The position numbers and the translations under genes were made by a program. A stretch of 64,000 nucleotides of DNA, taken from contig JAFDWF010000126.1 of the NCBI GenBank assembly GCA_018268575.1, positions 1-64,000 on the forward strand, written 5' to 3'. The notes under the pieces were generated by a model. That model made no database searches and was not told the DNA's origin. It worked only from the letters and a program-made list of their open reading frames with translations. Positions 1 to 64,000 of the stretch are shown piece after piece. Each line of letters opens with the position of its first letter. The stretch's first letter is position 1. The DNA is from Actinomycetota bacterium. Its GTDB lineage: Bacteria > Actinomycetota > Thermoleophilia > Solirubrobacterales > 70-9.

Positions 1-97
1 CAAATGCAGCACTTCTGAAAAGCGGTACACGGCCGCAGGTTCCTGAAAAGCCCGGCCCCGCTTCCTACTCCCGAATCTCAATCCCCGGGTTTCTTTG

Positions 98-122
98 GCG
101 GGTTCGAGTCCCGTCGCTCCCG
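98..122 (+). repeat. tRNA 3'-end fragment A (T-arm plus acceptor strand)
   Basis: The stretch reads as a T-stem GCGGG, T-loop TTCGAGT, T-stem CCCGT, then a 7-base acceptor strand CGCTCCC and a G. No matching 5' half (GGGAGCG, D-arm, anticodon arm) is visible upstream, so it is a fragment, not a gene. It is a direct repeat of the fragments at 8219 and 28132. The remaining bases 1-280 show no convincing gene. Confidence 0.55.
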
Positions 123-279
123 TTGCGGTGCATTGGCTCTGCGAAGCGCTATCCGATATGGGAGGCGCTCAAGTGCTAAGGGTTTTCGTTGGGCCACAAC
201 TGTGGCCCAAACTTCCGGGGTCTGCCGAGGCGGGAGACTTGAGGTGCTCTGCCTGGAATGACCTGCGAGACGCGGCTGG

Positions 280-2110
280 TCAGGCGCCGATGGCGATGAA
301 TGGCGCCCAGAAGACCGGGTCGGAAAAAGGCCGACCGAGCGTCAGCCAGCTGCTGACCTTCGAGCCGCCCGCGCCGAGCCGCTCGCCGCCACGTGAGCGC
401 CTGGTCAGCTCGGCGTGGAGCAGCGAATGGCGTTCGAGGTAGTCGAGCGTCTCAGGTTCGGTCAGGTCGCGGAGCCAGAGCTGCGCGCGACGCAACGCCT
501 CCGGTGGCCGCAGTCCGCCTTCGAACATCTCCTCGTAGAACCGCGTCATCAGGATCGCCGTCGCCAGGTCGTCGACCTGCCAGAGGCTCGCGACGACGCT
601 GGCCGAGCCGGCTGCGAGGAAGGCGGTACTGGTCGCGAATACCTCTCCAGAGGGGCCGCCGATCACCGGCACCGCCGACTGGCATGCCGAGACCGTGACC
701 AGGCGGCTCTGGAGGGACCCGCTCAGCTCCATTGCACGGAGGTCACCATCGGCTAGGCAGACAACCATCGACTCCAAGTCGAAGACGCCGCCGCCGGCAT
801 GGCAGGCGAGGTGGAGGTGAGTCGCTTCTCCGGCGCTCGTCTTGAGGAACCGGGCGTCAGCCTCCTTGCCGACCGCGAAGTCTGCGTGGCTTCCGATCAC
901 CCTCGCGATTTCGCGCAGCTCGGGCTCGGCGCCGGGCAGCTGGCCGTCCGGAAAATCCCGATGAGGATCCGCCAGGCCAACCAGCCGGACATCTACATTC
1001 TCCAGCCGTCGGGAGCGTTCGAGGGCCGATCTCGTCAGCGCCGCCGAAGGCGCATGGCGGACCTCGAAGAGGTCGAGCAGGCAACTCGGCCCTTCACCGT
1101 CATCCCACGGAGCGGTGGCCAGCGGAACGGTGGCGAGCGGCCCGCACAAGACCAGGGTGACGCCGGCCGCTTCCTGCTCGCTCAGGAATTCGGCGATCGG
1201 CCGACCGAGTTGCGGGCCTGCCCAACCGAGGGTGCTGGTGACCGCCTCGTGTAGTTGGCCAGCGGTCGGATTGCCGGAGATCGCGAAGAGGTAGCTCGGC
1301 GAGGAGCTTTCGGCCGTCCCGTTCTCCTCGGAGTAGTCGGCGCCGGCGAGCAGGCGCATGTAGACGATGGTCGAGGTCGGATCCTGGAGGTAGCGAGCGG
1401 AGACGGCGAGTCTGCCTTCGGGGTGGCGGGTGGCGAGCAGGAGGAGCGTGCCGACCGGCGTCGGGTTGACGTAGAGGAGCGGCCAGCCCGGCTCGACTGC
1501 GCCGAGTACGTCCGCAGGGCCCCCGCCGATGCCGAATGCGGCCAACCCGGGGACCTTGCGGATCGCTGCGAGTGCGTCCTGCAGCCTCTGGCCGGCGCCC
1601 AGGGTGTTGCCGAGCGGGCTCGCGGCCAGGTCGGAAAGGGCGCATTGGTAATCCTCCCGAGCTCATGCGAGGCCTCCGGGAGGCGGGCCGCGTCGCCCGT
1701 CCCCAGCTCGAGGCGGCGACGGAGCTCTCGGGTGCGCGTGTTCTCGAGCACGGCGAGCGCCTCCCCGTCCTCTCTGACCGGTGAGAAGGCGAGCGCGGCC
1801 CAGCGACCGACCTCGCCGCGACTCTGCGTCTCCGCGGTACGGCGGGCGTCGTCGCGAAGTCCTTGAAGACCAGCTCCGAGGCGGCGATCGCCGCCCGGTA
1901 GGCAGACGCGGCGTCCTCCCAATCGCCGCGGCCGGCGTAGATGGCGGCGACGGCGAAGCCGACTTCGTGACACAGACGGGGAAGGCGGGTCGGTGAGAGT
2001 GTCTGGAGGGCTCGACGGCCGGCATCGATCGCCTTCTCGTCCTCGCCGAGCCGGAGATCGCCGCCGCCCACCATGAACGGGCCCGGGTCGTCGCCGAACG
2101 CTATGCCGGT
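280..2110 (-). pseudogene. CHAT-domain (caspase-like) protein with TPR-type N-terminus, two frameshifts
   Basis: The intact 3' part (280-1545) encodes a CHAT peptidase domain with the candidate catalytic His in HLACHAG and Cys in SACQSAV, followed by the usual ASLWQVDD block. The upstream coding continues in two other frames. From about 2110 to 1860 it reads TPR-like helices (DWEDAASAYRAAIAAS). From about 1858 to 1658 it reads RRTAETQSRGEVGRWAALAF and TRTRELRRRLELGTGDAARL. From about 1655 down it reads LREDYQCALSDLAASPLGNT into the CHAT domain. One missing base at each junction (near 1859 and near 1657) would restore a single frame. The N-terminus is missing and the region runs into the opposite-strand gene at 2117. 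CHAT proteins often act in caspase-like or signalling roles; this copy looks dead unless both shifts are sequencing errors. Confidence 0.75.
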
Positions 2111-2116
2111 CGCCTG

Positions 2117-3346
2117 TTGGCCGACCCGGAGCCACGGAGTCGTCTCTCGAAGTGGCGTTCGTGGTATGAGCAACGGCTGGTTGCCGGCCAGGATCCGCCG
2201 CATGGCCCGACGCTCGGGATGTTGTTCGCACACGCCTTGGAGGTCGACCCTGGACGGGGGACCGAGATAATCGACTTCCTGCTACAGGACGACTCACCCC
2301 TTCTGCGATACGCCGCCGTGGCGATCGCGGCGGCTTTGAACCACGATGGAGACAGGGCATCCACCTGGTTGACGGGCGCGCCCGAGGCTGGCCGCGTGGC
2401 GCTCGCCTGGGGAGCGAGCGAACTACGCGACGAGGAGCTTCAGCGAGGACTGATGGAGACCCTCGCCCGTGACGGACAGGAGCCGGTCCGCGAGGCGACG
2501 GCCCGCGTGCTGCGCTACCGCACGGCTCTCGACGGCTGGCAGCTGGACCTGGCACTCGAGATGTCCTCGGAGGGGGATCGCATCTGGTTGCTGGCGGACC
2601 TGATCCAGGAAATGGCCGACGGCGAATCCGGACCCTCCCTCGATCCCGAGCAAAAAGATGCGATCGAGGCCGCCGTGCTGGCGACGGCCGACCATCCAGG
2701 GGACGCCAGGAGCGACGAGGTGGCGGCCGATCTGCTGGAGAACACGGAGAAGCTCGGCTTCGGACTCGTCTGGCCGTGGATCTGGCGGCGCCTCGACCAA
2801 ATCGCCGCCGCGGACGTTCAGCGCGGACTCGCGGATGCGCTGCCCGAGCAGGTCATCGCGCTGGCCGGACAGACGACGGACGGCTCCGAGGTAGCCGAGG
2901 TCGTGCGCAGACTGGAGAAGACGACCCTTGCGGACTGGCAGTTGGAGAAGGCCCTGATCCGCCTGGCGGTGATCGGCGACGACGGCACCCTGGCGGACCG
3001 TCTCGCGGATTGGGCCGCCGCCGCGGATCCGAGTCGTCGACGCATCTACCGGTTGCTGGAGGCGCCGATGGATTGGGAGCGCCTCGAGACATACGCCACC
3101 GCCGTCCTTGCCGTCGACCCCACGAGGGAGATGATGGAGACCCTGGTGGCCGCAAGGGAACCGGGCAGCTACATTGGGTCGCGTGTGCCGCTCTACGAAA
3201 ACCTCGGGAACCGCTTCGCCGAATGGTCGTCAAGCGACGACCCGAACCTTGTCCGCCTGAGCGAGTTCGCCCGGCGCCGCCTCGATGAGCGGATCGCAGA
3301 GGCGAAGCTCGAGGAGGAACAGATGCGGGAGAGTTTCGGCTCCTAG
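2117..3346 (+). CDS. Helical (HEAT-like) repeat protein, function unknown
   Basis: This encodes 409 residues from a TTG start. It is almost entirely alpha-helical by composition: leucine/alanine-rich helices separated by short charged turns, such as LLRYAAVAIAAALNHDG, PVREATARVLRYRT and LADRLADWAAAADPSRR, as in HEAT-type scaffolds. There is no signal peptide, membrane segment or catalytic motif. The start is uncertain: the frame stays open and protein-like back to a stop at 1994 (ERARVVAERYAGRLL), without an ATG or GTG. The gene may therefore be 5'-truncated or begin at a CTG/TTG. It lies back to back with the broken CHAT gene. CHAT proteins are often found beside repeat-scaffold proteins, but no functional link can be shown here. 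Confidence 0.6.
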   Translation: MADPEPRSRLSKWRSWYEQRLVAGQDPPHGPTLGMLFAHALEVDPGRGTEIIDFLLQDDSPLLRYAAVAIAAALNHDGDRASTWLTGAPEAGRVALAWGASELRDEELQRGLMETLARDGQEPVREATARVLRYRTALDGWQLDLALEMSSEGDRIWLLADLIQEMADGESGPSLDPEQKDAIEAAVLATADHPGDARSDEVAADLLENTEKLGFGLVWPWIWRRLDQIAAADVQRGLADALPEQVIALAGQTTDGSEVAEVVRRLEKTTLADWQLEKALIRLAVIGDDGTLADRLADWAAAADPSRRRIYRLLEAPMDWERLETYATAVLAVDPTREMMETLVAAREPGSYIGSRVPLYENLGNRFAEWSSSDDPNLVRLSEFARRRLDERIAEAKLEEEQMRESFGS

Positions 3347-3610
3347 TCGTTCTCAGTGGACAGGACGAGGGACCGCCAACACACCCGATGTTGTCGGTGC
3401 GCCGTCAAGGTCCGTTCCACCGCCCGTCCGCTGACTCGACATGCATCTGTTCTCGGGCGTGGCTTAAGAGGCGTTCTCGGGCGTCTACATGAGGCTCTTT
3501 CTCAAGCAATCCCTGGGATGGCGAGGCCCCGAGTTAGCGGGGCCAGCGGTTGGTGGTGCCTTGGTCAAGAAGGGCAGCGTTGGAGGCAGCCTCGGTGCTA
3601 CCTTCAGACC

Positions 3611-3838
3611 ATGACCAAGACCGAGCTTCATCGTCTTGTTGACGCGCTCCCCGATGAATCGCTGCCTGCGGCGGCGATTCTACTTCGGCGTGCCCAGGAT
3701 CCGGTCGTGGCCAAGCTCGACGCCGCGCCCGTCGATGACGAGGAGCTGACCGACGAGGATCGTCGGGCGATACAGGACGCGCGCAAGGAGCCGGGGGTCC
3801 CCTGGCCAGAGGTCGAGGGGGAGCCGAGCTCCGGCTGA
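3611..3838 (+). CDS. Small antitoxin-like protein
   Basis: This encodes 75 residues beginning MTKTELHRLVDALPDESL. It has an N-terminal helical segment followed by a very acidic tail (DDEELTDEDRRAIQDARKE). Length, acidity and layout resemble small antitoxins placed 5' of a toxin in type II systems. No convincing toxin follows: bases 3839-4110 hold only weak, arginine-rich reading frames. It may be an orphan antitoxin whose partner has decayed. The ATG at 3611 is chosen because the 85 codons upstream in the same open frame are not protein-like. The 3347-3610 gap shows no other gene. Confidence 0.5.
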   Translation: MTKTELHRLVDALPDESLPAAAILLRRAQDPVVAKLDAAPVDDEELTDEDRRAIQDARKEPGVPWPEVEGEPSSG

Positions 3839-4109
3839 TCCCGGTGGTCGGTGGACGGAGGCAGGCCTGCTCCGGTGGGCCTCGACGACTTCGAGGCCTC
3901 GCCGGCCTTTTCAGCCTCCTGGGATCGGGGGAACGATGGCCATCGTCAGACACTCGACGTCTCCTGGCACATCGCCGCGTTCCTGCGGCCCGTCGGCGTG
4001 CAAGTGAGCGCGGGCGATGGCTCGCATCGGTCACGCACGCCGCCCGGCGGGGAGCGGATCGCCTGGGCTTCGTCGTCACTCCGGCGGAGCTCTTGCCGGC
4101 CGGGGACGA

Positions 4110-4409
4110 TCAGTGGAGATCGAACGCCGCGACGATCGCCTCGTGCAGCGCCGGCTCCTGGCTGTCGAGCAGGAGCCCGATCCGCTCTCCGACGGCAGCC
4201 ACGGGGATGGTGGTGATGTTGTCGCAGCTCACTACCGAAGGTCCGTCGAGGCCGTTCTCGGGACCGACGGCGACCTCGCTGGAGAGCCCCCGGATCGTGC
4301 TGGTGAGAGGGGCGATCGTCACCGTCGCGAGATGCGGCCGGACCAGCTCACGGGTGAGGATCAGCACCGGCCGCGCCTTGTCGAGCCGGGCGATGTGGAT
4401 CGGCCGCAT
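4110..4409 (-). CDS. mazF: MazF/PemK-family mRNA interferase toxin
   Basis: This encodes 99 residues starting MRPIHIARLDKARPVLILTR, which matches the PemK/MazF core. It includes the RPVLILTR beta strand, the TVTIAPLTSTIRGLSSEV block with the conserved T-R-G segment, and the DGPSVVSCDNITTIP strand. The family forms a dimeric SH3-like barrel that cuts mRNA at short sequence motifs in the cytoplasm. Its start codon overlaps the stop of the antitoxin gene by one base (TGATG on the minus strand), so the pair is translationally coupled with antitoxin first. Length is normal for the family, and nothing suggests inactivation. Confidence 0.85.
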   Translation of the reverse strand: MRPIHIARLDKARPVLILTRELVRPHLATVTIAPLTSTIRGLSSEVAVGPENGLDGPSVVSCDNITTIPVAAVGERIGLLLDSQEPALHEAIVAAFDLH

Positions 4410-4642
4410 CAGGCGGGGTCACGAGGCAGGCCCACCGCGTACTCGGCGAGCCCGGCGAGCTCGGGATCCGGGCCGGTCTGGGCAAGGATCCGGGCGTCGC
4501 GTTCGGCGAGCGCGCGCCGGCGCTCGCGCTCGAGCGCGTGGGTCACGAATACCGCCCGACTGCGCACCTTGCCGGAGCGGACGACCTCGTCGACGAACTC
4601 GACCAGGTCATCTGGGAGTCGGACGGCGATCTGGGTGCTCAT
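4409..4642 (-). CDS. Ribbon-helix-helix antitoxin paired with MazF
   Basis: This encodes 77 residues from the ATG at 4642 (MSTQIAVRLPDDLVEFVDEV). The N-terminal beta strand and two helices form a ribbon-helix-helix DNA-binding fold. The C-terminal half (ARILAQTGPDPELAGLAEY) is the likely toxin-wrapping tail. The ATG at 4669 gives nine extra residues (MIPFCYRNG) that are unlike the family, so the inner start is preferred. The product should bind and neutralise the MazF-like toxin and repress its own promoter; an inverted repeat lies immediately upstream. Confidence 0.8.
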   Translation of the reverse strand: MSTQIAVRLPDDLVEFVDEVVRSGKVRSRAVFVTHALERERRRALAERDARILAQTGPDPELAGLAEYAVGLPRDPA

Positions 4643-4664
4643 CCCATTACGGTAGCAGAATGGG
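4643..4664. promoter_or_regulatory. Inverted repeat upstream of the antitoxin gene, candidate autoregulatory operator
   Basis: CCCATT and AATGGG arms flank a 10-base centre and abut the antitoxin start codon. Ribbon-helix-helix antitoxins commonly repress from such short palindromes. The binding role is inferred from position. Confidence 0.35.
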
Positions 4665-4693
4665 ATCACCCACCCGAGTGCCGCTGCATCCTC

Positions 4694-5401
4694 TCAGCCG
4701 GCCCGCGCCGACGGTTCCCGCCATCGGGCGATGACCTGCTCGACTTCGGGCCGAACCCGGGCACGCGCTTCCAGTCGGCCCACACCGTTCATCATCAGCT
4801 CGTCGTAGGGCGTGTCGACGTGTCGAACCGCGGCTGTCACGGCGAGGTCCAGTGCGGTCGGGTCGAGATCGCGCCCGGCGGCGCTTCGTCCGATGCGCCC
4901 GCTGCCACGGGCGAAGGCGTGTCGGGCGATCTCCTCGGCTCGATCCTGCGGGCAACTCGGGTAGTGGCGGAGGATCTCGGTTGTCGCACGTACCCGGAGC
5001 CTTGTATCCCCCTCGGCCCGACGCTCTCGCTCCCGCAATCTGCGTCGCTCTCGCGAGGCCTCGTCGGCCAAGCACGCGCGCTCGGCCTGGTCGAGGGCAT
5101 CCGCCTCGACCAGGATGCCCTGCCGCTCGTATCGGCGTCGGGCGCGGCTGAAGCGCACGACCACGGCAGTGAGGCCACTTGCCTTCTTCGCGCGCCGCGT
5201 GAGGGCCGCGTCGCCGGCCGGCAGATACACGAGATGATCGAGGTCGGCGCAACTCAGGCAGAGCGGACCCGCGTCGTCCATCGTCAAAAGGCTGCCGGTG
5301 CCGGAGCACTCGGCGCAAGCCCAGCTCTTCAGCGCGGCGACCACCACCAGGTCCGGTGCCTTGTCACCTCGCCCCGTGCCTTTCTCGGTCTTCGTGGTCA
5401 T
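4694..5401 (-). CDS. DUF2293 domain-containing protein
   Basis: This encodes 235 residues. The first 60 residues carry two CxxC pairs (CAECSGTG and CLSC) that suggest a small zinc-ribbon-like module. A basic, helical arginine-rich middle follows (about 80-135). The C-terminal 95 residues (EILRHYPSCPQDRAEEIARH, then DLDPTALDLAVTAAVRH, then HVDTPYDELMMNG) match the DUF2293 pattern. The biochemical role of this domain is not known. The gene diverges from the SWIM-domain gene at 5489 with an 87-base shared promoter region. Confidence 0.75.
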   Translation of the reverse strand: MTTKTEKGTGRGDKAPDLVVVAALKSWACAECSGTGSLLTMDDAGPLCLSCADLDHLVYLPAGDAALTRRAKKASGLTAVVVRFSRARRRYERQGILVEADALDQAERACLADEASRERRRLRERERRAEGDTRLRVRATTEILRHYPSCPQDRAEEIARHAFARGSGRIGRSAAGRDLDPTALDLAVTAAVRHVDTPYDELMMNGVGRLEARARVRPEVEQVIARWREPSARAG

Positions 5402-5488
5402 GTCCTTCGATCCTGTCTAGCGGATCGCCACGCCACGCACAACGGGGCTCGCCGGTGGCAGCCGCGCGGTGGAGCAGAATCGTCGCTT

Positions 5489-7261
5489 GTGACTTCCCTC
5501 TCCACCTTGCTCGACGAGCGGAACCTGCATCGCCTAGCCGGGGGGCGCTCCTATGAGCGCGGGCTCGACTACGCGGCGGCAGGCCAGGTCTCCCGTTTGA
5601 CTCGCGGCGAGGCGAGCGTCGAGGCCGGCGTGCAGGGCACCCACAGCTACCGGGTCGAGTTATGGGTGGAGGACGGCGAGCTGCGCGGCCGCTGCGACTG
5701 CCCGATGGGCGCCGGCGGCGCCTTCTGCAAGCACTGCGTCGCCACCGGACTCGCCGCGCTCGAGGCGGGCAAGGGCGCGCCGAGGTCGATCTCGCTCGAC
5801 GAGGTCAGGGACCATCTCGGCTCGCTGAAGAAAAAGGATCTGATCGAGCTGCTGATCGCAGAGGCGGGCGAGGACGACCGCCTGCTCGACCGCCTGCGCC
5901 TTCGCGTCGCCACGAGCGGGGACGGCGTCGACCTGGCCTCGTTCCGCGACGCGATCGACCGGGCCGTCGACCCCGGCGGTTTCATCGGCTACGCCGAGGC
6001 CTACGACTACGCCCGCACCGTCGAGGCGACGATCGCCTCCCTGCGCGACGTTGTTCTCGCGGGCCATGCGGTCGAGGGCGTGGAGTTGATCGAGTACTGC
6101 TGCGCGGCGATCGAACGCGCCGGCGATCGGATCGACGACTCCGACGGCCATCTCGGCGTCGCCTTCGACAGCCTTCAGCGCCTCCATCGCGAGGCCTGCG
6201 AGCAGGCCGATTTCGTGCCCGCGCAGCTCGCCGAGCGGCTCTTCGAGCAGATGATGGCGACCGACTATGAGCTCTTCTACGACGCCGCCGACGTCTATGC
6301 GCCGTTGCTGGGGGCGTCCGGGCGCCGCCGTTACGCGGAGCTGGTGCAAGCCGAGTGGGAACGCCTGCCGGCGTTGCGGCCGCAGGACGATCGGCTCGCA
6401 AGGTCACCGTTCTCGATCCTGGGCGGCGATGACGATGAGCATTCGGAATCCAGCAGGCGCTTTCGGATCACCTACGTGATGGAGCTCCTGGCGAGCCAGT
6501 CCGACGATCCGGACGAGCTGGTCGCCGTGCTCTCCTGCGATCTCTCCTCGCCCTACTCTTTTCTCCGCATCGCCGAGGTATACGACGGAGCCGGCCGCGA
6601 CGACGACGCCATCGAGTGGGCCGAGCGAGGGATCGAGGCATTCCCCGGCGGCGACTCCCGCCTCGTCGAATTTCTCGCCGCGGCGAGGCGCGGGCGCGGA
6701 GAGCACGCGCGGGCGGCGGAGCTGATCTGGAGCCTGTACGAGGCGCATCCCGGACTCGGCTACCTCGAGATGCTCAAGCCCTATGCGGAGGAGGCGGGGA
6801 CGTGGGCTGATGTCCGCCGCCGTGCCCTCGACCTGCTGCGCGAGCGGATCGCCGCCGCCCAGGACGAGCGGCGGGTGCGCGGATACGGCTGGTCTCACCG
6901 CGACGCGACCGAGCTCGTTCGCGTCCGCCTCTGGGAGGGCGACCTGGACGCCGCGCTCGCCGATGCTCGGGAGGGAGGCTGCCAACAGGATGTCTGGCTG
7001 GCGCTGGCCGAGGCTCTCGAGGAGGGCGAACCATGGGAGGCGATGATCATCTACCGCGAGCAGGTCGAGCCGACGATCGAACGCAAGAGGAAGGCCGACT
7101 ACCGCGCGGCCACCGACATGCTCGCCAAGGTCCGCAACCTGATGGAGCGCACCGGGCATGGCGATGAGTTCCCCGTCTACCTGGAGGGGGTTCGGGAGCG
7201 GCACAGGCGCAAGCGCAATCTGATGAAGCTCCTGCCGGAGCTGGAAGCCGCTTCGCGGTAG
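5489..7261 (+). CDS. SWIM zinc-finger protein with long helical-repeat C-terminus
   Basis: This encodes 590 residues from a GTG at 5489; the open frame extends upstream but overlaps the divergent gene and is not protein-like there. A SWIM zinc finger with the CxC...CxH pattern (CDC then FCKHC) lies at about residues 69-84. The family uses it for DNA or protein binding. The rest is alpha-helical and solenoid-like, with repeated segments such as LRIAEVYDGAGRDDDAIEWAERG and HARAAELIWSLYEAHPGLGYLE that resemble TPR units. No catalytic or membrane motifs are visible. The specific role is unknown; homologous SWIM proteins are common soil-bacterial accessory genes. Confidence 0.8.
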   Translation: MTSLSTLLDERNLHRLAGGRSYERGLDYAAAGQVSRLTRGEASVEAGVQGTHSYRVELWVEDGELRGRCDCPMGAGGAFCKHCVATGLAALEAGKGAPRSISLDEVRDHLGSLKKKDLIELLIAEAGEDDRLLDRLRLRVATSGDGVDLASFRDAIDRAVDPGGFIGYAEAYDYARTVEATIASLRDVVLAGHAVEGVELIEYCCAAIERAGDRIDDSDGHLGVAFDSLQRLHREACEQADFVPAQLAERLFEQMMATDYELFYDAADVYAPLLGASGRRRYAELVQAEWERLPALRPQDDRLARSPFSILGGDDDEHSESSRRFRITYVMELLASQSDDPDELVAVLSCDLSSPYSFLRIAEVYDGAGRDDDAIEWAERGIEAFPGGDSRLVEFLAAARRGRGEHARAAELIWSLYEAHPGLGYLEMLKPYAEEAGTWADVRRRALDLLRERIAAAQDERRVRGYGWSHRDATELVRVRLWEGDLDAALADAREGGCQQDVWLALAEALEEGEPWEAMIIYREQVEPTIERKRKADYRAATDMLAKVRNLMERTGHGDEFPVYLEGVRERHRRKRNLMKLLPELEAASR

Positions 7262-7273
7262 TGCCCTACCCCA

Positions 7274-7627
7274 TCAAGGCTCCGCTCTCGATTCGGCCGC
7301 TCGAGCCAGGCAGCGGCGGCGCCAGTCGCGCGCCCACTCGTTGCTCGGCTCGCTGAGCAGGTCGAGGATCCTCTTGGGGCAGCGGTCGTCGTATGGACCC
7401 ATGTCCTCGCTGATCCGCTTGACGTGAAGGCGCTTTCCTTCGCGCTTGATGACGAGGACGAGTCCCCATGCCTCCTGTAGGTCCTCGCTCCTCAGGGCGG
7501 CGTAGACGATCTCTCCGTCCCTCGCCAGATCGAGCAGATGCCGCTCCGTGTACTCCTCTCCGAAGACAAAGGCGACCGCTGCCCTCGCGGTCAGCCGTCC
7601 ATCGAAGTCACCGCTGGTCCAGGCCAT
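7274..7627 (-). CDS. Conserved hypothetical protein, 117 residues
   Basis: The ATG at 7627 gives MAWTSGDFDGRLTARAAVAF and is preceded by a purine-rich ribosome site (AGAGGGGAGAGC). The longer frame to 7768 lacks such a site. The protein is a small alpha/beta soluble domain with a KRISEDMGPYDDRCPKRIL segment and a conserved-looking tryptophan-rich end (NEWARDWRRRC). No known catalytic motif is recognised. It converges tail to tail with the SWIM gene, 12 bases apart. Confidence 0.6.
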   Translation of the reverse strand: MAWTSGDFDGRLTARAAVAFVFGEEYTERHLLDLARDGEIVYAALRSEDLQEAWGLVLVIKREGKRLHVKRISEDMGPYDDRCPKRILDLLSEPSNEWARDWRRRCLARAAESRAEP

Positions 7628-7785
7628 TGCTCTCCCCTCTCGGTCGTTCCCTGTCAAGGCTCGCGCGGCCCGCGATTCACCCCCTTCGACGGGCCTGAAG
7701 TCAGCTAAATGCGCCGGATTTGATCTCTGGGCGGCATAGCCCTTGGCTCCGTCACCTGGGAGTCCCATCTGCCGGGCACGTCGAG

Positions 7786-8064
7786 GTGTGGGTGGTCAGG
7801 CGGGTCGAGGCGCTCCAGACTGTGGAGCCGACCTCGACTGAGCGCTCTGCGATCATCCCGTATGTGGGGCAGCCTCACGTCAAGCTGAGCGGCGACATCG
7901 AGGGTTCCTACGTCGTCGAGGAGAGTCGCTCCGACGGCCGCCTTCTCGTGGCCCCCGACACCTCCGCCGGGGCGATCATGGAGCGCCTCGGGCATGAGCC
8001 GGCGACGCTCGCCGAGTTCGAGGCCGCCCACGGGGCCGTGAGGCCTCCCGACGGCGAGGGCTGA
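7786..8064 (+). CDS. Small hypothetical protein
   Basis: A GTG at 7786 opens a 92-residue frame ending RPPDGEG. The segment GSYVVEESRSDGRLLVAPDTS followed by LGHEPATLAEFEAAHG has normal protein composition, unlike the opposite strand. No domain is recognised and no strong ribosome site is visible, so both start and expression are uncertain. Bases 8065-8271 hold no convincing gene apart from the tRNA-end fragment at 8219. Confidence 0.4.
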   Translation: MWVVRRVEALQTVEPTSTERSAIIPYVGQPHVKLSGDIEGSYVVEESRSDGRLLVAPDTSAGAIMERLGHEPATLAEFEAAHGAVRPPDGEG

Positions 8065-8218
8065 GGCGGTGCCGCCCAAGAGGGCTTCGCGCCGGTCGCC
8101 TTCGACCCGCCGGGTCCACCCGGCCGACGGTCTATGAGATCGCCCACCGCAGGCTGAGCGGATAGCGCCGGATCGGGTCGCTCTTCACAATCTGATCTCT
8201 ATCAGCGAGGTGACAAAC

Positions 8219-8243
8219 GCGGGTTCGACCCCCGTCGCTCCCG
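8219..8243 (+). repeat. tRNA 3'-end fragment B, left border of the catabolic island
   Basis: T-stem GCGGG, loop TTCGACC, T-stem CCCGT, acceptor strand CGCTCCC and a G are visible, with no 5' tRNA half. It is a direct repeat of the T-arm/acceptor part of the fragment ending at 28156 (23 of 26 bases including one flanking base). The B6-type gene cluster lies exactly between the two copies. Phage and island integrases commonly use tRNA 3' ends as attachment sites. Confidence 0.55.
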
Positions 8244-8271
8244 CTCTCGTTCGCTTGCGGATCGGGTTGGT

Positions 8272-9408
8272 CTATCTGGTCGCGTCCGTGATGCGCGTGG
8301 TGGCGAGGGCAAGGAGGGTGGCGATCTGCATCGCGGCCTCGATGCCGGCGGTGGAGGCGAACTGCTCGGCGCCCTCGTCGGTGTGGAAGGACCAGCCATC
8401 GGGGCGGCCGATGCCGATCAGGGCCGCGGGCACGCGTTGGGTGATGTTGCCGAAATCGGTGGCGAACGGGAGCATGCCGGGTTCGGGCTCGAAGTCTCGG
8501 CCCATGGCGGCGAAGGCGTCGGCGACGGCGGCGGCGACTTGATCGTCGGGACGGACTCCGGCGACGAAGGGGCCGGGATGCCAGGTGAGCTCCGGGACGG
8601 CGGCGGCGATGCGGTCGAAGTTGGCGGTGATCGCGGGCTCGTCGTCGCCGAAGAAGAGGAGCGAGCCGCGCAGGGCCAGCCCGGTGTCCTCCTCGACGTC
8701 GCCGTCGAGCTCGATGCTCTCCACCATCAGATCGTTGCGGGTGATCGCGCCGCACGCATCGAGGAGGCCGCCGATCGCTTCGATCGGCGGCTGGTCGACG
8801 TCATCGCGCAGGCTGCGGGTGCCGAAGAGGGAGAAGAAATGGCGGCGCATGCAGCGCGAGCGGCGCCAGACCGTGTCCTTGAACTCCGGGTGGGCGTAGA
8901 GCGCCGCGTCGAACTCGTCCCAGAGGCCGGCCTCGGCGCTGAGGAGCTTGCCGCCGCCGCGCTCGACCGTCTGGGGGGCGTGGATCTCGTCGGCAGGGCA
9001 GCCGACCACGACGACCTCTCCGGCGAAGCCACCGTCGAGCCCCGCCAGCGCCAGCGCCGCCCCGGTCACGGCGCCGGCGATCGGCCCATGCCCACAGGAG
9101 TGGACCGCGCGGACGCCGCCGTCCTCGGCGACGGCGGGGACGGCGTCGTAGAGCGCCGCGAGCCCGACCCGGGCGCCGGGCCGGCCGCCCGCGAGCCGGG
9201 CGGTGAAGGCGGTCTCCATCCCGGCCACGCCGATCTCCACCGCGAAGCCCCGGGAGCCGAGCAGGTCGGCCAGGTGAGCGGCGCACCGTCGCTCTTCGTG
9301 GGCCAGCTCCGGGTGGTCGTGAACGAACTCGATGGTCGCTTCGATCTGCGGCCGCTGCGCGGCCACGGCGGCGATGATCTGGTCGTCACGCTCGGTTCGG
9401 TCAGGCAT
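8272..9408 (-). CDS. M20-family amidohydrolase
   Basis: This encodes 378 residues starting MPDRTERDDQIIAAVAAQRP after a GAGGTGA ribosome site. It matches the M20D amidohydrolase group (aminoacylase or aminobenzoyl-glutamate-hydrolase type). Visible are an N-terminal HDHPELAHEE helix, SCGHGPIAGAV in place of the usual metal-site CGHDxH, GCPADE with the metal-binding or catalytic acid, and a C-terminal TDFGNITQRVPA/SFHTDEGAEQF metal block. It probably hydrolyses an N-acyl or aminoacyl amide. It is the last gene of a three-gene minus-strand operon with the CPG2-like peptidase (5-base gap) and the transaminase. In a B6 pathway an amidohydrolase would be needed late, to remove acetate from the ring-opened product; that assignment is speculative. 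Confidence 0.75.
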   Translation of the reverse strand: MPDRTERDDQIIAAVAAQRPQIEATIEFVHDHPELAHEERRCAAHLADLLGSRGFAVEIGVAGMETAFTARLAGGRPGARVGLAALYDAVPAVAEDGGVRAVHSCGHGPIAGAVTGAALALAGLDGGFAGEVVVVGCPADEIHAPQTVERGGGKLLSAEAGLWDEFDAALYAHPEFKDTVWRRSRCMRRHFFSLFGTRSLRDDVDQPPIEAIGGLLDACGAITRNDLMVESIELDGDVEEDTGLALRGSLLFFGDDEPAITANFDRIAAAVPELTWHPGPFVAGVRPDDQVAAAVADAFAAMGRDFEPEPGMLPFATDFGNITQRVPAALIGIGRPDGWSFHTDEGAEQFASTAGIEAAMQIATLLALATTRITDATR

Positions 9409-9413
9409 CGGAT

Positions 9414-10574
9414 TCACCTCGCTTCCGTCTCGTCTTGGTCGTCTGCAAGCAGCAGGGCGATGAGCGCGCTCCGCTCGACCAGCGAGCCCAGCTCGACCCA
9501 CTCGTCGCGGGCATGGGCGCCGCCGCCGACCGGGCCGATCCCGTCGAGGATCGGCACTCCGGCGAGGGCGGCGAGGTTGGCGTCGCTCACCCCTCCGGCC
9601 GCGCCCTCGCCGATCGCCGCGATGCCGAGGTCGCGGGCCAGCCGGCGTACCCGCGCCGCGGCGGCAGCGCTCGCCTCGGTCCGCATCAGCGGCGGGCGGG
9701 AGTGCAGCTCCGTGACCTCGAGCCGGGCCCTGGGATCGCGCGCGGCGAGGGCGGCGAGCGCGCCGCGTGCCGCCCGCTCCCCGGCCGCCTCGGTGAACCG
9801 CAGGTCGATCGTCGCCGTGGCCAGCTCGGCCACCACGTTCGCGGGGTTGGCGGAGTCGAGCAGCCCGACGTTGACCGTGGTGTCGCCCTCCTCGTCGCGA
9901 AGCCCTTGCAGCGTCGTCAGCGCCGCCACCAGCTCGTCGACCGCGCTCGCGCCCCGCTCTGGCTCGAGCCCCGCGTGGGCGGCGACGCCGTGGGCGCGGA
10001 GGCGCAGGAGGAGCCATCCCTTGCGCGCCGTCTTCAGCGAGCCGTCCGCCAGCGCCGGCTCCGGCACCAGGACCAACGCAGCGGCTCGGGCCGCCGCCAC
10101 GATCTCCTCCCGCGAAGCCTCGCTGCCGGTCTCCTCGTCCGGCGTGATCAAGAGGCGGACCGGTCGCGGTCGGAGGTCGAGCTCGCCGAGCGTCGCCAGG
10201 GCGCCGAGGCAGGCGACGATGCCGCCGCGCATGTCCAGCACGCCGGGTCCGCGGGCGACCTCACCCTCGACCCGGAAGGGCCGCTCGGCGGCGGTGCCGA
10301 GCGGCCAGACCGTGTCGAGGTGGCAGAGCACGAGGACCGGGGCGTCGTCCCCCTCGCGGTAGGTCGCGTCGATCAGCGGACCGGCCGGGGTGGACCGGGT
10401 CCTCGTCCGGGCCCCGAGCTCCTCCAGCCACGAGGACAACAGCGCGGCCGGCGCGGCCAAGGCCTCGCGGTCGCCGCTCGGGGCATCGATGGCGGTGATC
10501 TCCGCCAGCATCTCGACCAGCTTCGGGCGCCGCCGCCGGGCGGCATCGATGATCGCCGCGCCGAGCTCGCCCAC
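9414..10574 (-). CDS. M20A metallopeptidase, glutamate carboxypeptidase (CPG2)-like
   Basis: This encodes 386 residues from a GTG at 10574 behind CAGGGGGAGGTC. Motifs of the di-zinc M20 family appear in order: VLVLCHLDTVWP (metal His and Asp), GPGVLDMRGG (bridging Asp), LLITPDEETGS (catalytic Glu and metal Glu), HAGLEPERGASA (dimerisation-domain lid) and GPVGGGAHARDEWV (last metal His). Known relatives release C-terminal glutamate or cleave N-acyl amino acids. The start lies 17 bases after the transaminase stop, so the two are co-transcribed. The true substrate is unknown. Confidence 0.8.
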   Translation of the reverse strand: MGELGAAIIDAARRRRPKLVEMLAEITAIDAPSGDREALAAPAALLSSWLEELGARTRTRSTPAGPLIDATYREGDDAPVLVLCHLDTVWPLGTAAERPFRVEGEVARGPGVLDMRGGIVACLGALATLGELDLRPRPVRLLITPDEETGSEASREEIVAAARAAALVLVPEPALADGSLKTARKGWLLLRLRAHGVAAHAGLEPERGASAVDELVAALTTLQGLRDEEGDTTVNVGLLDSANPANVVAELATATIDLRFTEAAGERAARGALAALAARDPRARLEVTELHSRPPLMRTEASAAAAARVRRLARDLGIAAIGEGAAGGVSDANLAALAGVPILDGIGPVGGGAHARDEWVELGSLVERSALIALLLADDQDETEAR

Positions 10575-10591
10575 GACCTCCCCCTGCAGCC

Positions 10592-11776
10592 TCAGGCGGT
10601 CACCGCGGCGCCGCTCTCCGACAGCGACCCGAGCGTCGCCGCGGTCGCCGCGCCGACGTCGACCTCGACCCCGAGGTCGGCCAGCCCGCGGGCGAGGGCG
10701 GCGACCGAGACGAGCGGGAAGAGCGAGCGCGAGCCGGTGCCCATGTGGCCGATCCGGAAGACCTTCTCGGTCAGCTCGCCGTAGCCGCCCGAGAGCATCA
10801 CCCCGTAGCGGTCGCGGATGTGGGCCAGGGTCTCGCTCACGCCGACGCCGTCGGGGCAGCGGATCGCGGTCACGCAGTTGGCGGCGTAGTCGTGGCTCCG
10901 CGGCCAGAGCTCCAGGCCCATCGCCTCGGCTCCGAGACGGCAGGCGCGGGCGGCGGCCGCGTGGCGTGCGATCACCTCCTCGAGGCCATGGTCGAGGCAC
11001 TCCGCGATCGCCGCGTGGACGCCGCGGACATCGCTGACCGACGGCGTGTAGGGGAACTTCCTCCCTTCGCTGGCGAGCCAGGTTTCGCGCCAGTCGAGCA
11101 ACGAGACGAACGTCCCCCGGGGGGCCGCCGGGTTCGCCTCGATCGCCGTCCAGGCGTCGTCGCTGACCACGCAGAGGGAGATCCCGGGAGGCCCGCCGAG
11201 GCACTTCTGGCAACCGGCGACGGCGATGTCGACTCCCCACTCGTCGATCTCGACCGCGGTCCCACCGAGCGCGGAGACCACGTCGGCGTACATCAACGCC
11301 CCGGCCTCCTTGGCGATCGGGGCGATCTCCGAGAGCGGGTTCTCGATCCCGCTCGGGGTCTCGGAGTGGACCAGGGCCACCAGCTCGACCTCGCCCATCC
11401 CTTCGATCGCCGCCCTCACCTCGGCCGGATCGATCGCCTCGTCGTAGGGCACCGTGACCTCGGTCACCTCGGCCCCGTAGGAGCGCAGCCAATCGCCGAA
11501 CCAGGCGGCGTAGACGCCGGAGACGAGGTTCAGGCACTTCATCCCGGGATGGACGACGGCCCGCGCCGTCGCCTCGAGGCCCAGGACCGCCTCGCCCTGC
11601 ATCATCACCACGTCCTTGGCGGTGCGGAAGAGGTCCGCGGCGAGCCGCTCGGTAGTTTTGAACTCGACCAGGAAGGAGGGGTCGTAGTCGAACGGGATCG
11701 GCCGTCCCAGCGCCTCCCGGACCCGGCTCGACGCGATCGTCGGGCCGGCGCTCAGGGTGAAGTCGGCTTCGTGCAT
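10592..11776 (-). CDS. Class V aminotransferase, pyridoxamine-pyruvate transaminase-like
   Basis: This encodes 394 residues from the ATG at 11776, preceded by AGGAGGAGCAA. It is a fold-type I PLP enzyme of the alanine-glyoxylate aminotransferase group, with the PLP-binding Asp and Lys region VYADVVSALGG / CQKCLGGPPG. Several segments (PFDYDPSFLVEF, QGEAVLGLEATA, LNLVSGVYAAWFGDWL, VPYDEAIDPAEV) resemble what I recall of Mesorhizobium loti pyridoxamine-pyruvate transaminase (FDYDP, GEPVLGLEA, LASGVYGKGFGYW, VPYNEAIDP, NKCLGAPPG). That enzyme converts pyridoxamine to pyridoxal and alanine at the entry of B6 degradation. The divergent position opposite the B6-type operon supports this reading. 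Generic serine- or alanine-glyoxylate transaminase is the alternative. Confidence 0.8.
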   Translation of the reverse strand: MHEADFTLSAGPTIASSRVREALGRPIPFDYDPSFLVEFKTTERLAADLFRTAKDVVMMQGEAVLGLEATARAVVHPGMKCLNLVSGVYAAWFGDWLRSYGAEVTEVTVPYDEAIDPAEVRAAIEGMGEVELVALVHSETPSGIENPLSEIAPIAKEAGALMYADVVSALGGTAVEIDEWGVDIAVAGCQKCLGGPPGISLCVVSDDAWTAIEANPAAPRGTFVSLLDWRETWLASEGRKFPYTPSVSDVRGVHAAIAECLDHGLEEVIARHAAAARACRLGAEAMGLELWPRSHDYAANCVTAIRCPDGVGVSETLAHIRDRYGVMLSGGYGELTEKVFRIGHMGTGSRSLFPLVSVAALARGLADLGVEVDVGAATAATLGSLSESGAAVTA

Positions 11777-11823
11777 TTGCTCCTCCTCTTGCCCTGGGGG
11801 CGTGGTGTCGGGTATCGGACGGC

Positions 11824-12240
11824 CTATCCGTAGGTCTTGACCGAGGGGTGCCATCCCCGCCGGTCGGGACCGCAGGGGATGGCCGCTTCGTCGTGGTTGG
11901 TCACCAGCGCGCCCCCGCGCAGCACCCCGCAGATCGCTTCGATGTGCGGGTCGCCGTAGTTGACGTTGCAGCGGACCACGGCGGCGCCCTCGAACTCTCG
12001 CCCGTTATGGACGCAGACGACCCAGTGGGGGTAGAGCGCGTGCTCGTGCAGGCGTTCGACCAGTTGGCGCTTGATCTGCGGTTCGTTCGAGGTGACGGCC
12101 TCGGCGGAGCCCGAGCTCGAGAGCACCAGGACCAGCGCGGCGCCCAGCAGCACGGCGAGGGCCATACCCGCGAGCAGCGGCCTGGTGCGCGGGCGGCGCC
12201 TGCCGCCGGCGCCCTTGGCGATCGAACCGTCGGGACTCAT
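11824..12240 (-). CDS. Small single-pass exported or anchored protein, unknown
   Basis: The ATG at 12240 gives 138 residues: a basic N-terminus, one hydrophobic segment (about 26-43, LAGMALAVLLGAALVLVL) and an outside domain of about 90 residues. That domain has four cysteines (VVCVH, VRCNV, AICGV, IPCGP) that could form two disulfides. No catalytic motif is seen. It sits 47 bases upstream of the transaminase gene on the same strand, and its 5' end faces the promoter of the importer operon. A function in the pathway cannot be shown. Confidence 0.6.
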   Translation of the reverse strand: MSPDGSIAKGAGGRRRPRTRPLLAGMALAVLLGAALVLVLSSSGSAEAVTSNEPQIKRQLVERLHEHALYPHWVVCVHNGREFEGAAVVRCNVNYGDPHIEAICGVLRGGALVTNHDEAAIPCGPDRRGWHPSVKTYG

Positions 12241-12277
12241 CGGATGTCGCGACCGTAGCGCAAATGTTGTTAGCGGT

Positions 12278-12312
12278 CTACTGTTGACAACTAGCAGTTC
12301 ACACAATATGAA
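12278..12312 (+). promoter_or_regulatory. Sigma-70-type promoter with overlapping palindrome, candidate GntR operator
   Basis: TTGACA at 12284-12289 and TATGAA at 12307-12312 are separated by exactly 17 bases. An imperfect palindrome centred on GTTGACAAC (12278-12297) covers the -35 box, a typical repressor position. FCD-GntR operators often contain GT...AC half-sites like those here, and such a regulator is encoded at 17360 in the same operon. The leader to the start codon at 12413 is about 95 bases. Confidence 0.55.
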
Positions 12313-12412
12313 TGCGGTCGTCAGCCGTACTGGAAGGGAAAACGACCTGACGCACCGCGCCTTTTTTGGGCGCGATCGCGCGTTGAACGGGGAACGGAGG
12401 AGATCGGTCCAG

Positions 12413-13564
12413 ATGCAAGGCCCCAAAGAGAAGAAGCTCTCGATGCCACTGGCGACGGTGCTGGTGCTCGCGCTGCTCGCGCTCGCCGGGCTTGTCGCCG
12501 GGTGTGGCGGTGGCGGCAGCTCAAGCTCCGGCAGCACCGAAGCCACGGAATCGACCGAAGGCGAAGCGGAAGCGGCAGCCTCGGGCGAAGAAAAGGAAGA
12601 AGAAGGCGGCGGATCAGGCAGCAGCGTCGAAAAGATCGCCATCGCCACGCCGGCCAAGGCCAACGACTACGGCTGGAACGAACAAGGCGTCACGGCGGCG
12701 GAAAAAGTCGCTGAAGAAATCGGGGCCGAACTCGAACAGACCACCGACATCGGCTACGAACAGACGGAAACCGTCCTCCGCCAGATGGCGGAAAAGGAAC
12801 CGGGTCTGCTGATCGCCCAGGCGAGCGGCTACGACACGGCCGCCAAACGGGTCGCCGAAGAATTCGAAGTCCCGACGGTGACCTACGACATCGCCAACGA
12901 GGTCAAGCCGGGCATCCTCACCAGCATCATCACCTCGAGCCAGGAAGGTGCCTACCTGGCCGGGATCCTGGCCGCGAAAACGACCAAAAGCGGCAAGGTC
13001 GGCGTCGTCATCTCAGCCTCCGACACCAACTGGTTCGAGATGACCGGTGGCTACGCGGCGGGAGTTCACTCCGTCGACCCGAGCATGCCGATCTCCTTCG
13101 CCGAGATCAGCGCCGAAGGCTATGACGACGCTGCGGGCGGCAAGCGCGTGGTGACCAGCATGATCGCCGAAGGCGCCGACGTGATCTTCGGCATGGGCGA
13201 CGGTGCCTCGTTCGGCTACCTGCAGGCGATCGAAACCGCCAACTCGCCGAACAAGGTCTGGTACATCGGCGACATCGGCGACATGACGCCGATCGACAAG
13301 AAGGGCGTCCTTTTGTCCTCGGTCCTGTGGACCTTCGACACCGCCTTCAAAACGTTCGTCGAACAGATCGAAGAAGGCACGTTCGGCAAAGAAGCCTATG
13401 ACCTGAACCTCGAAAACGGCGGCATCTCGCTGCTGAAGACGAAGCACATCCCGAGCTCCGTCTGGAGCGAAATCGAAAAGGCCAAGAAAGAAATCCTGGC
13501 CGGGAAGATCGAAGTGCCGGAAGCGACCACGATCGGCGCCGCGAAAGCCGCGCTGAACGAATGA
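12413..13564 (+). CDS. BMP-family ABC transporter substrate-binding lipoprotein
   Basis: This encodes 383 residues with a lipoprotein signal: LVLALLALAGLVAGC, acylated Cys31. A Gly/Ser/Glu-rich linker follows, then a periplasmic-binding-type BMP/PnrA domain (KIAIATPAKANDYGWNEQG, GYDTAAKRVAEEF, GKVGVVISASDTNWFEMTGGY, GADVIFGMGDGASFGYLQA). BMP proteins usually bind nucleosides, and some relatives bind riboflavin-type vitamins. Context suggests pyridoxal, pyridoxine or pyridoxate here. It is the first gene of the transporter operon, under the promoter at 12284. Glutamate is coded mostly by GAA, unlike the neighbouring enzyme genes. Confidence 0.88.
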   Translation: MQGPKEKKLSMPLATVLVLALLALAGLVAGCGGGGSSSSGSTEATESTEGEAEAAASGEEKEEEGGGSGSSVEKIAIATPAKANDYGWNEQGVTAAEKVAEEIGAELEQTTDIGYEQTETVLRQMAEKEPGLLIAQASGYDTAAKRVAEEFEVPTVTYDIANEVKPGILTSIITSSQEGAYLAGILAAKTTKSGKVGVVISASDTNWFEMTGGYAAGVHSVDPSMPISFAEISAEGYDDAAGGKRVVTSMIAEGADVIFGMGDGASFGYLQAIETANSPNKVWYIGDIGDMTPIDKKGVLLSSVLWTFDTAFKTFVEQIEEGTFGKEAYDLNLENGGISLLKTKHIPSSVWSEIEKAKKEILAGKIEVPEATTIGAAKAALNE

Positions 13565-13589
13565 TCCGATCGCCCCGAGGACGGCACCG

Positions 13590-13619
13590 GGTGACGGCGG
13601 GATGAGTCCTGCCGTCACC
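13590..13619 (+). promoter_or_regulatory. Hairpin holding the start codon of the ABC ATPase gene
   Basis: Nine-base arms GGTGACGGC (13590-13598) and GCCGTCACC (13611-13619) flank a 12-base loop that contains the ATG at 13602. In mRNA this would put the start codon in the loop and part of the ribosome site in the stem. It may lower ATPase translation relative to the binding protein. Confidence 0.4.
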
Positions 13620-15230
13620 TCCGCCGTGGTCGAGGTGAAGGGGATCACCAAGGCGTTCCCCGGCGTCCTCGCCAACGACGACATCAGCTTCGACGTCCGC
13701 CCCGGGGAGGTCCACTCGCTGCTCGGCGAGAACGGGGCGGGCAAGTCGACGCTGATGGGGATCCTCTCGGGCATCCAGACCCCCGACTCCGGTGGGATCC
13801 TGGTCGACGGTGAGCCGGTGCGGATCGACTCGCCCCGCAAGGCGCTCGACATCGGCATCGGCACCGTCTACCAGCACTCGACGCTGATCCCGGCGCTCAC
13901 CGTGCTGCAGAACCTGATGCTCGGCGACTCCGGCAAGCTGCTGCTCGACGCCGCCTCCGCCCGGGCGCGGCTGGAGGAGTTCGGGGCGCTGCTCGGGGTC
14001 GACGTCGACCCCGAGGCCCGCGCCGCCGACCTGGCGCTCGGCCGCCAGCAGCAGGTCGAGATCATCAAGGCGCTGTGGCGGGGCTCGCGGCTGCTGATCC
14101 TCGACGAGCCGACCTCGATGCTGACGCCGCAGGCGGTCGACGAGCTCTACACCGTGCTGGCGCGGCTGAAAGCCGACGGCCTGGCGACGATCTTCATCAC
14201 CCACAAGCTCCACGAGGCGGTCTCGCTCGGCGACCGCATCTCGGTCCTGCGGCGCGGCCGCATGGTCGGGACCCTCGACGCCGCCGCGGTCTCCTCGACG
14301 CCGCCCGACAAGCTCGAGGAGATCGTCATCGAGATGATGTTCGGCAGCGCCGCCGCCGATCTCGCCGACGTCGGCGAGCTCCGGGTCGGGCTCGGCGAGG
14401 CCGAGGCGGTCGAGGCCCACGCCCGCGCGACGAAGGCCGCCGTGGGCGAGCCGCTGCTCGAGCTGGCCGGGGTGGCGGCGCCGGGCGAGGGCACCGACCC
14501 GGGCGTCGCCGACATCGACCTCGTCGTGCACGAGGGCGAGGTGGTCGGGGTCGCCGGGGTCGACGGCAACGGCCAGCGGGCTCTGGCCGAGGCGATCAGC
14601 GGGCAGCGGCGCCTGACCGCGGGCGAGATCCGCCTCTTCGGCGCCCCGGTCGATCGGCTGAACGTGCTGAAGCGCGAGAAGCTCGGGCTGCGCTACCTGA
14701 CCGACGACCGGATCGGCGAAGGGATCGTCGGCAGCCTCAGCATCTCCTTGAACCTGTTCTTGAAGCGGATCGGCCAAGCGCCCTACTGGCGCTACGGCAG
14801 CATCCGCAGGGGGACGATCGACGCGCGGGCGGAAGAGCTCTGCGAGCAGTTCGACGTCCGCGCCCCCGGGGTCGAGACCCGCGCCGGGACCCTCTCCGGC
14901 GGCAACATGCAGAAAGTCCTGCTCGCCCGCGAGCTCTCCTTCGGAGCCAAAGTCGTGGTCTTCCATAAGCCGACCTACGGCCTCGACCTGAAAACGACCC
15001 TCGGGGTGCGGGAGATGATCCGCCAGATGCGCGACGGCAAGGCCGCGCTGGTGATCTCGACCGACCTCGACGAGCTGCTCGAGGTATCCGACCGGATCGT
15101 CGTCCTCTCCCGCGGTCGCCTCGTGGGCGAGGCCGAGCCGGGCCCGGGCGCGGCCGAGCGGATCGGCGGGATGATGATCGGCGACGTCTCCCTGAGCCTC
15201 GCCGGAGCCGGCGCGGAGGGCACCGAGTGA
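13602..15230 (+). CDS. ABC importer ATP-binding protein with two nucleotide-binding domains (BMP/sugar type)
   Basis: This encodes 542 residues with tandem ABC domains, the layout of RbsA/MglA and nucleoside (NupA-type) importers. Domain 1 has Walker A GENGAGKST, a weak signature LALGRQQQVEIIKAL and Walker B LLILDEPTSMLTP. Domain 2 lacks a normal Walker A (GVDGNGQRAL) but has signature LSGGNMQKVLLARELS and a degenerate Walker B ending FHKPTYGLDL. That asymmetry is normal for the family, where one site is poorly catalytic. It energises the two permeases that follow, with a 4-base overlap at the 3' end. Confidence 0.9.
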   Translation: MSPAVTSAVVEVKGITKAFPGVLANDDISFDVRPGEVHSLLGENGAGKSTLMGILSGIQTPDSGGILVDGEPVRIDSPRKALDIGIGTVYQHSTLIPALTVLQNLMLGDSGKLLLDAASARARLEEFGALLGVDVDPEARAADLALGRQQQVEIIKALWRGSRLLILDEPTSMLTPQAVDELYTVLARLKADGLATIFITHKLHEAVSLGDRISVLRRGRMVGTLDAAAVSSTPPDKLEEIVIEMMFGSAAADLADVGELRVGLGEAEAVEAHARATKAAVGEPLLELAGVAAPGEGTDPGVADIDLVVHEGEVVGVAGVDGNGQRALAEAISGQRRLTAGEIRLFGAPVDRLNVLKREKLGLRYLTDDRIGEGIVGSLSISLNLFLKRIGQAPYWRYGSIRRGTIDARAEELCEQFDVRAPGVETRAGTLSGGNMQKVLLARELSFGAKVVVFHKPTYGLDLKTTLGVREMIRQMRDGKAALVISTDLDELLEVSDRIVVLSRGRLVGEAEPGPGAAERIGGMMIGDVSLSLAGAGAEGTE

Positions 15231-16426
15231 GCACCGTCCCCGGCAACGAACTGCTGACCGAGGTCGAGGTCCCGAACCGCGCGGGCGATCGCTCCGGCGC
15301 GGTCGGCAAAGCGATCGACACGGTGATCCGCTCGCTGGTGCCGGTGCTCTTGGCGCTGGTCGCAGGCGGCGTCCTGCTGCTGATCCTCGGCCACAACCCG
15401 TTCGCCTTCTACTCGTCGGTCTGGGAACACGGGGCGCAGAACAAAGCCTGGCAGGAAAGCGCCAAACGGATGGCGCCGCTGCTCTTGATCGCGGTCGGCC
15501 TGATCATCGCCTTCCGCGCCAACATCTGGAACCTCGGCTACAACGGCCAGTTCCTGCTCTCGGCGGCGATCATCTCGGGGCTGGCGCCCTCGCTGGTCAA
15601 CGACCTGCCGCTCGGGCTCGCCTTCCTGATCCTCTTCGTCGTCGCCGGGCTGGTCGGCGCGATCTGGACGATCGTGCCGGCGCTGCTGAAGGCCTTCTAC
15701 GACACCAACGAGATCATCACCACGCTGATGATGTCCTTCATCGGGGTCGGCCTGGCGCAGATCCTGATCAAAGGGCCCTTCCAGGACCCGAGCGTGAACA
15801 TCGCCCAGACCAAGGTCCTCGAACTCGACAAGATGCTGCCCCACATCCCGGGCACGAAAGTCCACATCGGCGTGCTGGTCGCGCTGGCCGCCGCGGTGGT
15901 CGTCTACTTCGCCATCTCGCGCACCTCCTTCGGCCTCAAGGTCGACGTGCTCGGCGCCAACCCGCGCGCCGCCCGCCACGTCGGCATCCAGGTGAAGCAG
16001 CTGATCATCACCAGCTTCTTCTTCAGCGGCCTGCTGATCGGGCTCGCCGCGGCGGCCGACATCCTCGGCGTCTGGGGCTATATCCGCGCCAACTGGAACC
16101 CGGCCTACGGCGACACGGTGATCCCGTTCGTCTTCCTCGCCCGGCTGAACCCGCTGGTCGTGATCCCGTTCATCGCCTTCTTCGCCGTGCTCTCGACCGG
16201 CGGCACCCTGGCGACCCAGGAAGTCGGGTTGCCGACCGACTTCCTCCTCGTCCTCGTCGCCTTGATCCTGCTCTTCATGACGGTGATCGAGTTCCTCGGC
16301 CGCCGTCGCTCGCTCGGCCAGAGCTATCTCACCAACGGGCTGCGGGAGGCGCTGCGGCTGCCCGGCAGGAAGAAGGACGGGGCGGCGGCGGAGGCAGGCG
16401 AGACGCCGAAGAAGGTGGCGCGGTGA
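15227..16426 (+). CDS. ABC transporter permease, first subunit (BMP/nucleoside type)
   Basis: This encodes 399 residues from a GTG that overlaps the ATPase stop (GTGA). Hydrophobic segments predict about eight to ten membrane helices: VPVLLALVAGGVLLLILG, APLLLIAVGLIIAFRA, LGLAFLILFVVAGLVGAIW, VLVALAAAVVVYFAI and others. The conserved NIWNLGYNGQFLLSA segment is typical of this permease family (BPD_transp_2). It forms a heterodimeric channel with the next gene product. The length, longer than the partner, matches the larger subunit of nucleoside-type importers. Confidence 0.9.
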   Translation: MSTVPGNELLTEVEVPNRAGDRSGAVGKAIDTVIRSLVPVLLALVAGGVLLLILGHNPFAFYSSVWEHGAQNKAWQESAKRMAPLLLIAVGLIIAFRANIWNLGYNGQFLLSAAIISGLAPSLVNDLPLGLAFLILFVVAGLVGAIWTIVPALLKAFYDTNEIITTLMMSFIGVGLAQILIKGPFQDPSVNIAQTKVLELDKMLPHIPGTKVHIGVLVALAAAVVVYFAISRTSFGLKVDVLGANPRAARHVGIQVKQLIITSFFFSGLLIGLAAAADILGVWGYIRANWNPAYGDTVIPFVFLARLNPLVVIPFIAFFAVLSTGGTLATQEVGLPTDFLLVLVALILLFMTVIEFLGRRRSLGQSYLTNGLREALRLPGRKKDGAAAEAGETPKKVAR

Positions 16427-17358
16427 GCAACCTCTTCCACCAGGACGTCCTCACGGCGCTGATCTCCGGCGGCGTCATCGCCGGCATCCCGCTCCTCCTC
16501 GCCGCCTGCGGCGAGGCGATCTCCGAGCGCTCGGGCGTGCTCAACCTGGGGATCGAAGGGATGATGATCCTCGGCGCCTACACCGGCTTCGTCGTCGCCT
16601 ACTACCTGCACTCGACCTGGCTCGGCTTTCTCGGCGGCGCCGGTGGCGGCATTCTCGCCTGCCTCGTGATGATCGTCCTCTGCGTCTGGCTCGGCCTCGA
16701 CCAGATCGTCGTCGGGATCGCGATAACCCTGGCGGGGGAGGGGATAACCAGCGTGCTGCAGGGTGCCCAGTTCGGCACCACCTACCCGCGCCTCGGGGCG
16801 ACGCCGACGACCTCGATCCCCCTCCTCCACAAGATCCCGGTGATCGGCCCGGGGCTGTTCGAGCAGAACCTGCTCGTCTACCTCGGCATCCTCTTCGCGC
16901 TCTTCCTCACCTGGTTCTTCCGGGCCACCAACGTCGGCCTCAACCTGCGCGCCGCGGGGGAGAAGCCGGAGGCGCTCGACGCTGCCGGGGTCAGCGTGGT
17001 CGCCACCCGCAGCTGGGCCGTGCTCTCGACCGGCGCCCTCGCCGGCCTCGGCGGCGGCTTCCTGGCGATCGTCGGAGCAGGCGTCTTCACCCCCTTCATG
17101 ACCCAGGGGCAGGGATACATGGCGATCGTCATCTGCATGCTCGGACGAGGCAAGCCGATCTGGGTGGCGCTCGCCTCGCTCCTCTTCGGCATCTCGCTCT
17201 CGATCACCACGGCATTGCAGCTGGCGGGCATCGAAATCTCCACCGACCTGATCAACATGTTGCCGTTCATCGCGGTGATGGTGGCGCTGGTCATCTTCGG
17301 CCGGCGCTCGTATCTACCTCCCGCACTTGCACTTCCCTACGTAAGAGGAGCGCGCTGA
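16423..17358 (+). CDS. ABC transporter permease, second subunit (BMP/nucleoside type)
   Basis: This encodes 311 residues from a GTG overlapping the previous stop by four bases. It has the SGVLNLGIEGMMILGAYTGF motif of the smaller BMP-type permease and about eight membrane helices, including GILACLVMIVLCVWLGL, LLVYLGILFALFLTWFF and ALAGLGGGFLAIVGAGVF. It pairs with the 15227 product. Only two bases separate it from the regulator gene, so transporter and regulator share one transcript. Confidence 0.9.
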   Translation: MSNLFHQDVLTALISGGVIAGIPLLLAACGEAISERSGVLNLGIEGMMILGAYTGFVVAYYLHSTWLGFLGGAGGGILACLVMIVLCVWLGLDQIVVGIAITLAGEGITSVLQGAQFGTTYPRLGATPTTSIPLLHKIPVIGPGLFEQNLLVYLGILFALFLTWFFRATNVGLNLRAAGEKPEALDAAGVSVVATRSWAVLSTGALAGLGGGFLAIVGAGVFTPFMTQGQGYMAIVICMLGRGKPIWVALASLLFGISLSITTALQLAGIEISTDLINMLPFIAVMVALVIFGRRSYLPPALALPYVRGAR

Positions 17359-17359
17359 A

Positions 17360-18088
17360 ATGGCAGCCAACGAGACCGACGGGCGCGGTACGAAATCGCC
17401 CGGCGTCCGCAACAAGACCCTGCGCGAGCAGGTTTTCGACCACCTTCGCGAGGAGATCCTCTCCAGCCGCCTGAGCCCCGGCCAGGAGCTGAACGAGCTG
17501 GCCCTGTCGGCCGAGCTCGAGGTAAGCCGCGGGCCGATCCGCGAGGCGCTCAGCAAGCTCGCGAGCGAAGGCCTGGTCAAGGTCACGCCGCGCCGCGGCG
17601 CGATCGTCGCCGAGTTGACCGACGAGGAATTCATCGAGGCCTACCAGGTGCGGGAGGCGCTCGAGACGCTCGCGATCCGGCTGGCTGTGCCGCGCATCGA
17701 AGCAGAGGAGGTCGATCGCCTGCGCGAGCTGCACGAGGAAATGAGCGAGTTCGTCGCCAACGACGAAACCACCGAGTTCTTCGATGCCAACGCGGCCTTC
17801 CACCAGCAGATCGTCGATGCGTCCAAGAACGCCAAACTGGGTGAGCACTACCGGCTGCTGATGGCGCAGATGGGCCGCTACCTGCCCCGCTCGCTGACCC
17901 TGCGCGGAACTACCGACTCCTCGCCCGACGAACACGCCGCGATTCTCGCCGCGATCGAAGCCGGCGATCCCGACGAGGCGGCGCGACTGCTTGCCAACCA
18001 CATCGAGATTCCCCAGCGGATCGAGGCCGGCGAGGGGGAGCTGCCCCAGCCCGCCCTGACGGCCGCGGAAGAAAGCGAGGAGCAGTGA
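17360..18088 (+). CDS. GntR-family transcriptional regulator, FCD (FadR-type) subclass
   Basis: This encodes 242 residues. The N-terminal winged helix-turn-helix (about 18-85) includes LREEILSSRLSPGQELNELA and SRGPIREALSKLASEGLV. The C-terminal FCD domain carries the family's likely metal-binding histidines in NAAFHQQIV, DEHAAILAAI and LANHIE. FCD regulators usually repress catabolic operons until they bind an organic-acid ligand. Its place inside the operon and the palindrome over the -35 box at 12284 suggest autoregulation, with a pathway acid such as 4-pyridoxate as a possible inducer. The ligand is inferred, not shown. Confidence 0.88.
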   Translation: MAANETDGRGTKSPGVRNKTLREQVFDHLREEILSSRLSPGQELNELALSAELEVSRGPIREALSKLASEGLVKVTPRRGAIVAELTDEEFIEAYQVREALETLAIRLAVPRIEAEEVDRLRELHEEMSEFVANDETTEFFDANAAFHQQIVDASKNAKLGEHYRLLMAQMGRYLPRSLTLRGTTDSSPDEHAAILAAIEAGDPDEAARLLANHIEIPQRIEAGEGELPQPALTAAEESEEQ

Positions 18089-19131
18089 ACGCAGAGCGCA
18101 AGCGCAAGGTCGAGTTCGGCGTCAACCTGAACAACCGGGAGCCCTTGATCGCGCCCGACTACGACCTGCCCGCCCTGCTCGACCTCTCCGCCCGGGTCGA
18201 GCGGCTCGGCTTCGACTCGGTCTGGGTCGGTGACAGCCTCTTCTCCAAGCCCCGCTACGAGTCGATCTCGCTGCTCTCGGCGATCTCCCAGCGGACCGAG
18301 CGGGTGCGCCTCGGCACCGCCTGTCTGATCAGCACCCAGCGCAACCCGCTGGTCCTCTCGATGGAGTGGTCGACGCTCGATCAGATCTCCGGTGGCCGGA
18401 CGATCTTCGGCCCCTGCATGGGCAGCGCCGAAGTGCGGGTCCGCCAGGAGTACAAGGCGCTCGGCCTGCCGTTCAAGGAGCGGGCGACGATCTTCGAGGA
18501 GGGGCTCGAGATCCTCCGCACGCTGTGGACCGAGGGCAAGGTCGACTTCCACGGCGAGTTCTTCGACTACGACGAAATCGCCTTCCACTCGGGCACCGAG
18601 ATGGTGCCCTTGATGCCGATCCAGCAGCCGCCGCCGACCTGGATCGTCTCCAACCCGCGCCTGATCGACGAGTCCCGCGACGAGCGGATGGTGCGGATCA
18701 TGAAGCGCGCCTGCCGGCGCATCATCGAGTACGGCGACGGCTGGATGACCTGCTGCCGCGCCCAGCACCCGGAGGAGCTGACCGAGCAGATCGGCTACCT
18801 GACCGAGGCCGCCGCCGAGCTGGGCAAGGACTTCGCCGACTACGAGGTCGCCTACCAGGTGACGATGAACGTCGGCGACTCGGAGGCCAGCGCGAACGTC
18901 GCCTTCGACGAATACATCTCCAAGTACTACCCGGAGCTCTCGCAGAACATGGACCTCTCCAACTGGGGTCCGGTGGGCGAGCCGGAGCAGATCGCCGCCT
19001 GGCTGCGCGAGTTCGCGGACCGCGGCGTGACGCACTTCATCTGTCGCTTCGGCGACCTCGATCAGGTCGGCCAGGTGGAGCGATTTGCAAGCGAAGTCCT
19101 ACCCGCGTTCGAACGCGAGATGGCGAGGTGA
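18085..19131 (+). CDS. LLM-class flavin-dependent oxidoreductase (luciferase-like)
   Basis: This encodes 348 residues from a GTG overlapping the regulator stop. The luciferase-like TIM-barrel pattern is clear: FGVNLNNREPLIAPDYDLPA, LGFDSVWVGDSLF, RVRLGTACLISTQRNPLVL, STLDQISGGRTIFGPCMGS and a C-terminal VGEPEQIAAWLREFADRGV. The family uses reduced FMN or F420 for monooxygenation or reduction. It is the first enzyme gene after the regulator, which argues for a pathway-specific step. Luciferase-like enzymes open pyridine rings in some soil actinobacteria, so an attack on a pyridine intermediate is possible. No reductase partner is encoded nearby. Confidence 0.8.
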   Translation: MNAERKRKVEFGVNLNNREPLIAPDYDLPALLDLSARVERLGFDSVWVGDSLFSKPRYESISLLSAISQRTERVRLGTACLISTQRNPLVLSMEWSTLDQISGGRTIFGPCMGSAEVRVRQEYKALGLPFKERATIFEEGLEILRTLWTEGKVDFHGEFFDYDEIAFHSGTEMVPLMPIQQPPPTWIVSNPRLIDESRDERMVRIMKRACRRIIEYGDGWMTCCRAQHPEELTEQIGYLTEAAAELGKDFADYEVAYQVTMNVGDSEASANVAFDEYISKYYPELSQNMDLSNWGPVGEPEQIAAWLREFADRGVTHFICRFGDLDQVGQVERFASEVLPAFEREMAR

Positions 19132-19139
19132 GTGGAGAA

Positions 19140-20144
19140 ATGCCAACCGCTGAGGAGATCCGCAACGACGCCGAGCTGGTGATCGACGTCTGCATGTCGG
19201 TCGAGCCCGACGACGTGGTGACGATCATCTGCGACAACGAGCACCGGGTCGAAGCCGACGCCCTGGCCGAGGTGGCGCTCGATCGCGGCGCCTGGCCGGT
19301 CGTGATGGACAACGAAGCCCAGGTCAAGCGCGGCCGCGCCGACACCAGCTTTCCGATGGCGCCGCCGAAGAACCTGCACCAGGCGATGGTCGCCTCGGAC
19401 GAGATCATCGTCGTCACCAACCTCGAGTGGGCGAACCGTTTCTGCCACGTGCCGGCGATCGGCGAGTCGCTGAAGAACCGGGCGAAGATCTGCTCGGTCG
19501 AGCCCGGGATGGGCGAATGGGGGCTGACGAAAGAGAAGATCCTCAACTCGACCCGTCGCGCCGAAGCTGCGATCGCCGCGCTCGAGGGCAAGAAGCAGTG
19601 CCGCGTCACCTCGCCCAACGGCACCGATGTGACGGTCACGATCGAGGGACGGCCGGCGCTCGAGGTGACCTCGATCAAGGAGCGGGGACAGATGATGGGG
19701 CCGCTGCCGCTGTGGGCCGAGGTCGCCTTCGCCGCGGTCGAGGACGGCACCGACGGGACGATCGTCGTCGACGGCGTGATGCTCGGGATCGGCCTGCCGG
19801 GCCAGGTCAACGAGCCGATCACCTGGACGATGGAGAAGGGCCACGCGGTGAAGATCGAGGGCGGTGAGGACGCCCGTCGCCTGCGCGAGGTGATCGAGGG
19901 CGTCGAGAACGCCGACATCACCGGCGAGTTCGCCTTCGGCGTGTCCGAGGTGGCGCCGTTCGGCACGCCCTCCGAGAAGGGCCGGGTCGGCACCGTCCAT
20001 TTTGCCCTCGGCGACAACCACCTCTCCTACCCCGGCGGGCAGAACGTCTCCTCGCTCCACCTCGACGGCGTGATCCTGAACGCGACCCTGCAGATCGTCG
20101 ACGACGGGACCTACATCGTCAAAGACGGGGAGTGGGCGCTGTGA
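19140..20144 (+). CDS. M29-fold metalloenzyme, similar to aminopeptidases and 2,5-dihydroxypyridine dioxygenase (NicX)
   Basis: This encodes 334 residues starting MPTAEEIRNDAELVIDVCMS, with an N-terminal alpha/beta domain and a C-terminal metal domain. The family block HFALGDNHLSYPGGQNVSSLHLDGVI carries the Asp, His and Asp residues expected as metal ligands. Upstream acidic residues appear in GEFAFGVSEVAPFG. The M29 fold includes thermophilic aminopeptidases and also NicX, an Fe(II) dioxygenase that cleaves 2,5-dihydroxypyridine. In a pyridine catabolic context an oxygenase role is at least as likely as a peptidase role. The motifs alone cannot decide. Confidence 0.7.
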   Translation: MPTAEEIRNDAELVIDVCMSVEPDDVVTIICDNEHRVEADALAEVALDRGAWPVVMDNEAQVKRGRADTSFPMAPPKNLHQAMVASDEIIVVTNLEWANRFCHVPAIGESLKNRAKICSVEPGMGEWGLTKEKILNSTRRAEAAIAALEGKKQCRVTSPNGTDVTVTIEGRPALEVTSIKERGQMMGPLPLWAEVAFAAVEDGTDGTIVVDGVMLGIGLPGQVNEPITWTMEKGHAVKIEGGEDARRLREVIEGVENADITGEFAFGVSEVAPFGTPSEKGRVGTVHFALGDNHLSYPGGQNVSSLHLDGVILNATLQIVDDGTYIVKDGEWAL

Positions 20145-20208
20145 GCGCGGAGCGACCAAGCGTGCATCTCTGGTTCTTCGCGCCGGGAGCGAAGCGGGAG
20201 GATTTGTG

Positions 20209-20589
20209 ATGAGTCAAGCCGGGATCAGCGTGGTGCCGCTGGAGGGGGTCGAGACGATCGACCTGCCGGGCGGCAGCTGGAGCCGGATGCTGATCACCGG
20301 CGCCGCGGTCGGCGGCAACGTCAGCTCGCTCGGCTACTCGGTGTTCAAGCCGGGGACGGTCCTGGCCTCGGTCTCGCACGAGACCGAGGAGGTCGCCTAC
20401 GTGGTGAGCGGCAGCGGCCGCCTCGACACCGACGCGGGCGAGGTCCGCTTCAGCGCCGGCGACGCGATCCACATCCCGCCGTCGACCTGGCACGCGGTCG
20501 TCAACGACTCCGAGGCGGACGTCGCGATGGTGTTCGGCTTCCCCCACCCGGACTACCCGCCGACCGAGCGCCGCGAGGGAGCGGGCTGA
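20209..20589 (+). CDS. Small cupin-fold protein
   Basis: This encodes 126 residues from the ATG at 20209 behind GCGGGAGGATTT; a GTG one codon upstream is also possible. It is a single cupin_2 barrel: VSHETEEVAYVVSGSGRLDTD (motif 1 with HxxxE-type metal ligands), then AGDAIHIPPSTWHAVVNDSEAD (motif 2 with His). Single-domain cupins serve as isomerases, dioxygenases or ligand-binding accessory proteins. Its stop overlaps the aldolase-family gene start by one base, so it belongs to the operon. The role in the pathway is unknown. Confidence 0.8.
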   Translation: MSQAGISVVPLEGVETIDLPGGSWSRMLITGAAVGGNVSSLGYSVFKPGTVLASVSHETEEVAYVVSGSGRLDTDAGEVRFSAGDAIHIPPSTWHAVVNDSEADVAMVFGFPHPDYPPTERREGAG

Positions 20590-21332
20590 TGGCGACGGCG
20601 CTGACGGAGCGTGAGGTCGAAGAGCTGCGCAGCGAAGTCGCCTGGGCCTGTCGGATCCTCGCCGAGCACGGCTACCGCGACCTCACGCTCGGCCACGTCA
20701 GCGCCCGCGACCCGGGCAACCCGAGGCGGATCTGGATCAAGCGCCGCGGCCTGACTCTGGCCGAGATCGAGCCCGAGGACGTGATCGCGGTCGACCTCGA
20801 CAACCATCCCGAGGGCGCGACGCCGGACATGCACCTGGAGACCGTCCTCCACACCGAGGTCTACCGGCGGCGCGAGGACGTCACCGCCGTCGCGCACGGT
20901 CACCCGCCCTACTCGACCGCGCTCGGCGCCACCGACGCGCCGCTCCTGCACCTGACCCACGACGCGGTGCTCTTCGACCGCGGGGTCGCGACCTTCGAGG
21001 ACGCCGACCTGGTCACCGAGGTCAGCCAGGCCGAGGAAGTCGCCGAGGCGCTCGGCGACAACCGCGCCGTGCTGATGCGCAACCACGGCGTGCTGGTTGC
21101 GGGTGCCGACGTCCGCTGGCTGGTGCTGAGCGCCGTGACCCTGGAGCGGGCGGTGATGTTGCAGTCGATCGCGGCCACCCTCGGCAATCCCCGCCCGATC
21201 GAGGCGGGGATGCTCGGCGACCTCAATCGACGCAAGTACGACGACTTTCTGGTGAACGAATACTGGGACGCCTGGGTGCGCGAATTGTGCCGTCGGGGCC
21301 TCGGGATCAAGACAAGCAAGAAGGAGGCTTGA
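20589..21332 (+). CDS. Class II aldolase/adducin-family protein, candidate 3-hydroxy-2-methylpyridine-4,5-dicarboxylate decarboxylase
   Basis: This encodes 247 residues of the class II aldolase fold: AWACRILAEHGYRDLTLGHVSAR at the N-terminus, metal His pair in VAHGHPPYSTALG, and a further metal His in LMRNHGVLVAG. Family members cleave or decarboxylate beta-hydroxy or aromatic acids through a divalent metal. The B6-pathway enzyme that removes the 4-carboxylate from 3-hydroxy-2-methylpyridine-4,5-dicarboxylate belongs to this family. It sits directly before the dehydrogenase that would make that substrate, so the assignment is attractive. A generic aldolase is the alternative. Confidence 0.8.
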   Translation: MATALTEREVEELRSEVAWACRILAEHGYRDLTLGHVSARDPGNPRRIWIKRRGLTLAEIEPEDVIAVDLDNHPEGATPDMHLETVLHTEVYRRREDVTAVAHGHPPYSTALGATDAPLLHLTHDAVLFDRGVATFEDADLVTEVSQAEEVAEALGDNRAVLMRNHGVLVAGADVRWLVLSAVTLERAVMLQSIAATLGNPRPIEAGMLGDLNRRKYDDFLVNEYWDAWVRELCRRGLGIKTSKKEA

Positions 21333-21334
21333 GG

Positions 21335-22267
21335 ATGAATGGGATCGAGCGAGCGGCGGTGATCGGGACCGGGACGATGGGACCGGGGATGGGAGCCGTA
21401 CTGGAGCGCGCCGGGATCGAGGTGCGGCTTTTCGACGTCTCCAAGGAGGCGCTGGAGAAAGCCGAAGGGATGGTCCCGATCGCCCGCGGCGTGCTCGACA
21501 AACTCGGCACCGAGAAGACCGATGGCGGCTCGATCTCCTTCCACGACGACCTCGCGGCGGCACTCGCCGACGTCGACGTGGTGCTCGAGGCGGCGCCGGA
21601 GAAACTCGAGCTGAAGCAGCAGATCTTCGCCGAATTCGAGCAGCACGCTCCCGAGACCGCGATCCTCAGCTCCAACACCTCGGGGATCCCGATCACGAAG
21701 ATCGCCGCCGACCTCGGTCACCCCGAGCGGGTGATCGGCATGCACTGGTCGAACCCGCCGCAGCTGATCCCGATGATCGAGGTGGTGCCGGGGGAGCGCA
21801 CCGACCAGGCCACGATCGACGCGGCCGAGGGCCTGATCGCGAAGATCGGGTACCACCCGAGCCGCCTGCAGAAGGAGGTCCCCGGCTTCGTCGAGAACCG
21901 CGTGCTCTACGCGATCATGCGCGAGTGCCTGGCTCTCGTCGACGAGGGCGTGATCGACGCCGAGGGGCTCGACCTGAACGTCAAGTGGGGCATCGGCTAC
22001 AAGCTCGCGGTGATCCCGCCGATGCAACTGCTCGACGTCGCCGGGCTCGACATCTACGAGAACGTCGCCAGCTACCTGAACGCGGACATCTCGACCGAGT
22101 CGGGGGTCTCGGAGACGGTCACCAAGCTGACCGGCGAAGGCAAGCTCGGCCTGAAGACCGGCGGCGGGCTCTTCTCCTATTCGGAGGAGGAACTTGCCGA
22201 ACTGCCGAAAAAGCGCGCCGCGGCGCTGGTCGCGGTCCGCAAGACGCTGAACGAACAGGCTGTCTGA
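21335..22267 (+). CDS. 3-Hydroxyacyl-CoA dehydrogenase-fold enzyme, candidate 5-formyl-3-hydroxy-2-methylpyridine-4-carboxylate dehydrogenase
   Basis: This encodes 310 residues from the ATG at 21335 behind AAGGAGG. The NAD-binding GTGTMGPGM motif opens the protein. ILSSNTSGIPITKIA, GMHWSNPPQLIPMIEVVPG (catalytic His and Glu) and VPGFVENRVLYAIMRE follow the hydroxyacyl-CoA dehydrogenase pattern. The second step after 4-pyridoxate in M. loti B6 degradation is catalysed by a member of this fold that oxidises the 5-formyl group with NAD. No CoA-pathway partner (thiolase or enoyl-CoA hydratase) is nearby, which favours a non-CoA substrate. The family is certain; the substrate is inferred. Confidence 0.83.
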   Translation: MNGIERAAVIGTGTMGPGMGAVLERAGIEVRLFDVSKEALEKAEGMVPIARGVLDKLGTEKTDGGSISFHDDLAAALADVDVVLEAAPEKLELKQQIFAEFEQHAPETAILSSNTSGIPITKIAADLGHPERVIGMHWSNPPQLIPMIEVVPGERTDQATIDAAEGLIAKIGYHPSRLQKEVPGFVENRVLYAIMRECLALVDEGVIDAEGLDLNVKWGIGYKLAVIPPMQLLDVAGLDIYENVASYLNADISTESGVSETVTKLTGEGKLGLKTGGGLFSYSEEELAELPKKRAAALVAVRKTLNEQAV

Positions 22268-22279
22268 GAGGGGGCGAGG

Positions 22280-23032
22280 ATGGGGGTCGAACGAGTCTGG
22301 TTGCTGGACAGCGGCACGCTGGTCATCGACCAGTCCCACATCACCTGGAACGTCGGCTGCGGCACGCCGGTCCGCTTCCCGGTCTACAGCGTGCTGATCG
22401 AGCACGACGAGGGTCTCTTCCTCTTCGACTCCGGCTTCGACAAGGGCACGGTCGAGGAGCTCCTGCCCTTCGAGCTGCCCGAGCAGACCGAGGAGCAGAC
22501 GCTGCTCGGCCAGCTCGACAAGTGCGGCTACGGCCCGGGCGACGTCACCGCCGTGCTCAACTCGCACTTGCATTTCGACCATTGCGGCGGCCAGCGCCAC
22601 CTGCCCGACGCGGTCACCTGGGTCGACAAGGAGGAGCTTCGCCACGCCCTGGTGCCGGAGAGCTTCGAGCGGCTCGGCTACGCCGACAAGGTGTTCCACC
22701 GGCCCGACTCCGAGTACCGCTGGCTGGAGGGTGACGTGGTCGAGCCGGCGCCGGGGATCAAACTCATCCACACCCCCGGGCACACGGTCGGGCACCGCTC
22801 GCTGATCCTCGACAAAGAGGGCGTGGCGCCGCTCTTCTTCTGTGCCGACGTCACCTACACCCAGGAAAGCTGGGACAAGGAGATGATCGCCGGCTTCCAC
22901 AACGACCCGACCGCGAACGTCGAGTCGCTGCGCCGGGTCAAAGCCCTGGCCGCCCGGACCCGGGCCGACGTCTTCCTGACCCACGACATGGACGCGTGGA
23001 GCTCCTACAAGCACGCGCCCGACCACTACTGA
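22280..23032 (+). CDS. Metallo-beta-lactamase-fold lactonase, candidate 4-pyridoxolactonase
   Basis: This encodes 250 residues. The di-zinc hydrolase motif NSHLHFDHCGG (HxHxDH), the downstream HTPGHTVGH, CADVTYT (bridging Asp) and LTHDMDAW (last His) match the N-acyl-homoserine-lactonase-like group. That group includes 4-pyridoxolactonase, which opens 4-pyridoxolactone to 4-pyridoxate. The length is normal. Its neighbour downstream is an SDR that would make the lactone from pyridoxal. Quorum-quenching lactonase is the alternative, but the operon context favours the B6 role. Confidence 0.83.
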   Translation: MGVERVWLLDSGTLVIDQSHITWNVGCGTPVRFPVYSVLIEHDEGLFLFDSGFDKGTVEELLPFELPEQTEEQTLLGQLDKCGYGPGDVTAVLNSHLHFDHCGGQRHLPDAVTWVDKEELRHALVPESFERLGYADKVFHRPDSEYRWLEGDVVEPAPGIKLIHTPGHTVGHRSLILDKEGVAPLFFCADVTYTQESWDKEMIAGFHNDPTANVESLRRVKALAARTRADVFLTHDMDAWSSYKHAPDHY

Positions 23033-23051
23033 GACGAGAGGGAGGAGAGAG

Positions 23052-23786
23052 ATGAAGCTTCAGGACCGCGTCGTCATCGTCACCGGCGGTGCCCGTGGGA
23101 TCGGCAGGGCGATAGCCCGCAAGCTCGCCGCCGAAGGGGCGAGCGTCGCAGTCGCCGACATCGACGGGGCGGGGGCGGAGGCGGCCGCCGCCGAGCTCGA
23201 GCGGGGGATGGCGATCGAGGCCGACGTCTCCGATCCCGGCTCGGTGACCGCGATGGTGAAGGCGGTGCTCGACCAGCACGGCCGCGTCGACGCGCTCGTC
23301 AACGATGCCGCGATCGTGCCCTTCATCCCCTGGGCCGACGTCGACCTCGAGCACTGGCGCAAGCTGATCGACACCAACCTCACCGGCGTCTACCTCTGCA
23401 CCCGCGCGGTCTGGGAGCCGATGAAGGAGGCGGGCTACGGGCGGATCGTCAACATCGCCTCCAACACGGTCCTGGCGGGGACGCCGAACATGGCCGCCTA
23501 CGTCGCCGCCAAGGGAGGAGTGCTCGGCTTCACCCGGGCACTGGCGACCGAGGTCGGTCCCGACGGCATCACCGTGAACGCGGTGGCCCCGGGCCTGACC
23601 GCGAGCGAGGGCGTGCTCGAGAGCCCGCACAAAGAAGCGTTCGAGTTCGTCCAGAGCCTGCAGGCGATCCCGCGCCGCGGCGAGCCCGACGACATCGCCC
23701 CGACCGTCGCCTTCCTCTGCTCGGAGGAGTCGGGCTGGGTCACCGGCCAGCTGATCGCCGTCGACGGCGGTCACACGCGCAACTGA
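23052..23786 (+). CDS. Short-chain dehydrogenase (SDR), candidate pyridoxal 4-dehydrogenase
   Basis: This encodes 244 residues behind GGGAGGAGAG. Classical SDR motifs are present: VTGGARGIGRAIA (NAD site), VNDAAIVPF, catalytic Ser in NIASNT and YVAAKGG (YxxxK), then VNAVAPGLTASEGVLES and GWVTGQLIAVDGGHTRN. Pyridoxal 4-dehydrogenase, which oxidises pyridoxal to 4-pyridoxolactone with NAD, is an SDR of this size. Adjacency to a lactonase, a hydroxyacyl-CoA-type dehydrogenase and an aldolase-type decarboxylase makes this the likely first oxidation step. On sequence alone it could be any classical SDR. Confidence 0.83.
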   Translation: MKLQDRVVIVTGGARGIGRAIARKLAAEGASVAVADIDGAGAEAAAAELERGMAIEADVSDPGSVTAMVKAVLDQHGRVDALVNDAAIVPFIPWADVDLEHWRKLIDTNLTGVYLCTRAVWEPMKEAGYGRIVNIASNTVLAGTPNMAAYVAAKGGVLGFTRALATEVGPDGITVNAVAPGLTASEGVLESPHKEAFEFVQSLQAIPRRGEPDDIAPTVAFLCSEESGWVTGQLIAVDGGHTRN

Positions 23787-24190
23787 TGGCGACCATCGGG
23801 GCGACGCGGTTGGGGGCGATCCTGGCGGTCGCCGACGTGTCGGCGGCGAGCGCCTGGTACCGCGACCAGCTCGGCTTCGAGGTCGAGGCGACCTTCGCCG
23901 ATCCCGACTACGCGATCCTCACCCTGGCGGGGGCGAGGCTGTCGCTGGCCGAGCAGGGCCATCCGGCCGAGGACCGTCCCGGCGTCGAACTGGAGGCGCC
24001 CGTCGATCCGGCGCGGCTGCAGGCGAACCTGGTGATCGAGGTCGCCGATTGCCGCGGCGCCTACGCCGATCTGGCGGCGCAGGGCGTCCGCTTCCTCACC
24101 GAGCCGTTCTCGCCGCCCTGGGGCGGGGCCCGGGTGTTCGCGGTCGATCTCGACGGCTACCTGGTCGAGCTCGAGGAGCTCCCCGGATGA
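23786..24190 (+). CDS. VOC-superfamily (glyoxalase/bleomycin-resistance fold) protein
   Basis: This encodes 134 residues; its ATG overlaps the SDR stop by one base. Paired beta-alpha-beta-beta-beta modules are visible: AILAVADVSAASAWYRDQLG and a C-terminal GGARVFAVDLDGYLVELEEL with the Glu common in metal-binding VOC proteins. Members include glyoxalases, ring-cleaving dioxygenases and isomerases. One module of this length normally works as a dimer. It may handle a labile intermediate of the pathway; no specific reaction can be assigned. Confidence 0.8.
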   Translation: MATIGATRLGAILAVADVSAASAWYRDQLGFEVEATFADPDYAILTLAGARLSLAEQGHPAEDRPGVELEAPVDPARLQANLVIEVADCRGAYADLAAQGVRFLTEPFSPPWGGARVFAVDLDGYLVELEELPG

Positions 24191-25647
24191 GTCCGACCGA
24201 GGAGCTCTGCTGGACGCCGGCCACCGAGCTGGCGCGGATGGTGCGCGAGCGGGAGGTGTCGCCGAGCGAGATCGCCGCGGCGCAGATCGCCCGCATCGAA
24301 CGGGTGAACCCGGCGCTGAACGCGATCATCGAGTGGGGTCCGGAGGCGATCCGGGAGCGCGCCCGCCGGCTCGACGAGCAGGTCGAGGCCGGGGGAGAGC
24401 TGGGGCCGCTGCACGGCGTCCCCTTCACGCTGAAGGAGGCCTGTCGGGTCGAGGGGACGATCGAGACGCTCGGCCTGGTGCCGCTGAAGGAGTCCAGGTC
24501 GACCGAGACCGAGACCTTCGCCCGCCGCATGTTCGAGGCCGGTGGCCTCTTCCTCGGCAAGACCAACATGTCGGAGGCCGGCTACTGCGGGTCCTCGACC
24601 AACCACGTCTACGGCCCCACCCACAACGCCTGGAAGCAGGGGGTGAGCGCCGGAGGGTCGAGCGCCGGTGCCGCCGCCGGAGTCGCCGCCGGGCTCGGCC
24701 AGCTCGCCGAGGGGTCGGACGGCGCCGGGTCGGTGCGGATCCCGGCCGCGCTGAACGGCGTGGTCGGGCTCAAACCCGGCCTCGGGCGGATCCCGCACAC
24801 GATCGTCCCCTCGCGCTTCGAGACCTTCCTCGGCTACGGCACGATCGCCCGCACCGTCGCCGACGCGGCGCTGATGCTGGACGTGCTCGCCCACCCCGAT
24901 CCCTCCGACCCGCTCTCGCAGCGCGAGGACGGCAGCGAGTTTCTCGCCGCCGCGCAGGAGGACCTGGGGAAGCTGCGGATCGCCTGGTCGCCGAACCTTG
25001 GCTTCGAGCCCGAAGTCGACCCGGAGATCGTCGCGATCTGCGAACGGGCGGTGAGCGCGTTCGAGGAGCTGGGCTGCGAGGTGGTCGAGGCCGCGCCCGC
25101 TTGGGAGAACCCCGAAGAGGCGATGTGGGAGGGGATCTGGAAGCCGGCCTACGCGACGATGGTCGACCTCTTCGACTGGGACGCGCTGGCCGGGCAGGTC
25201 GACGAGCAGCTCGTCCAGGTGATCCGCGAGGGCGCTGCCGCCTCCGCCCTCGACGTCGGCCTGGCGCTGGAAGCGCGCGGTCGGATGTGGGACCGGTTCG
25301 CCGCCTTCATGGGTGAGTACGACCTGCTGCTCAGCCCGACCCTCTCGCGCGGCGCCTTCCCGGTCGACGCCTACTGCCCGACCGAGCTGGCCGCCGAGCC
25401 GCTGCGCCGACAGGCGCTCGGGTGGCTCCTCACCTACCCGACCAACATGCTCGGGACGCCGGCGATCTCGGTGCCGGCGGGCTTCGAATCGGAGGGCGTG
25501 CCGGTGGGACTGCAGATCGCCGGCGGCCTGCACGCCGAGGCGCTGGTGATCAGGGCCGCGGCCGCGTTCGAAGCGGCGCGGCCGTGGGCCGACCGCCGGC
25601 CGCCCGAGCTCGAGACGACCACGGCGACCGTGGAGGTGGATGGATGA
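24187..25647 (+). CDS. Amidase signature (AS) family hydrolase
   Basis: This encodes 486 residues from the ATG at 24187, overlapping the VOC stop. The Ser-cisSer-Lys machinery is visible: Lys in PFTLKEACRVEG, Gly/Ser loop SAGGSSAGAAAGVAAGLG and nucleophile block GSDGAGSVRIPAALNGVVG. AS enzymes hydrolyse C-N amide bonds. In the known B6 route, ring opening yields an acetamidomethylene succinate that must lose acetate and ammonia. That step uses an alpha/beta hydrolase in M. loti, but this amidase could replace it here. It overlaps the next gene, so it belongs to the operon. Confidence 0.85.
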   Translation: MSPTEELCWTPATELARMVREREVSPSEIAAAQIARIERVNPALNAIIEWGPEAIRERARRLDEQVEAGGELGPLHGVPFTLKEACRVEGTIETLGLVPLKESRSTETETFARRMFEAGGLFLGKTNMSEAGYCGSSTNHVYGPTHNAWKQGVSAGGSSAGAAAGVAAGLGQLAEGSDGAGSVRIPAALNGVVGLKPGLGRIPHTIVPSRFETFLGYGTIARTVADAALMLDVLAHPDPSDPLSQREDGSEFLAAAQEDLGKLRIAWSPNLGFEPEVDPEIVAICERAVSAFEELGCEVVEAAPAWENPEEAMWEGIWKPAYATMVDLFDWDALAGQVDEQLVQVIREGAAASALDVGLALEARGRMWDRFAAFMGEYDLLLSPTLSRGAFPVDAYCPTELAAEPLRRQALGWLLTYPTNMLGTPAISVPAGFESEGVPVGLQIAGGLHAEALVIRAAAAFEAARPWADRRPPELETTTATVEVDG

Positions 25648-26687
25648 AGGCGTTGAGGATCAACGGGCCGGAGCAGATCGCGGTCGACGAGGCGGCGGCG
25701 GAGCCGCGGATCGAGCACGGCGGCGACGCGATCGTCGAGGTCTCGCGGACCGCGATCTGCGGCGCCGATCTCTTTCCCTACCACGGCCTGACCCCCGGCT
25801 TCGAGGCGGGGACGATTCCCGGCCACGAGTGGGTGGGGGTCGTGCGCGAGGTCGGCCCTGACGTGCTGGGGGTCGCGGTCGGGCAGCGGGTCGTGAACAC
25901 CAGCATGATCTCGGACGGCACCTGCGAGCACTGTCGCGCGGGCCGTCCGATGCAGTGTGAGAGCCGCGCTCTCTTCGGCTACAGCGGCGTCTACGAGCGC
26001 CTCGAGGGCGGCCAGGCGCAGTTGGTGCGGGCGCCGCTCGCCGACCGCTCGCTCTGGCCGATCCCCGATGGCGTCGACGACGACGATGCCGTCTTCGTCG
26101 CCGACATGCTGCCGACCGGCCTCTCCGCCGTGCGCCGCGCCGGGGTCGGGATCGGCGACACCGTGGTGATCCTCGGCTGCGGCACCGTCGGCCTGATGGC
26201 GACGATGGTCGCGGTGCCGATCGCCCGGCGGGTGATCGCCGTCGACGGCATCGAGGCGCGCCGCGACGCGGCGGCCGCCCTGGGCGCCGAACCGGTCACT
26301 CCGGAGGAGGCCGCCGAGGCGGTGGCCGCGGCCACCGGCGGGCTCGGCGCCGACGCGGTGATCGAGGCGGCCGGCGCAAAGCCCGCCCTCGATGCGGCCT
26401 TCTCGCTGGTGCGCGGCCGCGGGACGATCTGCGTGGTCGGGGCCCACTTCGAGCCGGACTATCCGCTCGAAGCGGGGCGGATGTTCGAGGCCGAGCTGAC
26501 CCTGCGCTTCGCGATGGGCGATCCCCTGAACGACCGCGAGACCTTGCTCGGGATGATCGCCGACGAACGATTGCGACCGTCGCAGCTGATCAGCCACCGG
26601 TTGCCGCTCGAGCGCGGGCCGGAGGCCTACGACCTGTTCGACCGTCGCGAGGCGACGAAGGTGGTGTTGACCAATGGCGTCTCCTGA
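25644..26687 (+). CDS. Zinc-dependent medium-chain alcohol dehydrogenase (MDR)
   Basis: This encodes 347 residues. Catalytic zinc ligands appear in AICGADLF (Cys) and GHEWVGVV (His-Glu). The structural zinc loop is DGTCEHCRAGRPMQC, with Asp where the first Cys is usual. The coenzyme site is VILGCGTVGLMATMV. The family oxidises primary or secondary alcohols with NAD(P). A step oxidising the 5-hydroxymethyl group of 4-pyridoxate is required, and no homologue of the known membrane flavoprotein dehydrogenase is present. This MDR is therefore a candidate for that step, by inference only. Confidence 0.83.
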   Translation: MKALRINGPEQIAVDEAAAEPRIEHGGDAIVEVSRTAICGADLFPYHGLTPGFEAGTIPGHEWVGVVREVGPDVLGVAVGQRVVNTSMISDGTCEHCRAGRPMQCESRALFGYSGVYERLEGGQAQLVRAPLADRSLWPIPDGVDDDDAVFVADMLPTGLSAVRRAGVGIGDTVVILGCGTVGLMATMVAVPIARRVIAVDGIEARRDAAAALGAEPVTPEEAAEAVAAATGGLGADAVIEAAGAKPALDAAFSLVRGRGTICVVGAHFEPDYPLEAGRMFEAELTLRFAMGDPLNDRETLLGMIADERLRPSQLISHRLPLERGPEAYDLFDRREATKVVLTNGVS

Positions 26688-27915
26688 AGCAACCGGATCG
26701 GCGCGGCTGCGCGTCGTCGTCGTCGGCGCCGGGCTCGGTGGGCTGGCCGCCGCGATCGCCCTGCGGCGAGCCGGGCACGAGGTCGTGGTGGTCGAGCAGG
26801 CAGACGCCCTCGGCACCGTCGGCGCCGGGATCCAGATGGCCCCCAACGCGTCCCGCCTGCTCGATTCCTGGGGCGTCGTCGAGCGCTTCGCGGGAGTCGG
26901 CGTGCCGGCCCAGGCGGCGGTCCGTCGCAGTTGGAGCGACGGCGAGATCCTCGGCGAAGTCGAGATGGGAGACGCCCTGCTGGAGAGCGTGGGGGCGTCC
27001 TACTGGTGCCTCCACCGGGCCGACCTGCACAGCGCTCTCGTCGGTGCGGCCACCGACCCCGACGATCCTGGGCCGCCGGCCGAGATCCGCCTCGATGCGC
27101 CGGCCACCGCGGTCGTCTCGACCGGGCCGGACGAGGCGATCGTCGAGGCCGGTGGCGAGGAGGTCCGCGGCGATCTGGTGATCGGTGCCGACGGCATCCG
27201 CTCGGTGGTGCGCACCGACCTCTTCGGCCCCGAGTCCCCCTGGTTCAGCGGTCGCGTCACCAATCGCCACGTGCTCGATGCCGCGCTGATCCGTGCGGAC
27301 GAGGAGCTCGCCGAGCTGATCGCCCGGCCCGCGCAGAACATCTGGCTCGGCCCCAACGGACACGTGATCACGCATCCGATCAAAGGCGGGAACGGCCTCT
27401 ATATGGGCGTGACCCGCGCCGGGCTCGAACCGGACGAGGCCTTCTGGTCGCTGCCGGTCGACCCGGTCGAGCTGAAAGCGCAGATCGCCGGCTGGGACGA
27501 CCGGATCCATCGCCTCATCGACCTTGCCCCGACGATCACCGCCTACGGGCTCCACGACAGCGAGCCGATGGACGCCTGGAGCGTCGGCCGCGTCGGCCTG
27601 CTCGGTGACGCCTGCCACGCGATGCTGCCCTTCCAGGCGCAGGGGGCGGCGCAGGCGATCGAGGATGGCGCCGGCCTGGCGGTGGCCCTGCGCGAGCACG
27701 GCGACGACGTCGCGGCGGCGTTGCGTCGCTACGAGGAGATGCGCAAGCCGCGGGTGACGCGGGTCCAGGAGGCGTCGCGGGCGAACGCCGCCCTCTGGCA
27801 CCTGCAGGAGGGCCCCGAGCAGGCGCGTCGCGACGAGGAACTGAAGTCCGGCTCCGGCGACTTCAAGTCCTATCAGTGGCTTTGGGCGCCGACGGGAGAT
27901 CTGGCCGGGACCTGA
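26674..27915 (+). CDS. FAD-dependent aromatic monooxygenase, candidate ring-opening oxygenase; C-terminus frameshifted
   Basis: This encodes 413 residues as read. The flavoprotein hydroxylase motifs are intact: VVVVGAGLGGLAAAIALRRA (FAD ADP site), DLVIGADGIRSVVR and GRVGLLGDACHAMLPFQAQG with IEDGAGLA. It resembles salicylate/6-hydroxynicotinate hydroxylases. The B6-pathway oxygenase that hydroxylates and opens 2-methyl-3-hydroxypyridine-5-carboxylate is an FAD enzyme of the same superfamily. The stop at 27913 looks premature: one extra A near 27910 moves the protein-like continuation (GPDNLADWIHWEF...) into another frame. The catalytic domains are complete, so partial function is possible. 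It overlaps the MDR gene by 14 bases. Confidence 0.82.
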   Translation: MASPEATGSARLRVVVVGAGLGGLAAAIALRRAGHEVVVVEQADALGTVGAGIQMAPNASRLLDSWGVVERFAGVGVPAQAAVRRSWSDGEILGEVEMGDALLESVGASYWCLHRADLHSALVGAATDPDDPGPPAEIRLDAPATAVVSTGPDEAIVEAGGEEVRGDLVIGADGIRSVVRTDLFGPESPWFSGRVTNRHVLDAALIRADEELAELIARPAQNIWLGPNGHVITHPIKGGNGLYMGVTRAGLEPDEAFWSLPVDPVELKAQIAGWDDRIHRLIDLAPTITAYGLHDSEPMDAWSVGRVGLLGDACHAMLPFQAQGAAQAIEDGAGLAVALREHGDDVAAALRRYEEMRKPRVTRVQEASRANAALWHLQEGPEQARRDEELKSGSGDFKSYQWLWAPTGDLAGT

Positions 27916-28075
27916 CAACCTGGCCGATTGGATCCACTGGGAATTCGGCGACGATCCGGACCTCCCGCGGCGCCAGATCGAGTGGGAGCGGTCCCGGCAG
28001 ACCATGTGGATGCTCGACGAGGAGGGGGTCGACGACACCTATCGGATGAGGCACTCGAGGTCGCGATGGAGAGTG
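27911..28075 (+). pseudogene. Out-of-frame 3' continuation of the FAD monooxygenase gene
   Basis: In frame +1 relative to the monooxygenase, about 55 codons read PDNLADWIHWEFGDDP, then LPRRQIEWERSRQTMWMLDE, then EGVDDTYRMRHS, clearly protein-like. Removing one base near 27910 would join the two reading frames. No natural stop occurs before the tRNA fragment at 28116, so the original gene end may have been lost at the island border. Confidence 0.55.
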
Positions 28076-28115
28076 GACGAGCTGCACGCCACGCAAAGCT
28101 CTCTGCGCCTCCCAG

Positions 28116-28156
28116 CTGTCACGCCGGAGTCGCGGGTTCGAGTCCCGTCGCCCCCG
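28116..28156 (+). repeat. tRNA-Asp-like 3' half, right border of the catabolic island
   Basis: The sequence begins inside an anticodon loop CTGTCAC (anticodon GTC) and continues with stem GCCGG, variable bases AGTC, T-stem GCGGG, loop TTCGAGT, T-stem CCCGT, acceptor CGCCCCC and discriminator G. No D-arm or 5' acceptor strand is present upstream. A tRNA cut at the anticodon loop is a common integration crossover product. It is in direct orientation to the fragments at 98 and 8219. Confidence 0.65.
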
Positions 28157-28162
28157 CGTTTG

Positions 28163-28399
28163 TCATCTCATAGCTCCGATCGCCTTTTGGCCTTTGAGTC
28201 GGCCCTCCCTCTGGGCATCCCGGATGGCAGTGAAGTAGGGCGCCGGCGAGGGCTGCGGTTTGACGGCGGCGATCTGCCTGTCCTTCTGCCAGTTCACCTG
28301 GAACAGCCTGCCGAGCAGCTTGCAGCGCTCGGCAGGCTTGGGCTCGGTGGTCCAGTCCTTGCCACCGGTGCCGATCCACTCGCCAGATGTGGCACACGA
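28163..28399 (-). pseudogene. C-terminal fragment of a serine recombinase
   Basis: The minus-strand frame from 28399 to a TGA at 28163 reads SGEWIGTGGKDWTTEPKPAE, then RCKLLGRLFQVNWQKDRQIA, then AVKPQPSPAPYFTAIRDAQ. The LF...DRxIAAVKP..APYF pattern resembles the end of actinobacterial large serine recombinases. An in-frame stop lies at 28400-28402, and the upstream part is cut by the IS element at 28420. The fragment ends 7 bases from the tRNA 3' end, the usual integrase position at an attachment site. Confidence 0.5.
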
Positions 28400-28419
28400 T
28401 TAACGACTCAGGGCACTAG

Positions 28420-29867
28420 TGGTGCTCCGTTAGGTCTTGCAGGAACTTCGCCCAGAGAGGGCGAACCCCTCCGCGATGGCATCTACGGGGGAGGCGACGA
28501 TGGGGACGGTGTCGGGACTCAGTGCGGCGAAGCTACGCAGGGTCCGCGGGCGGCTGGTCGAGTTCGCGGAGGAGATGTTCGAGCCGATGCAGCGCAAGGA
28601 CCAACGCCGTTGGGGTGAGGTCTACCTGCGGGGCCTGATGCTCGACGGCAGGCGCAAGTCGATCGAGCCGATGGCGGCGCGCCTGGAGGACGGCGACGAG
28701 CAGTGCCTGCAGCAGTTCGTCAGCCAGTCGCCCTGGGAGGAGGCGGCGGTGCGCAGGCGCCTCGCCGCGCGGATGAGCGCGGAGATCGCGCCCGAGGCAT
28801 GGATCGTCGACGACACCGGCTTCCCCAAGTTCGGCGACCGCTCGGTCGGCGTCGCCCACCAATACTGCGGCGCGCTCGGCAAGATCGCCAACTGCCAGGT
28901 CGGTGTCTCGGTGAACGCCGCCGACGAGGAGGCCTCCTGCCCGCTCGACTGGCGCCTGTTCATGCCGAGGGAGTGGGACGAGGATCAGGAGCGTCGGGCC
29001 GCATCACACGTCCCCGAGGGGGTCCGTCACGTCCCCAAGTGGCGCCTTGCGCTGGAGATGATCGACGAGCTGCGCGGGTGGGGCCTGGAGGCCCCGGCGG
29101 TGCTGGCCGACGCCGGCTACGGCGACATCACCGGGTTCCGCGGCGGTCTGGAGGAGCGCGAGCTCGACTACGTGGTCCAGGTGAAGGGCGCCACCTCCGC
29201 CTTCGCCGAGGACATCCGCCCCGAGTCGCCCGCCTACGCCGGGGCCGGGCGCCCATCGAAGGCGCGCTACCGCGCGAGGCGAAGCTCGCTGCGCGAGCTG
29301 GCGCTCGAGGCCGGCGCCTCGGCCGCGGTCGAGGTCGCCTGGCGGGAGGGCACGCGTGGTGAGCTACGCTCGCGCTTCCTCCCCCTGCGGGTCCGCCCCG
29401 CCAACGTCGGCCTGCGCGACCGGGCCTCTCGCGAGGGCGCCGAGCTGTCGATCGCCTGGCTGCTCTGCGAGTGGCCCGAGGACGCAGAGGAGCCGGTGAA
29501 GTACTGGCTCTCCAACCTTCCCGAGGACACCCCGCTCGAACGGCTCATCGGCCTCGCCAAGCTGCGTTGGCGGATCGAGCACGACTACCGCGAGCTGAAG
29601 GACGCACTCGGCCTCGACCACTTCGAGGGTCGCACCCACCGCGGCTGGAACCACCACGTGACCCTGGTCTCGGTGGCCCATGGCTTCCTCACCCTGGAGC
29701 GCCGACGCCGTCCTCGAGCCAGGGCGGCGGCCTGACCCTGTTCGCGCTGCTGCGCGAGCTGCAGACGCTGATCGCCTGCTGGTCGGGGACCTGCCCCACC
29801 TGCAGGCGAAGGCTGCCGCCCGAGACCCCCTATCTGCATCCGCCGGGATCGACCTAACGGAGCACTA
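28420..29867 (+). mobile_element. IS701-family insertion sequence with CTAG target duplication
   Basis: Terminal inverted repeats GTGCTCCGTTAGGTC occur at the left (28422-28436) and, inverted, at the right (29851-29865). CTAG stands immediately outside each end (28416-28419 and 29868-29871). Four-base YTAR duplications are characteristic of IS701 elements. The element is about 1.45 kb and carries one transposase gene whose C-terminal codons run into the right repeat. Confidence 0.85.
28500..29735 (+). CDS. IS701-family DDE transposase, C-terminus displaced by a frameshift
   Basis: This encodes 411 residues from the ATG at 28500 behind GGGGGAGGCG; ATG 28476 is an alternative. DDE residues are visible in AWIVDDTGFPKFG, AVLADAGYGDITGF and LRWRIEHDYRELKDALGLDHFEG. 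The frame stops at 29733, but a protein-like C-terminal tail (LTLFALLRELQTLIACWSG, then TCPTCRRRLPPETP) follows in the -1 frame from 29732 to a TAA at 29857. One base is probably missing near 29731. The transposase may be inactive, unless a -1 slip is used. Confidence 0.85.
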   Translation: MGTVSGLSAAKLRRVRGRLVEFAEEMFEPMQRKDQRRWGEVYLRGLMLDGRRKSIEPMAARLEDGDEQCLQQFVSQSPWEEAAVRRRLAARMSAEIAPEAWIVDDTGFPKFGDRSVGVAHQYCGALGKIANCQVGVSVNAADEEASCPLDWRLFMPREWDEDQERRAASHVPEGVRHVPKWRLALEMIDELRGWGLEAPAVLADAGYGDITGFRGGLEERELDYVVQVKGATSAFAEDIRPESPAYAGAGRPSKARYRARRSSLRELALEAGASAAVEVAWREGTRGELRSRFLPLRVRPANVGLRDRASREGAELSIAWLLCEWPEDAEEPVKYWLSNLPEDTPLERLIGLAKLRWRIEHDYRELKDALGLDHFEGRTHRGWNHHVTLVSVAHGFLTLERRRRPRARAAA

Positions 29868-30039
29868 CTAGATGAGTAGTTCCACGACCACGCACACCCG
29901 GATGACACGCCCGGCACACTGCGCGGCTCGGCGTCCTCGGGCTTGCCTTTGCCCACCGGCAAAGGCTGCGCCCTGCGTCCTTGACCCGCTTGGCCGGACG
30001 TGTCCCCGGTCACACCTGGTCGTGGAACTACTCATCTAG
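29868..30039. mobile_element. MITE-like element with perfect 23-bp terminal inverted repeats
   Basis: The left end 29868-29890 and right end 30017-30039 are perfect inverted repeats starting CTAGATGAGTAGTTCC. The 126-base interior has no gene but contains a 9-bp hairpin, GCCTTTGCC (29945-29953) with GGCAAAGGC (29958-29966). The left CTAG is shared with the IS701 target site. Nineteen of 21 bases at the right end recur at the end of the IS630 transposase remnant at 49606-49626, which suggests the autonomous parent. Confidence 0.7.
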
Positions 30040-30294
30040 CCTTCGATCAGCGCGGCCATGCGCCCACAATATGTCGAACTGCGTCGCCAGCCTCGTGCTG
30101 CGCGCCGTCTTCTTTGTCGTGGGCTGCCGGAACGGCGGGAGTGTGAGCGATACCTCGGAGTGATCGTTGGCGCATAACGCTCTGAGGTGTCGCTGCGAAC
30201 CTATTATATGACATCTCTCCAGGTATGTGGTATTCCTATTGTCTGCAATCCACGGATTTACTTGGGACGGAGTTCGAATGCTGAAGGTTGCGCA

Positions 30295-30540
30295 GTGAGG
30301 GTCGGGAAGACCGCAGTTCTCAGAGGAGGCCTGATGGGGTCGGGGATCGTCGAGGCGGTCTCTCGCACCGGCCTCCCGGCGACCGTCCGCGAACTCGACG
30401 AGGCCGCTCTCGGGGGTGCCGAGGAGAGGCCTGGGAAGTCGCTCGAGTGGGCTGTCGCCCGCGCCAAGATCGACGCCGACCTGGAGATCAAGGCGGCACG
30501 CGAGAACGCCGACCTCGATTGCGGGCATGTCCTCGCTTGA
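30295..30540 (+). pseudogene. N-terminal fragment of a 3-hydroxyacyl-CoA dehydrogenase
   Basis: A GTG-started frame of 81 codons reads VGKTAVLRGGLMGSGIVEAV then SRTGLPATVRELDEAALGGA, the Rossmann start of FadB/PaaH-type dehydrogenases. The first motif Gly is replaced by Arg. It stops at 30538, far short of the usual 280 or more residues, and overlaps the acyl-CoA synthetase start. It looks like a leftover from recombination at this junction. Bases 30040-30294 are AT-richer than the rest and contain no gene. Confidence 0.5.
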
Positions 30541-32209
30541 GTCAGCCGCTCGGCCGCCGCGGGACTGCGAGCCCCGCTTGCTCGACTACGAGGCCGAGCT
30601 CAGCTCCTACCGGGTCGAGGTCCCGGACCGCTTTAACGTCACGACCGCGATCGTCGAGTCCTGGGCCGAGGAGGATCCACAGGCGCCGGCCGCCCTCTAC
30701 ATCGACGAGGCCGGAGAGGTGGTGAAGGAGAGCAGCGCCGCCGATCTCGCGGACGCCGGCCGTCGCGCCGCCCGCGTCCTGCTCGACCTCGGGATCGCCA
30801 AGGGGGACCACGTCTTCGTCATGGTGCCGCCCTCGCCGGCCTGGCACGCGGCGCTGCTCGGTTGCATGCGGATCGGGGCGGTCCCGGTCCCTGGGCCGAA
30901 CCTCCTGACCCCCAAGGACATCGAGCACCGACTGCGCCGCACCCGGGCCATCGCCGCGATCACCGACGAGGCGGGGTCGCGCAAGGTGGACCAGACCGGG
31001 GCGGACCTGCGGGTCAAGCTCGGGGTCGGGTCGGGTCTCGGAGCCGCCTGGGAGGACTTCGAGGCGCTCTGCGTGGCGGCCGACGGTACCGGCCTGCCGG
31101 ACGACCCGACCGGTCGCGACGACCCGCTGATCCTCTACTTCACCAGCGGCACGGTCTCGGAGCCGAAGATGGTCCAGCACGCCCACTCCTACGCGCTCGG
31201 CCACGTCGGCACGGCCCGGTTCTGGCACGACCTCCGCTCCGGCGATCTGCACTGGACCGTCGCCGACACCGGTTGGGCGAAGGCAGCTTGGGGCTCGCTC
31301 TTCGGCCAGTGGCACGAGCGCGCCTGCGTCGTCCTCTCGGCGATGAAGCCGGACCCCGAGCGTGTCCTCGACCTCATCGCCAGGTACCGGATCAGCTCCT
31401 TCTGCGCCCCCCCGACCCTTTACCGCTCGCTCGTCCAGGTCGACTTCGGTGGCCGCGACCTCTCCGCGCTGCGCCACTGCACCAGCGCCGGAGAGCCGCT
31501 CAACCCCGAGGTGATCCACATCTGGCGGAAGTCCACCGGAGGCCTCACCGTCTATGAGGGCTACGGCCAGACCGAGACGACCTGCGTGGTCGCGAACTAC
31601 CGCACGGCCGAGGTTCGGGCCGGCTCGATGGGCCGCCCGGTCCCGGGCTGGGAAATGGACGTCGTCGACGACGACGGCAACGCGGTCGAGGTCGGGGCGG
31701 TGGGCAACGTCGTCGTCCGCAGCCTGGGCCCGCAGGTCGGACTCTTCCCCGGCTACCACGAGGACGCCGAGGCGACCGCGGAGTGCATGCGCGGCGACCT
31801 CTACTTCACCGGCGACAGGGCCGCCCTCGACAAGGACGGTTACTTCTGGTTCGAGGGGCGCAACGACGACGTCATCACCTCCAGCGCCTACCGCATCGGC
31901 CCCTTCGAGGTGGAGAGCGCGCTGGTCGCTCACCCCGCCGTCGTCGAGGCCGCTGTGATCGGCCGCGACGATCCCAAACGCACCCAGGTGGTGGTCGGTG
32001 TGTGTGTGCTCACCGGCGATGCCGAACCCTCCCCCGAGCTGGCGCGCGAGCTACAGGACTTCGTCAAGACCACCACCGCGCCGTACAAGTATCCGCGCGA
32101 GATCCACTTCGTCGCCGACCTACCGAAGACGGTGAGTGGCAAGATCCGCCGCGGCGAGTTGCGCGGCTGGCTGCTCGACGGCAGGTTGCCGAAGCCATCG
32201 AAGCCATGA
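30527..32209 (+). CDS. Acyl-CoA synthetase / AMP-dependent ligase (ACSM-like)
   Basis: This encodes 560 residues from the ATG at 30527. The adenylate-forming motifs are all visible: ILYFTSGTVSEPKMVQH (ATP loop), YEGYGQTETTC, LYFTGDRAALDKDGYFWFEG, RNDDVITSSAYRIGPFEVES and the C-terminal PKTVSGKIRRGELR with the catalytic Lys. This group makes CoA thioesters from medium-chain or aromatic acids using ATP. As the first complete gene of the operon, with MaoC hydratase and FAH hydrolase downstream, it probably activates an acid produced by the pathway. The substrate is unknown. Confidence 0.88.
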   Translation: MSSLESAARPPRDCEPRLLDYEAELSSYRVEVPDRFNVTTAIVESWAEEDPQAPAALYIDEAGEVVKESSAADLADAGRRAARVLLDLGIAKGDHVFVMVPPSPAWHAALLGCMRIGAVPVPGPNLLTPKDIEHRLRRTRAIAAITDEAGSRKVDQTGADLRVKLGVGSGLGAAWEDFEALCVAADGTGLPDDPTGRDDPLILYFTSGTVSEPKMVQHAHSYALGHVGTARFWHDLRSGDLHWTVADTGWAKAAWGSLFGQWHERACVVLSAMKPDPERVLDLIARYRISSFCAPPTLYRSLVQVDFGGRDLSALRHCTSAGEPLNPEVIHIWRKSTGGLTVYEGYGQTETTCVVANYRTAEVRAGSMGRPVPGWEMDVVDDDGNAVEVGAVGNVVVRSLGPQVGLFPGYHEDAEATAECMRGDLYFTGDRAALDKDGYFWFEGRNDDVITSSAYRIGPFEVESALVAHPAVVEAAVIGRDDPKRTQVVVGVCVLTGDAEPSPELARELQDFVKTTTAPYKYPREIHFVADLPKTVSGKIRRGELRGWLLDGRLPKPSKP

Positions 32210-32682
32210 CCGTGCGTCCTCCTGGCGGCAAGTACTTCGACGACTTCGAGGTAGGGGAGGAGTACCGGCCCCCGGGACGGACCGTGACCGAGTCCGACGT
32301 CGTTGACTTCGCCGCCCTCTCCGACGACAGCAACCCGATCCACACCGACGCCGCCTTCGCCGCCCAGACCCCGTTCGGCGAGCGGATCGCACATGGTCTG
32401 CTCGGCCTGGCGATGTCGGGCGGCATGTTGAGCCGCGCCGGCGTGATCGAGGGCACGGCCCTGTTCCTCGGTGTGGAGTGGCGCTTCAAGGCCCCGATCC
32501 AGATCGGGGACACGATCTACTCAGTCATCCGTGTCGATTCCACCCGCCTGCTCGACGACGGTGAGCGCGGGATCGTCGAGTTCGGTTTCGAGGTGACAAC
32601 CTCTGACGGAACGGTGGTGCAGGAGGGTCGGCAAACCTTCATGGTGTTCAGAAGCGCGGCCACCATGGTGCCCGTCGAATAG
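32206..32682 (+). CDS. MaoC-family (hot-dog fold) enoyl-CoA hydratase
   Basis: This encodes 158 residues; its ATG overlaps the synthetase stop by four bases. The hydratase-2 motif FAALSDDSNPIHTDAAFAA supplies the Asp and His of the active site, followed by GERIAHGLLGLAMSGGM and the hot-dog strand segments. Such proteins hydrate or dehydrate acyl-CoA thioesters. Translational coupling to the acyl-CoA synthetase suggests the two act in sequence. A single hot-dog domain works as a dimer. Confidence 0.88.
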   Translation: MTVRPPGGKYFDDFEVGEEYRPPGRTVTESDVVDFAALSDDSNPIHTDAAFAAQTPFGERIAHGLLGLAMSGGMLSRAGVIEGTALFLGVEWRFKAPIQIGDTIYSVIRVDSTRLLDDGERGIVEFGFEVTTSDGTVVQEGRQTFMVFRSAATMVPVE

Positions 32683-32696
32683 GAGGTTCTAGAAAT

Positions 32697-33518
32697 ATGC
32701 GTATAGGAACGGCAATCGTCGATGGTGACGCGATGCTGGTCGAGGAGCGCGGCTCCGAGTTAGTGCCGATTGAAGGACCGCCCGGTGGCCTGCGCGAGGC
32801 GATCGCCGCCGGCGCGCCGCTCAGGGCCGCGGCCGGGGCGGCGCCGCTCTTCGGCGCGAAACTGACCGTGCCCCTGTGGCCGGGGAAGATCGTCGCGATC
32901 GGGCTCAACTACCTCGACCACGTGCGCGAGAGCGGGGTGGAGGTGCCCAAGCAGCCGATCGTCTTCACCAAGTTCACCACCAGTCTGATCGGCGACGGCG
33001 AGACGGTTGAGGTCGACCGCTCTGTCACCGAGCGGGTGGACTGGGAGGTTGAGCTCGCGGTTGTCGTCGGGCGCTCCATGCGCCGGGTCCCCGTGGAGAA
33101 GGCGCTCGACCACGTGTTCGGTTACACCGTCGCCAACGACCTCTCCGCCCGCGACGTGCAGTTCGGTGACGGGCAATGGGTGCGGGGCAAGAGCCTCGAC
33201 GGGTTCTGCCCGCTCGGTCCGGTGGTCGTGACCGCCGAGGAGGTGCCCGACCCCCAGGCGCTGCACCTGTGTACCCGTGTCAACGGGGAGGTGGTACAGG
33301 ACGCCCCGACGGGTGAGATGGTCTTCGGCGTCGCCGAGCTGCTCTCGTTCTGCTCCCACTCATTCACCCTCGAGCCCGGCGACGTGCTGCTGTCCGGAAC
33401 GCCCTGGGGGTGCGGTGAGTTCATGGACCCCCAGCGCTCGCTCCAGGACGGCGACGAGGTGGAAGTCGAGGTCGAGGGGATCGGTTCGCTAACCAACCCC
33501 GTGCGCGACCGGAAGTAA
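32697..33518 (+). CDS. Fumarylacetoacetate hydrolase (FAH)-family protein
   Basis: This encodes 273 residues behind TAGGAGGTTCTAG. FAH-fold motifs: GKIVAIGLNYLDHVRESG, VDWEVELAVVVGR (metal Glu residues), FGYTVANDLSARDVQF (metal Asp), QWVRGKSLDGFCPLGP and LEPGDVLLSGTPWGCGEFM. Enzymes of this fold hydrolyse or isomerise beta-keto acids, decarboxylate oxalo-type acids or act on ureido-type substrates. It is paralogous to the minus-strand gene at 50192; both begin MR(I/L)GTA(I/L)VDG. The substrate is not assignable. Confidence 0.88.
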   Translation: MRIGTAIVDGDAMLVEERGSELVPIEGPPGGLREAIAAGAPLRAAAGAAPLFGAKLTVPLWPGKIVAIGLNYLDHVRESGVEVPKQPIVFTKFTTSLIGDGETVEVDRSVTERVDWEVELAVVVGRSMRRVPVEKALDHVFGYTVANDLSARDVQFGDGQWVRGKSLDGFCPLGPVVVTAEEVPDPQALHLCTRVNGEVVQDAPTGEMVFGVAELLSFCSHSFTLEPGDVLLSGTPWGCGEFMDPQRSLQDGDEVEVEVEGIGSLTNPVRDRK

Positions 33519-33526
33519 CCCTTCCC

Positions 33527-33551
33527 GAGGGTGGTTGGTTCCACCACCCTC
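33527..33551 (+). promoter_or_regulatory. Intercistronic hairpin
   Basis: GAGGGTGGT and ACCACCCTC form a 9-bp stem with a 7-base loop between the FAH and Ldh2 genes. No run of T follows, so it is not a standard terminator. It may stabilise the upstream transcript or mark a processing site. Confidence 0.4.
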
Positions 33552-33616
33552 ACCCGCACAGAAGGGTTCACTTCGCCCCTTTCCCGCTATCGTCCCACTT
33601 CTTAAGGTGGGTCCAG

Positions 33617-34693
33617 ATGACAGCGACGCGCCCACCTCTCCAGGTCCCTGCCGACCGTGTGTGGACCCTCGCTGAGGAGATCCTCACCGGGGTCGGCGCC
33701 AGCCCCGAGGACGCCGCGCGCGTGGTGGACTCGCTGATCTACTCCGACCGCCGCGGCGTCGGCACGCACGGGCTGATCCGGCTCAAGTTCTATGTCGACC
33801 GCGTGCGTTCGGGCGGCATCGTCCCCGACGCGACCGTCGAACTGGTGCGCGAGACCGAAGCCACCGCTCTGCTCGACAGCGGCAACGGGTTCGGCGCGGT
33901 CGCCACGACCAAGGTTCTAGAGCTGGCGATCGAGAAGGCATTGAAGGCTGGCGCCGGGATTGTCGCCGCGCGCAACATGAACCACTTCGGCGCCGCCGCG
34001 TACTACGCGACGATGGCCGCCGAGCGGCAGATGGTGGGCATGGTGATGACCAACGTCACCGCCTCGATGGCGCCGACCGGCGGCAAGGAGGTGATGGTGG
34101 GCAACAACCCGATCGCCTTTGCCTTCCCCTCCTCGGACCCCTCGCCCCTGATCTTCGACGCCGCCACCAGCCGCTCGTCCTGGGGAGCGCTGCTGCGCGC
34201 CGCCCAGCGGGGCGAAGCGCTGGTCCCCGATGCCTTCCTCGACGCCGAGGGCGCACCCTCGCAGGAACCCGACGCCGTCCTCGAGGGAGGCTCCCTGCTC
34301 CCGATCGAGGGCTATAAGGGCTACGGCCTCGCCCTCTGCATCGCGCTGCTGACCGGGATCCTGGCTGGCGGTGAGTTCGACTCGGAAATTGCGCACCCCT
34401 ACCGCGATCTCTCGGCGCGAGGTGGCAACAGCGTCCTCGCCATCGTCTTCCCGACCGACGGCTTCGCCGGAGCCGAGGCCTTCGCGGGCCGGGTCGGCGA
34501 GCTCAGCGCCACGATCCGCTCCGGCCCGACCGCTCCCGGCGTCGGGCGGATCATGGTCCCCGGCGACCGGGAGGACGCAACCGCCCGCGCGGCCGGCGAC
34601 ACGATCTCTCTCGAGGCCGAAACGGTCGAACAGATCGAGGCGCTCGGCGCCGAGCTCGGTCTCGAGTCCGACCTCCTGGAGGTGGCGCGATGA
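33617..34693 (+). CDS. Ldh2-family (malate/L-lactate/ureidoglycolate) dehydrogenase
   Basis: This encodes 358 residues. Family hallmarks include RRGVGTHGLIRLKFYVDRVRSGG, GIVAARNMNHFGAAAYYATMAA (catalytic His region), MVMTNVTASMAPTGGKEVMVGNNPIAFAFP and IEGYKGYGLALCIALLTGIL. The NAD(P)-binding fold is unlike classical dehydrogenases. Known substrates are malate, lactate, ureidoglycolate, sulfolactate and cyclic imino acids. Its stop overlaps hyuA, so it acts in the same pathway as the hydantoinase-type pair. A 2-hydroxy acid or an imino acid is the likely substrate. Confidence 0.87.
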   Translation: MTATRPPLQVPADRVWTLAEEILTGVGASPEDAARVVDSLIYSDRRGVGTHGLIRLKFYVDRVRSGGIVPDATVELVRETEATALLDSGNGFGAVATTKVLELAIEKALKAGAGIVAARNMNHFGAAAYYATMAAERQMVGMVMTNVTASMAPTGGKEVMVGNNPIAFAFPSSDPSPLIFDAATSRSSWGALLRAAQRGEALVPDAFLDAEGAPSQEPDAVLEGGSLLPIEGYKGYGLALCIALLTGILAGGEFDSEIAHPYRDLSARGGNSVLAIVFPTDGFAGAEAFAGRVGELSATIRSGPTAPGVGRIMVPGDREDATARAAGDTISLEAETVEQIEALGAELGLESDLLEVAR

Positions 34694-36801
34694 GGCTGGC
34701 CGTCGACATGGGGGGCACTTTCACGGACGTCGTGTTGGAGCGCGGCGACCGCCGCGTCAGCCTCTACAAGGCCCCCACCACGCCGAGCAATCCCGCCGAC
34801 GGGATCCTCGCCGGGATCGGCCTGGCCGCGGCTGACGTCGGGCTGACCACCGCGGAGCTGCTGAACCGCACCAAGGTGCTGATCCACGGCACCACCCGGG
34901 CGACCAACGCGATCCTCACCGGCACCCAGGCGAAGACCGCGTTCCTCACCACCGAGGGCCACCCCGACATCCTCGTCTTCCGCATGGGTGGGCGCGAGAA
35001 CCCCTTCGACCACTCGCGCGAGTACCCCGACCCCTACGTCCCGCGCTCGCTGACCTTCGAGATCGCCGAGCGCCTCGACTACCGGGGCCGGGTCGTGCGC
35101 CCGCTCGAGAGGTCCTCGGTCGAAGCGGCGATCGCACGGATGGCCGAGGCGGAAGTGGAAGCGGCCGGCGTCTGCCTGCTCTGGTCGATCGCCAACGGCG
35201 CGCATGAGCTCGCGGTCGGCGAGATGCTGGAAGCGGAGCTTCCCCAGGTTGCCGTCACCCTCTCTCATCAGCTGAACCCGATCGTGCGCGAGTACCACCG
35301 GGCCTCGGCAGCCTGCATCGACGCTTCACTGAAGCCGCTGATGACCGAGTACCTGGCTGGACTGGAGCAGCGGCTGGTCGACGAGGGCTTCGGCGGCCGG
35401 CTGATGGTCGCCAGCGTCAGCGGCGGCCTGCTCGCTTCCTCCTGGTTGGCCCAGGCGCCGATCCAGGCGATCAACTCAGGCCCCGCCCTGGCCCCGATCG
35501 CCGGCCGGCACTACGCCTCGCGCGAGAGCAGCGCCGAGACCGCCGTGGTGATCGACACCGGCGGCACCAGCCTGGACGTCAGCGTCGTTCGTCGCGGCGA
35601 TATTCCCCGCACCCGCGACACCTGGCTCGGTGGCCGCTTCGTCAGCCACCTGACCGGGTTCCCGTCGATCGACGTGCGGACCACCGGCTCGGGCGGTGGC
35701 AGCATCGCCACCGTCGATGCCGGTGGTCTGCTCGGGGTCGGGCCGGAGAGCGCCGGGGCCGAGCCTGGCCCCGCCTGCTACGGCCGTGGCGGCGAGTGGG
35801 CGACGGTCACCGACGCCTGCATGGTCCTCGGCTACCTCGACCCCGAGCGGCTCGGTCGGCTCAACGTCGCTGTCGACCGGCTGGCGGCCGAGCGCGTGAT
35901 CGAGGAGCAGATCGGCGCCCCTCTCGGCCTCGACCGCGAGGCGGCCGCGGCCGCCGTCGTCCGCGTCGCCACCGAGCAGATGGTCCACGCGATCGAGGAG
36001 GTGACCACCGAGCAGGGCGTCGACCCGCGCTCGGCGGTGCTCGTCTCCGGCGGTGGTGCGGCCGGCTTCAACGTCGTCGCGATGGCGAAGCGCCTCGGCT
36101 GCAACACCCTGGTGATCCCGCGGACCAGCTCGGCCCTGAGCGCGACCGGGGGCCTGCTCTCGCCGGTCTTCAGCGAGCACGCGCTGGCCCTCCACGCGAC
36201 CTCGGACCGCTTCCCGGTCGAGGAGGTGAACGCCAGCCTCGACCGCCTCGCCGCCGAGTGCTGGGCCGGCCTCTCCGGCGCTGAGCTCCAGCCGAGCGGG
36301 ACCCGGGTCGACTTCATCGCCGAAGCCCGCTACCCCGGCCAGGTCTGGGAGCTGGAGTTGCCCCTGAAGGTATCCAAGTTCTCCTCCGAGGTCGACATCG
36401 TCGCGATGGTCGAGGACTTCCATCGCGTGCACGAAGAAGTCTTCGCCGTCCGCGACGCCAACTCGCCGATCGAGATCATCGGCCTGCGCGCGCGCATCCT
36501 CGTCCCCGCGCCCGGCGACGCCCGGACTGAGACGGTCGAGGGCTTCGACGTCGGCGGCGAGAGCGAGCGCGACGCCTATTTCGACGGGCTCGGCTGGACC
36601 CGGGTCCAGGTGGTCGGCTCGGGCCAGGTGAGCTTGGTCGAGGGCCCGGCGATCCTCGAGCTGCCGGGAACCTCGGTCGTCCTCGACCCCGGCGCCGTCG
36701 CCACCAGGGGGCTCGGGGGATCGCTCCTGGTCTCGCCGCGCCCAGATTCAAACCTTCGATTCGGAAAGGCGGAGTCGGATGACTCAATTCGATCCCATTG
36801 A
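34690..36801 (+). CDS. hyuA: Hydantoinase A / 5-oxoprolinase-family subunit A
   Basis: This encodes 703 residues; the ATG overlaps the Ldh2 stop. ASKHA-type ATP-binding motifs are present: AVDMGGTFTDVVLERG (phosphate 1), IHGTTRATNAILTG, and AVVIDTGGTSLDVSVV (phosphate 2), then LVSGGGAAGFNVVAMAKRLG. Subunit A of N-methylhydantoinase, acetophenone carboxylase and caprolactamase phosphorylates the ring amide with ATP. The acidic C-terminal domain carries the usual IEIIGLRARI strand. It overlaps hyuB by 23 bases, so the two are made as a complex. The ring substrate is unknown. Confidence 0.88.
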   Translation: MRLAVDMGGTFTDVVLERGDRRVSLYKAPTTPSNPADGILAGIGLAAADVGLTTAELLNRTKVLIHGTTRATNAILTGTQAKTAFLTTEGHPDILVFRMGGRENPFDHSREYPDPYVPRSLTFEIAERLDYRGRVVRPLERSSVEAAIARMAEAEVEAAGVCLLWSIANGAHELAVGEMLEAELPQVAVTLSHQLNPIVREYHRASAACIDASLKPLMTEYLAGLEQRLVDEGFGGRLMVASVSGGLLASSWLAQAPIQAINSGPALAPIAGRHYASRESSAETAVVIDTGGTSLDVSVVRRGDIPRTRDTWLGGRFVSHLTGFPSIDVRTTGSGGGSIATVDAGGLLGVGPESAGAEPGPACYGRGGEWATVTDACMVLGYLDPERLGRLNVAVDRLAAERVIEEQIGAPLGLDREAAAAAVVRVATEQMVHAIEEVTTEQGVDPRSAVLVSGGGAAGFNVVAMAKRLGCNTLVIPRTSSALSATGGLLSPVFSEHALALHATSDRFPVEEVNASLDRLAAECWAGLSGAELQPSGTRVDFIAEARYPGQVWELELPLKVSKFSSEVDIVAMVEDFHRVHEEVFAVRDANSPIEIIGLRARILVPAPGDARTETVEGFDVGGESERDAYFDGLGWTRVQVVGSGQVSLVEGPAILELPGTSVVLDPGAVATRGLGGSLLVSPRPDSNLRFGKAESDDSIRSH

Positions 36802-38548
36802 CATGGCGGTGTTGTCGAGTCGCGTCACCGCGATCGTCCGCAGCATGGCGAACACGCTGATCCGAACCGGCCGCTCGGTGATCCTCAACACCGGGCGCGA
36901 CTTCTCCTGCTGCGTGATCACCGGCCGGGACGAGCTGCTCTGCGTCGCCGACAGCCTCCCCACCCACGTGCTCAGCGGCCCCGACATCATGGCCGCGAGC
37001 ATGCGGGAACTGCACCCGGATCTGCGCCCTGGCGACGCCTTTCTGCACAACTCCCCCTACCACGGCAACTCGCACCCCGCCGACGTCTCGATGCTGATCC
37101 CGGTCTTCGACGACGACGGCAGGCACCGCTTCACCGTCCTCAGCAAGGCCCACCTGGCCGACATCGGCAACGCCGAGCCGACCCCCTACTCGGCCTCCGC
37201 CCAGGACGTGTACGAGGAGGGCGCGCTGATCTTCCCCTGCGTGAAGGTGCAGGAGGACTACAGGGACCTCGAGGACATCATCCGCATGTGCCAGGTGCGG
37301 ATCCGCGTACCCGACAAGTGGTGGGGCGACTACCTCGCGCTACTCGGTTCGGCCCGGGTCGGTGAGCGCCAGGTCAAGGCGCTGGCGGCCGAGGTTGGCT
37401 GGGACCACCTGGACGAGTTCGTCGGTGCCTGGCTCGACTACAGCGAGGGCCGCATGGCCGACGTGATCGGCGAGCTACCGGAAGGTGAGCTGGAGGTCAA
37501 GACCCAGCACGACGGCTTCAGGCACATGACCGACGACATCCCGATCAACGTCAAGCTGAGGATCGCCGATGGTGAGGTCGACGTCGACCTGACCGACAAC
37601 CTTGACTGCCTGCCGTGCGGGCTGAACCTGACCGAGGCAACCGCCACCTCGGCCGCGATGCTCGGGATCTTCAACGCCACCAGCGGCTACGCGCCGCCGA
37701 ACGCCGGCAGCTTCAGGCGGATCAAGGTCCACCTGCGGGAGAATTGCATAGTCGGGATCCCGCGGCACCCGGCCAGCTGCTCGGTCTCGACCTGTAACTT
37801 CGTCGACCGCGTCGGCAACGCCGTCCAGCGCGGCATCGCCGAGCTGGCGGACGGCTTCGGGATGGCCGAGTGCGGGTTCTCGACCCCGGTTTCGGTCGGG
37901 GTCCTCTCTGGCAAGGACCCGCGCCACGACGACACTCCCTACATCGACCAGCTCGTCCTCGGCTGGACCGGCGGCCCCGCCTGCGCGCTCGCCGACGGCT
38001 GGCTGACGATGGGCGGCATCGGCGACGCCGGGGTCCTTCAGCGCGACTCGGTCGAGGTCGACGAGCTGCGCTTCCCGCTGCGCATCGACTCGCAGCGGAT
38101 CCTTCCCGACTCCGAGGGCGCGGGCTGGCGTCGCGGGGCGCCGGGCGCTGCGGTGGAGATCACCCCGACCGACACCGAGATCCTCTTCATGTACCTGAGC
38201 GACGGAACCGTCAACCCTCCGCTCGGGGCCCGCGGCGGCGGCGCCGGCGGGACCGCCCGGCAGACCCTGCGCAAGCTCGACGGCGAGACCGAAGAGCTGG
38301 GCGTGTGGGGCCGGGTGACGGTGGACGCCGGAGAGACGATCCGCAGCCACTGCAACGGCGGCGGCGGTTACGGCGACCCCCAATCCCGCGAGCCCGAGCG
38401 CGTCCTCAAGGACGTGCGCGAAGGCCTCGTCACGCGCGAGCGCGCCGCCGAGGTCTACCGGGTCGCGATCGACGAGCGGCTCGAGCTCGACGAGGAGGCG
38501 ACGGTGGCCCTTCGAGCCGGCCGTACGGGGGAGGGGGGTGCGCTGTGA
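36779..38548 (+). CDS. hyuB: Hydantoinase B / 5-oxoprolinase-family subunit B
   Basis: This encodes 589 residues starting MTQFDPIDMAVLSSRVTAIV. Family motifs: LIRTGRSVILNTGRDFSCCV, PGDAFLHNSPYHGNSHPADVSML with metal-binding His/Asp residues, FRHMTDDIPINVKLRIADGEV, and the late GGGAGGTARQTLRK and HCNGGGGYGDPQSREPERV blocks. Subunit B completes ring opening of the phosphorylated cyclic amide. The overlap with hyuA and the ATP-dependent partner support a two-subunit lactam, hydantoin or imide hydrolase. The C-terminal GYGDP motif is intact and length is normal. Confidence 0.88.
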   Translation: MTQFDPIDMAVLSSRVTAIVRSMANTLIRTGRSVILNTGRDFSCCVITGRDELLCVADSLPTHVLSGPDIMAASMRELHPDLRPGDAFLHNSPYHGNSHPADVSMLIPVFDDDGRHRFTVLSKAHLADIGNAEPTPYSASAQDVYEEGALIFPCVKVQEDYRDLEDIIRMCQVRIRVPDKWWGDYLALLGSARVGERQVKALAAEVGWDHLDEFVGAWLDYSEGRMADVIGELPEGELEVKTQHDGFRHMTDDIPINVKLRIADGEVDVDLTDNLDCLPCGLNLTEATATSAAMLGIFNATSGYAPPNAGSFRRIKVHLRENCIVGIPRHPASCSVSTCNFVDRVGNAVQRGIAELADGFGMAECGFSTPVSVGVLSGKDPRHDDTPYIDQLVLGWTGGPACALADGWLTMGGIGDAGVLQRDSVEVDELRFPLRIDSQRILPDSEGAGWRRGAPGAAVEITPTDTEILFMYLSDGTVNPPLGARGGGAGGTARQTLRKLDGETEELGVWGRVTVDAGETIRSHCNGGGGYGDPQSREPERVLKDVREGLVTRERAAEVYRVAIDERLELDEEATVALRAGRTGEGGAL

Positions 38549-39879
38549 GACACGCCACCTTCCTGCCGTCGATGCTGGCGCCCGACGAGCGCACTCAGAC
38601 CTACATCAAGCAGGGCCGGGGCGTCGAGCTGACCCTCGGCGACGGCCGCACGGTCATCGACGGTGGCTCGCTCAGCTCCTGCATCGTCGGGCACGCCCAC
38701 CCCAAGGTCGTCGCCGCCGTCCAGGAGGCGGCCGAAAAGGGCTCGATCGGCGACGGGACCGGCTGGGACCCGCGCGAGCAGGCGGCCGAAAACCTGCTGC
38801 GGATCGCCTTCAAGGATGAGGACTGGGCCAAGGGCGTCGCTTTGTTCATTTCCGCCAGCGAAGCGGCAGATCTCGGACTGCTCCTGGCTCAGACCCTTAC
38901 CGGACGCGAGCCCTTCGTCAGCCGCGAGCGCGGCTACCACGGCGCCGTCGGCCTCGGCCGCTCGGTCAGCTTCAACAAGCTCTGGAAGCCCAAGCTAGTC
39001 GCTGGCGAGAACGGGTCCGAGGTGCTCCCTCCGGAGCCGGCCACGATTCGCCGGCTGCCGGTGCCTGAGTGCGGGCACGGAACCCCGGCTACGTACGACC
39101 CCGACCACCGCTGCATCGAGTCCTGCCTACGCGACGCGCCGAAGCTGCTCGAGGGCGCGGCGGCGGTGATCATGGACTCCACACAAGGCTCAGTCTCCCC
39201 GTCACCGGCCTACCACGACGCCCTGGCCGAAGCCGCGCGCGAGGCTGGCGCGCTCTGGATCGCCGACGAAACCGTCACCGCCTTCGGCCGCTTCGGCCAT
39301 TGGTTCTCGTTCCAGCGCGGTGAGCAGCGGCCCGATCTCGTCCAGCTCGGCAAGGGGATCACCGGCGGCGCGGCGCCCGGCGGCGCCCTCGTCCTCAGCG
39401 AGCAGGTGCTGGAGCAGATCGGCGACCGTCGCTGGACGACCTCGAGCACCTTTCGTGGCCACCCGGTCACGGTCGCGGCGATCTCGGCGACGCTGCGCGT
39501 CGTCGAGGAAGAGGGACTGGTCGAGCGCTCCGCCGAGCTGGGTCTCGAGCTGGCGCGCGAAGCTGATGCGATCGCCTCCCGGCACCCCTGCGTCCTCCGC
39601 GTCGTCGGGGGCAGCGGTCTGCTGCGCCAGTTCCAGCTCGACGTCCCCGAGTGGCGGACCGAAGCGAAGTGGGAGGGTGGCCTCAAGGTCGACTCCCTGC
39701 CTGAGCTCGTCCATCGCGAGGGGGTCGAGCGCGGCGCCTACATCGGGATCTTCAGCGGTCAGACCGTGTGGGTGATCCCGCCCCTGATCATCTCCCGCGA
39801 CCAGCTCGCCCACGTCCTGGAAGCGCTCGACGAGTCCCTCGCCGTCGCCGACCGGGCGCTGGAAGGCGGCCGGCTGTGA
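38545..39879 (+). CDS. Class III PLP-dependent aminotransferase (divergent)
   Basis: This encodes 444 residues from a GTG overlapping the hyuB stop. Class III features: VGHAHPKVVAAVQEAAEKGS, SRERGYHGAVGLGRS, LWIADETVTAFGRFG (PLP Asp) and LGKGITGGAAPGGALVLS (PLP Lys). Odd points are SASEAADLG where SGSEAxE is usual and STQGSVSPS in place of the PVQG-type loop, suggesting an unusual substrate. Opening a lactam yields an omega-amino acid whose amine this enzyme could remove, as in caprolactam degradation. The function is inferred from context. Confidence 0.82.
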   Translation: MRHATFLPSMLAPDERTQTYIKQGRGVELTLGDGRTVIDGGSLSSCIVGHAHPKVVAAVQEAAEKGSIGDGTGWDPREQAAENLLRIAFKDEDWAKGVALFISASEAADLGLLLAQTLTGREPFVSRERGYHGAVGLGRSVSFNKLWKPKLVAGENGSEVLPPEPATIRRLPVPECGHGTPATYDPDHRCIESCLRDAPKLLEGAAAVIMDSTQGSVSPSPAYHDALAEAAREAGALWIADETVTAFGRFGHWFSFQRGEQRPDLVQLGKGITGGAAPGGALVLSEQVLEQIGDRRWTTSSTFRGHPVTVAAISATLRVVEEEGLVERSAELGLELAREADAIASRHPCVLRVVGGSGLLRQFQLDVPEWRTEAKWEGGLKVDSLPELVHREGVERGAYIGIFSGQTVWVIPPLIISRDQLAHVLEALDESLAVADRALEGGRL

Positions 39880-40268
39880 GCGGCGTCAAGCGTCACCCGC
39901 ATCCCAGCGGGCTCTCGATCAGCGAATCGGTTTCCGTTTCCGGGCCCGGGACCTGGATCCACGTCTCCGGCCAGATTCCGATCGGTCCCGACGGCGAGGT
40001 GCTCGTCGGGCCGATGGGCGACCAGGCGCGCAACTGCCTTGAGTCGCTCGACCGCGCCCTCGTCAACGCCGGGTCGTCGCTCGCCGACATCGTCAAGATC
40101 ACCCTCTTCATCACCGACTTCACGCGCCTGGCCGAGGTCAACGCAGTTCGTGCCGAGTTCTTTGACGGGTTCCCGGCCAGTTCGGCGGTGGAGGTCTCGA
40201 GACTGTTCGGCGGCGCCGAGTTGGAGATCGAGGCCGTCGCCTTCAAACCGGATCGGGCGGCGGGCTGA
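39876..40268 (+). CDS. RidA-family (YjgF/UK114) enamine/imine deaminase
   Basis: This encodes 130 residues from a GTG overlapping the aminotransferase stop. RidA pattern: WIHVSGQIPIGPDGEVLVGP, QARNCLESLDRALVNAGSSLADIVKIT and AVNAVRAEFFDGFPASSAVEVSRLFG. The usual catalytic-site Arg in the C-terminal R-S/T-x-V segment is replaced (PASSAVEVSRL). That places it outside the archetypal RidA subgroup, so it may be a substrate-specific Rid homologue. Position after a PLP enzyme suggests quenching of reactive imines made by the pathway. Confidence 0.85.
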   Translation: MSGVKRHPHPSGLSISESVSVSGPGTWIHVSGQIPIGPDGEVLVGPMGDQARNCLESLDRALVNAGSSLADIVKITLFITDFTRLAEVNAVRAEFFDGFPASSAVEVSRLFGGAELEIEAVAFKPDRAAG

Positions 40269-40280
40269 CCCATGACGGCG

Positions 40281-42305
40281 CTACCGGTTTCCGTCTTCGT
40301 CGCTTCGAGCCGGGACTTCCAGGGCGCTCTCGATGCGCCCGAGCCGGCCGCCGACCTGCCGCAGGCGCAACGCCAGCTGGAGTTGGAGCCGGGCGTCGTC
40401 GGGCTCGCGCCAGTCCTCGCCAAGCAGCTCGGAGATCCGGGCCATCCGCTTGTAGAGGGTGTTGGTGTGGACGAAGGCGGCTTTGGCGGTGTTGGTCATG
40501 TTGCCGTCGTTCGCGAACCACACTTCCAGCGTGGTCAGGAGTTCGGCGCCGCGCTCCTGGTCGTAGCGGAGGACCGGGCCGAGGACCCGCTCGATGAAGC
40601 GCTCGAGCTGGTGGGGCTGGGCGGAACCGAAGACGATGCCGAAGGTGTCGGCTTCCTCCGCGAGGACGATCTGCCCGGTCCGACCAAGGGCGAGGGCAAG
40701 CTGCAGCGCCTGCCTGCTTTCCTCGTAGGTGTCCGCGACCGACTCGATGCCGCTCGTCGCCCGGGAGATCGCGATCGTCGCCGGCTGCTCATCGCCCGGC
40801 GCCGCCAGCGCCCGCTCGACCTCGGCCCCGATCGAGTCCGCTTCTGTGCTCGGCAGGACCAGGACGAGGAGGCCGTCGCGTTCACTCATCAGCCCGCCCC
40901 GCGCGGCCGCGGTCTGGCTCAGCCGCAGGCGGGTCCAGCGCCGCTGCCGGTCGCCGAGATCGACCAGCCCGACCACGAACTCGCGGTTCGGATCCCAGCC
41001 GAGTTTGTCGGCGCGCCGCAACAGCGTGGCTTCGTCATTGCCGACGCCGCCGATCAGGTCGTCGAGCAGCTCACCTCGGACGACGCTCTCGGCCTGCGCC
41101 CGGGCGAGCCCGTTGGCGATCGAGAGGGCAACCGGCAGGGCGGCCGATTCGAGCAGCTGAAGGTCGCCGTCCTGCGGCGAGTGCTTGGAGAGCAGCAGCG
41201 TCCCGAGCGACTCCGAGCGGGCCTGCATCGGCACGACCAGTCGCGCGGGCTCGCCGCCGGCCGCGGACATCTGGAAGCTCTTGCCTCCCTCGGGCGTGGC
41301 GGCGACCGTGCTGACCAGCGCGACCGGAAGCGTCTCCTCCTCAGGCGCTCCGGCCGCCGCCACGACGTGGCTTTCGTAGTCGAGCACGACCGCGCGTCCG
41401 TCGAGGGACTCGGCGATGGCCGAGATCATCTCGTTCAGCTTGGCGCCGTCGAGGGCGAGCTTACTCAGATGCCCCTGCAGGTCGATCGCCTGTTCGGCGA
41501 GCTCGGCGTTGACCTGGCTCAGCCAGCTGGCCTCGCGCAGGGCTTCGGAGGCGGTCATCACGCCGCTGAGAAGCTGCACGTTGGAGAGGGCGAGGGCGGC
41601 GTGGTCGGCGAGCGTCTGCAGCAGCCGCACGTCGTTGGGCGTGAAGGAGCGCTTCCCCCGGTTGGCCGCGATCACGATCCCGAGCAGCTCGTCGCCACGC
41701 TTCAGCGGCGCGCCCAGCATCGCCTCGAAGCCTTCGGCCTTGGCGTTGCCGTCGATCGTGTGGGTGTGCGTGAACCGCTGGTCGGCGAGGTAGTCGTCGG
41801 TCCACTCGGCGGTGCCGGTCTGGAGCACGAGGCCGCCGAGGCCGACTCCCTCGGAGAGACGAATCCGTCGCACCGGCTCGTCGGCGACGATGCCGTCGGT
41901 GGCGCGGTGGTAGGTGTCGCCGCTTTCGGGGTCGACCAGGGTGATCCAGGCGGCGTCCGCGCTCAGCAGCGAGCGGGCGCGCCGGCAGATCTCCCAGAGC
42001 ACGGCATCGGGCTCGCGCAACGCGGCGAGGCTCGCGACCGTCTCGATCAGGGCGCGCAGCTCCTGCTCGCGCCGGCTACGCTCGAAGTGCAGCTCTCGCA
42101 TTCGAAGCGCCCGGTCGAAGGCGTCGTCGATCCGTTCCTGCTCGGCCGCCGTCGGGTTCGTGCGCCGCAGCGCTTCGCGTACTTCCGCGAGTTCCGCCAT
42201 GGACCCGTCCTCCTCGATGAAACGGAGAACCTCCTCCATGAACTCCAGCGCTGAGACCCGGGTGGACTCCCGGCCAGCCTGCCCGGCGTCGCTGGCAGAT
42301 CGCAT
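40281..42305 (-). CDS. PucR-family transcriptional regulator with GAF sensor domain
   Basis: This encodes 674 residues from the ATG at 42305; inner starts such as MEEVLRFIEEDGSMAEL are possible. Residues about 55-80 are a charged helical (coiled-coil-like) lead. A GAF domain follows (about 85-230, AWITLVDPESGDTYHRATDG, FEAMLGAPLKRGDELLGIV), then a GGDEF-like/PucR middle region. The C-terminal PucR helix-turn-helix is at about 605-650 (NDGNMTNTAKAAFVHTNTLYKRM). PucR proteins regulate purine and other nitrogen-compound catabolism. It converges with the RidA gene and diverges from the importer at 42381, so it probably controls both flanking operons. Confidence 0.85.
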   Translation of the reverse strand: MRSASDAGQAGRESTRVSALEFMEEVLRFIEEDGSMAELAEVREALRRTNPTAAEQERIDDAFDRALRMRELHFERSRREQELRALIETVASLAALREPDAVLWEICRRARSLLSADAAWITLVDPESGDTYHRATDGIVADEPVRRIRLSEGVGLGGLVLQTGTAEWTDDYLADQRFTHTHTIDGNAKAEGFEAMLGAPLKRGDELLGIVIAANRGKRSFTPNDVRLLQTLADHAALALSNVQLLSGVMTASEALREASWLSQVNAELAEQAIDLQGHLSKLALDGAKLNEMISAIAESLDGRAVVLDYESHVVAAAGAPEEETLPVALVSTVAATPEGGKSFQMSAAGGEPARLVVPMQARSESLGTLLLSKHSPQDGDLQLLESAALPVALSIANGLARAQAESVVRGELLDDLIGGVGNDEATLLRRADKLGWDPNREFVVGLVDLGDRQRRWTRLRLSQTAAARGGLMSERDGLLVLVLPSTEADSIGAEVERALAAPGDEQPATIAISRATSGIESVADTYEESRQALQLALALGRTGQIVLAEEADTFGIVFGSAQPHQLERFIERVLGPVLRYDQERGAELLTTLEVWFANDGNMTNTAKAAFVHTNTLYKRMARISELLGEDWREPDDARLQLQLALRLRQVGGRLGRIESALEVPARSDEDGNR

Positions 42306-42380
42306 CCCTGCCGCTGACTGTAGCGGGCATTTCCCGGAGGACCAAGCGGTTCGGGGGTCTGGTTCCCCGCTGTCGGGGGG

Positions 42381-43316
42381 GTGCGGAAATTGAGCTCCGG
42401 TTCGCTTGTGATCGGCGACGAGGGCATCACGCCCGCGCTCCCGGACGGCCCGAGCCCGCGGGAGGCGGGGCGGGCGGGGAGGATCGCGAAGGCGATCCGC
42501 TCTGACCGCCAACTCCTGATCCCGGTGGCGGTTCTGGTTCTCATCCTCCTCTTCGCCTTCCTCGTCCCGACCTTCTGGCCCGAAAGCCCGAGCAAGCAGG
42601 ACCTGATCAGTGCCCTGCAACCGCCCTCGGGGTCGCATCCGATGGGCACCGATCAGCTGGGGCGCGACGTCCTCGCGCGGGTCTCAGAGGGCGCGCGGAT
42701 CTCCTTGGTCGTCGCGCTGCTGGTCACCCTCGGCGGCGCCGTCGTCGGCGGCGTGATCGGGCTCTTCGCGGGCACCCTGGGCGGCGCCCCCGACGGGATC
42801 GCGATGCGGGTGATGGACGCGATCCTGGCCTTCCCGCCGCTGATCCTGGCGATGGCGGTGACGGTCGGGCTCGGCGTTGGTCTCTCGACCGCGGCCCTCG
42901 GCATCGCCCTGGTCTCCGTCCCCTGGTACGCCCGCCTCTTGCGCTCCGAGGCACTGCGCATCCGCTCCCTGCCCTTCGTCGAAGCAGCCCACGCGATGGG
43001 CGCGACCAAAAGCCGGATCATCGCCCGCCACGTCGTCCCCCACTGCATGCCGGTCCTCGCCATCCAGATGGCCGCCGCCTTCGGCTACGCGATCCTCGCG
43101 TTGGCCGGACTCAGCTTCATCGGCCTCGGCGCCCAGGTCCCCACTCCCGAGTGGGGGGCGATGATCACCGAAGGCCAGCAGTTCACCCTTACCGGCCAGT
43201 GGTGGATCGCGATCTTCCCCGGCTTTTTTCTGCTGATCACGGTCACCGCCACCAGCATGGTCGCCGACTGCATCCGCGACATCCTCGACCCGCGCGGCAG
43301 CTACGCGAGGATCTGA
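42381..43316 (+). CDS. ABC transporter permease, DppC/OppC type
   Basis: This encodes 311 residues from a GTG. One N-terminal membrane helix (LLIPVAVLVLILLFAFLVP) is followed by a periplasmic loop with GSHPMGTDQLGRDVLARV, the hallmark of DppC-type subunits, then five helices and the cytoplasmic EAAHAMGATKSRIIARHVVP coupling motif. It pairs with the next gene product. In this operon the C-type permease comes first and the binding protein last, an unusual order. The 76-base gap to the PucR gene is the shared promoter region. Confidence 0.9.
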   Translation: MRKLSSGSLVIGDEGITPALPDGPSPREAGRAGRIAKAIRSDRQLLIPVAVLVLILLFAFLVPTFWPESPSKQDLISALQPPSGSHPMGTDQLGRDVLARVSEGARISLVVALLVTLGGAVVGGVIGLFAGTLGGAPDGIAMRVMDAILAFPPLILAMAVTVGLGVGLSTAALGIALVSVPWYARLLRSEALRIRSLPFVEAAHAMGATKSRIIARHVVPHCMPVLAIQMAAAFGYAILALAGLSFIGLGAQVPTPEWGAMITEGQQFTLTGQWWIAIFPGFFLLITVTATSMVADCIRDILDPRGSYARI

Positions 43317-43317
43317 G

Positions 43318-44343
43318 ATGGCACGGGTAATCGTCTACCGGATCCTCGGGTCGATCGCCGCTGTCTTCGGTGCCTCCCTGCTCGCCTTCCTGATCATGCG
43401 GGCGCTGCCGGGCGACCCCGCCCGCGTGATCCTCGGCCCCCTCGCCTCCCCCAAAGCCCTGGTCGAAGTCCGCCACGAGCTCGGCCTCGACAAGAGCCTT
43501 TTCGTCCAGTACTGGGACTACATCACCAGCTTCCTCTCCGGCAACTGGGGCTACTCCTACACTCTGAACGCCCCGGTCAAGTCGCTGTTTGTCGAACGCT
43601 TCCCGGCGACGATCGAACTCGCCCTCTTCTCCTTCATCTTCACCATGGCGACCGCGATCGCTCTCGCCCTGCTCTCCACCTACCGCCGCCGCCCGGTGAC
43701 CGATGGAGTGGTGCGCGGAGCTTCCTACCTCGGCTTCGGCACCCCGCCCTTCTTCCTCGGCGTGCTCCTCTTGATCATCTTCTTCAAGTCCCTGCACTGG
43801 CTGCCGGGACCGGAAGGAAGGCTCGGGATCGGAGCCGAAGCGCCTCCTTCGGCCACCGGCCTCTACCCGATCGACGCGCTCTTGGCCGGCGACCTCTCGA
43901 CCTTCTGGGAATCGATTCGGCACCTGATCCTGCCCTCGATCGCATTGGGGGTGGCCTCCTTCTCCTTCATCGTCCGTCTCCTGCGAGCCAACCTGCTCGA
44001 GGTCTCCCGCGAGCCCTTCCTGATCGTCGCCCGCGGCAAGGGCCTTGCTCGCTGGACCGCCTTCCGCCGCCACGCCCTGCCCAATGCCTTCCTCCCGACC
44101 CTGACCACGGCGGGGTTGGTGCTGGGCGAATTCTTGGCGGGCTCGGTCTTGGTCGAACGCGTCTTCGACTGGCCCGGGATCGGCTCCCTCGTCTACGAAG
44201 CGATCGTCAAGCAGGACTTCGCGATCGTCCAGGCCTTCGTCCTCTTCAGCGCCCTGATGTTCGTCGCGGTCAACCTGATCGTCGACCTCCTCTACGCGGC
44301 GATCGACCCGCGGGTCCGGATCCCGGCGGTGACCGCTACCTGA
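43318..44343 (+). CDS. ABC transporter permease, DppB/OppB type
   Basis: This encodes 341 residues. The N-terminal helix IAAVFGASLLAFLIMRALPGDPA (read in part) is followed by the family segment LGLDKSLFVQYWDYITSFLSG, a WGYSYTLNAPV loop, further helices, and the coupling helix KGLARWTAFRRHALPNAFLP. It forms the channel with the DppC-type subunit and its stop overlaps the ATPase start. The family moves oligopeptides but also many other solutes, so the substrate may be the compound attacked by the Hyu enzymes. Confidence 0.9.
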   Translation: MARVIVYRILGSIAAVFGASLLAFLIMRALPGDPARVILGPLASPKALVEVRHELGLDKSLFVQYWDYITSFLSGNWGYSYTLNAPVKSLFVERFPATIELALFSFIFTMATAIALALLSTYRRRPVTDGVVRGASYLGFGTPPFFLGVLLLIIFFKSLHWLPGPEGRLGIGAEAPPSATGLYPIDALLAGDLSTFWESIRHLILPSIALGVASFSFIVRLLRANLLEVSREPFLIVARGKGLARWTAFRRHALPNAFLPTLTTAGLVLGEFLAGSVLVERVFDWPGIGSLVYEAIVKQDFAIVQAFVLFSALMFVAVNLIVDLLYAAIDPRVRIPAVTAT

Positions 44344-45368
44344 TGGACGCCCTGAACGACAACGGCTCGGTCCTCTCGGTCCGAAACCTCTCCACCGTCT
44401 TCGAGACCGGCAACGCCGCCACCTGCGCGGTGCGGGATGTCTCCTTCGACCTGCGCCCCGACGAACGCCTCGGGATCGTAGGGGAGTCGGGTTCTGGGAA
44501 GTCGGCGATGGCTCTCTCGATCCTCGGCCTGATCGAGCCCCCCGGCCGCGTCTCCGGCGGCGAGATCCTGCTCGGCGGCCGCGATATCTCGAAGCTCTCC
44601 GATCGCCAGATGGGCGCGGTTCGCGGCAAGGAGATCGCCCTCGTCCTTCAAGACCCCTCGACCGCCCTGGATCCGGTGAAGACGATCGGTCGCCAGATCA
44701 TCGAGGTCCTGGCGGCTCATGAACCTGACCTGAAGCGAAAGGCCGCCCGCAAGCGAGCGGTCGAGTTGCTCGAAGACGTCGACATCTCCCACGCCGAGCG
44801 CCGCCTCGACGACTACCCCCACCAATACTCGGGCGGGATGCGCCAGCGGGTCGCGATCGCGATGGCGATCGCCCTGAACCCCAAGGTTCTGATCGCCGAC
44901 GAGCCGACCACCGCGCTCGACGTCACCACCCAGGCCCAGATCCTCTCCCTGATGGACCGCCTGGTCGAGGACCATAACACCGCCGTCATCTTTATCACCC
45001 ACAATCTCGGCGTCGTCTCGGAGTTCTGCGACTCGGTGGCGGTGATGTATACGGGCCGGTTCGTGGAGACCTCGGGGGTCGAACACATCTTCAGTGCTCC
45101 GACCCATCCCTACTCGGAGGCCCTCCTCAACTGCGTCCCGAACCCCGAGAAGCTCGCCCAGGGTCCCCTGCCGGCGATCACCGGCTTCCCGCCGGATCTC
45201 TCCCAGCTTCCTTCTGGCTGCTCGTTTGCACCCCGCTGTCCGGTCGGCAAGGACCTGGCGCAGTGCTATGAGAAAGCGCCCGTCACCCACCGCATCTCAT
45301 GCCCCGACGGCGAGGTTGGGGTGGAGTGCCACTTCGCCGAGGCCCGTGCCCGGGGGGCGAGCACGTGA
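44343..45368 (+). CDS. ABC transporter ATP-binding protein, DppD/OppD type
   Basis: This encodes 341 residues. Walker A GESGSGKSAMAL, Q-loop LVLQDPSTALDPV, signature YSGGMRQRVAIAMAIA, Walker B KVLIADEPTTALDVTTQ and the H-loop FITHNLGV are all intact. The C-terminal oligopeptide extension has the CSFAPRCPVGKDLAQC Cys pattern that binds an iron-sulfur cluster in some homologues. It overlaps the DppF-type gene by four bases and should form a heterodimer with it. Confidence 0.92.
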   Translation: MDALNDNGSVLSVRNLSTVFETGNAATCAVRDVSFDLRPDERLGIVGESGSGKSAMALSILGLIEPPGRVSGGEILLGGRDISKLSDRQMGAVRGKEIALVLQDPSTALDPVKTIGRQIIEVLAAHEPDLKRKAARKRAVELLEDVDISHAERRLDDYPHQYSGGMRQRVAIAMAIALNPKVLIADEPTTALDVTTQAQILSLMDRLVEDHNTAVIFITHNLGVVSEFCDSVAVMYTGRFVETSGVEHIFSAPTHPYSEALLNCVPNPEKLAQGPLPAITGFPPDLSQLPSGCSFAPRCPVGKDLAQCYEKAPVTHRISCPDGEVGVECHFAEARARGAST

Positions 45369-46501
45369 GCAAGCAGGCGGGTCCTGCTCCCGGGAGCGCC
45401 CTGACCAACGGCTCCGACCTTCCGATCCTCCAGGCCGGGGGGATCGAGAAATCCTTCAAGGTGCGCGGCGGCGACCGGCTGAGGGGAAATCCCGAGGTCA
45501 AGGTGCTCGATGACATCTCACTCAGCGTGAAACGCGGCGAGAGCCTCGGTCTGGTCGGGGAGTCTGGTTGCGGCAAGTCCACGCTCGCCCGCTGCCTCCT
45601 GCGCCTCCTCGACCTCTCCGATGGAAGCGTCAAGTTCGACGGCACCGACCTGCAGTCCCTTGGCGCCAAGCAGTTGCGGGCCCTGCGCCGCCGCATGCAG
45701 TTCGTCTTCCAGGACCCCTACGCCTCCCTCGACCCCCGTATGAGCGCGCTGCAGATCGTCGAAGAGCCACTCCAGATCCACGAGGTCGGAGACGCTGAGG
45801 AGCGGAGGCAGAAGGCGCTCGAGATGCTGGTCGAGGTCGGCCTCACCAAGGCCCAGGCGAAAAGGCGGCCCCATGCCTTTTCCGGCGGCCAGCGCCAGCG
45901 GATCGGGATCGCCCGGGCCTTCGTGCTGCATCCCGAGCTCGTGATCCTGGACGAGCCGGTCTCCGCCCTCGACGTCTCGGTCCAGGCGCAGGTGCTCAAC
46001 CTTCTCCGGAGATTGCAGAAGGAGCTCGGCCTCACCTACGTCTTCATCACCCACGACCTCGCCGTCGCCGAGTATTTCTGCGATCGGGTCGCGGTGCTCT
46101 ACGTCGGTCAAGTGATGGAGATCGCCGACCGCAGGGCCCTCTTTCACCAGCCCCTGCACCCCTACTCGGTCTCGCTGCTCTCGGTGGTGCCGGTGCCGGC
46201 GGCGGGAGGGCGCAAGCGGCGCGCTTCCCGGCCTCCCCTGATCGGGGAAGTCGGATCGGTGGTGGAGCGGCCCGCCGGCTGCCCGTTCGAGCCTCGCTGC
46301 CCGGTCGGGCGTGGCAAAGACATCTGCAAGGGCCAGCGCCCGGCGCTCACCAAGCCGGCCGAGGGGCACTGGGTGGCGTGTCACTTCCCGGGTGAGGCGA
46401 CGGCGGCGAGGGGCGTTGCGGAGACCCCTGCCTCCAATCCCAAGACCTCCCCGCAGATCGACCAATCGCCCCGGCAGCTACACGAAGGTGGAGAGCAATG
46501 A
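45365..46501 (+). CDS. ABC transporter ATP-binding protein, DppF/OppF type
   Basis: This encodes 378 residues from the GTG at 45365, which overlaps the DppD stop; the longer frame is not protein-like. Walker A GESGCGKSTLARCLL, Q-loop FVFQDPYASLDPR, signature FSGGQRQRIGIARAF, Walker B LVILDEPVSALDVSVQ and H-loop FITHDLAV are present, with the C-terminal CPFEPRCPVGRGKDIC extension. The final residues are Pro/Ser-rich and probably unstructured. It is followed directly by the binding-protein gene with an ATGA overlap. Confidence 0.92.
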   Translation: MSKQAGPAPGSALTNGSDLPILQAGGIEKSFKVRGGDRLRGNPEVKVLDDISLSVKRGESLGLVGESGCGKSTLARCLLRLLDLSDGSVKFDGTDLQSLGAKQLRALRRRMQFVFQDPYASLDPRMSALQIVEEPLQIHEVGDAEERRQKALEMLVEVGLTKAQAKRRPHAFSGGQRQRIGIARAFVLHPELVILDEPVSALDVSVQAQVLNLLRRLQKELGLTYVFITHDLAVAEYFCDRVAVLYVGQVMEIADRRALFHQPLHPYSVSLLSVVPVPAAGGRKRRASRPPLIGEVGSVVERPAGCPFEPRCPVGRGKDICKGQRPALTKPAEGHWVACHFPGEATAARGVAETPASNPKTSPQIDQSPRQLHEGGEQ

Positions 46502-48213
46502 ACCAAGTAAGACGCAAGGCAAAGTCAAGAGTCGCGTGGACCATTTTAGGAATCGGCGTTCTCGCTGCACTGGTCCTCTCGGCTTGCGGTGGCAGCTCGG
46601 GCGGCAGCAGCTCGGGCGGTGCACCGACCGCCTCCTCCGGTGCGCTTAGCACCTCGAAGAGCAACCCCAACGCGACGATGATCGTCAACGTCGCCACCCC
46701 GATCGCCACCCTGGACCCGACCTTCACCCTGGCCACCCAGGAAGTAGGGCTCGACGGGGCACTCTACTCAACGCTGACCAAATCCAAATACACGGACGGT
46801 CCGGTCCAGGGCACCACGGAAGCAATCCTCGACGTCAACGGCATCGAACCGTACCTCGCCGAATCCTGGAAATACAGCAACGGCAACAAGACTCTGACCT
46901 TTAGGCTCCACCCGAACCTGAAATTCCCGAGCGGCGATCCGCTCAATGCCGAAGCGGTGAAATGGTCGCTGGAACGGACCGTGAAGGCTAAATCAGGCGG
47001 TTACTCGGTGCTCGAAGAAAACGACTTCAAACCGCCGTTGATCAAGTCCATTGAAGCCCCGAACCCGACGACGGTCGTTCTCAACTATAAGCGGCCGGCG
47101 CCGAACCAGCTTCAGGTCCTTTCGACCCCGACGGCTGGCGCGATCTACGACCCGAAAGTGGTCGAAGAAAACGGCGGCCAGAAGGAAGGCACGCCCAACG
47201 AGTACCTCGGCACCCACTCCGCCGGGTACGGCCCCTACCTGCTGAAGAGCTACAAGCCAAACCACGAAATGGTGCTCGAAGCGAACCCCGACTTCTTCGA
47301 ACCCGCGAAAACGAAGAACGTGATCATCAGGTTCGTTCCCGATAACGAAACGCTACTTCTGGATGCGCAGTCGGGCCAGGCCGATGTCACCCTGGGCCTC
47401 TCGTTCCAGGCAGCCAAGAGCCTCGAAGGGAACGGCTGTTGTACCGTCGCCGCGTTCAAGTCGCGACAGGCACAGACGCTCAACTTTCCAATCAACGAAC
47501 TGGAACCGTTCAAGAGCAACGCCCTGCCGGAGTTCAAGAACCAGAAGTTCCGCCAGGCGCTCGCGACCGCGTTCCCCTACGAAGCCATCCTAGAAAAAGT
47601 CGCCTACGGCTACGGCCAAACTTACAACGGCGAGTGGATGCCGGCGTTCTCCTGGTACGACCCGAAAATCGGCGCGCCGCTCGAAACCAACATCGAAAAA
47701 GCCAAGGAACTCATGGCCGAATCCGGTGTGAAGACCCCGGTCAGCTTCCCTATCTATGTCTCCCAGGGCGCGATCGTCGAAAAAGAAATCGCCACCGCGG
47801 CCGCTGGAGCATGGGAAGAACTGGGTGTGAATGCGACGGTTCAGACGACCTCGCCTGCCAAATTCTTGGAAGTCGTCTACGAAACTCATGACGGCGTCAC
47901 CGTGTTCATCGACGGCCCCCAGGTCATCGCCCCGGACTACTACTGGTCCTACGATCTCCAGTGCCCGCCGAACAACGCGTTCAACGACACGGATGTGTGC
48001 GTGAGGAAATCCGACGCAGCGATGAAGAAGATCCCGTACACGACGAAGGAACCACAGCGTCAGGAACTCCTCAACGAAGCCAACCTGGGATGGATCGATG
48101 CGACCCCGCGCATCTGGGTCTACAACCAGGACGCGGTCGCCGTACTCGGCAAAGACATGACCGAATACGCCTCCAGCGACCTGCCGGAAGTGAGGCTCTG
48201 GGCGAAGGGCTGA
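46498..48213 (+). CDS. ABC transporter substrate-binding lipoprotein, family 5 (peptide/nickel type)
   Basis: This encodes 571 residues with a lipoprotein signal (ILGIGVLAALVLSAC, acylated Cys30), a Ser/Gly-rich linker and the SBP_bac_5 fold: ATLDPTFTLATQEVGLDGAL, PYLAESWKYSNGNKTLTFRL, FPSGDPLNAEAVKWSLERT and GYGPYLLKSYKPNHEMVLEA. Such proteins bind peptides and also many unrelated solutes. It is the last gene of the importer operon, ahead of a strong terminator. Glutamate codons are nearly all GAA, in contrast to GAG in the upstream ATPase genes, which suggests high expression. Confidence 0.9.
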   Translation: MNQVRRKAKSRVAWTILGIGVLAALVLSACGGSSGGSSSGGAPTASSGALSTSKSNPNATMIVNVATPIATLDPTFTLATQEVGLDGALYSTLTKSKYTDGPVQGTTEAILDVNGIEPYLAESWKYSNGNKTLTFRLHPNLKFPSGDPLNAEAVKWSLERTVKAKSGGYSVLEENDFKPPLIKSIEAPNPTTVVLNYKRPAPNQLQVLSTPTAGAIYDPKVVEENGGQKEGTPNEYLGTHSAGYGPYLLKSYKPNHEMVLEANPDFFEPAKTKNVIIRFVPDNETLLLDAQSGQADVTLGLSFQAAKSLEGNGCCTVAAFKSRQAQTLNFPINELEPFKSNALPEFKNQKFRQALATAFPYEAILEKVAYGYGQTYNGEWMPAFSWYDPKIGAPLETNIEKAKELMAESGVKTPVSFPIYVSQGAIVEKEIATAAAGAWEELGVNATVQTTSPAKFLEVVYETHDGVTVFIDGPQVIAPDYYWSYDLQCPPNNAFNDTDVCVRKSDAAMKKIPYTTKEPQRQELLNEANLGWIDATPRIWVYNQDAVAVLGKDMTEYASSDLPEVRLWAKG

Positions 48214-48256
48214 CGATCAGGAAACGAGCCTGTCGAGGAGTTCGCTCCTGGCGTGC

Positions 48257-48294
48257 AAACGGCGTCCGGACCAACTGGGTTCCGGGCGCCGTTT
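48257..48294. terminator. Rho-independent terminator between convergent genes
   Basis: A 14-bp stem (AAACGGCGTCCGGA with TCCGGGCGCCGTTT, one G-T pair) and a 10-base loop end in TTTT. It lies between the binding-protein gene and the convergent MDR gene, so it may serve both strands. Confidence 0.8.
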
Positions 48295-48297
48295 TGC

Positions 48298-49272
48298 CTA
48301 GGGCGTGAGGACGATCTTGCCGAAGATTTCGCCGGCGATCATCGCTTTGATCGCCTCGGCGGCATCGGCGAGGGAGAGGATGTGGGCGATCCGTGGCCGC
48401 AGACCGGTGTTCTCGAGCAGCTGCACGAGGCCCGTGAGTTCCTCGCGTGTCCCCATCGTCGAACCGACGACCTCGATCTGTTTGAAGAATACGCGCGAGA
48501 GGTCGGCGGGCGGGTTGGAGCCGCTGGTGGCGCCTGAGACGACGACGCGCCCGCCCGGTTTGACGCTGCGCAAGGAGTGGCCCCAGGTCGCCTCGCCGAC
48601 GGTCTCGATCACGACGTCGACGCGGTCGGGGAGGCGGGCGCCGGTCTCGAATACCCCATGAGCGCCCAGCTCGCGTGCGTACTCGCGCTTGCGCTCCTCC
48701 CGGCTGGTCACCCAGACGCGGGCGCCGGTGGCGCGCGAGAGCGCGATCGCGGCTGAGGCGACGCCCCCGGCGGCACCCTGGATCAGGACCGTCTGCCCGG
48801 GCTTCAGCCGACCGCGGTTGAAGAGCATCCGGTAAGCAGTGAGGTATGCGGTCGGCAGGCAGGCGGCCTGCTCGAAGCTGAGCGAGGCGGGCTTGGGCAC
48901 CAGGTTGCGGCGCGGGACCGCGACGCGCTCGGCGAAGGTGCCGGGGTGGAGCTCGGAGAGCATCGTCCGCTTCGGGTCGAGCGATTCGTCCCCGTGCCAG
49001 TCGGGGTTGCCGACCAGCGCGTGGACGATCACCTCGTTGCCGTCGGGGTCGACGCCGGCGGCGTCGCAGCCGAGGATCATCGGCATCCGCTCTGCGGGCA
49101 GGCCGACGCCTTTCAGCGACCAAACGTCGTGGTGGTTCAGTGAGGCGGCACGGACCTCGACCACCACCCAGCCCTTCCGGACGTTCGGTTCCTCGACCTC
49201 GCCGATCTCGAGCGCTGAGAGCGGATCCTCGGGCGAGACCCGAACAGCGCAGGCGGCGAGCATGGGTGGCAT
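48298..49272 (-). CDS. Medium-chain dehydrogenase/reductase, quinone-oxidoreductase-like
   Basis: This encodes 324 residues from the ATG at 49272, or 321 from 49263. The GroES-like N-terminal domain lacks the cysteine cluster of a structural zinc. The coenzyme site is TVLIQGAAGGVASAAIALSR, and SVKPGGRVVVSGATSG follows. Such zinc-free or zinc-poor MDRs reduce quinones or enoyl compounds with NADPH. No operon partner is evident. The IS630 remnant lies just upstream, so the gene stands alone between a terminator and mobile debris. Confidence 0.83.
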   Translation of the reverse strand: MPPMLAACAVRVSPEDPLSALEIGEVEEPNVRKGWVVVEVRAASLNHHDVWSLKGVGLPAERMPMILGCDAAGVDPDGNEVIVHALVGNPDWHGDESLDPKRTMLSELHPGTFAERVAVPRRNLVPKPASLSFEQAACLPTAYLTAYRMLFNRGRLKPGQTVLIQGAAGGVASAAIALSRATGARVWVTSREERKREYARELGAHGVFETGARLPDRVDVVIETVGEATWGHSLRSVKPGGRVVVSGATSGSNPPADLSRVFFKQIEVVGSTMGTREELTGLVQLLENTGLRPRIAHILSLADAAEAIKAMIAGEIFGKIVLTP

Positions 49273-49399
49273 GATAACCCGCCGCCGATCGGGACATGGG
49301 TCCAGCTCCGATCGAGGAGGTGCTCCGAGCCAGAAGTTCCGTTGCCGATCTCGAAGGACTGCCGCCGCAGGTTGACGAACGTTATGGCGTGTCGCTCCC

Positions 49400-49626
49400 A
49401 GCCCCGACGATCGACCTCGACGAGGGTCGCGGGGAAGGCGAGGTGCTTGACCCTGGAGACTTCGTGATCTGCGCCGACGAGAAGCCCTCGATCCAAGCGC
49501 GGGCGCGGATTGCGCCTGCCAGCCGCCAGTCGCCAGCGTCCTCGCGGCCAGCGAGTCGAGCACACCTACGGGCGCCGAGGAGCCCTCACCTACTACGTGG
49601 CCCGAGTCGTGGAACTACTCGACTAG
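49400..49626 (+). pseudogene. IS630-family transposase remnant
   Basis: The frame around 49431-49500 reads GEVLDPGDFVICADEKPSIQ, which carries the second catalytic Asp and the DEKPSIQAR block of IS630 transposases. After a +1 shift it reads VEHTYGRRGALTYYVARVVE and ends at TAG 49626. The N-terminal half and the last catalytic region are missing. Its end coincides with 21 bases almost identical to the MITE right end at 30019. Bases 49627-50190 contain no gene but hold repeats (see 49869). Confidence 0.65.
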
Positions 49627-49868
49627 AGAAACGGTTGGTCGACAGGCTGCACGCATCCCAGCCCAACCCCGACCTTGCCGACGGATTGATCTAACCCAGT
49701 CCTGATGGAGTCCGGTTTCTGGAGTCCTTCGGCCACAAGGAGGATTCCGCCCGTAAGGAAATTCCGCCCGTAAGGACCAGCGGCACCAGGCGGGAGGGAG
49801 GTTCCGTGACGGAGGGACAGGGCGGACGTGAGAAAGACGTCGCGTCCGTGACGAAGACGTCGCGTCCT

Positions 49869-49945
49869 CGAACGGTCAGGAATCTGCACTGTTCCTTATG
49901 CCGATATAGGGCAGGTTTCGAACAGTGGAGATTCCTGACCGTTCG
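49869..49945. repeat. Large palindrome, 26-bp arms with one mismatch
   Basis: The left arm 49869-49894 and right arm 49920-49945 pair over 25 of 26 positions around a 25-base centre; the left arm begins CGAACGGTCAGGAATCT. Just upstream are two tandem copies of TTCCGCCCGTAAGGA (about 49746-49777, slightly varied) and two copies of AAGACGTCGCGTCC (49833-49867). No coding frame crosses the region. It may be another non-autonomous element or a structured transcript. Confidence 0.6.
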
Positions 49946-50191
49946 GGTTCCCGGCTTTTCTGTAACGCCCACATCCCAGACGCGCTCTGCCACGGTCCCG
50001 CCCCTCGCCCGGACCCTCTGCCGTTCCTCCCGAACCCAGGCCGCGTCCCTTCCCCGGGCGCCAGCGGCAACGGCCCCGTCCCTCCCCGGAGCACCGTCGT
50101 GCTAGTCGAGGATCCTGAACGCGACGATTGTCCCCAGGCAGGTGATGCCGCCGAGAGGGGTGGCTACCTTCCCGGATCTGCACCCGGCGCC

Positions 50192-51016
50192 TCAGCCGTC
50201 GACCTCCACGACCGGGTTGCGCAGCGTGCCGATCCCTTCCACTTCCACCTCGACCAGGTCGCCGTCCCGCAGCGAGCGCACCGGCTGCATGAACTCTCCA
50301 CAGCCCCAAGGCGTGCCGGTGAGGACGACGTCGCCGGGCTCGAGGGTGAACGACCTCGAGCAGAAGGCGAGCAGCTCGGCGACGCTGAAGATCATCAGCT
50401 CGGTCGTCGAGTCCTGCACAGTCTCGCCGTTGACGCGCGTCCGCAGGGCCAGCTTCTTGGGGTCGGCGACCTCGTCGGCGGTGACGATCAGCGGCCCCAG
50501 CGGACAGAAGGTATCGAGGCTCTTCCCGCGCACCCACTGACCGTCGGCGAACTGGAGGTCGCGCGCCGAGACGTCGTTGGCCACGGTGTAGCCGAAGACT
50601 CGATCGAGCGCCTCGGCGGCGGGCACGTCGCGCATCTCGGCGCCCACCACCACCGCCAGCTCGACCTCCCAGTCGACCCTCTGGGTCAGGGAGCGGTCGA
50701 TCGTGATCGGTTCGCCGTCGCCGACGATGCTGGTCGTGAACTTGGTGAAGACGAGCGGCGCGGTGGGTGCGTCCATCCCGGTCTCGCGGACGTGGTCGGC
50801 GTAGTTGAGGCCGATGGCGACGATCTTGCCGGGACGCAGGGGCGCGATCAGGCGGGCGTCCGGCAGCGGACCCGCCGCGGCGGCGTCCGGGAGCGTGCCC
50901 GCCGCGATCAGGTCCCGAACCGTCTCCTCCCCACCGACGTCGAGCGGTACGAGCCCTCCGTCGCCGAGCCGGACCGGGACCGGGATGCCGTCCACGAGGG
51001 CGGTGCCGAGGCGCAT
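50192..51016 (-). CDS. Fumarylacetoacetate hydrolase (FAH)-family protein, second copy
   Basis: This encodes 274 residues. The same motifs as the gene at 32697 appear: GKIVAIGLNYADHVRETGMD, VDWEVELAVVVGAEM, FGYTVANDVSARDLQF, QWVRGKSLDTFCPLGP and LEPGDVVLTGTPWGCGEFM. The two are paralogues with nearly the same boundaries. This copy starts the 3' end of a minus-strand operon with the epimerase, 14 bases away. Metal ligands appear intact. The substrate could be a beta-keto or 2-hydroxy-dienoate-type acid produced by the fusion aldolase's pathway; this is speculation. Confidence 0.87.
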   Translation of the reverse strand: MRLGTALVDGIPVPVRLGDGGLVPLDVGGEETVRDLIAAGTLPDAAAAGPLPDARLIAPLRPGKIVAIGLNYADHVRETGMDAPTAPLVFTKFTTSIVGDGEPITIDRSLTQRVDWEVELAVVVGAEMRDVPAAEALDRVFGYTVANDVSARDLQFADGQWVRGKSLDTFCPLGPLIVTADEVADPKKLALRTRVNGETVQDSTTELMIFSVAELLAFCSRSFTLEPGDVVLTGTPWGCGEFMQPVRSLRDGDLVEVEVEGIGTLRNPVVEVDG

Positions 51017-51030
51017 GATCCTCCCGTCGA

Positions 51031-51975
51031 TCAGCTCGGGGCGCTGATCTGGTCGGCGGCGTAGAGCCGGCGGAAGTGGGCGACGGTGTCGGCGACGCCG
51101 ACGCTCAACGGGGTGGGGGAGACGGCGGCGCCGAACGGCGAGCCCGGGTCGGGGGCGACCTCGGCGGGGAAGGGGAGTGGCGGCCCGACGAAGGAGACCT
51201 CGGCCGCGGGCGCCGCGTCCTCGATCGCGGCGACGATCGTCGCCACCTCGACGGTGTCCCCGGGCAGTTCGAAGACGCCGGCGCCGTCGTACTCGCGGGC
51301 GCGGGTGGCGGCGATGAAGGCGGCGGCGACGTCGGGCGCGTATTGCATCGTCAGGCGCCCGGAGAAGGCGATCTCATAGGCCGTGCCGGTGGCGGCGGCG
51401 AGCATCGCGACCGTGGGATCCGAGGTGATGCCCTGGTCGCGGCCGGGACCGTAGACGGTGTGGGGTCGCAGGCCGATGCTGGCCAGGCCCCGCTCCTGCC
51501 GGTAGACCGCGGCGACCCCCTCGCAGGCGAGCTTGTAGGCGCCGTAGACGGTCGAGGGGTGGGGCTCGCCCGGTTGGGAGGCGGCGGCGATCGAGGAGGC
51601 GTAGACGAACGGGCCGATCTCGGCGCCGCGATCGGCGATCGCCTCCAGCAGGTTGACCGTCCCGACCACGTTGACCGCGGCGCCCAGCGGTGGGTTGGCG
51701 CGGCAGAACGGCGCCTGCAGCGCGGCGAGATGGATCACGGCGCCGACCTCGCCCTCCTCGAGGGTGCGGCGCAGGGCCGCGAGGTCGGTGACGTCGGCCT
51801 CGATCCAGGTGACCCGCCCGAGCTCCTCGGGATCGACGAGGAGCCTGAGGCGGCGGTCGTCGCGGTGCAGGTCGAGGGCCAGGACGGGCACTTCTTCGGC
51901 GAGCAGCTGCCGGATCGTCCAGGCGCCGATGCAGCCGCCGGCGCCGGTAACCAGGGTTGGGGTCTTCGTCTCCAT
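51031..51975 (-). CDS. NAD-dependent epimerase/dehydratase (extended SDR)
   Basis: This encodes 314 residues. The extended SDR features are TPTLVTGAGGCIGAWTIRQL (NAD site), IEADVTDLAALRRTL, VIHLAALQAPFCRANP, Ser in VYASSIAAASQPGE and YGAYKLACEGV (YxxxK). It probably acts on a nucleotide sugar or on a sugar acid or lactone. Neighbouring lutABC and FAH genes hint at sugar-acid or hydroxy-acid breakdown. The start has a purine-rich site upstream. It is transcribed with the genes on either side. Confidence 0.85.
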   Translation of the reverse strand: METKTPTLVTGAGGCIGAWTIRQLLAEEVPVLALDLHRDDRRLRLLVDPEELGRVTWIEADVTDLAALRRTLEEGEVGAVIHLAALQAPFCRANPPLGAAVNVVGTVNLLEAIADRGAEIGPFVYASSIAAASQPGEPHPSTVYGAYKLACEGVAAVYRQERGLASIGLRPHTVYGPGRDQGITSDPTVAMLAAATGTAYEIAFSGRLTMQYAPDVAAAFIAATRAREYDGAGVFELPGDTVEVATIVAAIEDAAPAAEVSFVGPPLPFPAEVAPDPGSPFGAAVSPTPLSVGVADTVAHFRRLYAADQISAPS

Positions 51976-51985
51976 GTCTCGTTTC

Positions 51986-52663
51986 CTAGGTGCTGGCGGT
52001 TGGCAGGGGTTGGTTTGAGCTTCTGAGCAGGACGATCACCAGGCGTCGCGGGCCGTGGACGCCCTCGACCCGCTCGAGCTCGATGTCGGAGGTCGCCGAC
52101 GGGCCCGAGATCAGGGTCAGCGGCCGGCCCTGCGCCGCCGCCGGACCGAGGGCCGCGATCAGCTCGGGGATGTCGGCGACGACCGCCTCGGCCTCGAGCA
52201 GGCAGAGGTGCAGGTCGGGGATCAGGGAGAGGGCCCGCCGGCCCTGGCCCGGCCCGTGGTCGAGCGCCACGGTCCCGGTCTCCGCCGCCGCCCAGGCGGC
52301 CCCGGTGAGGGCGCCGTCGACGGCGTCGAGCTGCGCCGGCGACAGCGGCGGCTCGTCGCTCAGCAGCTCGACTCCCGGCGGGCGCCGGCCCTCCGGGAGC
52401 TCGGCGGGGCAGGCGAGGCGCCTTGCCCCCAGCTCGGCGCAGAGCGCGGCAAGCTCCGCTGCCACCGCGTCGGGCGTGCAGGTGCGCACCGTCGCCCCGT
52501 GCTCGGTGACCCGGGCGACGAAGCGGGCGAGGAGCGGCGGCGAGCCCGGCGCGGGGGAGCGCGATGCCGATCGGCCGGCGGGCTCGGGGCCACCGGTCGG
52601 GCGCGGGGCCTCGCCGAGCGCGGCGCGCACCCGCTCGAGCACCGCCTCACGCCCGGTGCTCAT
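51986..52663 (-). CDS. lutC: Lactate utilisation protein LutC (LUD domain)
   Basis: This encodes 225 residues of the LUD fold: FVARVTEHGATVRTCTPDAV, ELLSDEPPLSPAQLDAVDGA, LTGAAWAAAETGTVALDHGP and GPSATSDIELERVEGVHGP, the last with the family GPS-x-TADIE-type motif. LutC works with LutA and LutB in the iron-sulfur-dependent oxidation of L-lactate to pyruvate. It overlaps lutB by 17 bases, consistent with co-translation. An Ala/Pro/Arg-rich N-terminal stretch (about 17-45) looks unstructured. Confidence 0.87.
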   Translation of the reverse strand: MSTGREAVLERVRAALGEAPRPTGGPEPAGRSASRSPAPGSPPLLARFVARVTEHGATVRTCTPDAVAAELAALCAELGARRLACPAELPEGRRPPGVELLSDEPPLSPAQLDAVDGALTGAAWAAAETGTVALDHGPGQGRRALSLIPDLHLCLLEAEAVVADIPELIAALGPAAAQGRPLTLISGPSATSDIELERVEGVHGPRRLVIVLLRSSNQPLPTAST

Positions 52664-54020
52664 GCCACCACCCCCTGAAGCTCTGCGCCGGCGCCTGCGG
52701 CAGCTCGCGGCTCACGGTCCAGGCGGCAAGCGGGCCGAGGAGCCGCTGGCCGGGGCCGAGCTCGCCGTGGCGGGCGGCTCGCTGGGCGGCTTCGTAGCCG
52801 CGCCGGGAGAGCAATATCCGCGCCAGCGCCCGCATCGCCGCGCCCTCTCCCCGCGGTGCCTGCCCGCCCGCCACGACCCGAGCGCGCAGGTGGACGAGCA
52901 CGGCGGGGATGTCGATCTTCACCGGGCAGACCTCGTAGCAGGCGCCGCACAGGGTGGAGGCCGCCGGCAGGCTCGCGTGCTCGCGCATGCCGCTCAGCTG
53001 CGGCGAGAGGATCGCGCCGATCGGGCCCGGGTAGGTCGACTCGTAGGCATGGCCGCCGGTCCGCTCGTAGACGGGACAGACGTTGAGGCAGGCGGAGCAG
53101 CGGATGCAGCGCAGGGACTGGCGCCCGACCGCGTCGGCGAGGACGTCGGTGCGACCGTTGTCGAGCAGGACCAGGTGGAAGTCGCGCGGGCCGTCGCCGT
53201 CCTCGCGGGCGCCGGTCCACAGCGAGGTGTAGGGGTTCATCCGCTCGCCGGTCGCCGAGCGGGCCAGCAACGGCAGCATCGTCGCCAGGTCGGCGAACCG
53301 CGGCACCACCTTCTCGATCCCCATCAGGGTGATCAGGGTGTGGGGGAGGGTCGTGCACATCCGCCCGTTTCCCTCCGACTCGACCAGGCAGACGGCGCCC
53401 GTCTCGGCGACCGCGAAGTTGGCGCCGGAGATGCCGACGCCGACGCTGAGGAAGCGCTCGCGCAGGTGCCGCCGCGCCGCCGCCGCGAGCTCGCGCGGCT
53501 CGGGCGAGAGCCCGCGCTCGCCGAGCTTGGCTTCGAAGAGGTCGCGGATCTCGACCCGGTTGCGGTGGATCGCGGGGACGAGGATGTGGGAGGGGCGGTC
53601 GTCGCCGAGCTGCACGATCAGCTCGGCGAGGTCGGTCTCGTGAGCGGTGATCCCGGCCGCGGCGAGCGCCTCGTCGAGGCCGATCTCCTCGCTCGCCATC
53701 GACTTCACCTTGATCGCCTCGGTGCTCCCGGCGGCGCGCACGAGGCGGGCGATGATCGCCGTCGCGGCGGCGGCGTCGGGCGCCCAGTGGACGCTCCCTC
53801 CGGCGGCTTGGACCGCGGCCTCGAGCCGTTCCAGCTGGCGATCGAGGTCGAGCAGGGCGGCGTCCTTGATCGCGGCGCCGGCCTCGCGCTGCCGCTCCCA
53901 GTCGGCCACCTCGGAGACCACCGCCGCCCGCCGCGCCCGGATCGTCCGCGTCGCTCGGGCCAGGTTGTGGCGCAGCTGGGGGTTCGCGAGCGCGCTCTTC
54001 GCCGCGGTCGGGAAGCTCAT
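52647..54020 (-). CDS. lutB: Lactate utilisation protein LutB (iron-sulfur LUD protein)
   Basis: This encodes 457 residues. The N-terminal LUD domain has VKSMASEEIGLDEALAAAGI, VSVGVGISGANFAVAETGAV-type segments and ICLVESEGNGR-like strands. Two 4Fe-4S cluster motifs, CIRCSACLNVCPVYERTGG and LCGACYEVCPVKIDIP, lie near residues 310-375. The family forms the membrane-independent LutABC lactate oxidase complex. The gene overlaps both lutA and lutC, giving order lutA-lutB-lutC on the minus strand. Confidence 0.9.
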   Translation of the reverse strand: MSFPTAAKSALANPQLRHNLARATRTIRARRAAVVSEVADWERQREAGAAIKDAALLDLDRQLERLEAAVQAAGGSVHWAPDAAAATAIIARLVRAAGSTEAIKVKSMASEEIGLDEALAAAGITAHETDLAELIVQLGDDRPSHILVPAIHRNRVEIRDLFEAKLGERGLSPEPRELAAAARRHLRERFLSVGVGISGANFAVAETGAVCLVESEGNGRMCTTLPHTLITLMGIEKVVPRFADLATMLPLLARSATGERMNPYTSLWTGAREDGDGPRDFHLVLLDNGRTDVLADAVGRQSLRCIRCSACLNVCPVYERTGGHAYESTYPGPIGAILSPQLSGMREHASLPAASTLCGACYEVCPVKIDIPAVLVHLRARVVAGGQAPRGEGAAMRALARILLSRRGYEAAQRAARHGELGPGQRLLGPLAAWTVSRELPQAPAQSFRGWWHEHRA

Positions 54021-54706
54021 CCCTGGGCCGCCAGGATCTCGGCCAGGTGGACCGTCCGCACGCCGGCGCGGAGCCGGCGCAGGCCGCCGCCGATATGCAT
54101 CAGGCAGGAGTTGTCGACCGCCGTGCAGACTTCGGCGCCGGAGTTGAGCAGGTGCCCGATCTTGTCGGTCAGCATCGCGGTGGAGACGTCGGCGTTCTTG
54201 ACCGCGAAGGTGCCGCCGAAGCCGCAGCAGGAATCGGCCTCCGCGAGCTCGAGCAGGTCGATCTCGCGGACCTTGCCCAGCAGCCTCGAAGGGGCGTCGC
54301 CGAGCTGCAGCGACCGCAGCGAGTGGCAGGTCGGGTGGTAGGCGACGCTGTGCGGGAAGCGCGCCCCGACGTCCTCGACCCCGAGCTCGGAGACCAGGAA
54401 GCTGCAGAGATCATGCACCGGCGGGGCCTCGCCGACCAGCTCCGGGTAGTGCTCGCGCATCGTCGCCGCGCAGGAGGCCGAGGGGGTGACGATCGCCTCG
54501 GCGCCCGCCAGCGCACGCAGTTGGCGCCGGGCCAGCCGCGCCGCCTCCGCGGGGTAGCCGGTGTTGAGGTGCATCTGCCCGCAGCAGGTCTGCTCGCGCG
54601 GGAAGCTGACCGTGCAGCCGACCCGCTCGAGGACTTCGACCGTGGCCCGCCCGGTGGCGGGGAAGAAGGTGTCGTTGAGGCAGGTGATGAAGAGCGCTAC
54701 GCGCAC
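54017..54706 (-). CDS. lutA: Lactate utilisation protein LutA (CCG-domain Fe-S oxidoreductase)
   Basis: This encodes 229 residues. It has two Cys-Cys-Gly domains with REQTCCGQMHLNTGYP and ADSCCGFGGTFAVKNADVS, as in GlpC/LutA subunits, plus VALFITCLNDTFFPATGRAT at the start. The CCG cysteines bind iron-sulfur clusters in electron transfer from L-lactate or a related 2-hydroxy acid. Its stop overlaps lutB by four bases, and the fusion regulator gene ends 18 bases upstream. That regulator may control this operon. Confidence 0.88.
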   Translation of the reverse strand: MRVALFITCLNDTFFPATGRATVEVLERVGCTVSFPREQTCCGQMHLNTGYPAEAARLARRQLRALAGAEAIVTPSASCAATMREHYPELVGEAPPVHDLCSFLVSELGVEDVGARFPHSVAYHPTCHSLRSLQLGDAPSRLLGKVREIDLLELAEADSCCGFGGTFAVKNADVSTAMLTDKIGHLLNSGAEVCTAVDNSCLMHIGGGLRRLRAGVRTVHLAEILAAQG

Positions 54707-54724
54707 GATCTCGTCGTGTCCGGG

Positions 54725-56146
54725 TCAGGCCGGCCCGGCACCGTTGGACCGAGCCTCGGCGAGTTCGTCGCCGAGCGCGCGCGCGTAGAGGTTGATGTCG
54801 GTGCCGACCGCAATCATCCGGAAGCCGCGCTCGCGCCGGCTCTGCGCGGCGGCGACCGAGCCGCAGAGGATCCCGGCCGTGATCCCGGCCGCCTCGCAGG
54901 CGGCGACCACCCGCTCCTCGGCCTCGCGCAGGCGGGGGTCGTCGATCGCCCCCGGGATGCCCATCGAGATCGAGAGGTCGTACTCGCCGACCCAGAGCAC
55001 GTCGACGCCGGGGGTGGCCGCGATCGCCTCGACGTTCTCGAGGCCCTCGGCCGTCTCGATGAAGAGGATCACCATCGTCTCCGCGTCCGCCGCCGCCGTC
55101 GCCGTGGGGACGCCGACGGCGATCTGGTCGGGATAGATCAGCCCGAAGCCGCGGCCACCCTCCGGTCCGCCGAAGCGCGCCGCTTCGACCACCCGCGCGG
55201 CCTCCTCGGCATCGCCGACCATCGGGACCATGACGCCGGCGGCGCCGGCGTCGAGCACGGTCGAGACCTGGTGGCGGGCGGAGCCCTGGACGCGAACGAT
55301 CGGCGCCACCGGCTCCGCCCGCGCGGTCGCCAGCAGCGGCAGCACCTCGGGCACGCCCCAGCCGGTGTGCTCGAGGTCGATGACGACGAAGTCGGCGCCG
55401 GCTTCGGCGAGGATGCGCGGCAGGCCGTAGGTGTTGAACTCGAACAGCATCGTCCCGAGGACCACCTCGCCGGCCTGCAGTCGGGCGCGGAGCCCGCTTC
55501 CGGCGGCGCCCGAGCTGGTTGCGGCCGGCGCCGCCGACGCTCCCTGCATCGGCGCGGAGGCCGGGCGCGCGGCCGGGTACTGCTGGACGGAGACCCCCCG
55601 GGCCGAGCCGCCGACCGCCTGGTAATGGTGGGGGCGGTCGGCGCTGAAGGTGAGCATGTCGCCGGCCTCGAGCCGGATCGAGTCGTGCCCGGCGAGGACT
55701 TCGATCTCCCCTTCCATCGCCAGGAAGTGCTCGATCACGCCCGGGCCGTGCGGCTCGGAGTCGCGCCGGGCGCCGTCGGTCATCGTCATCAGGTAGATCT
55801 CGATCTGGCCGTTCATCTGCCAGCCCGCCATCAGCCGCGCCTCGTAGTTGGGCTGCTCGAAGACCAAGGCGGCGCGCTCGTCGTGGCGCACGACGTGGAA
55901 GGACTCCTCCACCCCGTCGGAGTCGAAGAGGAAGCCGAGCGGGATATTGAGCGCGCTCGCCAACGCCCAGAGGGTGTCGAGCGAGGGGTTGCCGTTGTGG
56001 CGCTCGAGCTGGGAGACCGTCGACTTGGAGACGTTCGCCGCCCGCGCGACCGCGGAGACCGACATGCCGCGACGCTGGCGCCACTCGCGCAGCTTCGAGC
56101 CCGCCAGCTTCGATGGATGAGGGCCCGACCCTCCCCGACTGTTCAT
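54725..56146 (-). CDS. XRE regulator-cupin fused to HpcH/HpaI-type aldolase
   Basis: This encodes 473 residues with three modules. Residues about 13-72 form an XRE helix-turn-helix (LREWRQRRGMSVSAVARAAN, VSKSTVSQLERHNGNPSLDT). Residues about 85-190 form a cupin sensor domain (PHGPGVIEHFLAMEGEIEVL, LEAGDMLTFSADRPHHYQAV). After an Ala/Pro/Ser linker (about 191-216), residues about 217-465 form an HpcH/HpaI aldolase with VVIDLEHTGWG, APIVRVQGS, GVMVPMVGD, FIETAEGLEN and VLWVGEYDLSISMG. Each half alone is a normal-sized protein. The linker shows no stop or start that would split it. A regulator joined to a pathway enzyme suggests direct metabolite sensing. Confidence 0.85.
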   Translation of the reverse strand: MNSRGGSGPHPSKLAGSKLREWRQRRGMSVSAVARAANVSKSTVSQLERHNGNPSLDTLWALASALNIPLGFLFDSDGVEESFHVVRHDERAALVFEQPNYEARLMAGWQMNGQIEIYLMTMTDGARRDSEPHGPGVIEHFLAMEGEIEVLAGHDSIRLEAGDMLTFSADRPHHYQAVGGSARGVSVQQYPAARPASAPMQGASAAPAATSSGAAGSGLRARLQAGEVVLGTMLFEFNTYGLPRILAEAGADFVVIDLEHTGWGVPEVLPLLATARAEPVAPIVRVQGSARHQVSTVLDAGAAGVMVPMVGDAEEAARVVEAARFGGPEGGRGFGLIYPDQIAVGVPTATAAADAETMVILFIETAEGLENVEAIAATPGVDVLWVGEYDLSISMGIPGAIDDPRLREAEERVVAACEAAGITAGILCGSVAAAQSRRERGFRMIAVGTDINLYARALGDELAEARSNGAGPA

Positions 56147-56173
56147 TCAGCTCCCATGCCCTTTCTCCGGTGC

Positions 56174-56198
56174 ATCGTTCGATATTTAGATCAACGAT
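56174..56198. promoter_or_regulatory. Near-palindrome in the divergent intergenic region, candidate operator
   Basis: ATCGTT and AACGAT arms with inner GAT/ATC pairs span 25 bases upstream of the fusion regulator start (56146). A related half-site, TCGTTCGATCTAGA, lies at 56311-56324, just downstream of the opposite promoter. XRE-cupin regulators often bind such sites near their own gene. Confidence 0.4.
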
Positions 56199-56281
56199 CG
56201 CTCTGTCATTTAACCAGACCGCCCAACGGCACGTCAATTACGGCATGTGTTCACTGAATAACCCCTAGCGGGTCGCCAATC

Positions 56282-56310
56282 TTGACACAACGGCGCAATC
56301 TGGCTACGGT
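56282..56310 (+). promoter_or_regulatory. Sigma-70-type promoter for the solute-binding-protein operon
   Basis: TTGACA at 56282-56287 and TACGGT at 56305-56310 are separated by 17 bases. The predicted leader runs about 50 bases to an AGGAGGAG ribosome site and a GTG start at 56370. The -10 box is weak (TAnnnT), consistent with activation or regulation. Confidence 0.5.
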
Positions 56311-56369
56311 TCGTTCGATCTAGAAAACGCTTTTGGGTTGAAGTGCTTTCGAATCATTAGGAGGAGAAT

Positions 56370-58007
56370 GTGAAGTCTGATACCAACGGGACGGGGGCCG
56401 GGGTGCCCGACGGTCCGTTCTCTCGTCTCACCAGGCGCGACGTCCTGCGCGCGGGCGCGGCGGGCGCGACGGCGATCTCGGTCGGCGGCCTGCTCGCCGC
56501 CTGCGGATCGTCCTCCACCACCACTTCCTCGGGCTCGGGTGCGGGTGCGGCGAACGCGGGCAAGCCGCGGCGCGGCGGCAGCCTCACCGCGGCGATGGTC
56601 GGCGGCACCCCGAACGACACGCTCGAGGCCGACGCCGCCTACAACTTCCCCGAGCCGATGCGCAACTTCGCGCTCTACAACGGACTCGTCGCCCTCGATC
56701 CCGACGGCAAGTCGATCTCCAACGTGCTTGCCGAAGAGATCAGCGCGAGCAAGGACTCGATGACCTGGACGATCCGCCTCAAACCGGAAATCGAGTTCCA
56801 CGACGGCAAGCCGCTGACCGCCAAGGACGTCCTCTTCACGCTCAACCGGATCGCCGACCCGAAGCTGCTGCTGACCGGAATCACCGCGGTCGCGCCGATC
56901 GACCTCAAGGCCGCCAAGGTGGTCGACCCGTTGACCCTGCGACTGCCGATGAAGACGCCGTACGCGACCTTCGTCGAACAGCTCTGCAACAACTACTACT
57001 TCGGGATCGTGCCGGAAGGCTATGACCCGAACAAGCCGATCGGCACCGGACCGTTCAAGTTCGAGTCGTTCACGGCCGGCGAACAGAGCGTCTTCGCCCG
57101 CAACCCGAACTACTTCAAAAGCGGGCTGCCCTACCTCGACAAGCTGACGATCATCGATTCCTTCCAGGAACCGACGGCGGCGTTGAACGCGCTCAAATCG
57201 GGCACCGTCGACGTCTTCGTCAACGCGCCGCCCGACCTCAACAGCCAGGTGGCGGGGGACAGCACGCTGCGCACCCTGATCTCCGCACCGGGCCTCTGGG
57301 TGCCGTTCACGATGCGTGCCGACGTGAAGCCGTTCGACGACGAACGCGTGCGACAGGCGTTCCGCCTGATGGTCAACCGCCAGCAGATGCTGGCCTCCTC
57401 GGTCGGCGGGATGGGCGTCGTCGCCAACGACGTCTACGGCCTCCACGACCCCTGCTACGACAGCTCGCTGACGCGCGAACAGGACATCGAACAGGCGAAG
57501 GCGCTGCTCAAGCAGGCGGGGCAGGAAAACCTCACGGTCGAACTCGTCACCGCGCCGATCGCGGCCGGGGCTACCGAGTCCGCCCAGGTCCTCGTCCAGC
57601 AGGCAAAGGAAGCCGGGGTGACGGTGAACCTGCGCAACACCAACGTCACCACGTTCTTCACCAACTACCTCAAATGGACGTTCGGCCAGGACTTCCTCGC
57701 CTACGACCCGATCCTCAACATGGCCGCCCAGACCTCGATCCCGGGTGCGCCCTTCGGCACCACCCATTTCGACGACGGGGAATTCAACAAGCTCTACGAA
57801 CAGGCGAACCGGACCGCCAGCACCTCCGGGCGTTGCAACCTGAAGAAAGAGATGCAGAAAATCCTCTTCGACCGCGGCGCCTACATCATCCCTTCGTTCA
57901 ACCGGACCCTCGACATCATGTCGACCCAGGTCAACGGGTTCTACGAAAACGCCGGTACCGGGATGCCGCTCGGCAACGGTGACTGGGAGAACGCGTGGAT
58001 CGCCTGA
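56370..58007 (+). CDS. ABC transporter substrate-binding protein, family 5, Tat-exported lipoprotein
   Basis: This encodes 545 residues from a GTG behind TTAGGAGGAGAAT. The twin-arginine motif TRRDVLRAG (RR at 22-23) is followed by a hydrophobic stretch and lipobox LLAAC (Cys45), so export is by Tat with lipidation. The SBP_bac_5 fold follows (VLAEEISASKDSMTWTIRLK, FHDGKPLTAKDVLFTLNRI, PIGTGPFKFESFTAGEQSVF). Use of Tat suggests cytoplasmic folding before export. Glutamate is mostly GAA. It heads the operon containing a ureohydrolase and amidase, and a permease gene follows at 63096. Confidence 0.9.
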   Translation: MKSDTNGTGAGVPDGPFSRLTRRDVLRAGAAGATAISVGGLLAACGSSSTTTSSGSGAGAANAGKPRRGGSLTAAMVGGTPNDTLEADAAYNFPEPMRNFALYNGLVALDPDGKSISNVLAEEISASKDSMTWTIRLKPEIEFHDGKPLTAKDVLFTLNRIADPKLLLTGITAVAPIDLKAAKVVDPLTLRLPMKTPYATFVEQLCNNYYFGIVPEGYDPNKPIGTGPFKFESFTAGEQSVFARNPNYFKSGLPYLDKLTIIDSFQEPTAALNALKSGTVDVFVNAPPDLNSQVAGDSTLRTLISAPGLWVPFTMRADVKPFDDERVRQAFRLMVNRQQMLASSVGGMGVVANDVYGLHDPCYDSSLTREQDIEQAKALLKQAGQENLTVELVTAPIAAGATESAQVLVQQAKEAGVTVNLRNTNVTTFFTNYLKWTFGQDFLAYDPILNMAAQTSIPGAPFGTTHFDDGEFNKLYEQANRTASTSGRCNLKKEMQKILFDRGAYIIPSFNRTLDIMSTQVNGFYENAGTGMPLGNGDWENAWIA

Positions 58008-58008
58008 G

Positions 58009-58953
58009 ATGAGCGGCCCGCCCCTCTTCCCGCTGGTCGGCGTGCCCACCTTCCTGCGGGCGCCCTACCAGCCGGACCTCGACCAGCTCGACGCGACGAT
58101 CGCCGTCGTCGGCGTGCCCAGCGACGAGGGCTCGCCCTTCCTGCCGGGCACGCGGCTGGCGCCGCGCAGCCTCCGCGAACACTCGATGCGCCTCTGCGCG
58201 GGCGGGGCCGGGTACTACGACGCGGGTCTGCGGCGGACCTTCCTCGAGCGCGAGATGAGGGCGGGCCGGATCGTCGACGTGGGCGACGCGGCGATTCTCC
58301 CCACCAACGCCCCGGCGAGCTTCGACAACGTCACCGCGAAGGTGCGCGGCATCCTCGAGCGGGGGGCGCTGCCGGTCGCGCTCGGTGGCGACCATGCGAC
58401 CACCTGGCCGGTCGTCCGCGCCTTCGCGGGCGAGCCGATGCACGTGGTCCAGTTCGATGCCCACCTCGACTTCGAGCCCTTCGAACACGGCCTGGAATGC
58501 ACCAACGGGCACGGCTTCCGTCACATCGCCGCCAGCCCCGACGTCGCCGGCCTGACCCAGGTCGGCATCCGCGGCATCCGCAACGGCCGCCGGCAGCTGG
58601 ACGAAGCGCTCGAGGCCGGCAACCGGGTGGTGCTGATCGACGAGTTCCGCGAGGGCGGCCTGGCGGAGGCGCTGGCGGCGATCCCGGCCGGGGAGCGCTG
58701 CTACGTCAGCATCGATATCGATGTCCTCGACCTCTCGCTGGTGCCGGGCTGCGTCTCGGCGGAGCCGGACGGGATGTCCTACCCGGAGCTGCGCGATGCG
58801 CTCGGCAGCGTCGCCCGGCACCTGCGGGTGGTCGGGTTCGACCTCTGTGAGGTGAACCCCATGCTGGACGTCGGCACCGGCGTCACCTCGTACTTGGGAG
58901 CGCACACGATCGTCGAGTTTCTCGGGCGCATCTGCGCCGAAGCGGAAAACTGA
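58009..58953 (+). CDS. Ureohydrolase (arginase/agmatinase superfamily)
   Basis: This encodes 314 residues, starting one base after the binding-protein stop. Both Mn clusters' ligands are present: ALGGDHATTWPV (His), QFDAHLDFEP (Asp-His-Asp) and CYVSIDIDVLDLSLVPGC (Asp-x-Asp). The usual DP after the last ligand pair is DL, and the typical GTPEPGG loop is replaced by VSAEPDGMSY, so the substrate pocket is atypical. The family hydrolyses guanidino groups to urea and an amine, as in agmatine, guanidinobutyrate or guanidine. No urease gene is in the window. Confidence 0.88.
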   Translation: MSGPPLFPLVGVPTFLRAPYQPDLDQLDATIAVVGVPSDEGSPFLPGTRLAPRSLREHSMRLCAGGAGYYDAGLRRTFLEREMRAGRIVDVGDAAILPTNAPASFDNVTAKVRGILERGALPVALGGDHATTWPVVRAFAGEPMHVVQFDAHLDFEPFEHGLECTNGHGFRHIAASPDVAGLTQVGIRGIRNGRRQLDEALEAGNRVVLIDEFREGGLAEALAAIPAGERCYVSIDIDVLDLSLVPGCVSAEPDGMSYPELRDALGSVARHLRVVGFDLCEVNPMLDVGTGVTSYLGAHTIVEFLGRICAEAEN

Positions 58954-58965
58954 GAGGAGTCAACG

Positions 58966-59991
58966 ATGCGACATGGCGACATCAGCTCGAGCCCCGACTG
59001 CGTCGGGGTGGCCGTGGTCAACTACGAGATGCCGCGCCTGCACACCCGGGCGGAAGTCGAGGCCAACTGCCGTCAGATCGCGGCCATGATCGCCGGCATC
59101 AAGGCGGGGCTGCCGGGCCTCGACCTGGTGATCTTCCCCGAGTACAGCACCCACGGGATCATGTACGACCGCGAGGAGATGTTCGAGAACGCGGCGACCG
59201 TGCCGGGGTTCGAGACCGAGATCTTCTCCGCCGCCTGCCGCGAGGCCGGGGTCTGGGGCGTCTTCTCGCTGACCGGCGAGCGCCACGAGGAGCACCCGGA
59301 CAAGAACCCGTACAACACCCTGATGCTGATCGACGACGAGGGGGAGATCGTCCAGCGCTACCGCAAGATCCTCCCCTGGGCGCCGATCGAGGCCTGGTAC
59401 CCCGGCGGCGGCACGACGGTGACCGAGGGCCCGAAGGGCCTGCAGCTGAGCCTGATCGTCTGCGACGACGGCAACTACCCCGAGATCTGGCGCGACTGCG
59501 TGATGAAGGGGGCGGAGCTGGTCGTGCGTTGCCAGGGCTACATGTACCCGGCCAAGGACCAGCAGATCATGGTCTCGCGGGCGATGGCGTGGATGAACAA
59601 CACCTACGTCGCGGTGGCCAACGCGGCCGGCTTCGACGGCGTCTACTCCTATTTCGGCCACTCGGCGATCATCGGCTTCGACGGCCGCACCCTGGCCGAA
59701 TGCGAGACCGAGGCCAACGGGGTCCAGTACGCCGAGCTGTCGGTCTCGTTGATCCGCGACGCACGCGCCAACTGGCAGTCGCAGAACCACCTGTTCAAGC
59801 TCCTGCACCGCGGCTACACGGGCGTGGTCCAGTCGGGCGACGGCGAGAAAGGCGTCGCCGAGTGCCCGTTCGAGTTCTACCGCCAGTGGGTCGAGGACCC
59901 GCGGGGCGCCCAGCGCCAGGTCGAGGCGCTGACCCGCTCGACCCTGGGGACGCCAGACGCGCCGGTCGCGGCGCTGCCGGGGCGCTGCTGA
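58966..59991 (+). CDS. amiE: Aliphatic amidase AmiE
   Basis: This encodes 341 residues starting [20 protein letters not shown]. It is very close to the classical Pseudomonas amidase along its full length. The nitrilase-superfamily triad is intact: Glu in [10 protein letters not shown], Lys in [11 protein letters not shown] and Cys in [13 protein letters not shown]. Segments such as [19 protein letters not shown] and [14 protein letters not shown] are the AmiE type. It converts short aliphatic amides (acetamide, propionamide) to acid and ammonia in the cytoplasm. It lies between a ureohydrolase and an LLM enzyme, overlapping the latter by one base. Confidence 0.95.
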
Positions 59992-60869
59992 TGAAGTTCG
60001 GCCTCTTCCTCATGCCGCTGGTCGCCGAGGTCGCGACCTTCCGCGAAACGGTCGAACGGGCCGACCAGGTAGCCGGGATCGACTCGATCTGGCTCGCCGA
60101 GCCGCACCTGCTCGCCTTCGAGCGCTACGAGTCGGTGTTCCCCTACAGCGAGGACGGCTCGATGCCCGACGACTACAGCGCCGAGGGGGAGCTCGACGGC
60201 CTGCTCGGGCTCGCCTACACCGCGGCCCTGACCGAGCGGGTGCGGATCGGCGTCGGCGTCTGCGTGGTCCCGCAATGGAAGCCGGTCTCGATCGCGAAGT
60301 CGGTGACCACGCTCGACCACCTCTCGGGCGGCCGCTTCGATTTCGGCGTCGGGATCGGCTGGCTGCGGGAGGAGTTCCGCGCGGTCGGCGCCTCCTTCGA
60401 GGACCGTGCCGCCCGCTGCGCCGCAGACCTCGAGACGATGGCGGCCCTCTGGTCGGAGTCGGAGGAGGGGAGGGAGGCGCTGCCGGCGGAGCTGGCCGGC
60501 GGCGTCCAGGAACCGTTCCCGCTCCAACGCCCGCACCCGCCGATCCATTTCGGCGGCAACAGCCGGCCCGCCCTGCGCCGGGTCGCCGAGCGCGGCCAAG
60601 GCTGGCTGCCGTGGGAGCTGGCGCCGGTCGCCGCGCGGGAGAAGATCGCCACCTTGGAGGAGCTGCTCGCGGCGCGGGGCCGCGAGCGCGGCGAGATCGT
60701 CGTCTCGGTCGCCACCGAAGCGCCGCTCGAGCAGATCGACGTCGACGCCTACGCCGAGGCCGGGGTCGACCGGTTGTTGAGCGTCGTCGCCCCCCGGCGC
60801 TCGGCGGCCGAGGTCGACCAGCTGTTCGATCGGCTCGACTCGACCGTCGCCGCGGCGGCCGCGACGTGA
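59991..60869 (+). CDS. LLM-class flavin-dependent oxidoreductase
   Basis: This encodes 292 residues from an ATG overlapping the amiE stop. Luciferase-like motifs: [77 protein letters not shown] and PHPPIHFGGNSRPALRRVAE. The GIGWLREEF segment with TLDHLSGGR is frequent in F420- or FMN-dependent actinobacterial members. It probably oxygenates or reduces the small amide or amine substrate of the operon. It differs clearly from the LLM protein at 18085. Confidence 0.85.
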   Translation: MKFGLFLMPLVAEVATFRETVERADQVAGIDSIWLAEPHLLAFERYESVFPYSEDGSMPDDYSAEGELDGLLGLAYTAALTERVRIGVGVCVVPQWKPVSIAKSVTTLDHLSGGRFDFGVGIGWLREEFRAVGASFEDRAARCAADLETMAALWSESEEGREALPAELAGGVQEPFPLQRPHPPIHFGGNSRPALRRVAERGQGWLPWELAPVAAREKIATLEELLAARGRERGEIVVSVATEAPLEQIDVDAYAEAGVDRLLSVVAPRRSAAEVDQLFDRLDSTVAAAAAT

Positions 60870-61717
60870 GCCTCCCGAGCACCGCCTGCGAGGTCGTCGC
60901 GACCGGGCTCGACCACCCGGAGTGCGTCGCGGTCGGCCCCGATGGCGTCCTCTACTGCGGCGGCGAGGGCGGGCAGATCTTCCGCGTCGAGGCGGGCGGC
61001 GGCGCCGCGGTCGAGATCGCCAACGTCGGTGGCGAATGCGGCGGGATCGCCCTCGACGGCGACGGCAACCTCTACGAGTGCAACATGACCAAGGTGGTGA
61101 ACCGGATCTCGCCGGCGGGTGCGGTCGAGGTCTACTCCGGCGGCACCGCCGAGCTGCCGATGACGGTGCCCAACTACCCGGTCTTCGACGATGCCGGCAA
61201 CCTCTTCGTCTCCGACTCCGGCGACTGGGAGCTCTGCAACGGCAGGATCTACGTGGTCCGACCCTCGGGCGAGACCGAGCTCGCCTTCCCCGACTACCTC
61301 GCCTTCCCCAACGGGATGGCGCTCGACCGCGAGCGGGGCTGGCTCTACGTCGCCCAGTCGAGCGTCCGCAACGTGGTCCGCCTGCGGCTTCGCGACGGCA
61401 AGCTCGAGGGCCGGCCGGAGATCTACGCGTCCCTGCCCGCCTACGCGGTCCCCGACGGGCTGGCGCTGGCGGCCGCCGGCAACCTCTACGTCTCCTACTA
61501 CGAGCCGAGCGTGATCCTCGTCGTCAAGCCCGACCGGTCGTTCGAGGTGCTGATCGAGGGCGCCGTCCACGGCCTCTTCAACCGGCCCACCAACGTCGCC
61601 TTCGCGCCGACGCCGGGGACCCTCTACTACGCCAACTACGGCGGCCATGAGCTCGGCGCGCTGCCGGTCGCCGAGCCGGGCATGGCGTTGGCCTATCCCG
61701 TCCTCGGGAGGAGCTGA
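60866..61717 (+). CDS. SMP-30/gluconolactonase-like beta-propeller protein
   Basis: This encodes 283 residues from a GTG overlapping the LLM stop. Six-bladed propeller signatures recur: LDHPECVAVGPDGVLYCGGE, NVGGECGGIALDGDGNLYEC, PNYPVFDDAGNLFVSDSGDW, FPNGMALDRERGWLYVAQSS and VPDGLALAAAGNLYVSYYEP. Conserved Asn/Asp and Glu positions fit the calcium-binding lactonase family. It may hydrolyse a lactone or act as a sensor or esterase; the context gives no specific substrate. There is no signal peptide. Confidence 0.85.
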   Translation: MSLPSTACEVVATGLDHPECVAVGPDGVLYCGGEGGQIFRVEAGGGAAVEIANVGGECGGIALDGDGNLYECNMTKVVNRISPAGAVEVYSGGTAELPMTVPNYPVFDDAGNLFVSDSGDWELCNGRIYVVRPSGETELAFPDYLAFPNGMALDRERGWLYVAQSSVRNVVRLRLRDGKLEGRPEIYASLPAYAVPDGLALAAAGNLYVSYYEPSVILVVKPDRSFEVLIEGAVHGLFNRPTNVAFAPTPGTLYYANYGGHELGALPVAEPGMALAYPVLGRS

Positions 61718-61719
61718 GC

Positions 61720-63096
61720 GTGGCGTCGTCGCCGGTCCTCGGGTCGCTCGCCGATGCCTACGCGCGCGCCAACCCGCGCTCGCATGAGCTCTACAAGCGT
61801 CAGCAGGAGGTGGTCCCGCTCGGGATCACCCACTCGACCCGCCTGTTCGAGCCCTTCCCGCTCTTCATCCGCGCCTGTCGCGGCGCCCGCAAGTGGGACG
61901 TCGACGGGCACGAGTACCTCGATTACTGGCTCGGCCACGGGTCCTTCCTGCTCGGCCATGCCCACCCCGTGGTCAACGAGGCGATCGCCGCCCAGCTCCC
62001 CGACGGGATGCACGCCGGCGGCGAGACCGAGATCGGCCTGCGCTGGGCGGAGCTGGTCCGCGACCTGGTGCCCGCGGCGGAGTCGGTCCGGTTCACCTCC
62101 TCCGGCGGCGAGGCGACCCAGCTGGCCCTCCGCGTCGCCCGCGCCTACACCGGCCGGACCAAGGCGATCAAGTTCCGCCACCACTTCCACGGCTGGCACG
62201 ACGCGGTCGCCCCCGGCGTCTACCCGCCCTGGGAGGTGCCGATGGCGCCGGGCATCGCCCCCGGCGCGCTGGCCGACACGATCGTCCTGCCCGGCAACGA
62301 GATCGGCGCCGTGCGCGCGGCGCTGGCGGGCGGCGACGTGGCCCTGGTCATCCTCGAGCCGGGCGGCGGCTTCTCCGACACGGTCCCGACCGACTTCGGC
62401 TACCTCGCCGAGCTGCGCCAGCTGACCCGCGAAGCGGGGGCGATCCTGATCTTCGATGAGGTCGTGACAGGGTTCCGCTACGCGGTCGGCGGCGTGCAGG
62501 AGCTCACCGGCGTCACCCCCGACCTGGCGACGCTCGGCAAGGTGGTCGGCGGCGGCCTCCCGGCCGGGGCGCTGGTCGGCCGGGCCGAGGTGATGGCGGT
62601 GCTCGACACGACCGGGGACCGCGGGCGCGACCGGCGTGAGCGCATCCCCCAGTACGGGACCTGGAACGCGATGCCGGTGGTCGCCGCGGCCGGGGTCGCG
62701 GCGCTCGGCCTGATCGCCGACGGGGAGCCGACGCGAATCGCCAACGAACGCGCGGACCAGCTCCGCGACGGCCTCAACGAGGTCTTCGCCGCCGCCGGCC
62801 TGGCGGCGGTCGCCTACGGGCGCAGCTCGATCTGGAAGACCTACCTCGGCGAGCGCCCGCGGCTGCTCGACGGCGATCTCTCGGCGGCGGCCGCCGACGG
62901 CGAACGGCTGGCTCAGGGGTGGGGAGCGCTGGGCGAGCCCCTGCGCCAGGCGCTGCTGCTGGAGGGGGTGGACGTGATGCGCACCCAGGGGTTCACCTCG
63001 GCCGTGCACACGGAGGCCGAGATCGACGCCACGGTCGAGGCCTTCGCCCGGGCGATCGCACGGCTGCGGGCCGCGGGCCTGCTCGGGGAGCGGTGA
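61720..63096 (+). CDS. Class III aminotransferase (glutamate-1-semialdehyde-aminomutase-like)
   Basis: This encodes 458 residues from a GTG. Class III motifs: WDVDGHEYLDYWLGHGSFLLGH, VRFTSSGGEATQLALRVARA, GRTKAIKFRHHFHGWHD, LIFDEVVTGFRYAVGG (PLP Asp) and LATLGKVVGGGLPAGALVG (PLP Lys). The HHFHGWHD and GMHAGGETE segments resemble glutamate-1-semialdehyde aminomutase relatives. Sitting after a ureohydrolase, it could transaminate the amine freed from a guanidino compound. It overlaps the permease gene by one base. Confidence 0.87.
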   Translation: MASSPVLGSLADAYARANPRSHELYKRQQEVVPLGITHSTRLFEPFPLFIRACRGARKWDVDGHEYLDYWLGHGSFLLGHAHPVVNEAIAAQLPDGMHAGGETEIGLRWAELVRDLVPAAESVRFTSSGGEATQLALRVARAYTGRTKAIKFRHHFHGWHDAVAPGVYPPWEVPMAPGIAPGALADTIVLPGNEIGAVRAALAGGDVALVILEPGGGFSDTVPTDFGYLAELRQLTREAGAILIFDEVVTGFRYAVGGVQELTGVTPDLATLGKVVGGGLPAGALVGRAEVMAVLDTTGDRGRDRRERIPQYGTWNAMPVVAAAGVAALGLIADGEPTRIANERADQLRDGLNEVFAAAGLAAVAYGRSSIWKTYLGERPRLLDGDLSAAAADGERLAQGWGALGEPLRQALLLEGVDVMRTQGFTSAVHTEAEIDATVEAFARAIARLRAAGLLGER

Positions 63097-64000
63097 TGGT
63101 CTGGAGGCTGGTCCTCCGGCGCACGCTGCTCGGGCTCCTGACCCTGCTCGTGGTCTCGATCCTCGTCTTCTTCGCCACCCACGTCCTTCCCGGGAACGCC
63201 GCCAACGCCGTCCTCGGCCAGTCGGCGACGCCGAAGCGGGTGGAAGTCCTCGAAGCGCAGCTCGAACTCAACCGGCCGGTCGTCGACCAGTACCTCTCCT
63301 GGCTCGGCAATCTGCTCACCGGGCACCTCGGCCACTCGCTCAGCGGCGACACCCTGACCGGGGGCGGTGGCCAGCCGGTCTGGGAGCTGATCTCGCCGAA
63401 GCTGGTCAACTCGGCGATCCTCGTCTTCCTCTCCGGCTTGATCGGCAGCGTCCTCGGGGTGCTGCTCGGCATCCTGGCGACGCTCCGGCGCGAGAGCTGG
63501 TTCGACCGGATCACCTCGGTCGGGGCGCTGACCGTGACCGCGCTGCCGGAGTTCATCGTCGCCGTCGTCCTGGTGATCCTCTTCGCCACCGGCGGCCTGC
63601 AGATCCTGCCCGCGGTCTCGACCCTGCCGCCCGGCACCTACGCCTGGAGCGAGCCCGAACTACTGGTCCTGCCGGTGGCGACGCTGGTGATCGTGATCGT
63701 CCCCTACATCTTCCGGATGACCAGGGCGGCGATGACCGAGGCCCTCGAGTCCGATTACGTCGAGATGGCGAAGCTGAACGGGGTGCCGACCTGGCGGATC
63801 AACCTCTTCCACGCGCTGCCCAACATCGTGCCCCCGGTGATCCAGGTGATCGGGCTCAACTTCCTCTACCTGGCGGGCGGGATCGTCCTGGTCGAGTTCG
63901 TCTTCAACTATCCCGGGATCGGCCAGGGCCTGGTCAGCTCGATCACCCAGCGCGACATCCCGGTGATCCAGGTGATCGTCGTCATCCTCGCCGCCTTCTA
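63096..64000 (+). CDS. ABC transporter permease, DppB type, cut by the window end
   Basis: The ATG at 63096 opens a frame still running at 64000 (about 301 residues seen). The N-terminal helix GLLTLLVVSILVFFATHVLP, the LELNRPVVDQYLSWLGNLLTGH loop (read in part), several membrane helices and the coupling segment KLNGVPTWRINLFHALPNIV mark an OppB/DppB subunit. The frame reaches the FNYPGIGQGLVSSITQRDIP block near the normal C-terminus. It probably works with the binding protein at 56370. The partner permease and ATPases should lie just beyond the window. Confidence 0.9.
   Translation, partial: MVWRLVLRRTLLGLLTLLVVSILVFFATHVLPGNAANAVLGQSATPKRVEVLEAQLELNRPVVDQYLSWLGNLLTGHLGHSLSGDTLTGGGGQPVWELISPKLVNSAILVFLSGLIGSVLGVLLGILATLRRESWFDRITSVGALTVTALPEFIVAVVLVILFATGGLQILPAVSTLPPGTYAWSEPELLVLPVATLVIVIVPYIFRMTRAAMTEALESDYVEMAKLNGVPTWRINLFHALPNIVPPVIQVIGLNFLYLAGGIVLVEFVFNYPGIGQGLVSSITQRDIPVIQVIVVILAAF

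Follow-up and report, generated by a model that had tools for sequence, protein, structure and literature searches.

An open reading frame joining an XRE-cupin regulator to an HpcH/HpaI aldolase beside two operator-like sites

The gene at 54725..56146 (minus strand) of the window, that is, the whole stretch of 64,000 nucleotides analyzed here, is a real in-frame fusion of a regulator and an enzyme, made of ordinary parts in an unusual combination. Its 473-codon frame runs from the ATG at 56146 to the stop at 54725 without internal stops and encodes, in this order, an XRE helix-turn-helix (HTH), a cupin, a linker and an HpcH/HpaI class II aldolase. The best explanation, with a probability of roughly 0.6, is a bifunctional protein, in which an autoregulating repressor of the XRE-cupin type, acting on the lut operon that it belongs to and on the divergent operon, carries an active aldolase end. 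It is supported by the frame, the domains, the catalytic residues, the paired upstream sites and the recurrence of the site near relatives; the single copy of the fusion in a fragmented assembly, the low confidence of the structural model and the fact that the halves are not neighbors in any of the relatives examined count against it.

The N-terminal half (residues 1–191; 55574..56146, minus strand) has Pfam matches to HTH_3 at residues 19–73 (5.7e-15) and to Cupin_2 at 119–179 (3.6e-6; 27.0 bits, which is 0.2 under the cut-off of 27.2). It is followed by a linker rich in Ala, Pro, Ser and Gly (residues ~192–218; 55493..55573, minus strand) and by the aldolase half (residues 219–458; 54773..55492, minus strand), in which HpcH_HpaI matches residues 244–456 over profile positions 15–220 of 221 (4.1e-35, 121.5 bits). 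Sequence matches in the PDB cover both sides of the linker: the XRE-cupin regulator 1y9q aligns with residues 16–193, spanning the HTH and the cupin, and HpaI/YfaU/GarL-type aldolases align with residues ~217–467. The earlier note had described a continuous frame over a DNA-binding domain, a cupin and a complete aldolase, with an Ala/Pro/Ser linker and a junction near 55,550; these matches bear out that description with exact coordinates and place the linker at ~55,493–55,573. Because the aldolase domain is attached to both usual domains, the protein is a variant architecture and not a plain member of the XRE-cupin family.

An AlphaFold2 model built on three sequences had a mean pLDDT of 61, that is, low confidence, and served solely for domain boundaries and fold matches. 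At this confidence the HTH is helical and the cupin rich in beta structure, residues 193–217 are disordered (pLDDT below 50) and an aldolase fold follows; Foldseek returned 4mf4, 3qz6 and 1y9q among the top matches. The XRE-cupin half of the model also matches HppE, the fosfomycin epoxidase, so enzymes, too, exist with this HTH-cupin fold.

Several observations bear on whether the junction is genuine. Since GC3 stays between 0.88 and 0.97 in all segments (0.91 in the HTH, 0.97 in the cupin, 0.88 in the linker itself, 0.93 and 0.97 in two aldolase segments), one coding frame crosses the junction. Enumeration of single-base indels in codons 191–218 yielded a stop before codon 240 in only 2 of 420 cases, and no stop is present over the linker in any forward frame. 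Stops created by one substitution either truncate the conserved end of the cupin (188–190) or fall after ATG200. The only candidate aldolase starts past the cupin end are ATG200 and GTG228; the latter lies inside the domain, and a separate internal start at the former was rejected, as no Shine-Dalgarno sequence precedes it. With so few indels producing a stop close by, and with no convincing separate start for the aldolase, a simple frameshift, base or gene-calling error at the linker is unlikely on these sequence features. The frameshift at the linker that the earlier note had named as possible counter-evidence was thus not indicated, and both a frameshift and a missed stop were rejected as origins of the long frame.

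A merger of two genes by an assembly, binning or sequencing error is very unlikely as a whole. The source genome is a draft assembly of 226 contigs (87% complete) and a second copy of the fusion was found nowhere, as would be expected of such an error, but the join is in frame within an operon-like run, with even GC3 and an 18-bp gap to lutA, and no single change yields a sensible stop together with a start. The upstream sites and the downstream FAH gene, moreover, go with the regulator and the aldolase halves, respectively. A larger assembly join is improbable, since it would have had to fall in frame inside a densely packed operon.

In the aldolase half, alignments show that all catalytic and metal-binding residues of the HpaI type are kept (D257, E259, H260, R285, E364 and D390), and these are invariant or nearly so among relatives. 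Key residues of HpaI are His45 and Arg70 in Escherichia coli and Glu46, His47, Glu151 and Asp177 in A. baumannii (PMC8560999); D257, E259 and H260 align with the acidic/His pair, R285 with the arginine, and E364 and D390 with the metal ligands. The aldolase half is apparently intact and most likely active, with a predicted specificity of the 2-keto-3-deoxy-acid type. Its score of 134 bits, compared with 369 for HpaI, is far under all NCBIfam equivalog cut-offs, and the usually conserved YPP before the G-x-R-G loop is replaced by FGGP. This replacement, together with the precedent of BzdR (PMC3602430), would fit a catalytically inactive domain that serves only as a ligand-binding module, like the shikimate-kinase-like domain of that regulator; with the catalytic and metal-binding residues all retained, we regard such a loss of activity as highly improbable. 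The same genome encodes two further HpcH/HpaI-family proteins.

In the regulator half, the cupin residues H133, E139 and H173 are retained, while HTH positions V33, N38 and H50 deviate from residues that are invariant or nearly so in the relatives; these deviations could weaken DNA binding. XRE-cupin regulators mostly repress adjacent enzyme and transporter genes from palindromic sites, some are autoregulated, and the known signals in Pseudomonas are dipeptides and polyamines (PMC7901475). By analogy, a nitrogen-compound signal would fit the content of the divergent operon, which encodes a family 5 solute-binding protein of the peptide type (SBP_bac_5; 56370..58007), a member of the agmatinase/ureohydrolase family (57979..58953) and an aliphatic amidase (58966..59991; NF009802, 668 bits), all on the plus strand.

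On the minus strand the fusion gene is followed by genes for a LutA-type protein with two CCG domains (54017..54706, beginning 18 bp beyond the stop codon of the fusion gene), a LutB-type protein (52647..54020), a LutC-type protein with a LUD domain (51986..52663), an NAD-dependent epimerase/dehydratase family protein (SDR; 51031..51975) and an FAH-family hydrolase (50192..51016). In three close standalone relatives of the aldolase half an FAH hydrolase, 46–50% identical to that of the window, is encoded within a few genes, and several standalone relatives adjoin genes for D-2-hydroxyacid dehydrogenases. From family knowledge it is a reasonable inference that the pathway yields pyruvate and lactate from 2-keto-3-deoxy acids and that LutABC oxidizes the lactate.

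Within the 223-bp divergent promoter region (56147–56369), each of the two flanking start codons is preceded by a CGTTCGATMT site. The site proximal to the fusion gene, CGTTCGATAT at 56176, is the core of a 25-bp imperfect dyad, ATCGTTcGATatttagATCAACGAT (56174..56198), about 28 bp before the start codon; the other, CGTTCGATCTAGAAAACG (56312..56329), contains CGTTCGATCT at 56312 and lies about 40 bp before the start codon of the binding-protein gene. The second half-site is weak in these dyads, and a distance of 136 bp, or about 12.95 turns at 10.5 bp, separates the two sites. With 21 occurrences of the motif CGTTCGMTMT in the 4.3-Mb genome, about 0.001 are expected per 223 bp, whereas two are observed in the divergent region. 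No sigma-70 promoters or terminators were found near the fusion gene.

Related sequences recur near standalone XRE-cupin genes. The window-derived 8-mer CGTTCGAT is present upstream of three of the 15 such genes, a count reached in 5 of 2,000 shuffles, and is absent from all 198 other pieces taken from these loci. The relaxed core GTTCGMTAT, picked after inspecting the relatives, is found upstream of six of the 15 (shuffle mean 0.05), and these counts are not fully independent, because some of the upstream regions share a common ancestry (L072/L073 and L079/L080). Both sites in the divergent region are likely operators, one for the fusion's own operon and one for the divergent operon, and control of 56147–56369 by the fusion protein, as suggested in the earlier note, is likely given the presence of the two sites there. 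In L079, a dyad CGTTCGC-TATG-GCGAACG, at position 234 in the 272-bp piece upstream of the standalone XRE-cupin gene, overlaps the probable start codon of that gene and may show the operator in its clearest form.

A second fusion, sought as a full-length match, was not found in genome searches numbering about 1,850 with repeats, which covered samples of the own family, order, class and phylum as well as two other families and another class; since the E-value limits of the family-to-phylum searches were 1e-20 to 1e-45, a distant fusion might escape them. There was likewise none in the sample of the same genus and family, none in 72,556 plasmids, and in 50,697 phage records only partial matches but no full-length one. 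A viral origin was rejected, viral contigs holding no relative and phage records only those partial matches. Fusion candidates with long open frames (L022, L024, L027, L030, L032 and others) do not carry both halves, and no report of this architecture was found in the literature searched.

Both halves have relatives at 47–51% identity, every one of them a separate gene. Closest to the N-terminal half is the standalone regulator L010 from Leifsonia (49%), relatives in the same order being standalone and about 36–42% identical; closest to the C-terminal half are the standalone aldolases G681 (50%), L009 from a Gemmatimonadetes assembly (48%), G361 and others. In phylogenetic trees the aldolase half falls among standalone proteins in a 14-row clade with 100/99 support, and the regulator half falls among standalone proteins near L010 without firm placement. 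XRE-cupin and aldolase genes never occurred together in 17 larger loci of relatives. The rarity claimed before thus held in the search for the same domain order, which gave no other fusion in the genomes, plasmids and phage records searched. The earlier note had also named homologs always encoded as two genes as evidence against the fusion: all relatives found are indeed separate genes, but this does not make the fusion false. It follows instead that the fusion is derived and, as far as seen, unique, so that it appears to be a derived singleton.

The reading that we prefer, a bifunctional repressor and aldolase, can be outlined as follows. The XRE-cupin end would act as a local autoregulating repressor binding CGTTCGMTMT-type sites before its own operon (lutABC, SDR and FAH) and before the divergent operon (transporter, agmatinase and amidase), and binding of a pathway metabolite by the cupin would release it. 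The C-terminal end would be a metal-dependent pyruvate aldolase with a 2-keto-3-deoxy or hydroxy-keto acid as its substrate, and its products could feed LutABC. The fused chain would fix the ratio of regulator to enzyme at 1:1 and, if the aldolase hexamerizes as in its family, would gather several DNA-binding domains, which could bridge the two sites lying about 13 helical turns apart and in phase.

Whether the two halves influence each other is a separate question. They may be uncoupled, the fusion being a chance and possibly short-lived merger of a regulator with the first gene of an operon, in which each half acts like its standalone relatives. We give this possibility somewhat less than an even chance. 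It agrees with the existence of standalone relatives for both halves, with the lack of a counterpart in the same genus and family sample and in the other genomes searched, and with the flexible, low-complexity linker. Key residues, however, are kept in both halves despite about 50% divergence from relatives; selection thus at least tolerates the fusion and possibly favors it.

Alternatively, the protein may be a trigger enzyme, in which pyruvate, a 2-keto-3-deoxy acid or a metal in the aldolase site alters the oligomer or the linker geometry and hence DNA binding, so that the flux through the aldolase would set the expression of both operons. The presence of two operator-like sites beside a gene whose product combines an intact aldolase with an HTH is consistent with this, and bifunctional regulators made of an XRE HTH and an enzyme domain have a precedent in BzdR and the Q1 chimera (PMC3602430). 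We nevertheless consider it doubtful: a sensor is already present in the cupin, which is the usual sensor of XRE-cupin regulators and could do all the sensing; the long linker, predicted to be disordered, favors independent domains; the halves are not neighbors in any related locus examined; and among the BzdR chimeras it was the inactive one that responded to inducers in vivo, whereas the active one did not (PMC3602430). A two-input switch, in which occupancy of a hexameric aldolase core by keto acid or pyruvate sets the bridging by HTH pairs and thereby both divergent operons, is unlikely.

The order of HTH and cupin is common to the fusion, 1y9q and the Pseudomonas regulators PsdR, PauR and ErfA. 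As in XRE-cupin regulators generally, the gene adjoins enzyme and transporter genes, here with a candidate site before the gene itself; characterized members, however, have two domains only, whereas the fusion adds a C-terminal extension of 280 residues with a complete aldolase. With HpaI, YfaU and GarL (4mf4, 2v5j) it shares the full-length domain and all catalytic and metal-binding residues and, with several HpcH/HpaI relatives, a nearby FAH hydrolase, but those enzymes lack the DNA-binding and cupin module that precedes the aldolase here. PutA, NadR and BirA are trigger enzymes with their own DNA-binding domains and demonstrated coupling; like the fusion they combine catalysis and DNA binding in one chain, but their folds are different and coupling in the fusion is only possible. 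By domain analogy the nearest precedent is BzdR, in which an XRE HTH is likewise linked to an enzyme fold; it has no cupin, and its enzyme domain, shikimate-kinase-like and not an aldolase, has lost activity, whereas the active-site residues of the fusion are intact.

Few natural fusions join a complete regulator to an apparently active enzyme, and such proteins bear on how regulators evolve from enzymes; in the study of BzdR the regulator-enzyme intermediate had to be constructed by hand (PMC3602430). The fusion appears to be a naturally occurring example in which neither end is damaged and the probable operators are identified, which makes coupling directly testable; if the halves are uncoupled, it is a curiosity of gene fusion.

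Elsewhere in the window, ~8 kb away, 42381–48213 encodes a complete ABC transporter of the oligopeptide type, with two permeases, two ATPases and a binding protein. The SBP_bac_5 protein at 56370–58007 is another binding protein from that family, apparently an orphan, and a 785-aa regulator with GAF and PucR-type HTH domains (40281–42638, minus strand) is divergent from the transporter genes. The standalone XRE-cupin genes L052, L053 and L054, from the same order, are divergent from a class-III aminotransferase gene with hyuA/hyuB (hydantoinase/oxoprolinase) nearby; similar aminotransferase and hyu genes are present elsewhere in the window (34690–39879 and 61720–63096), not adjoining the fusion.
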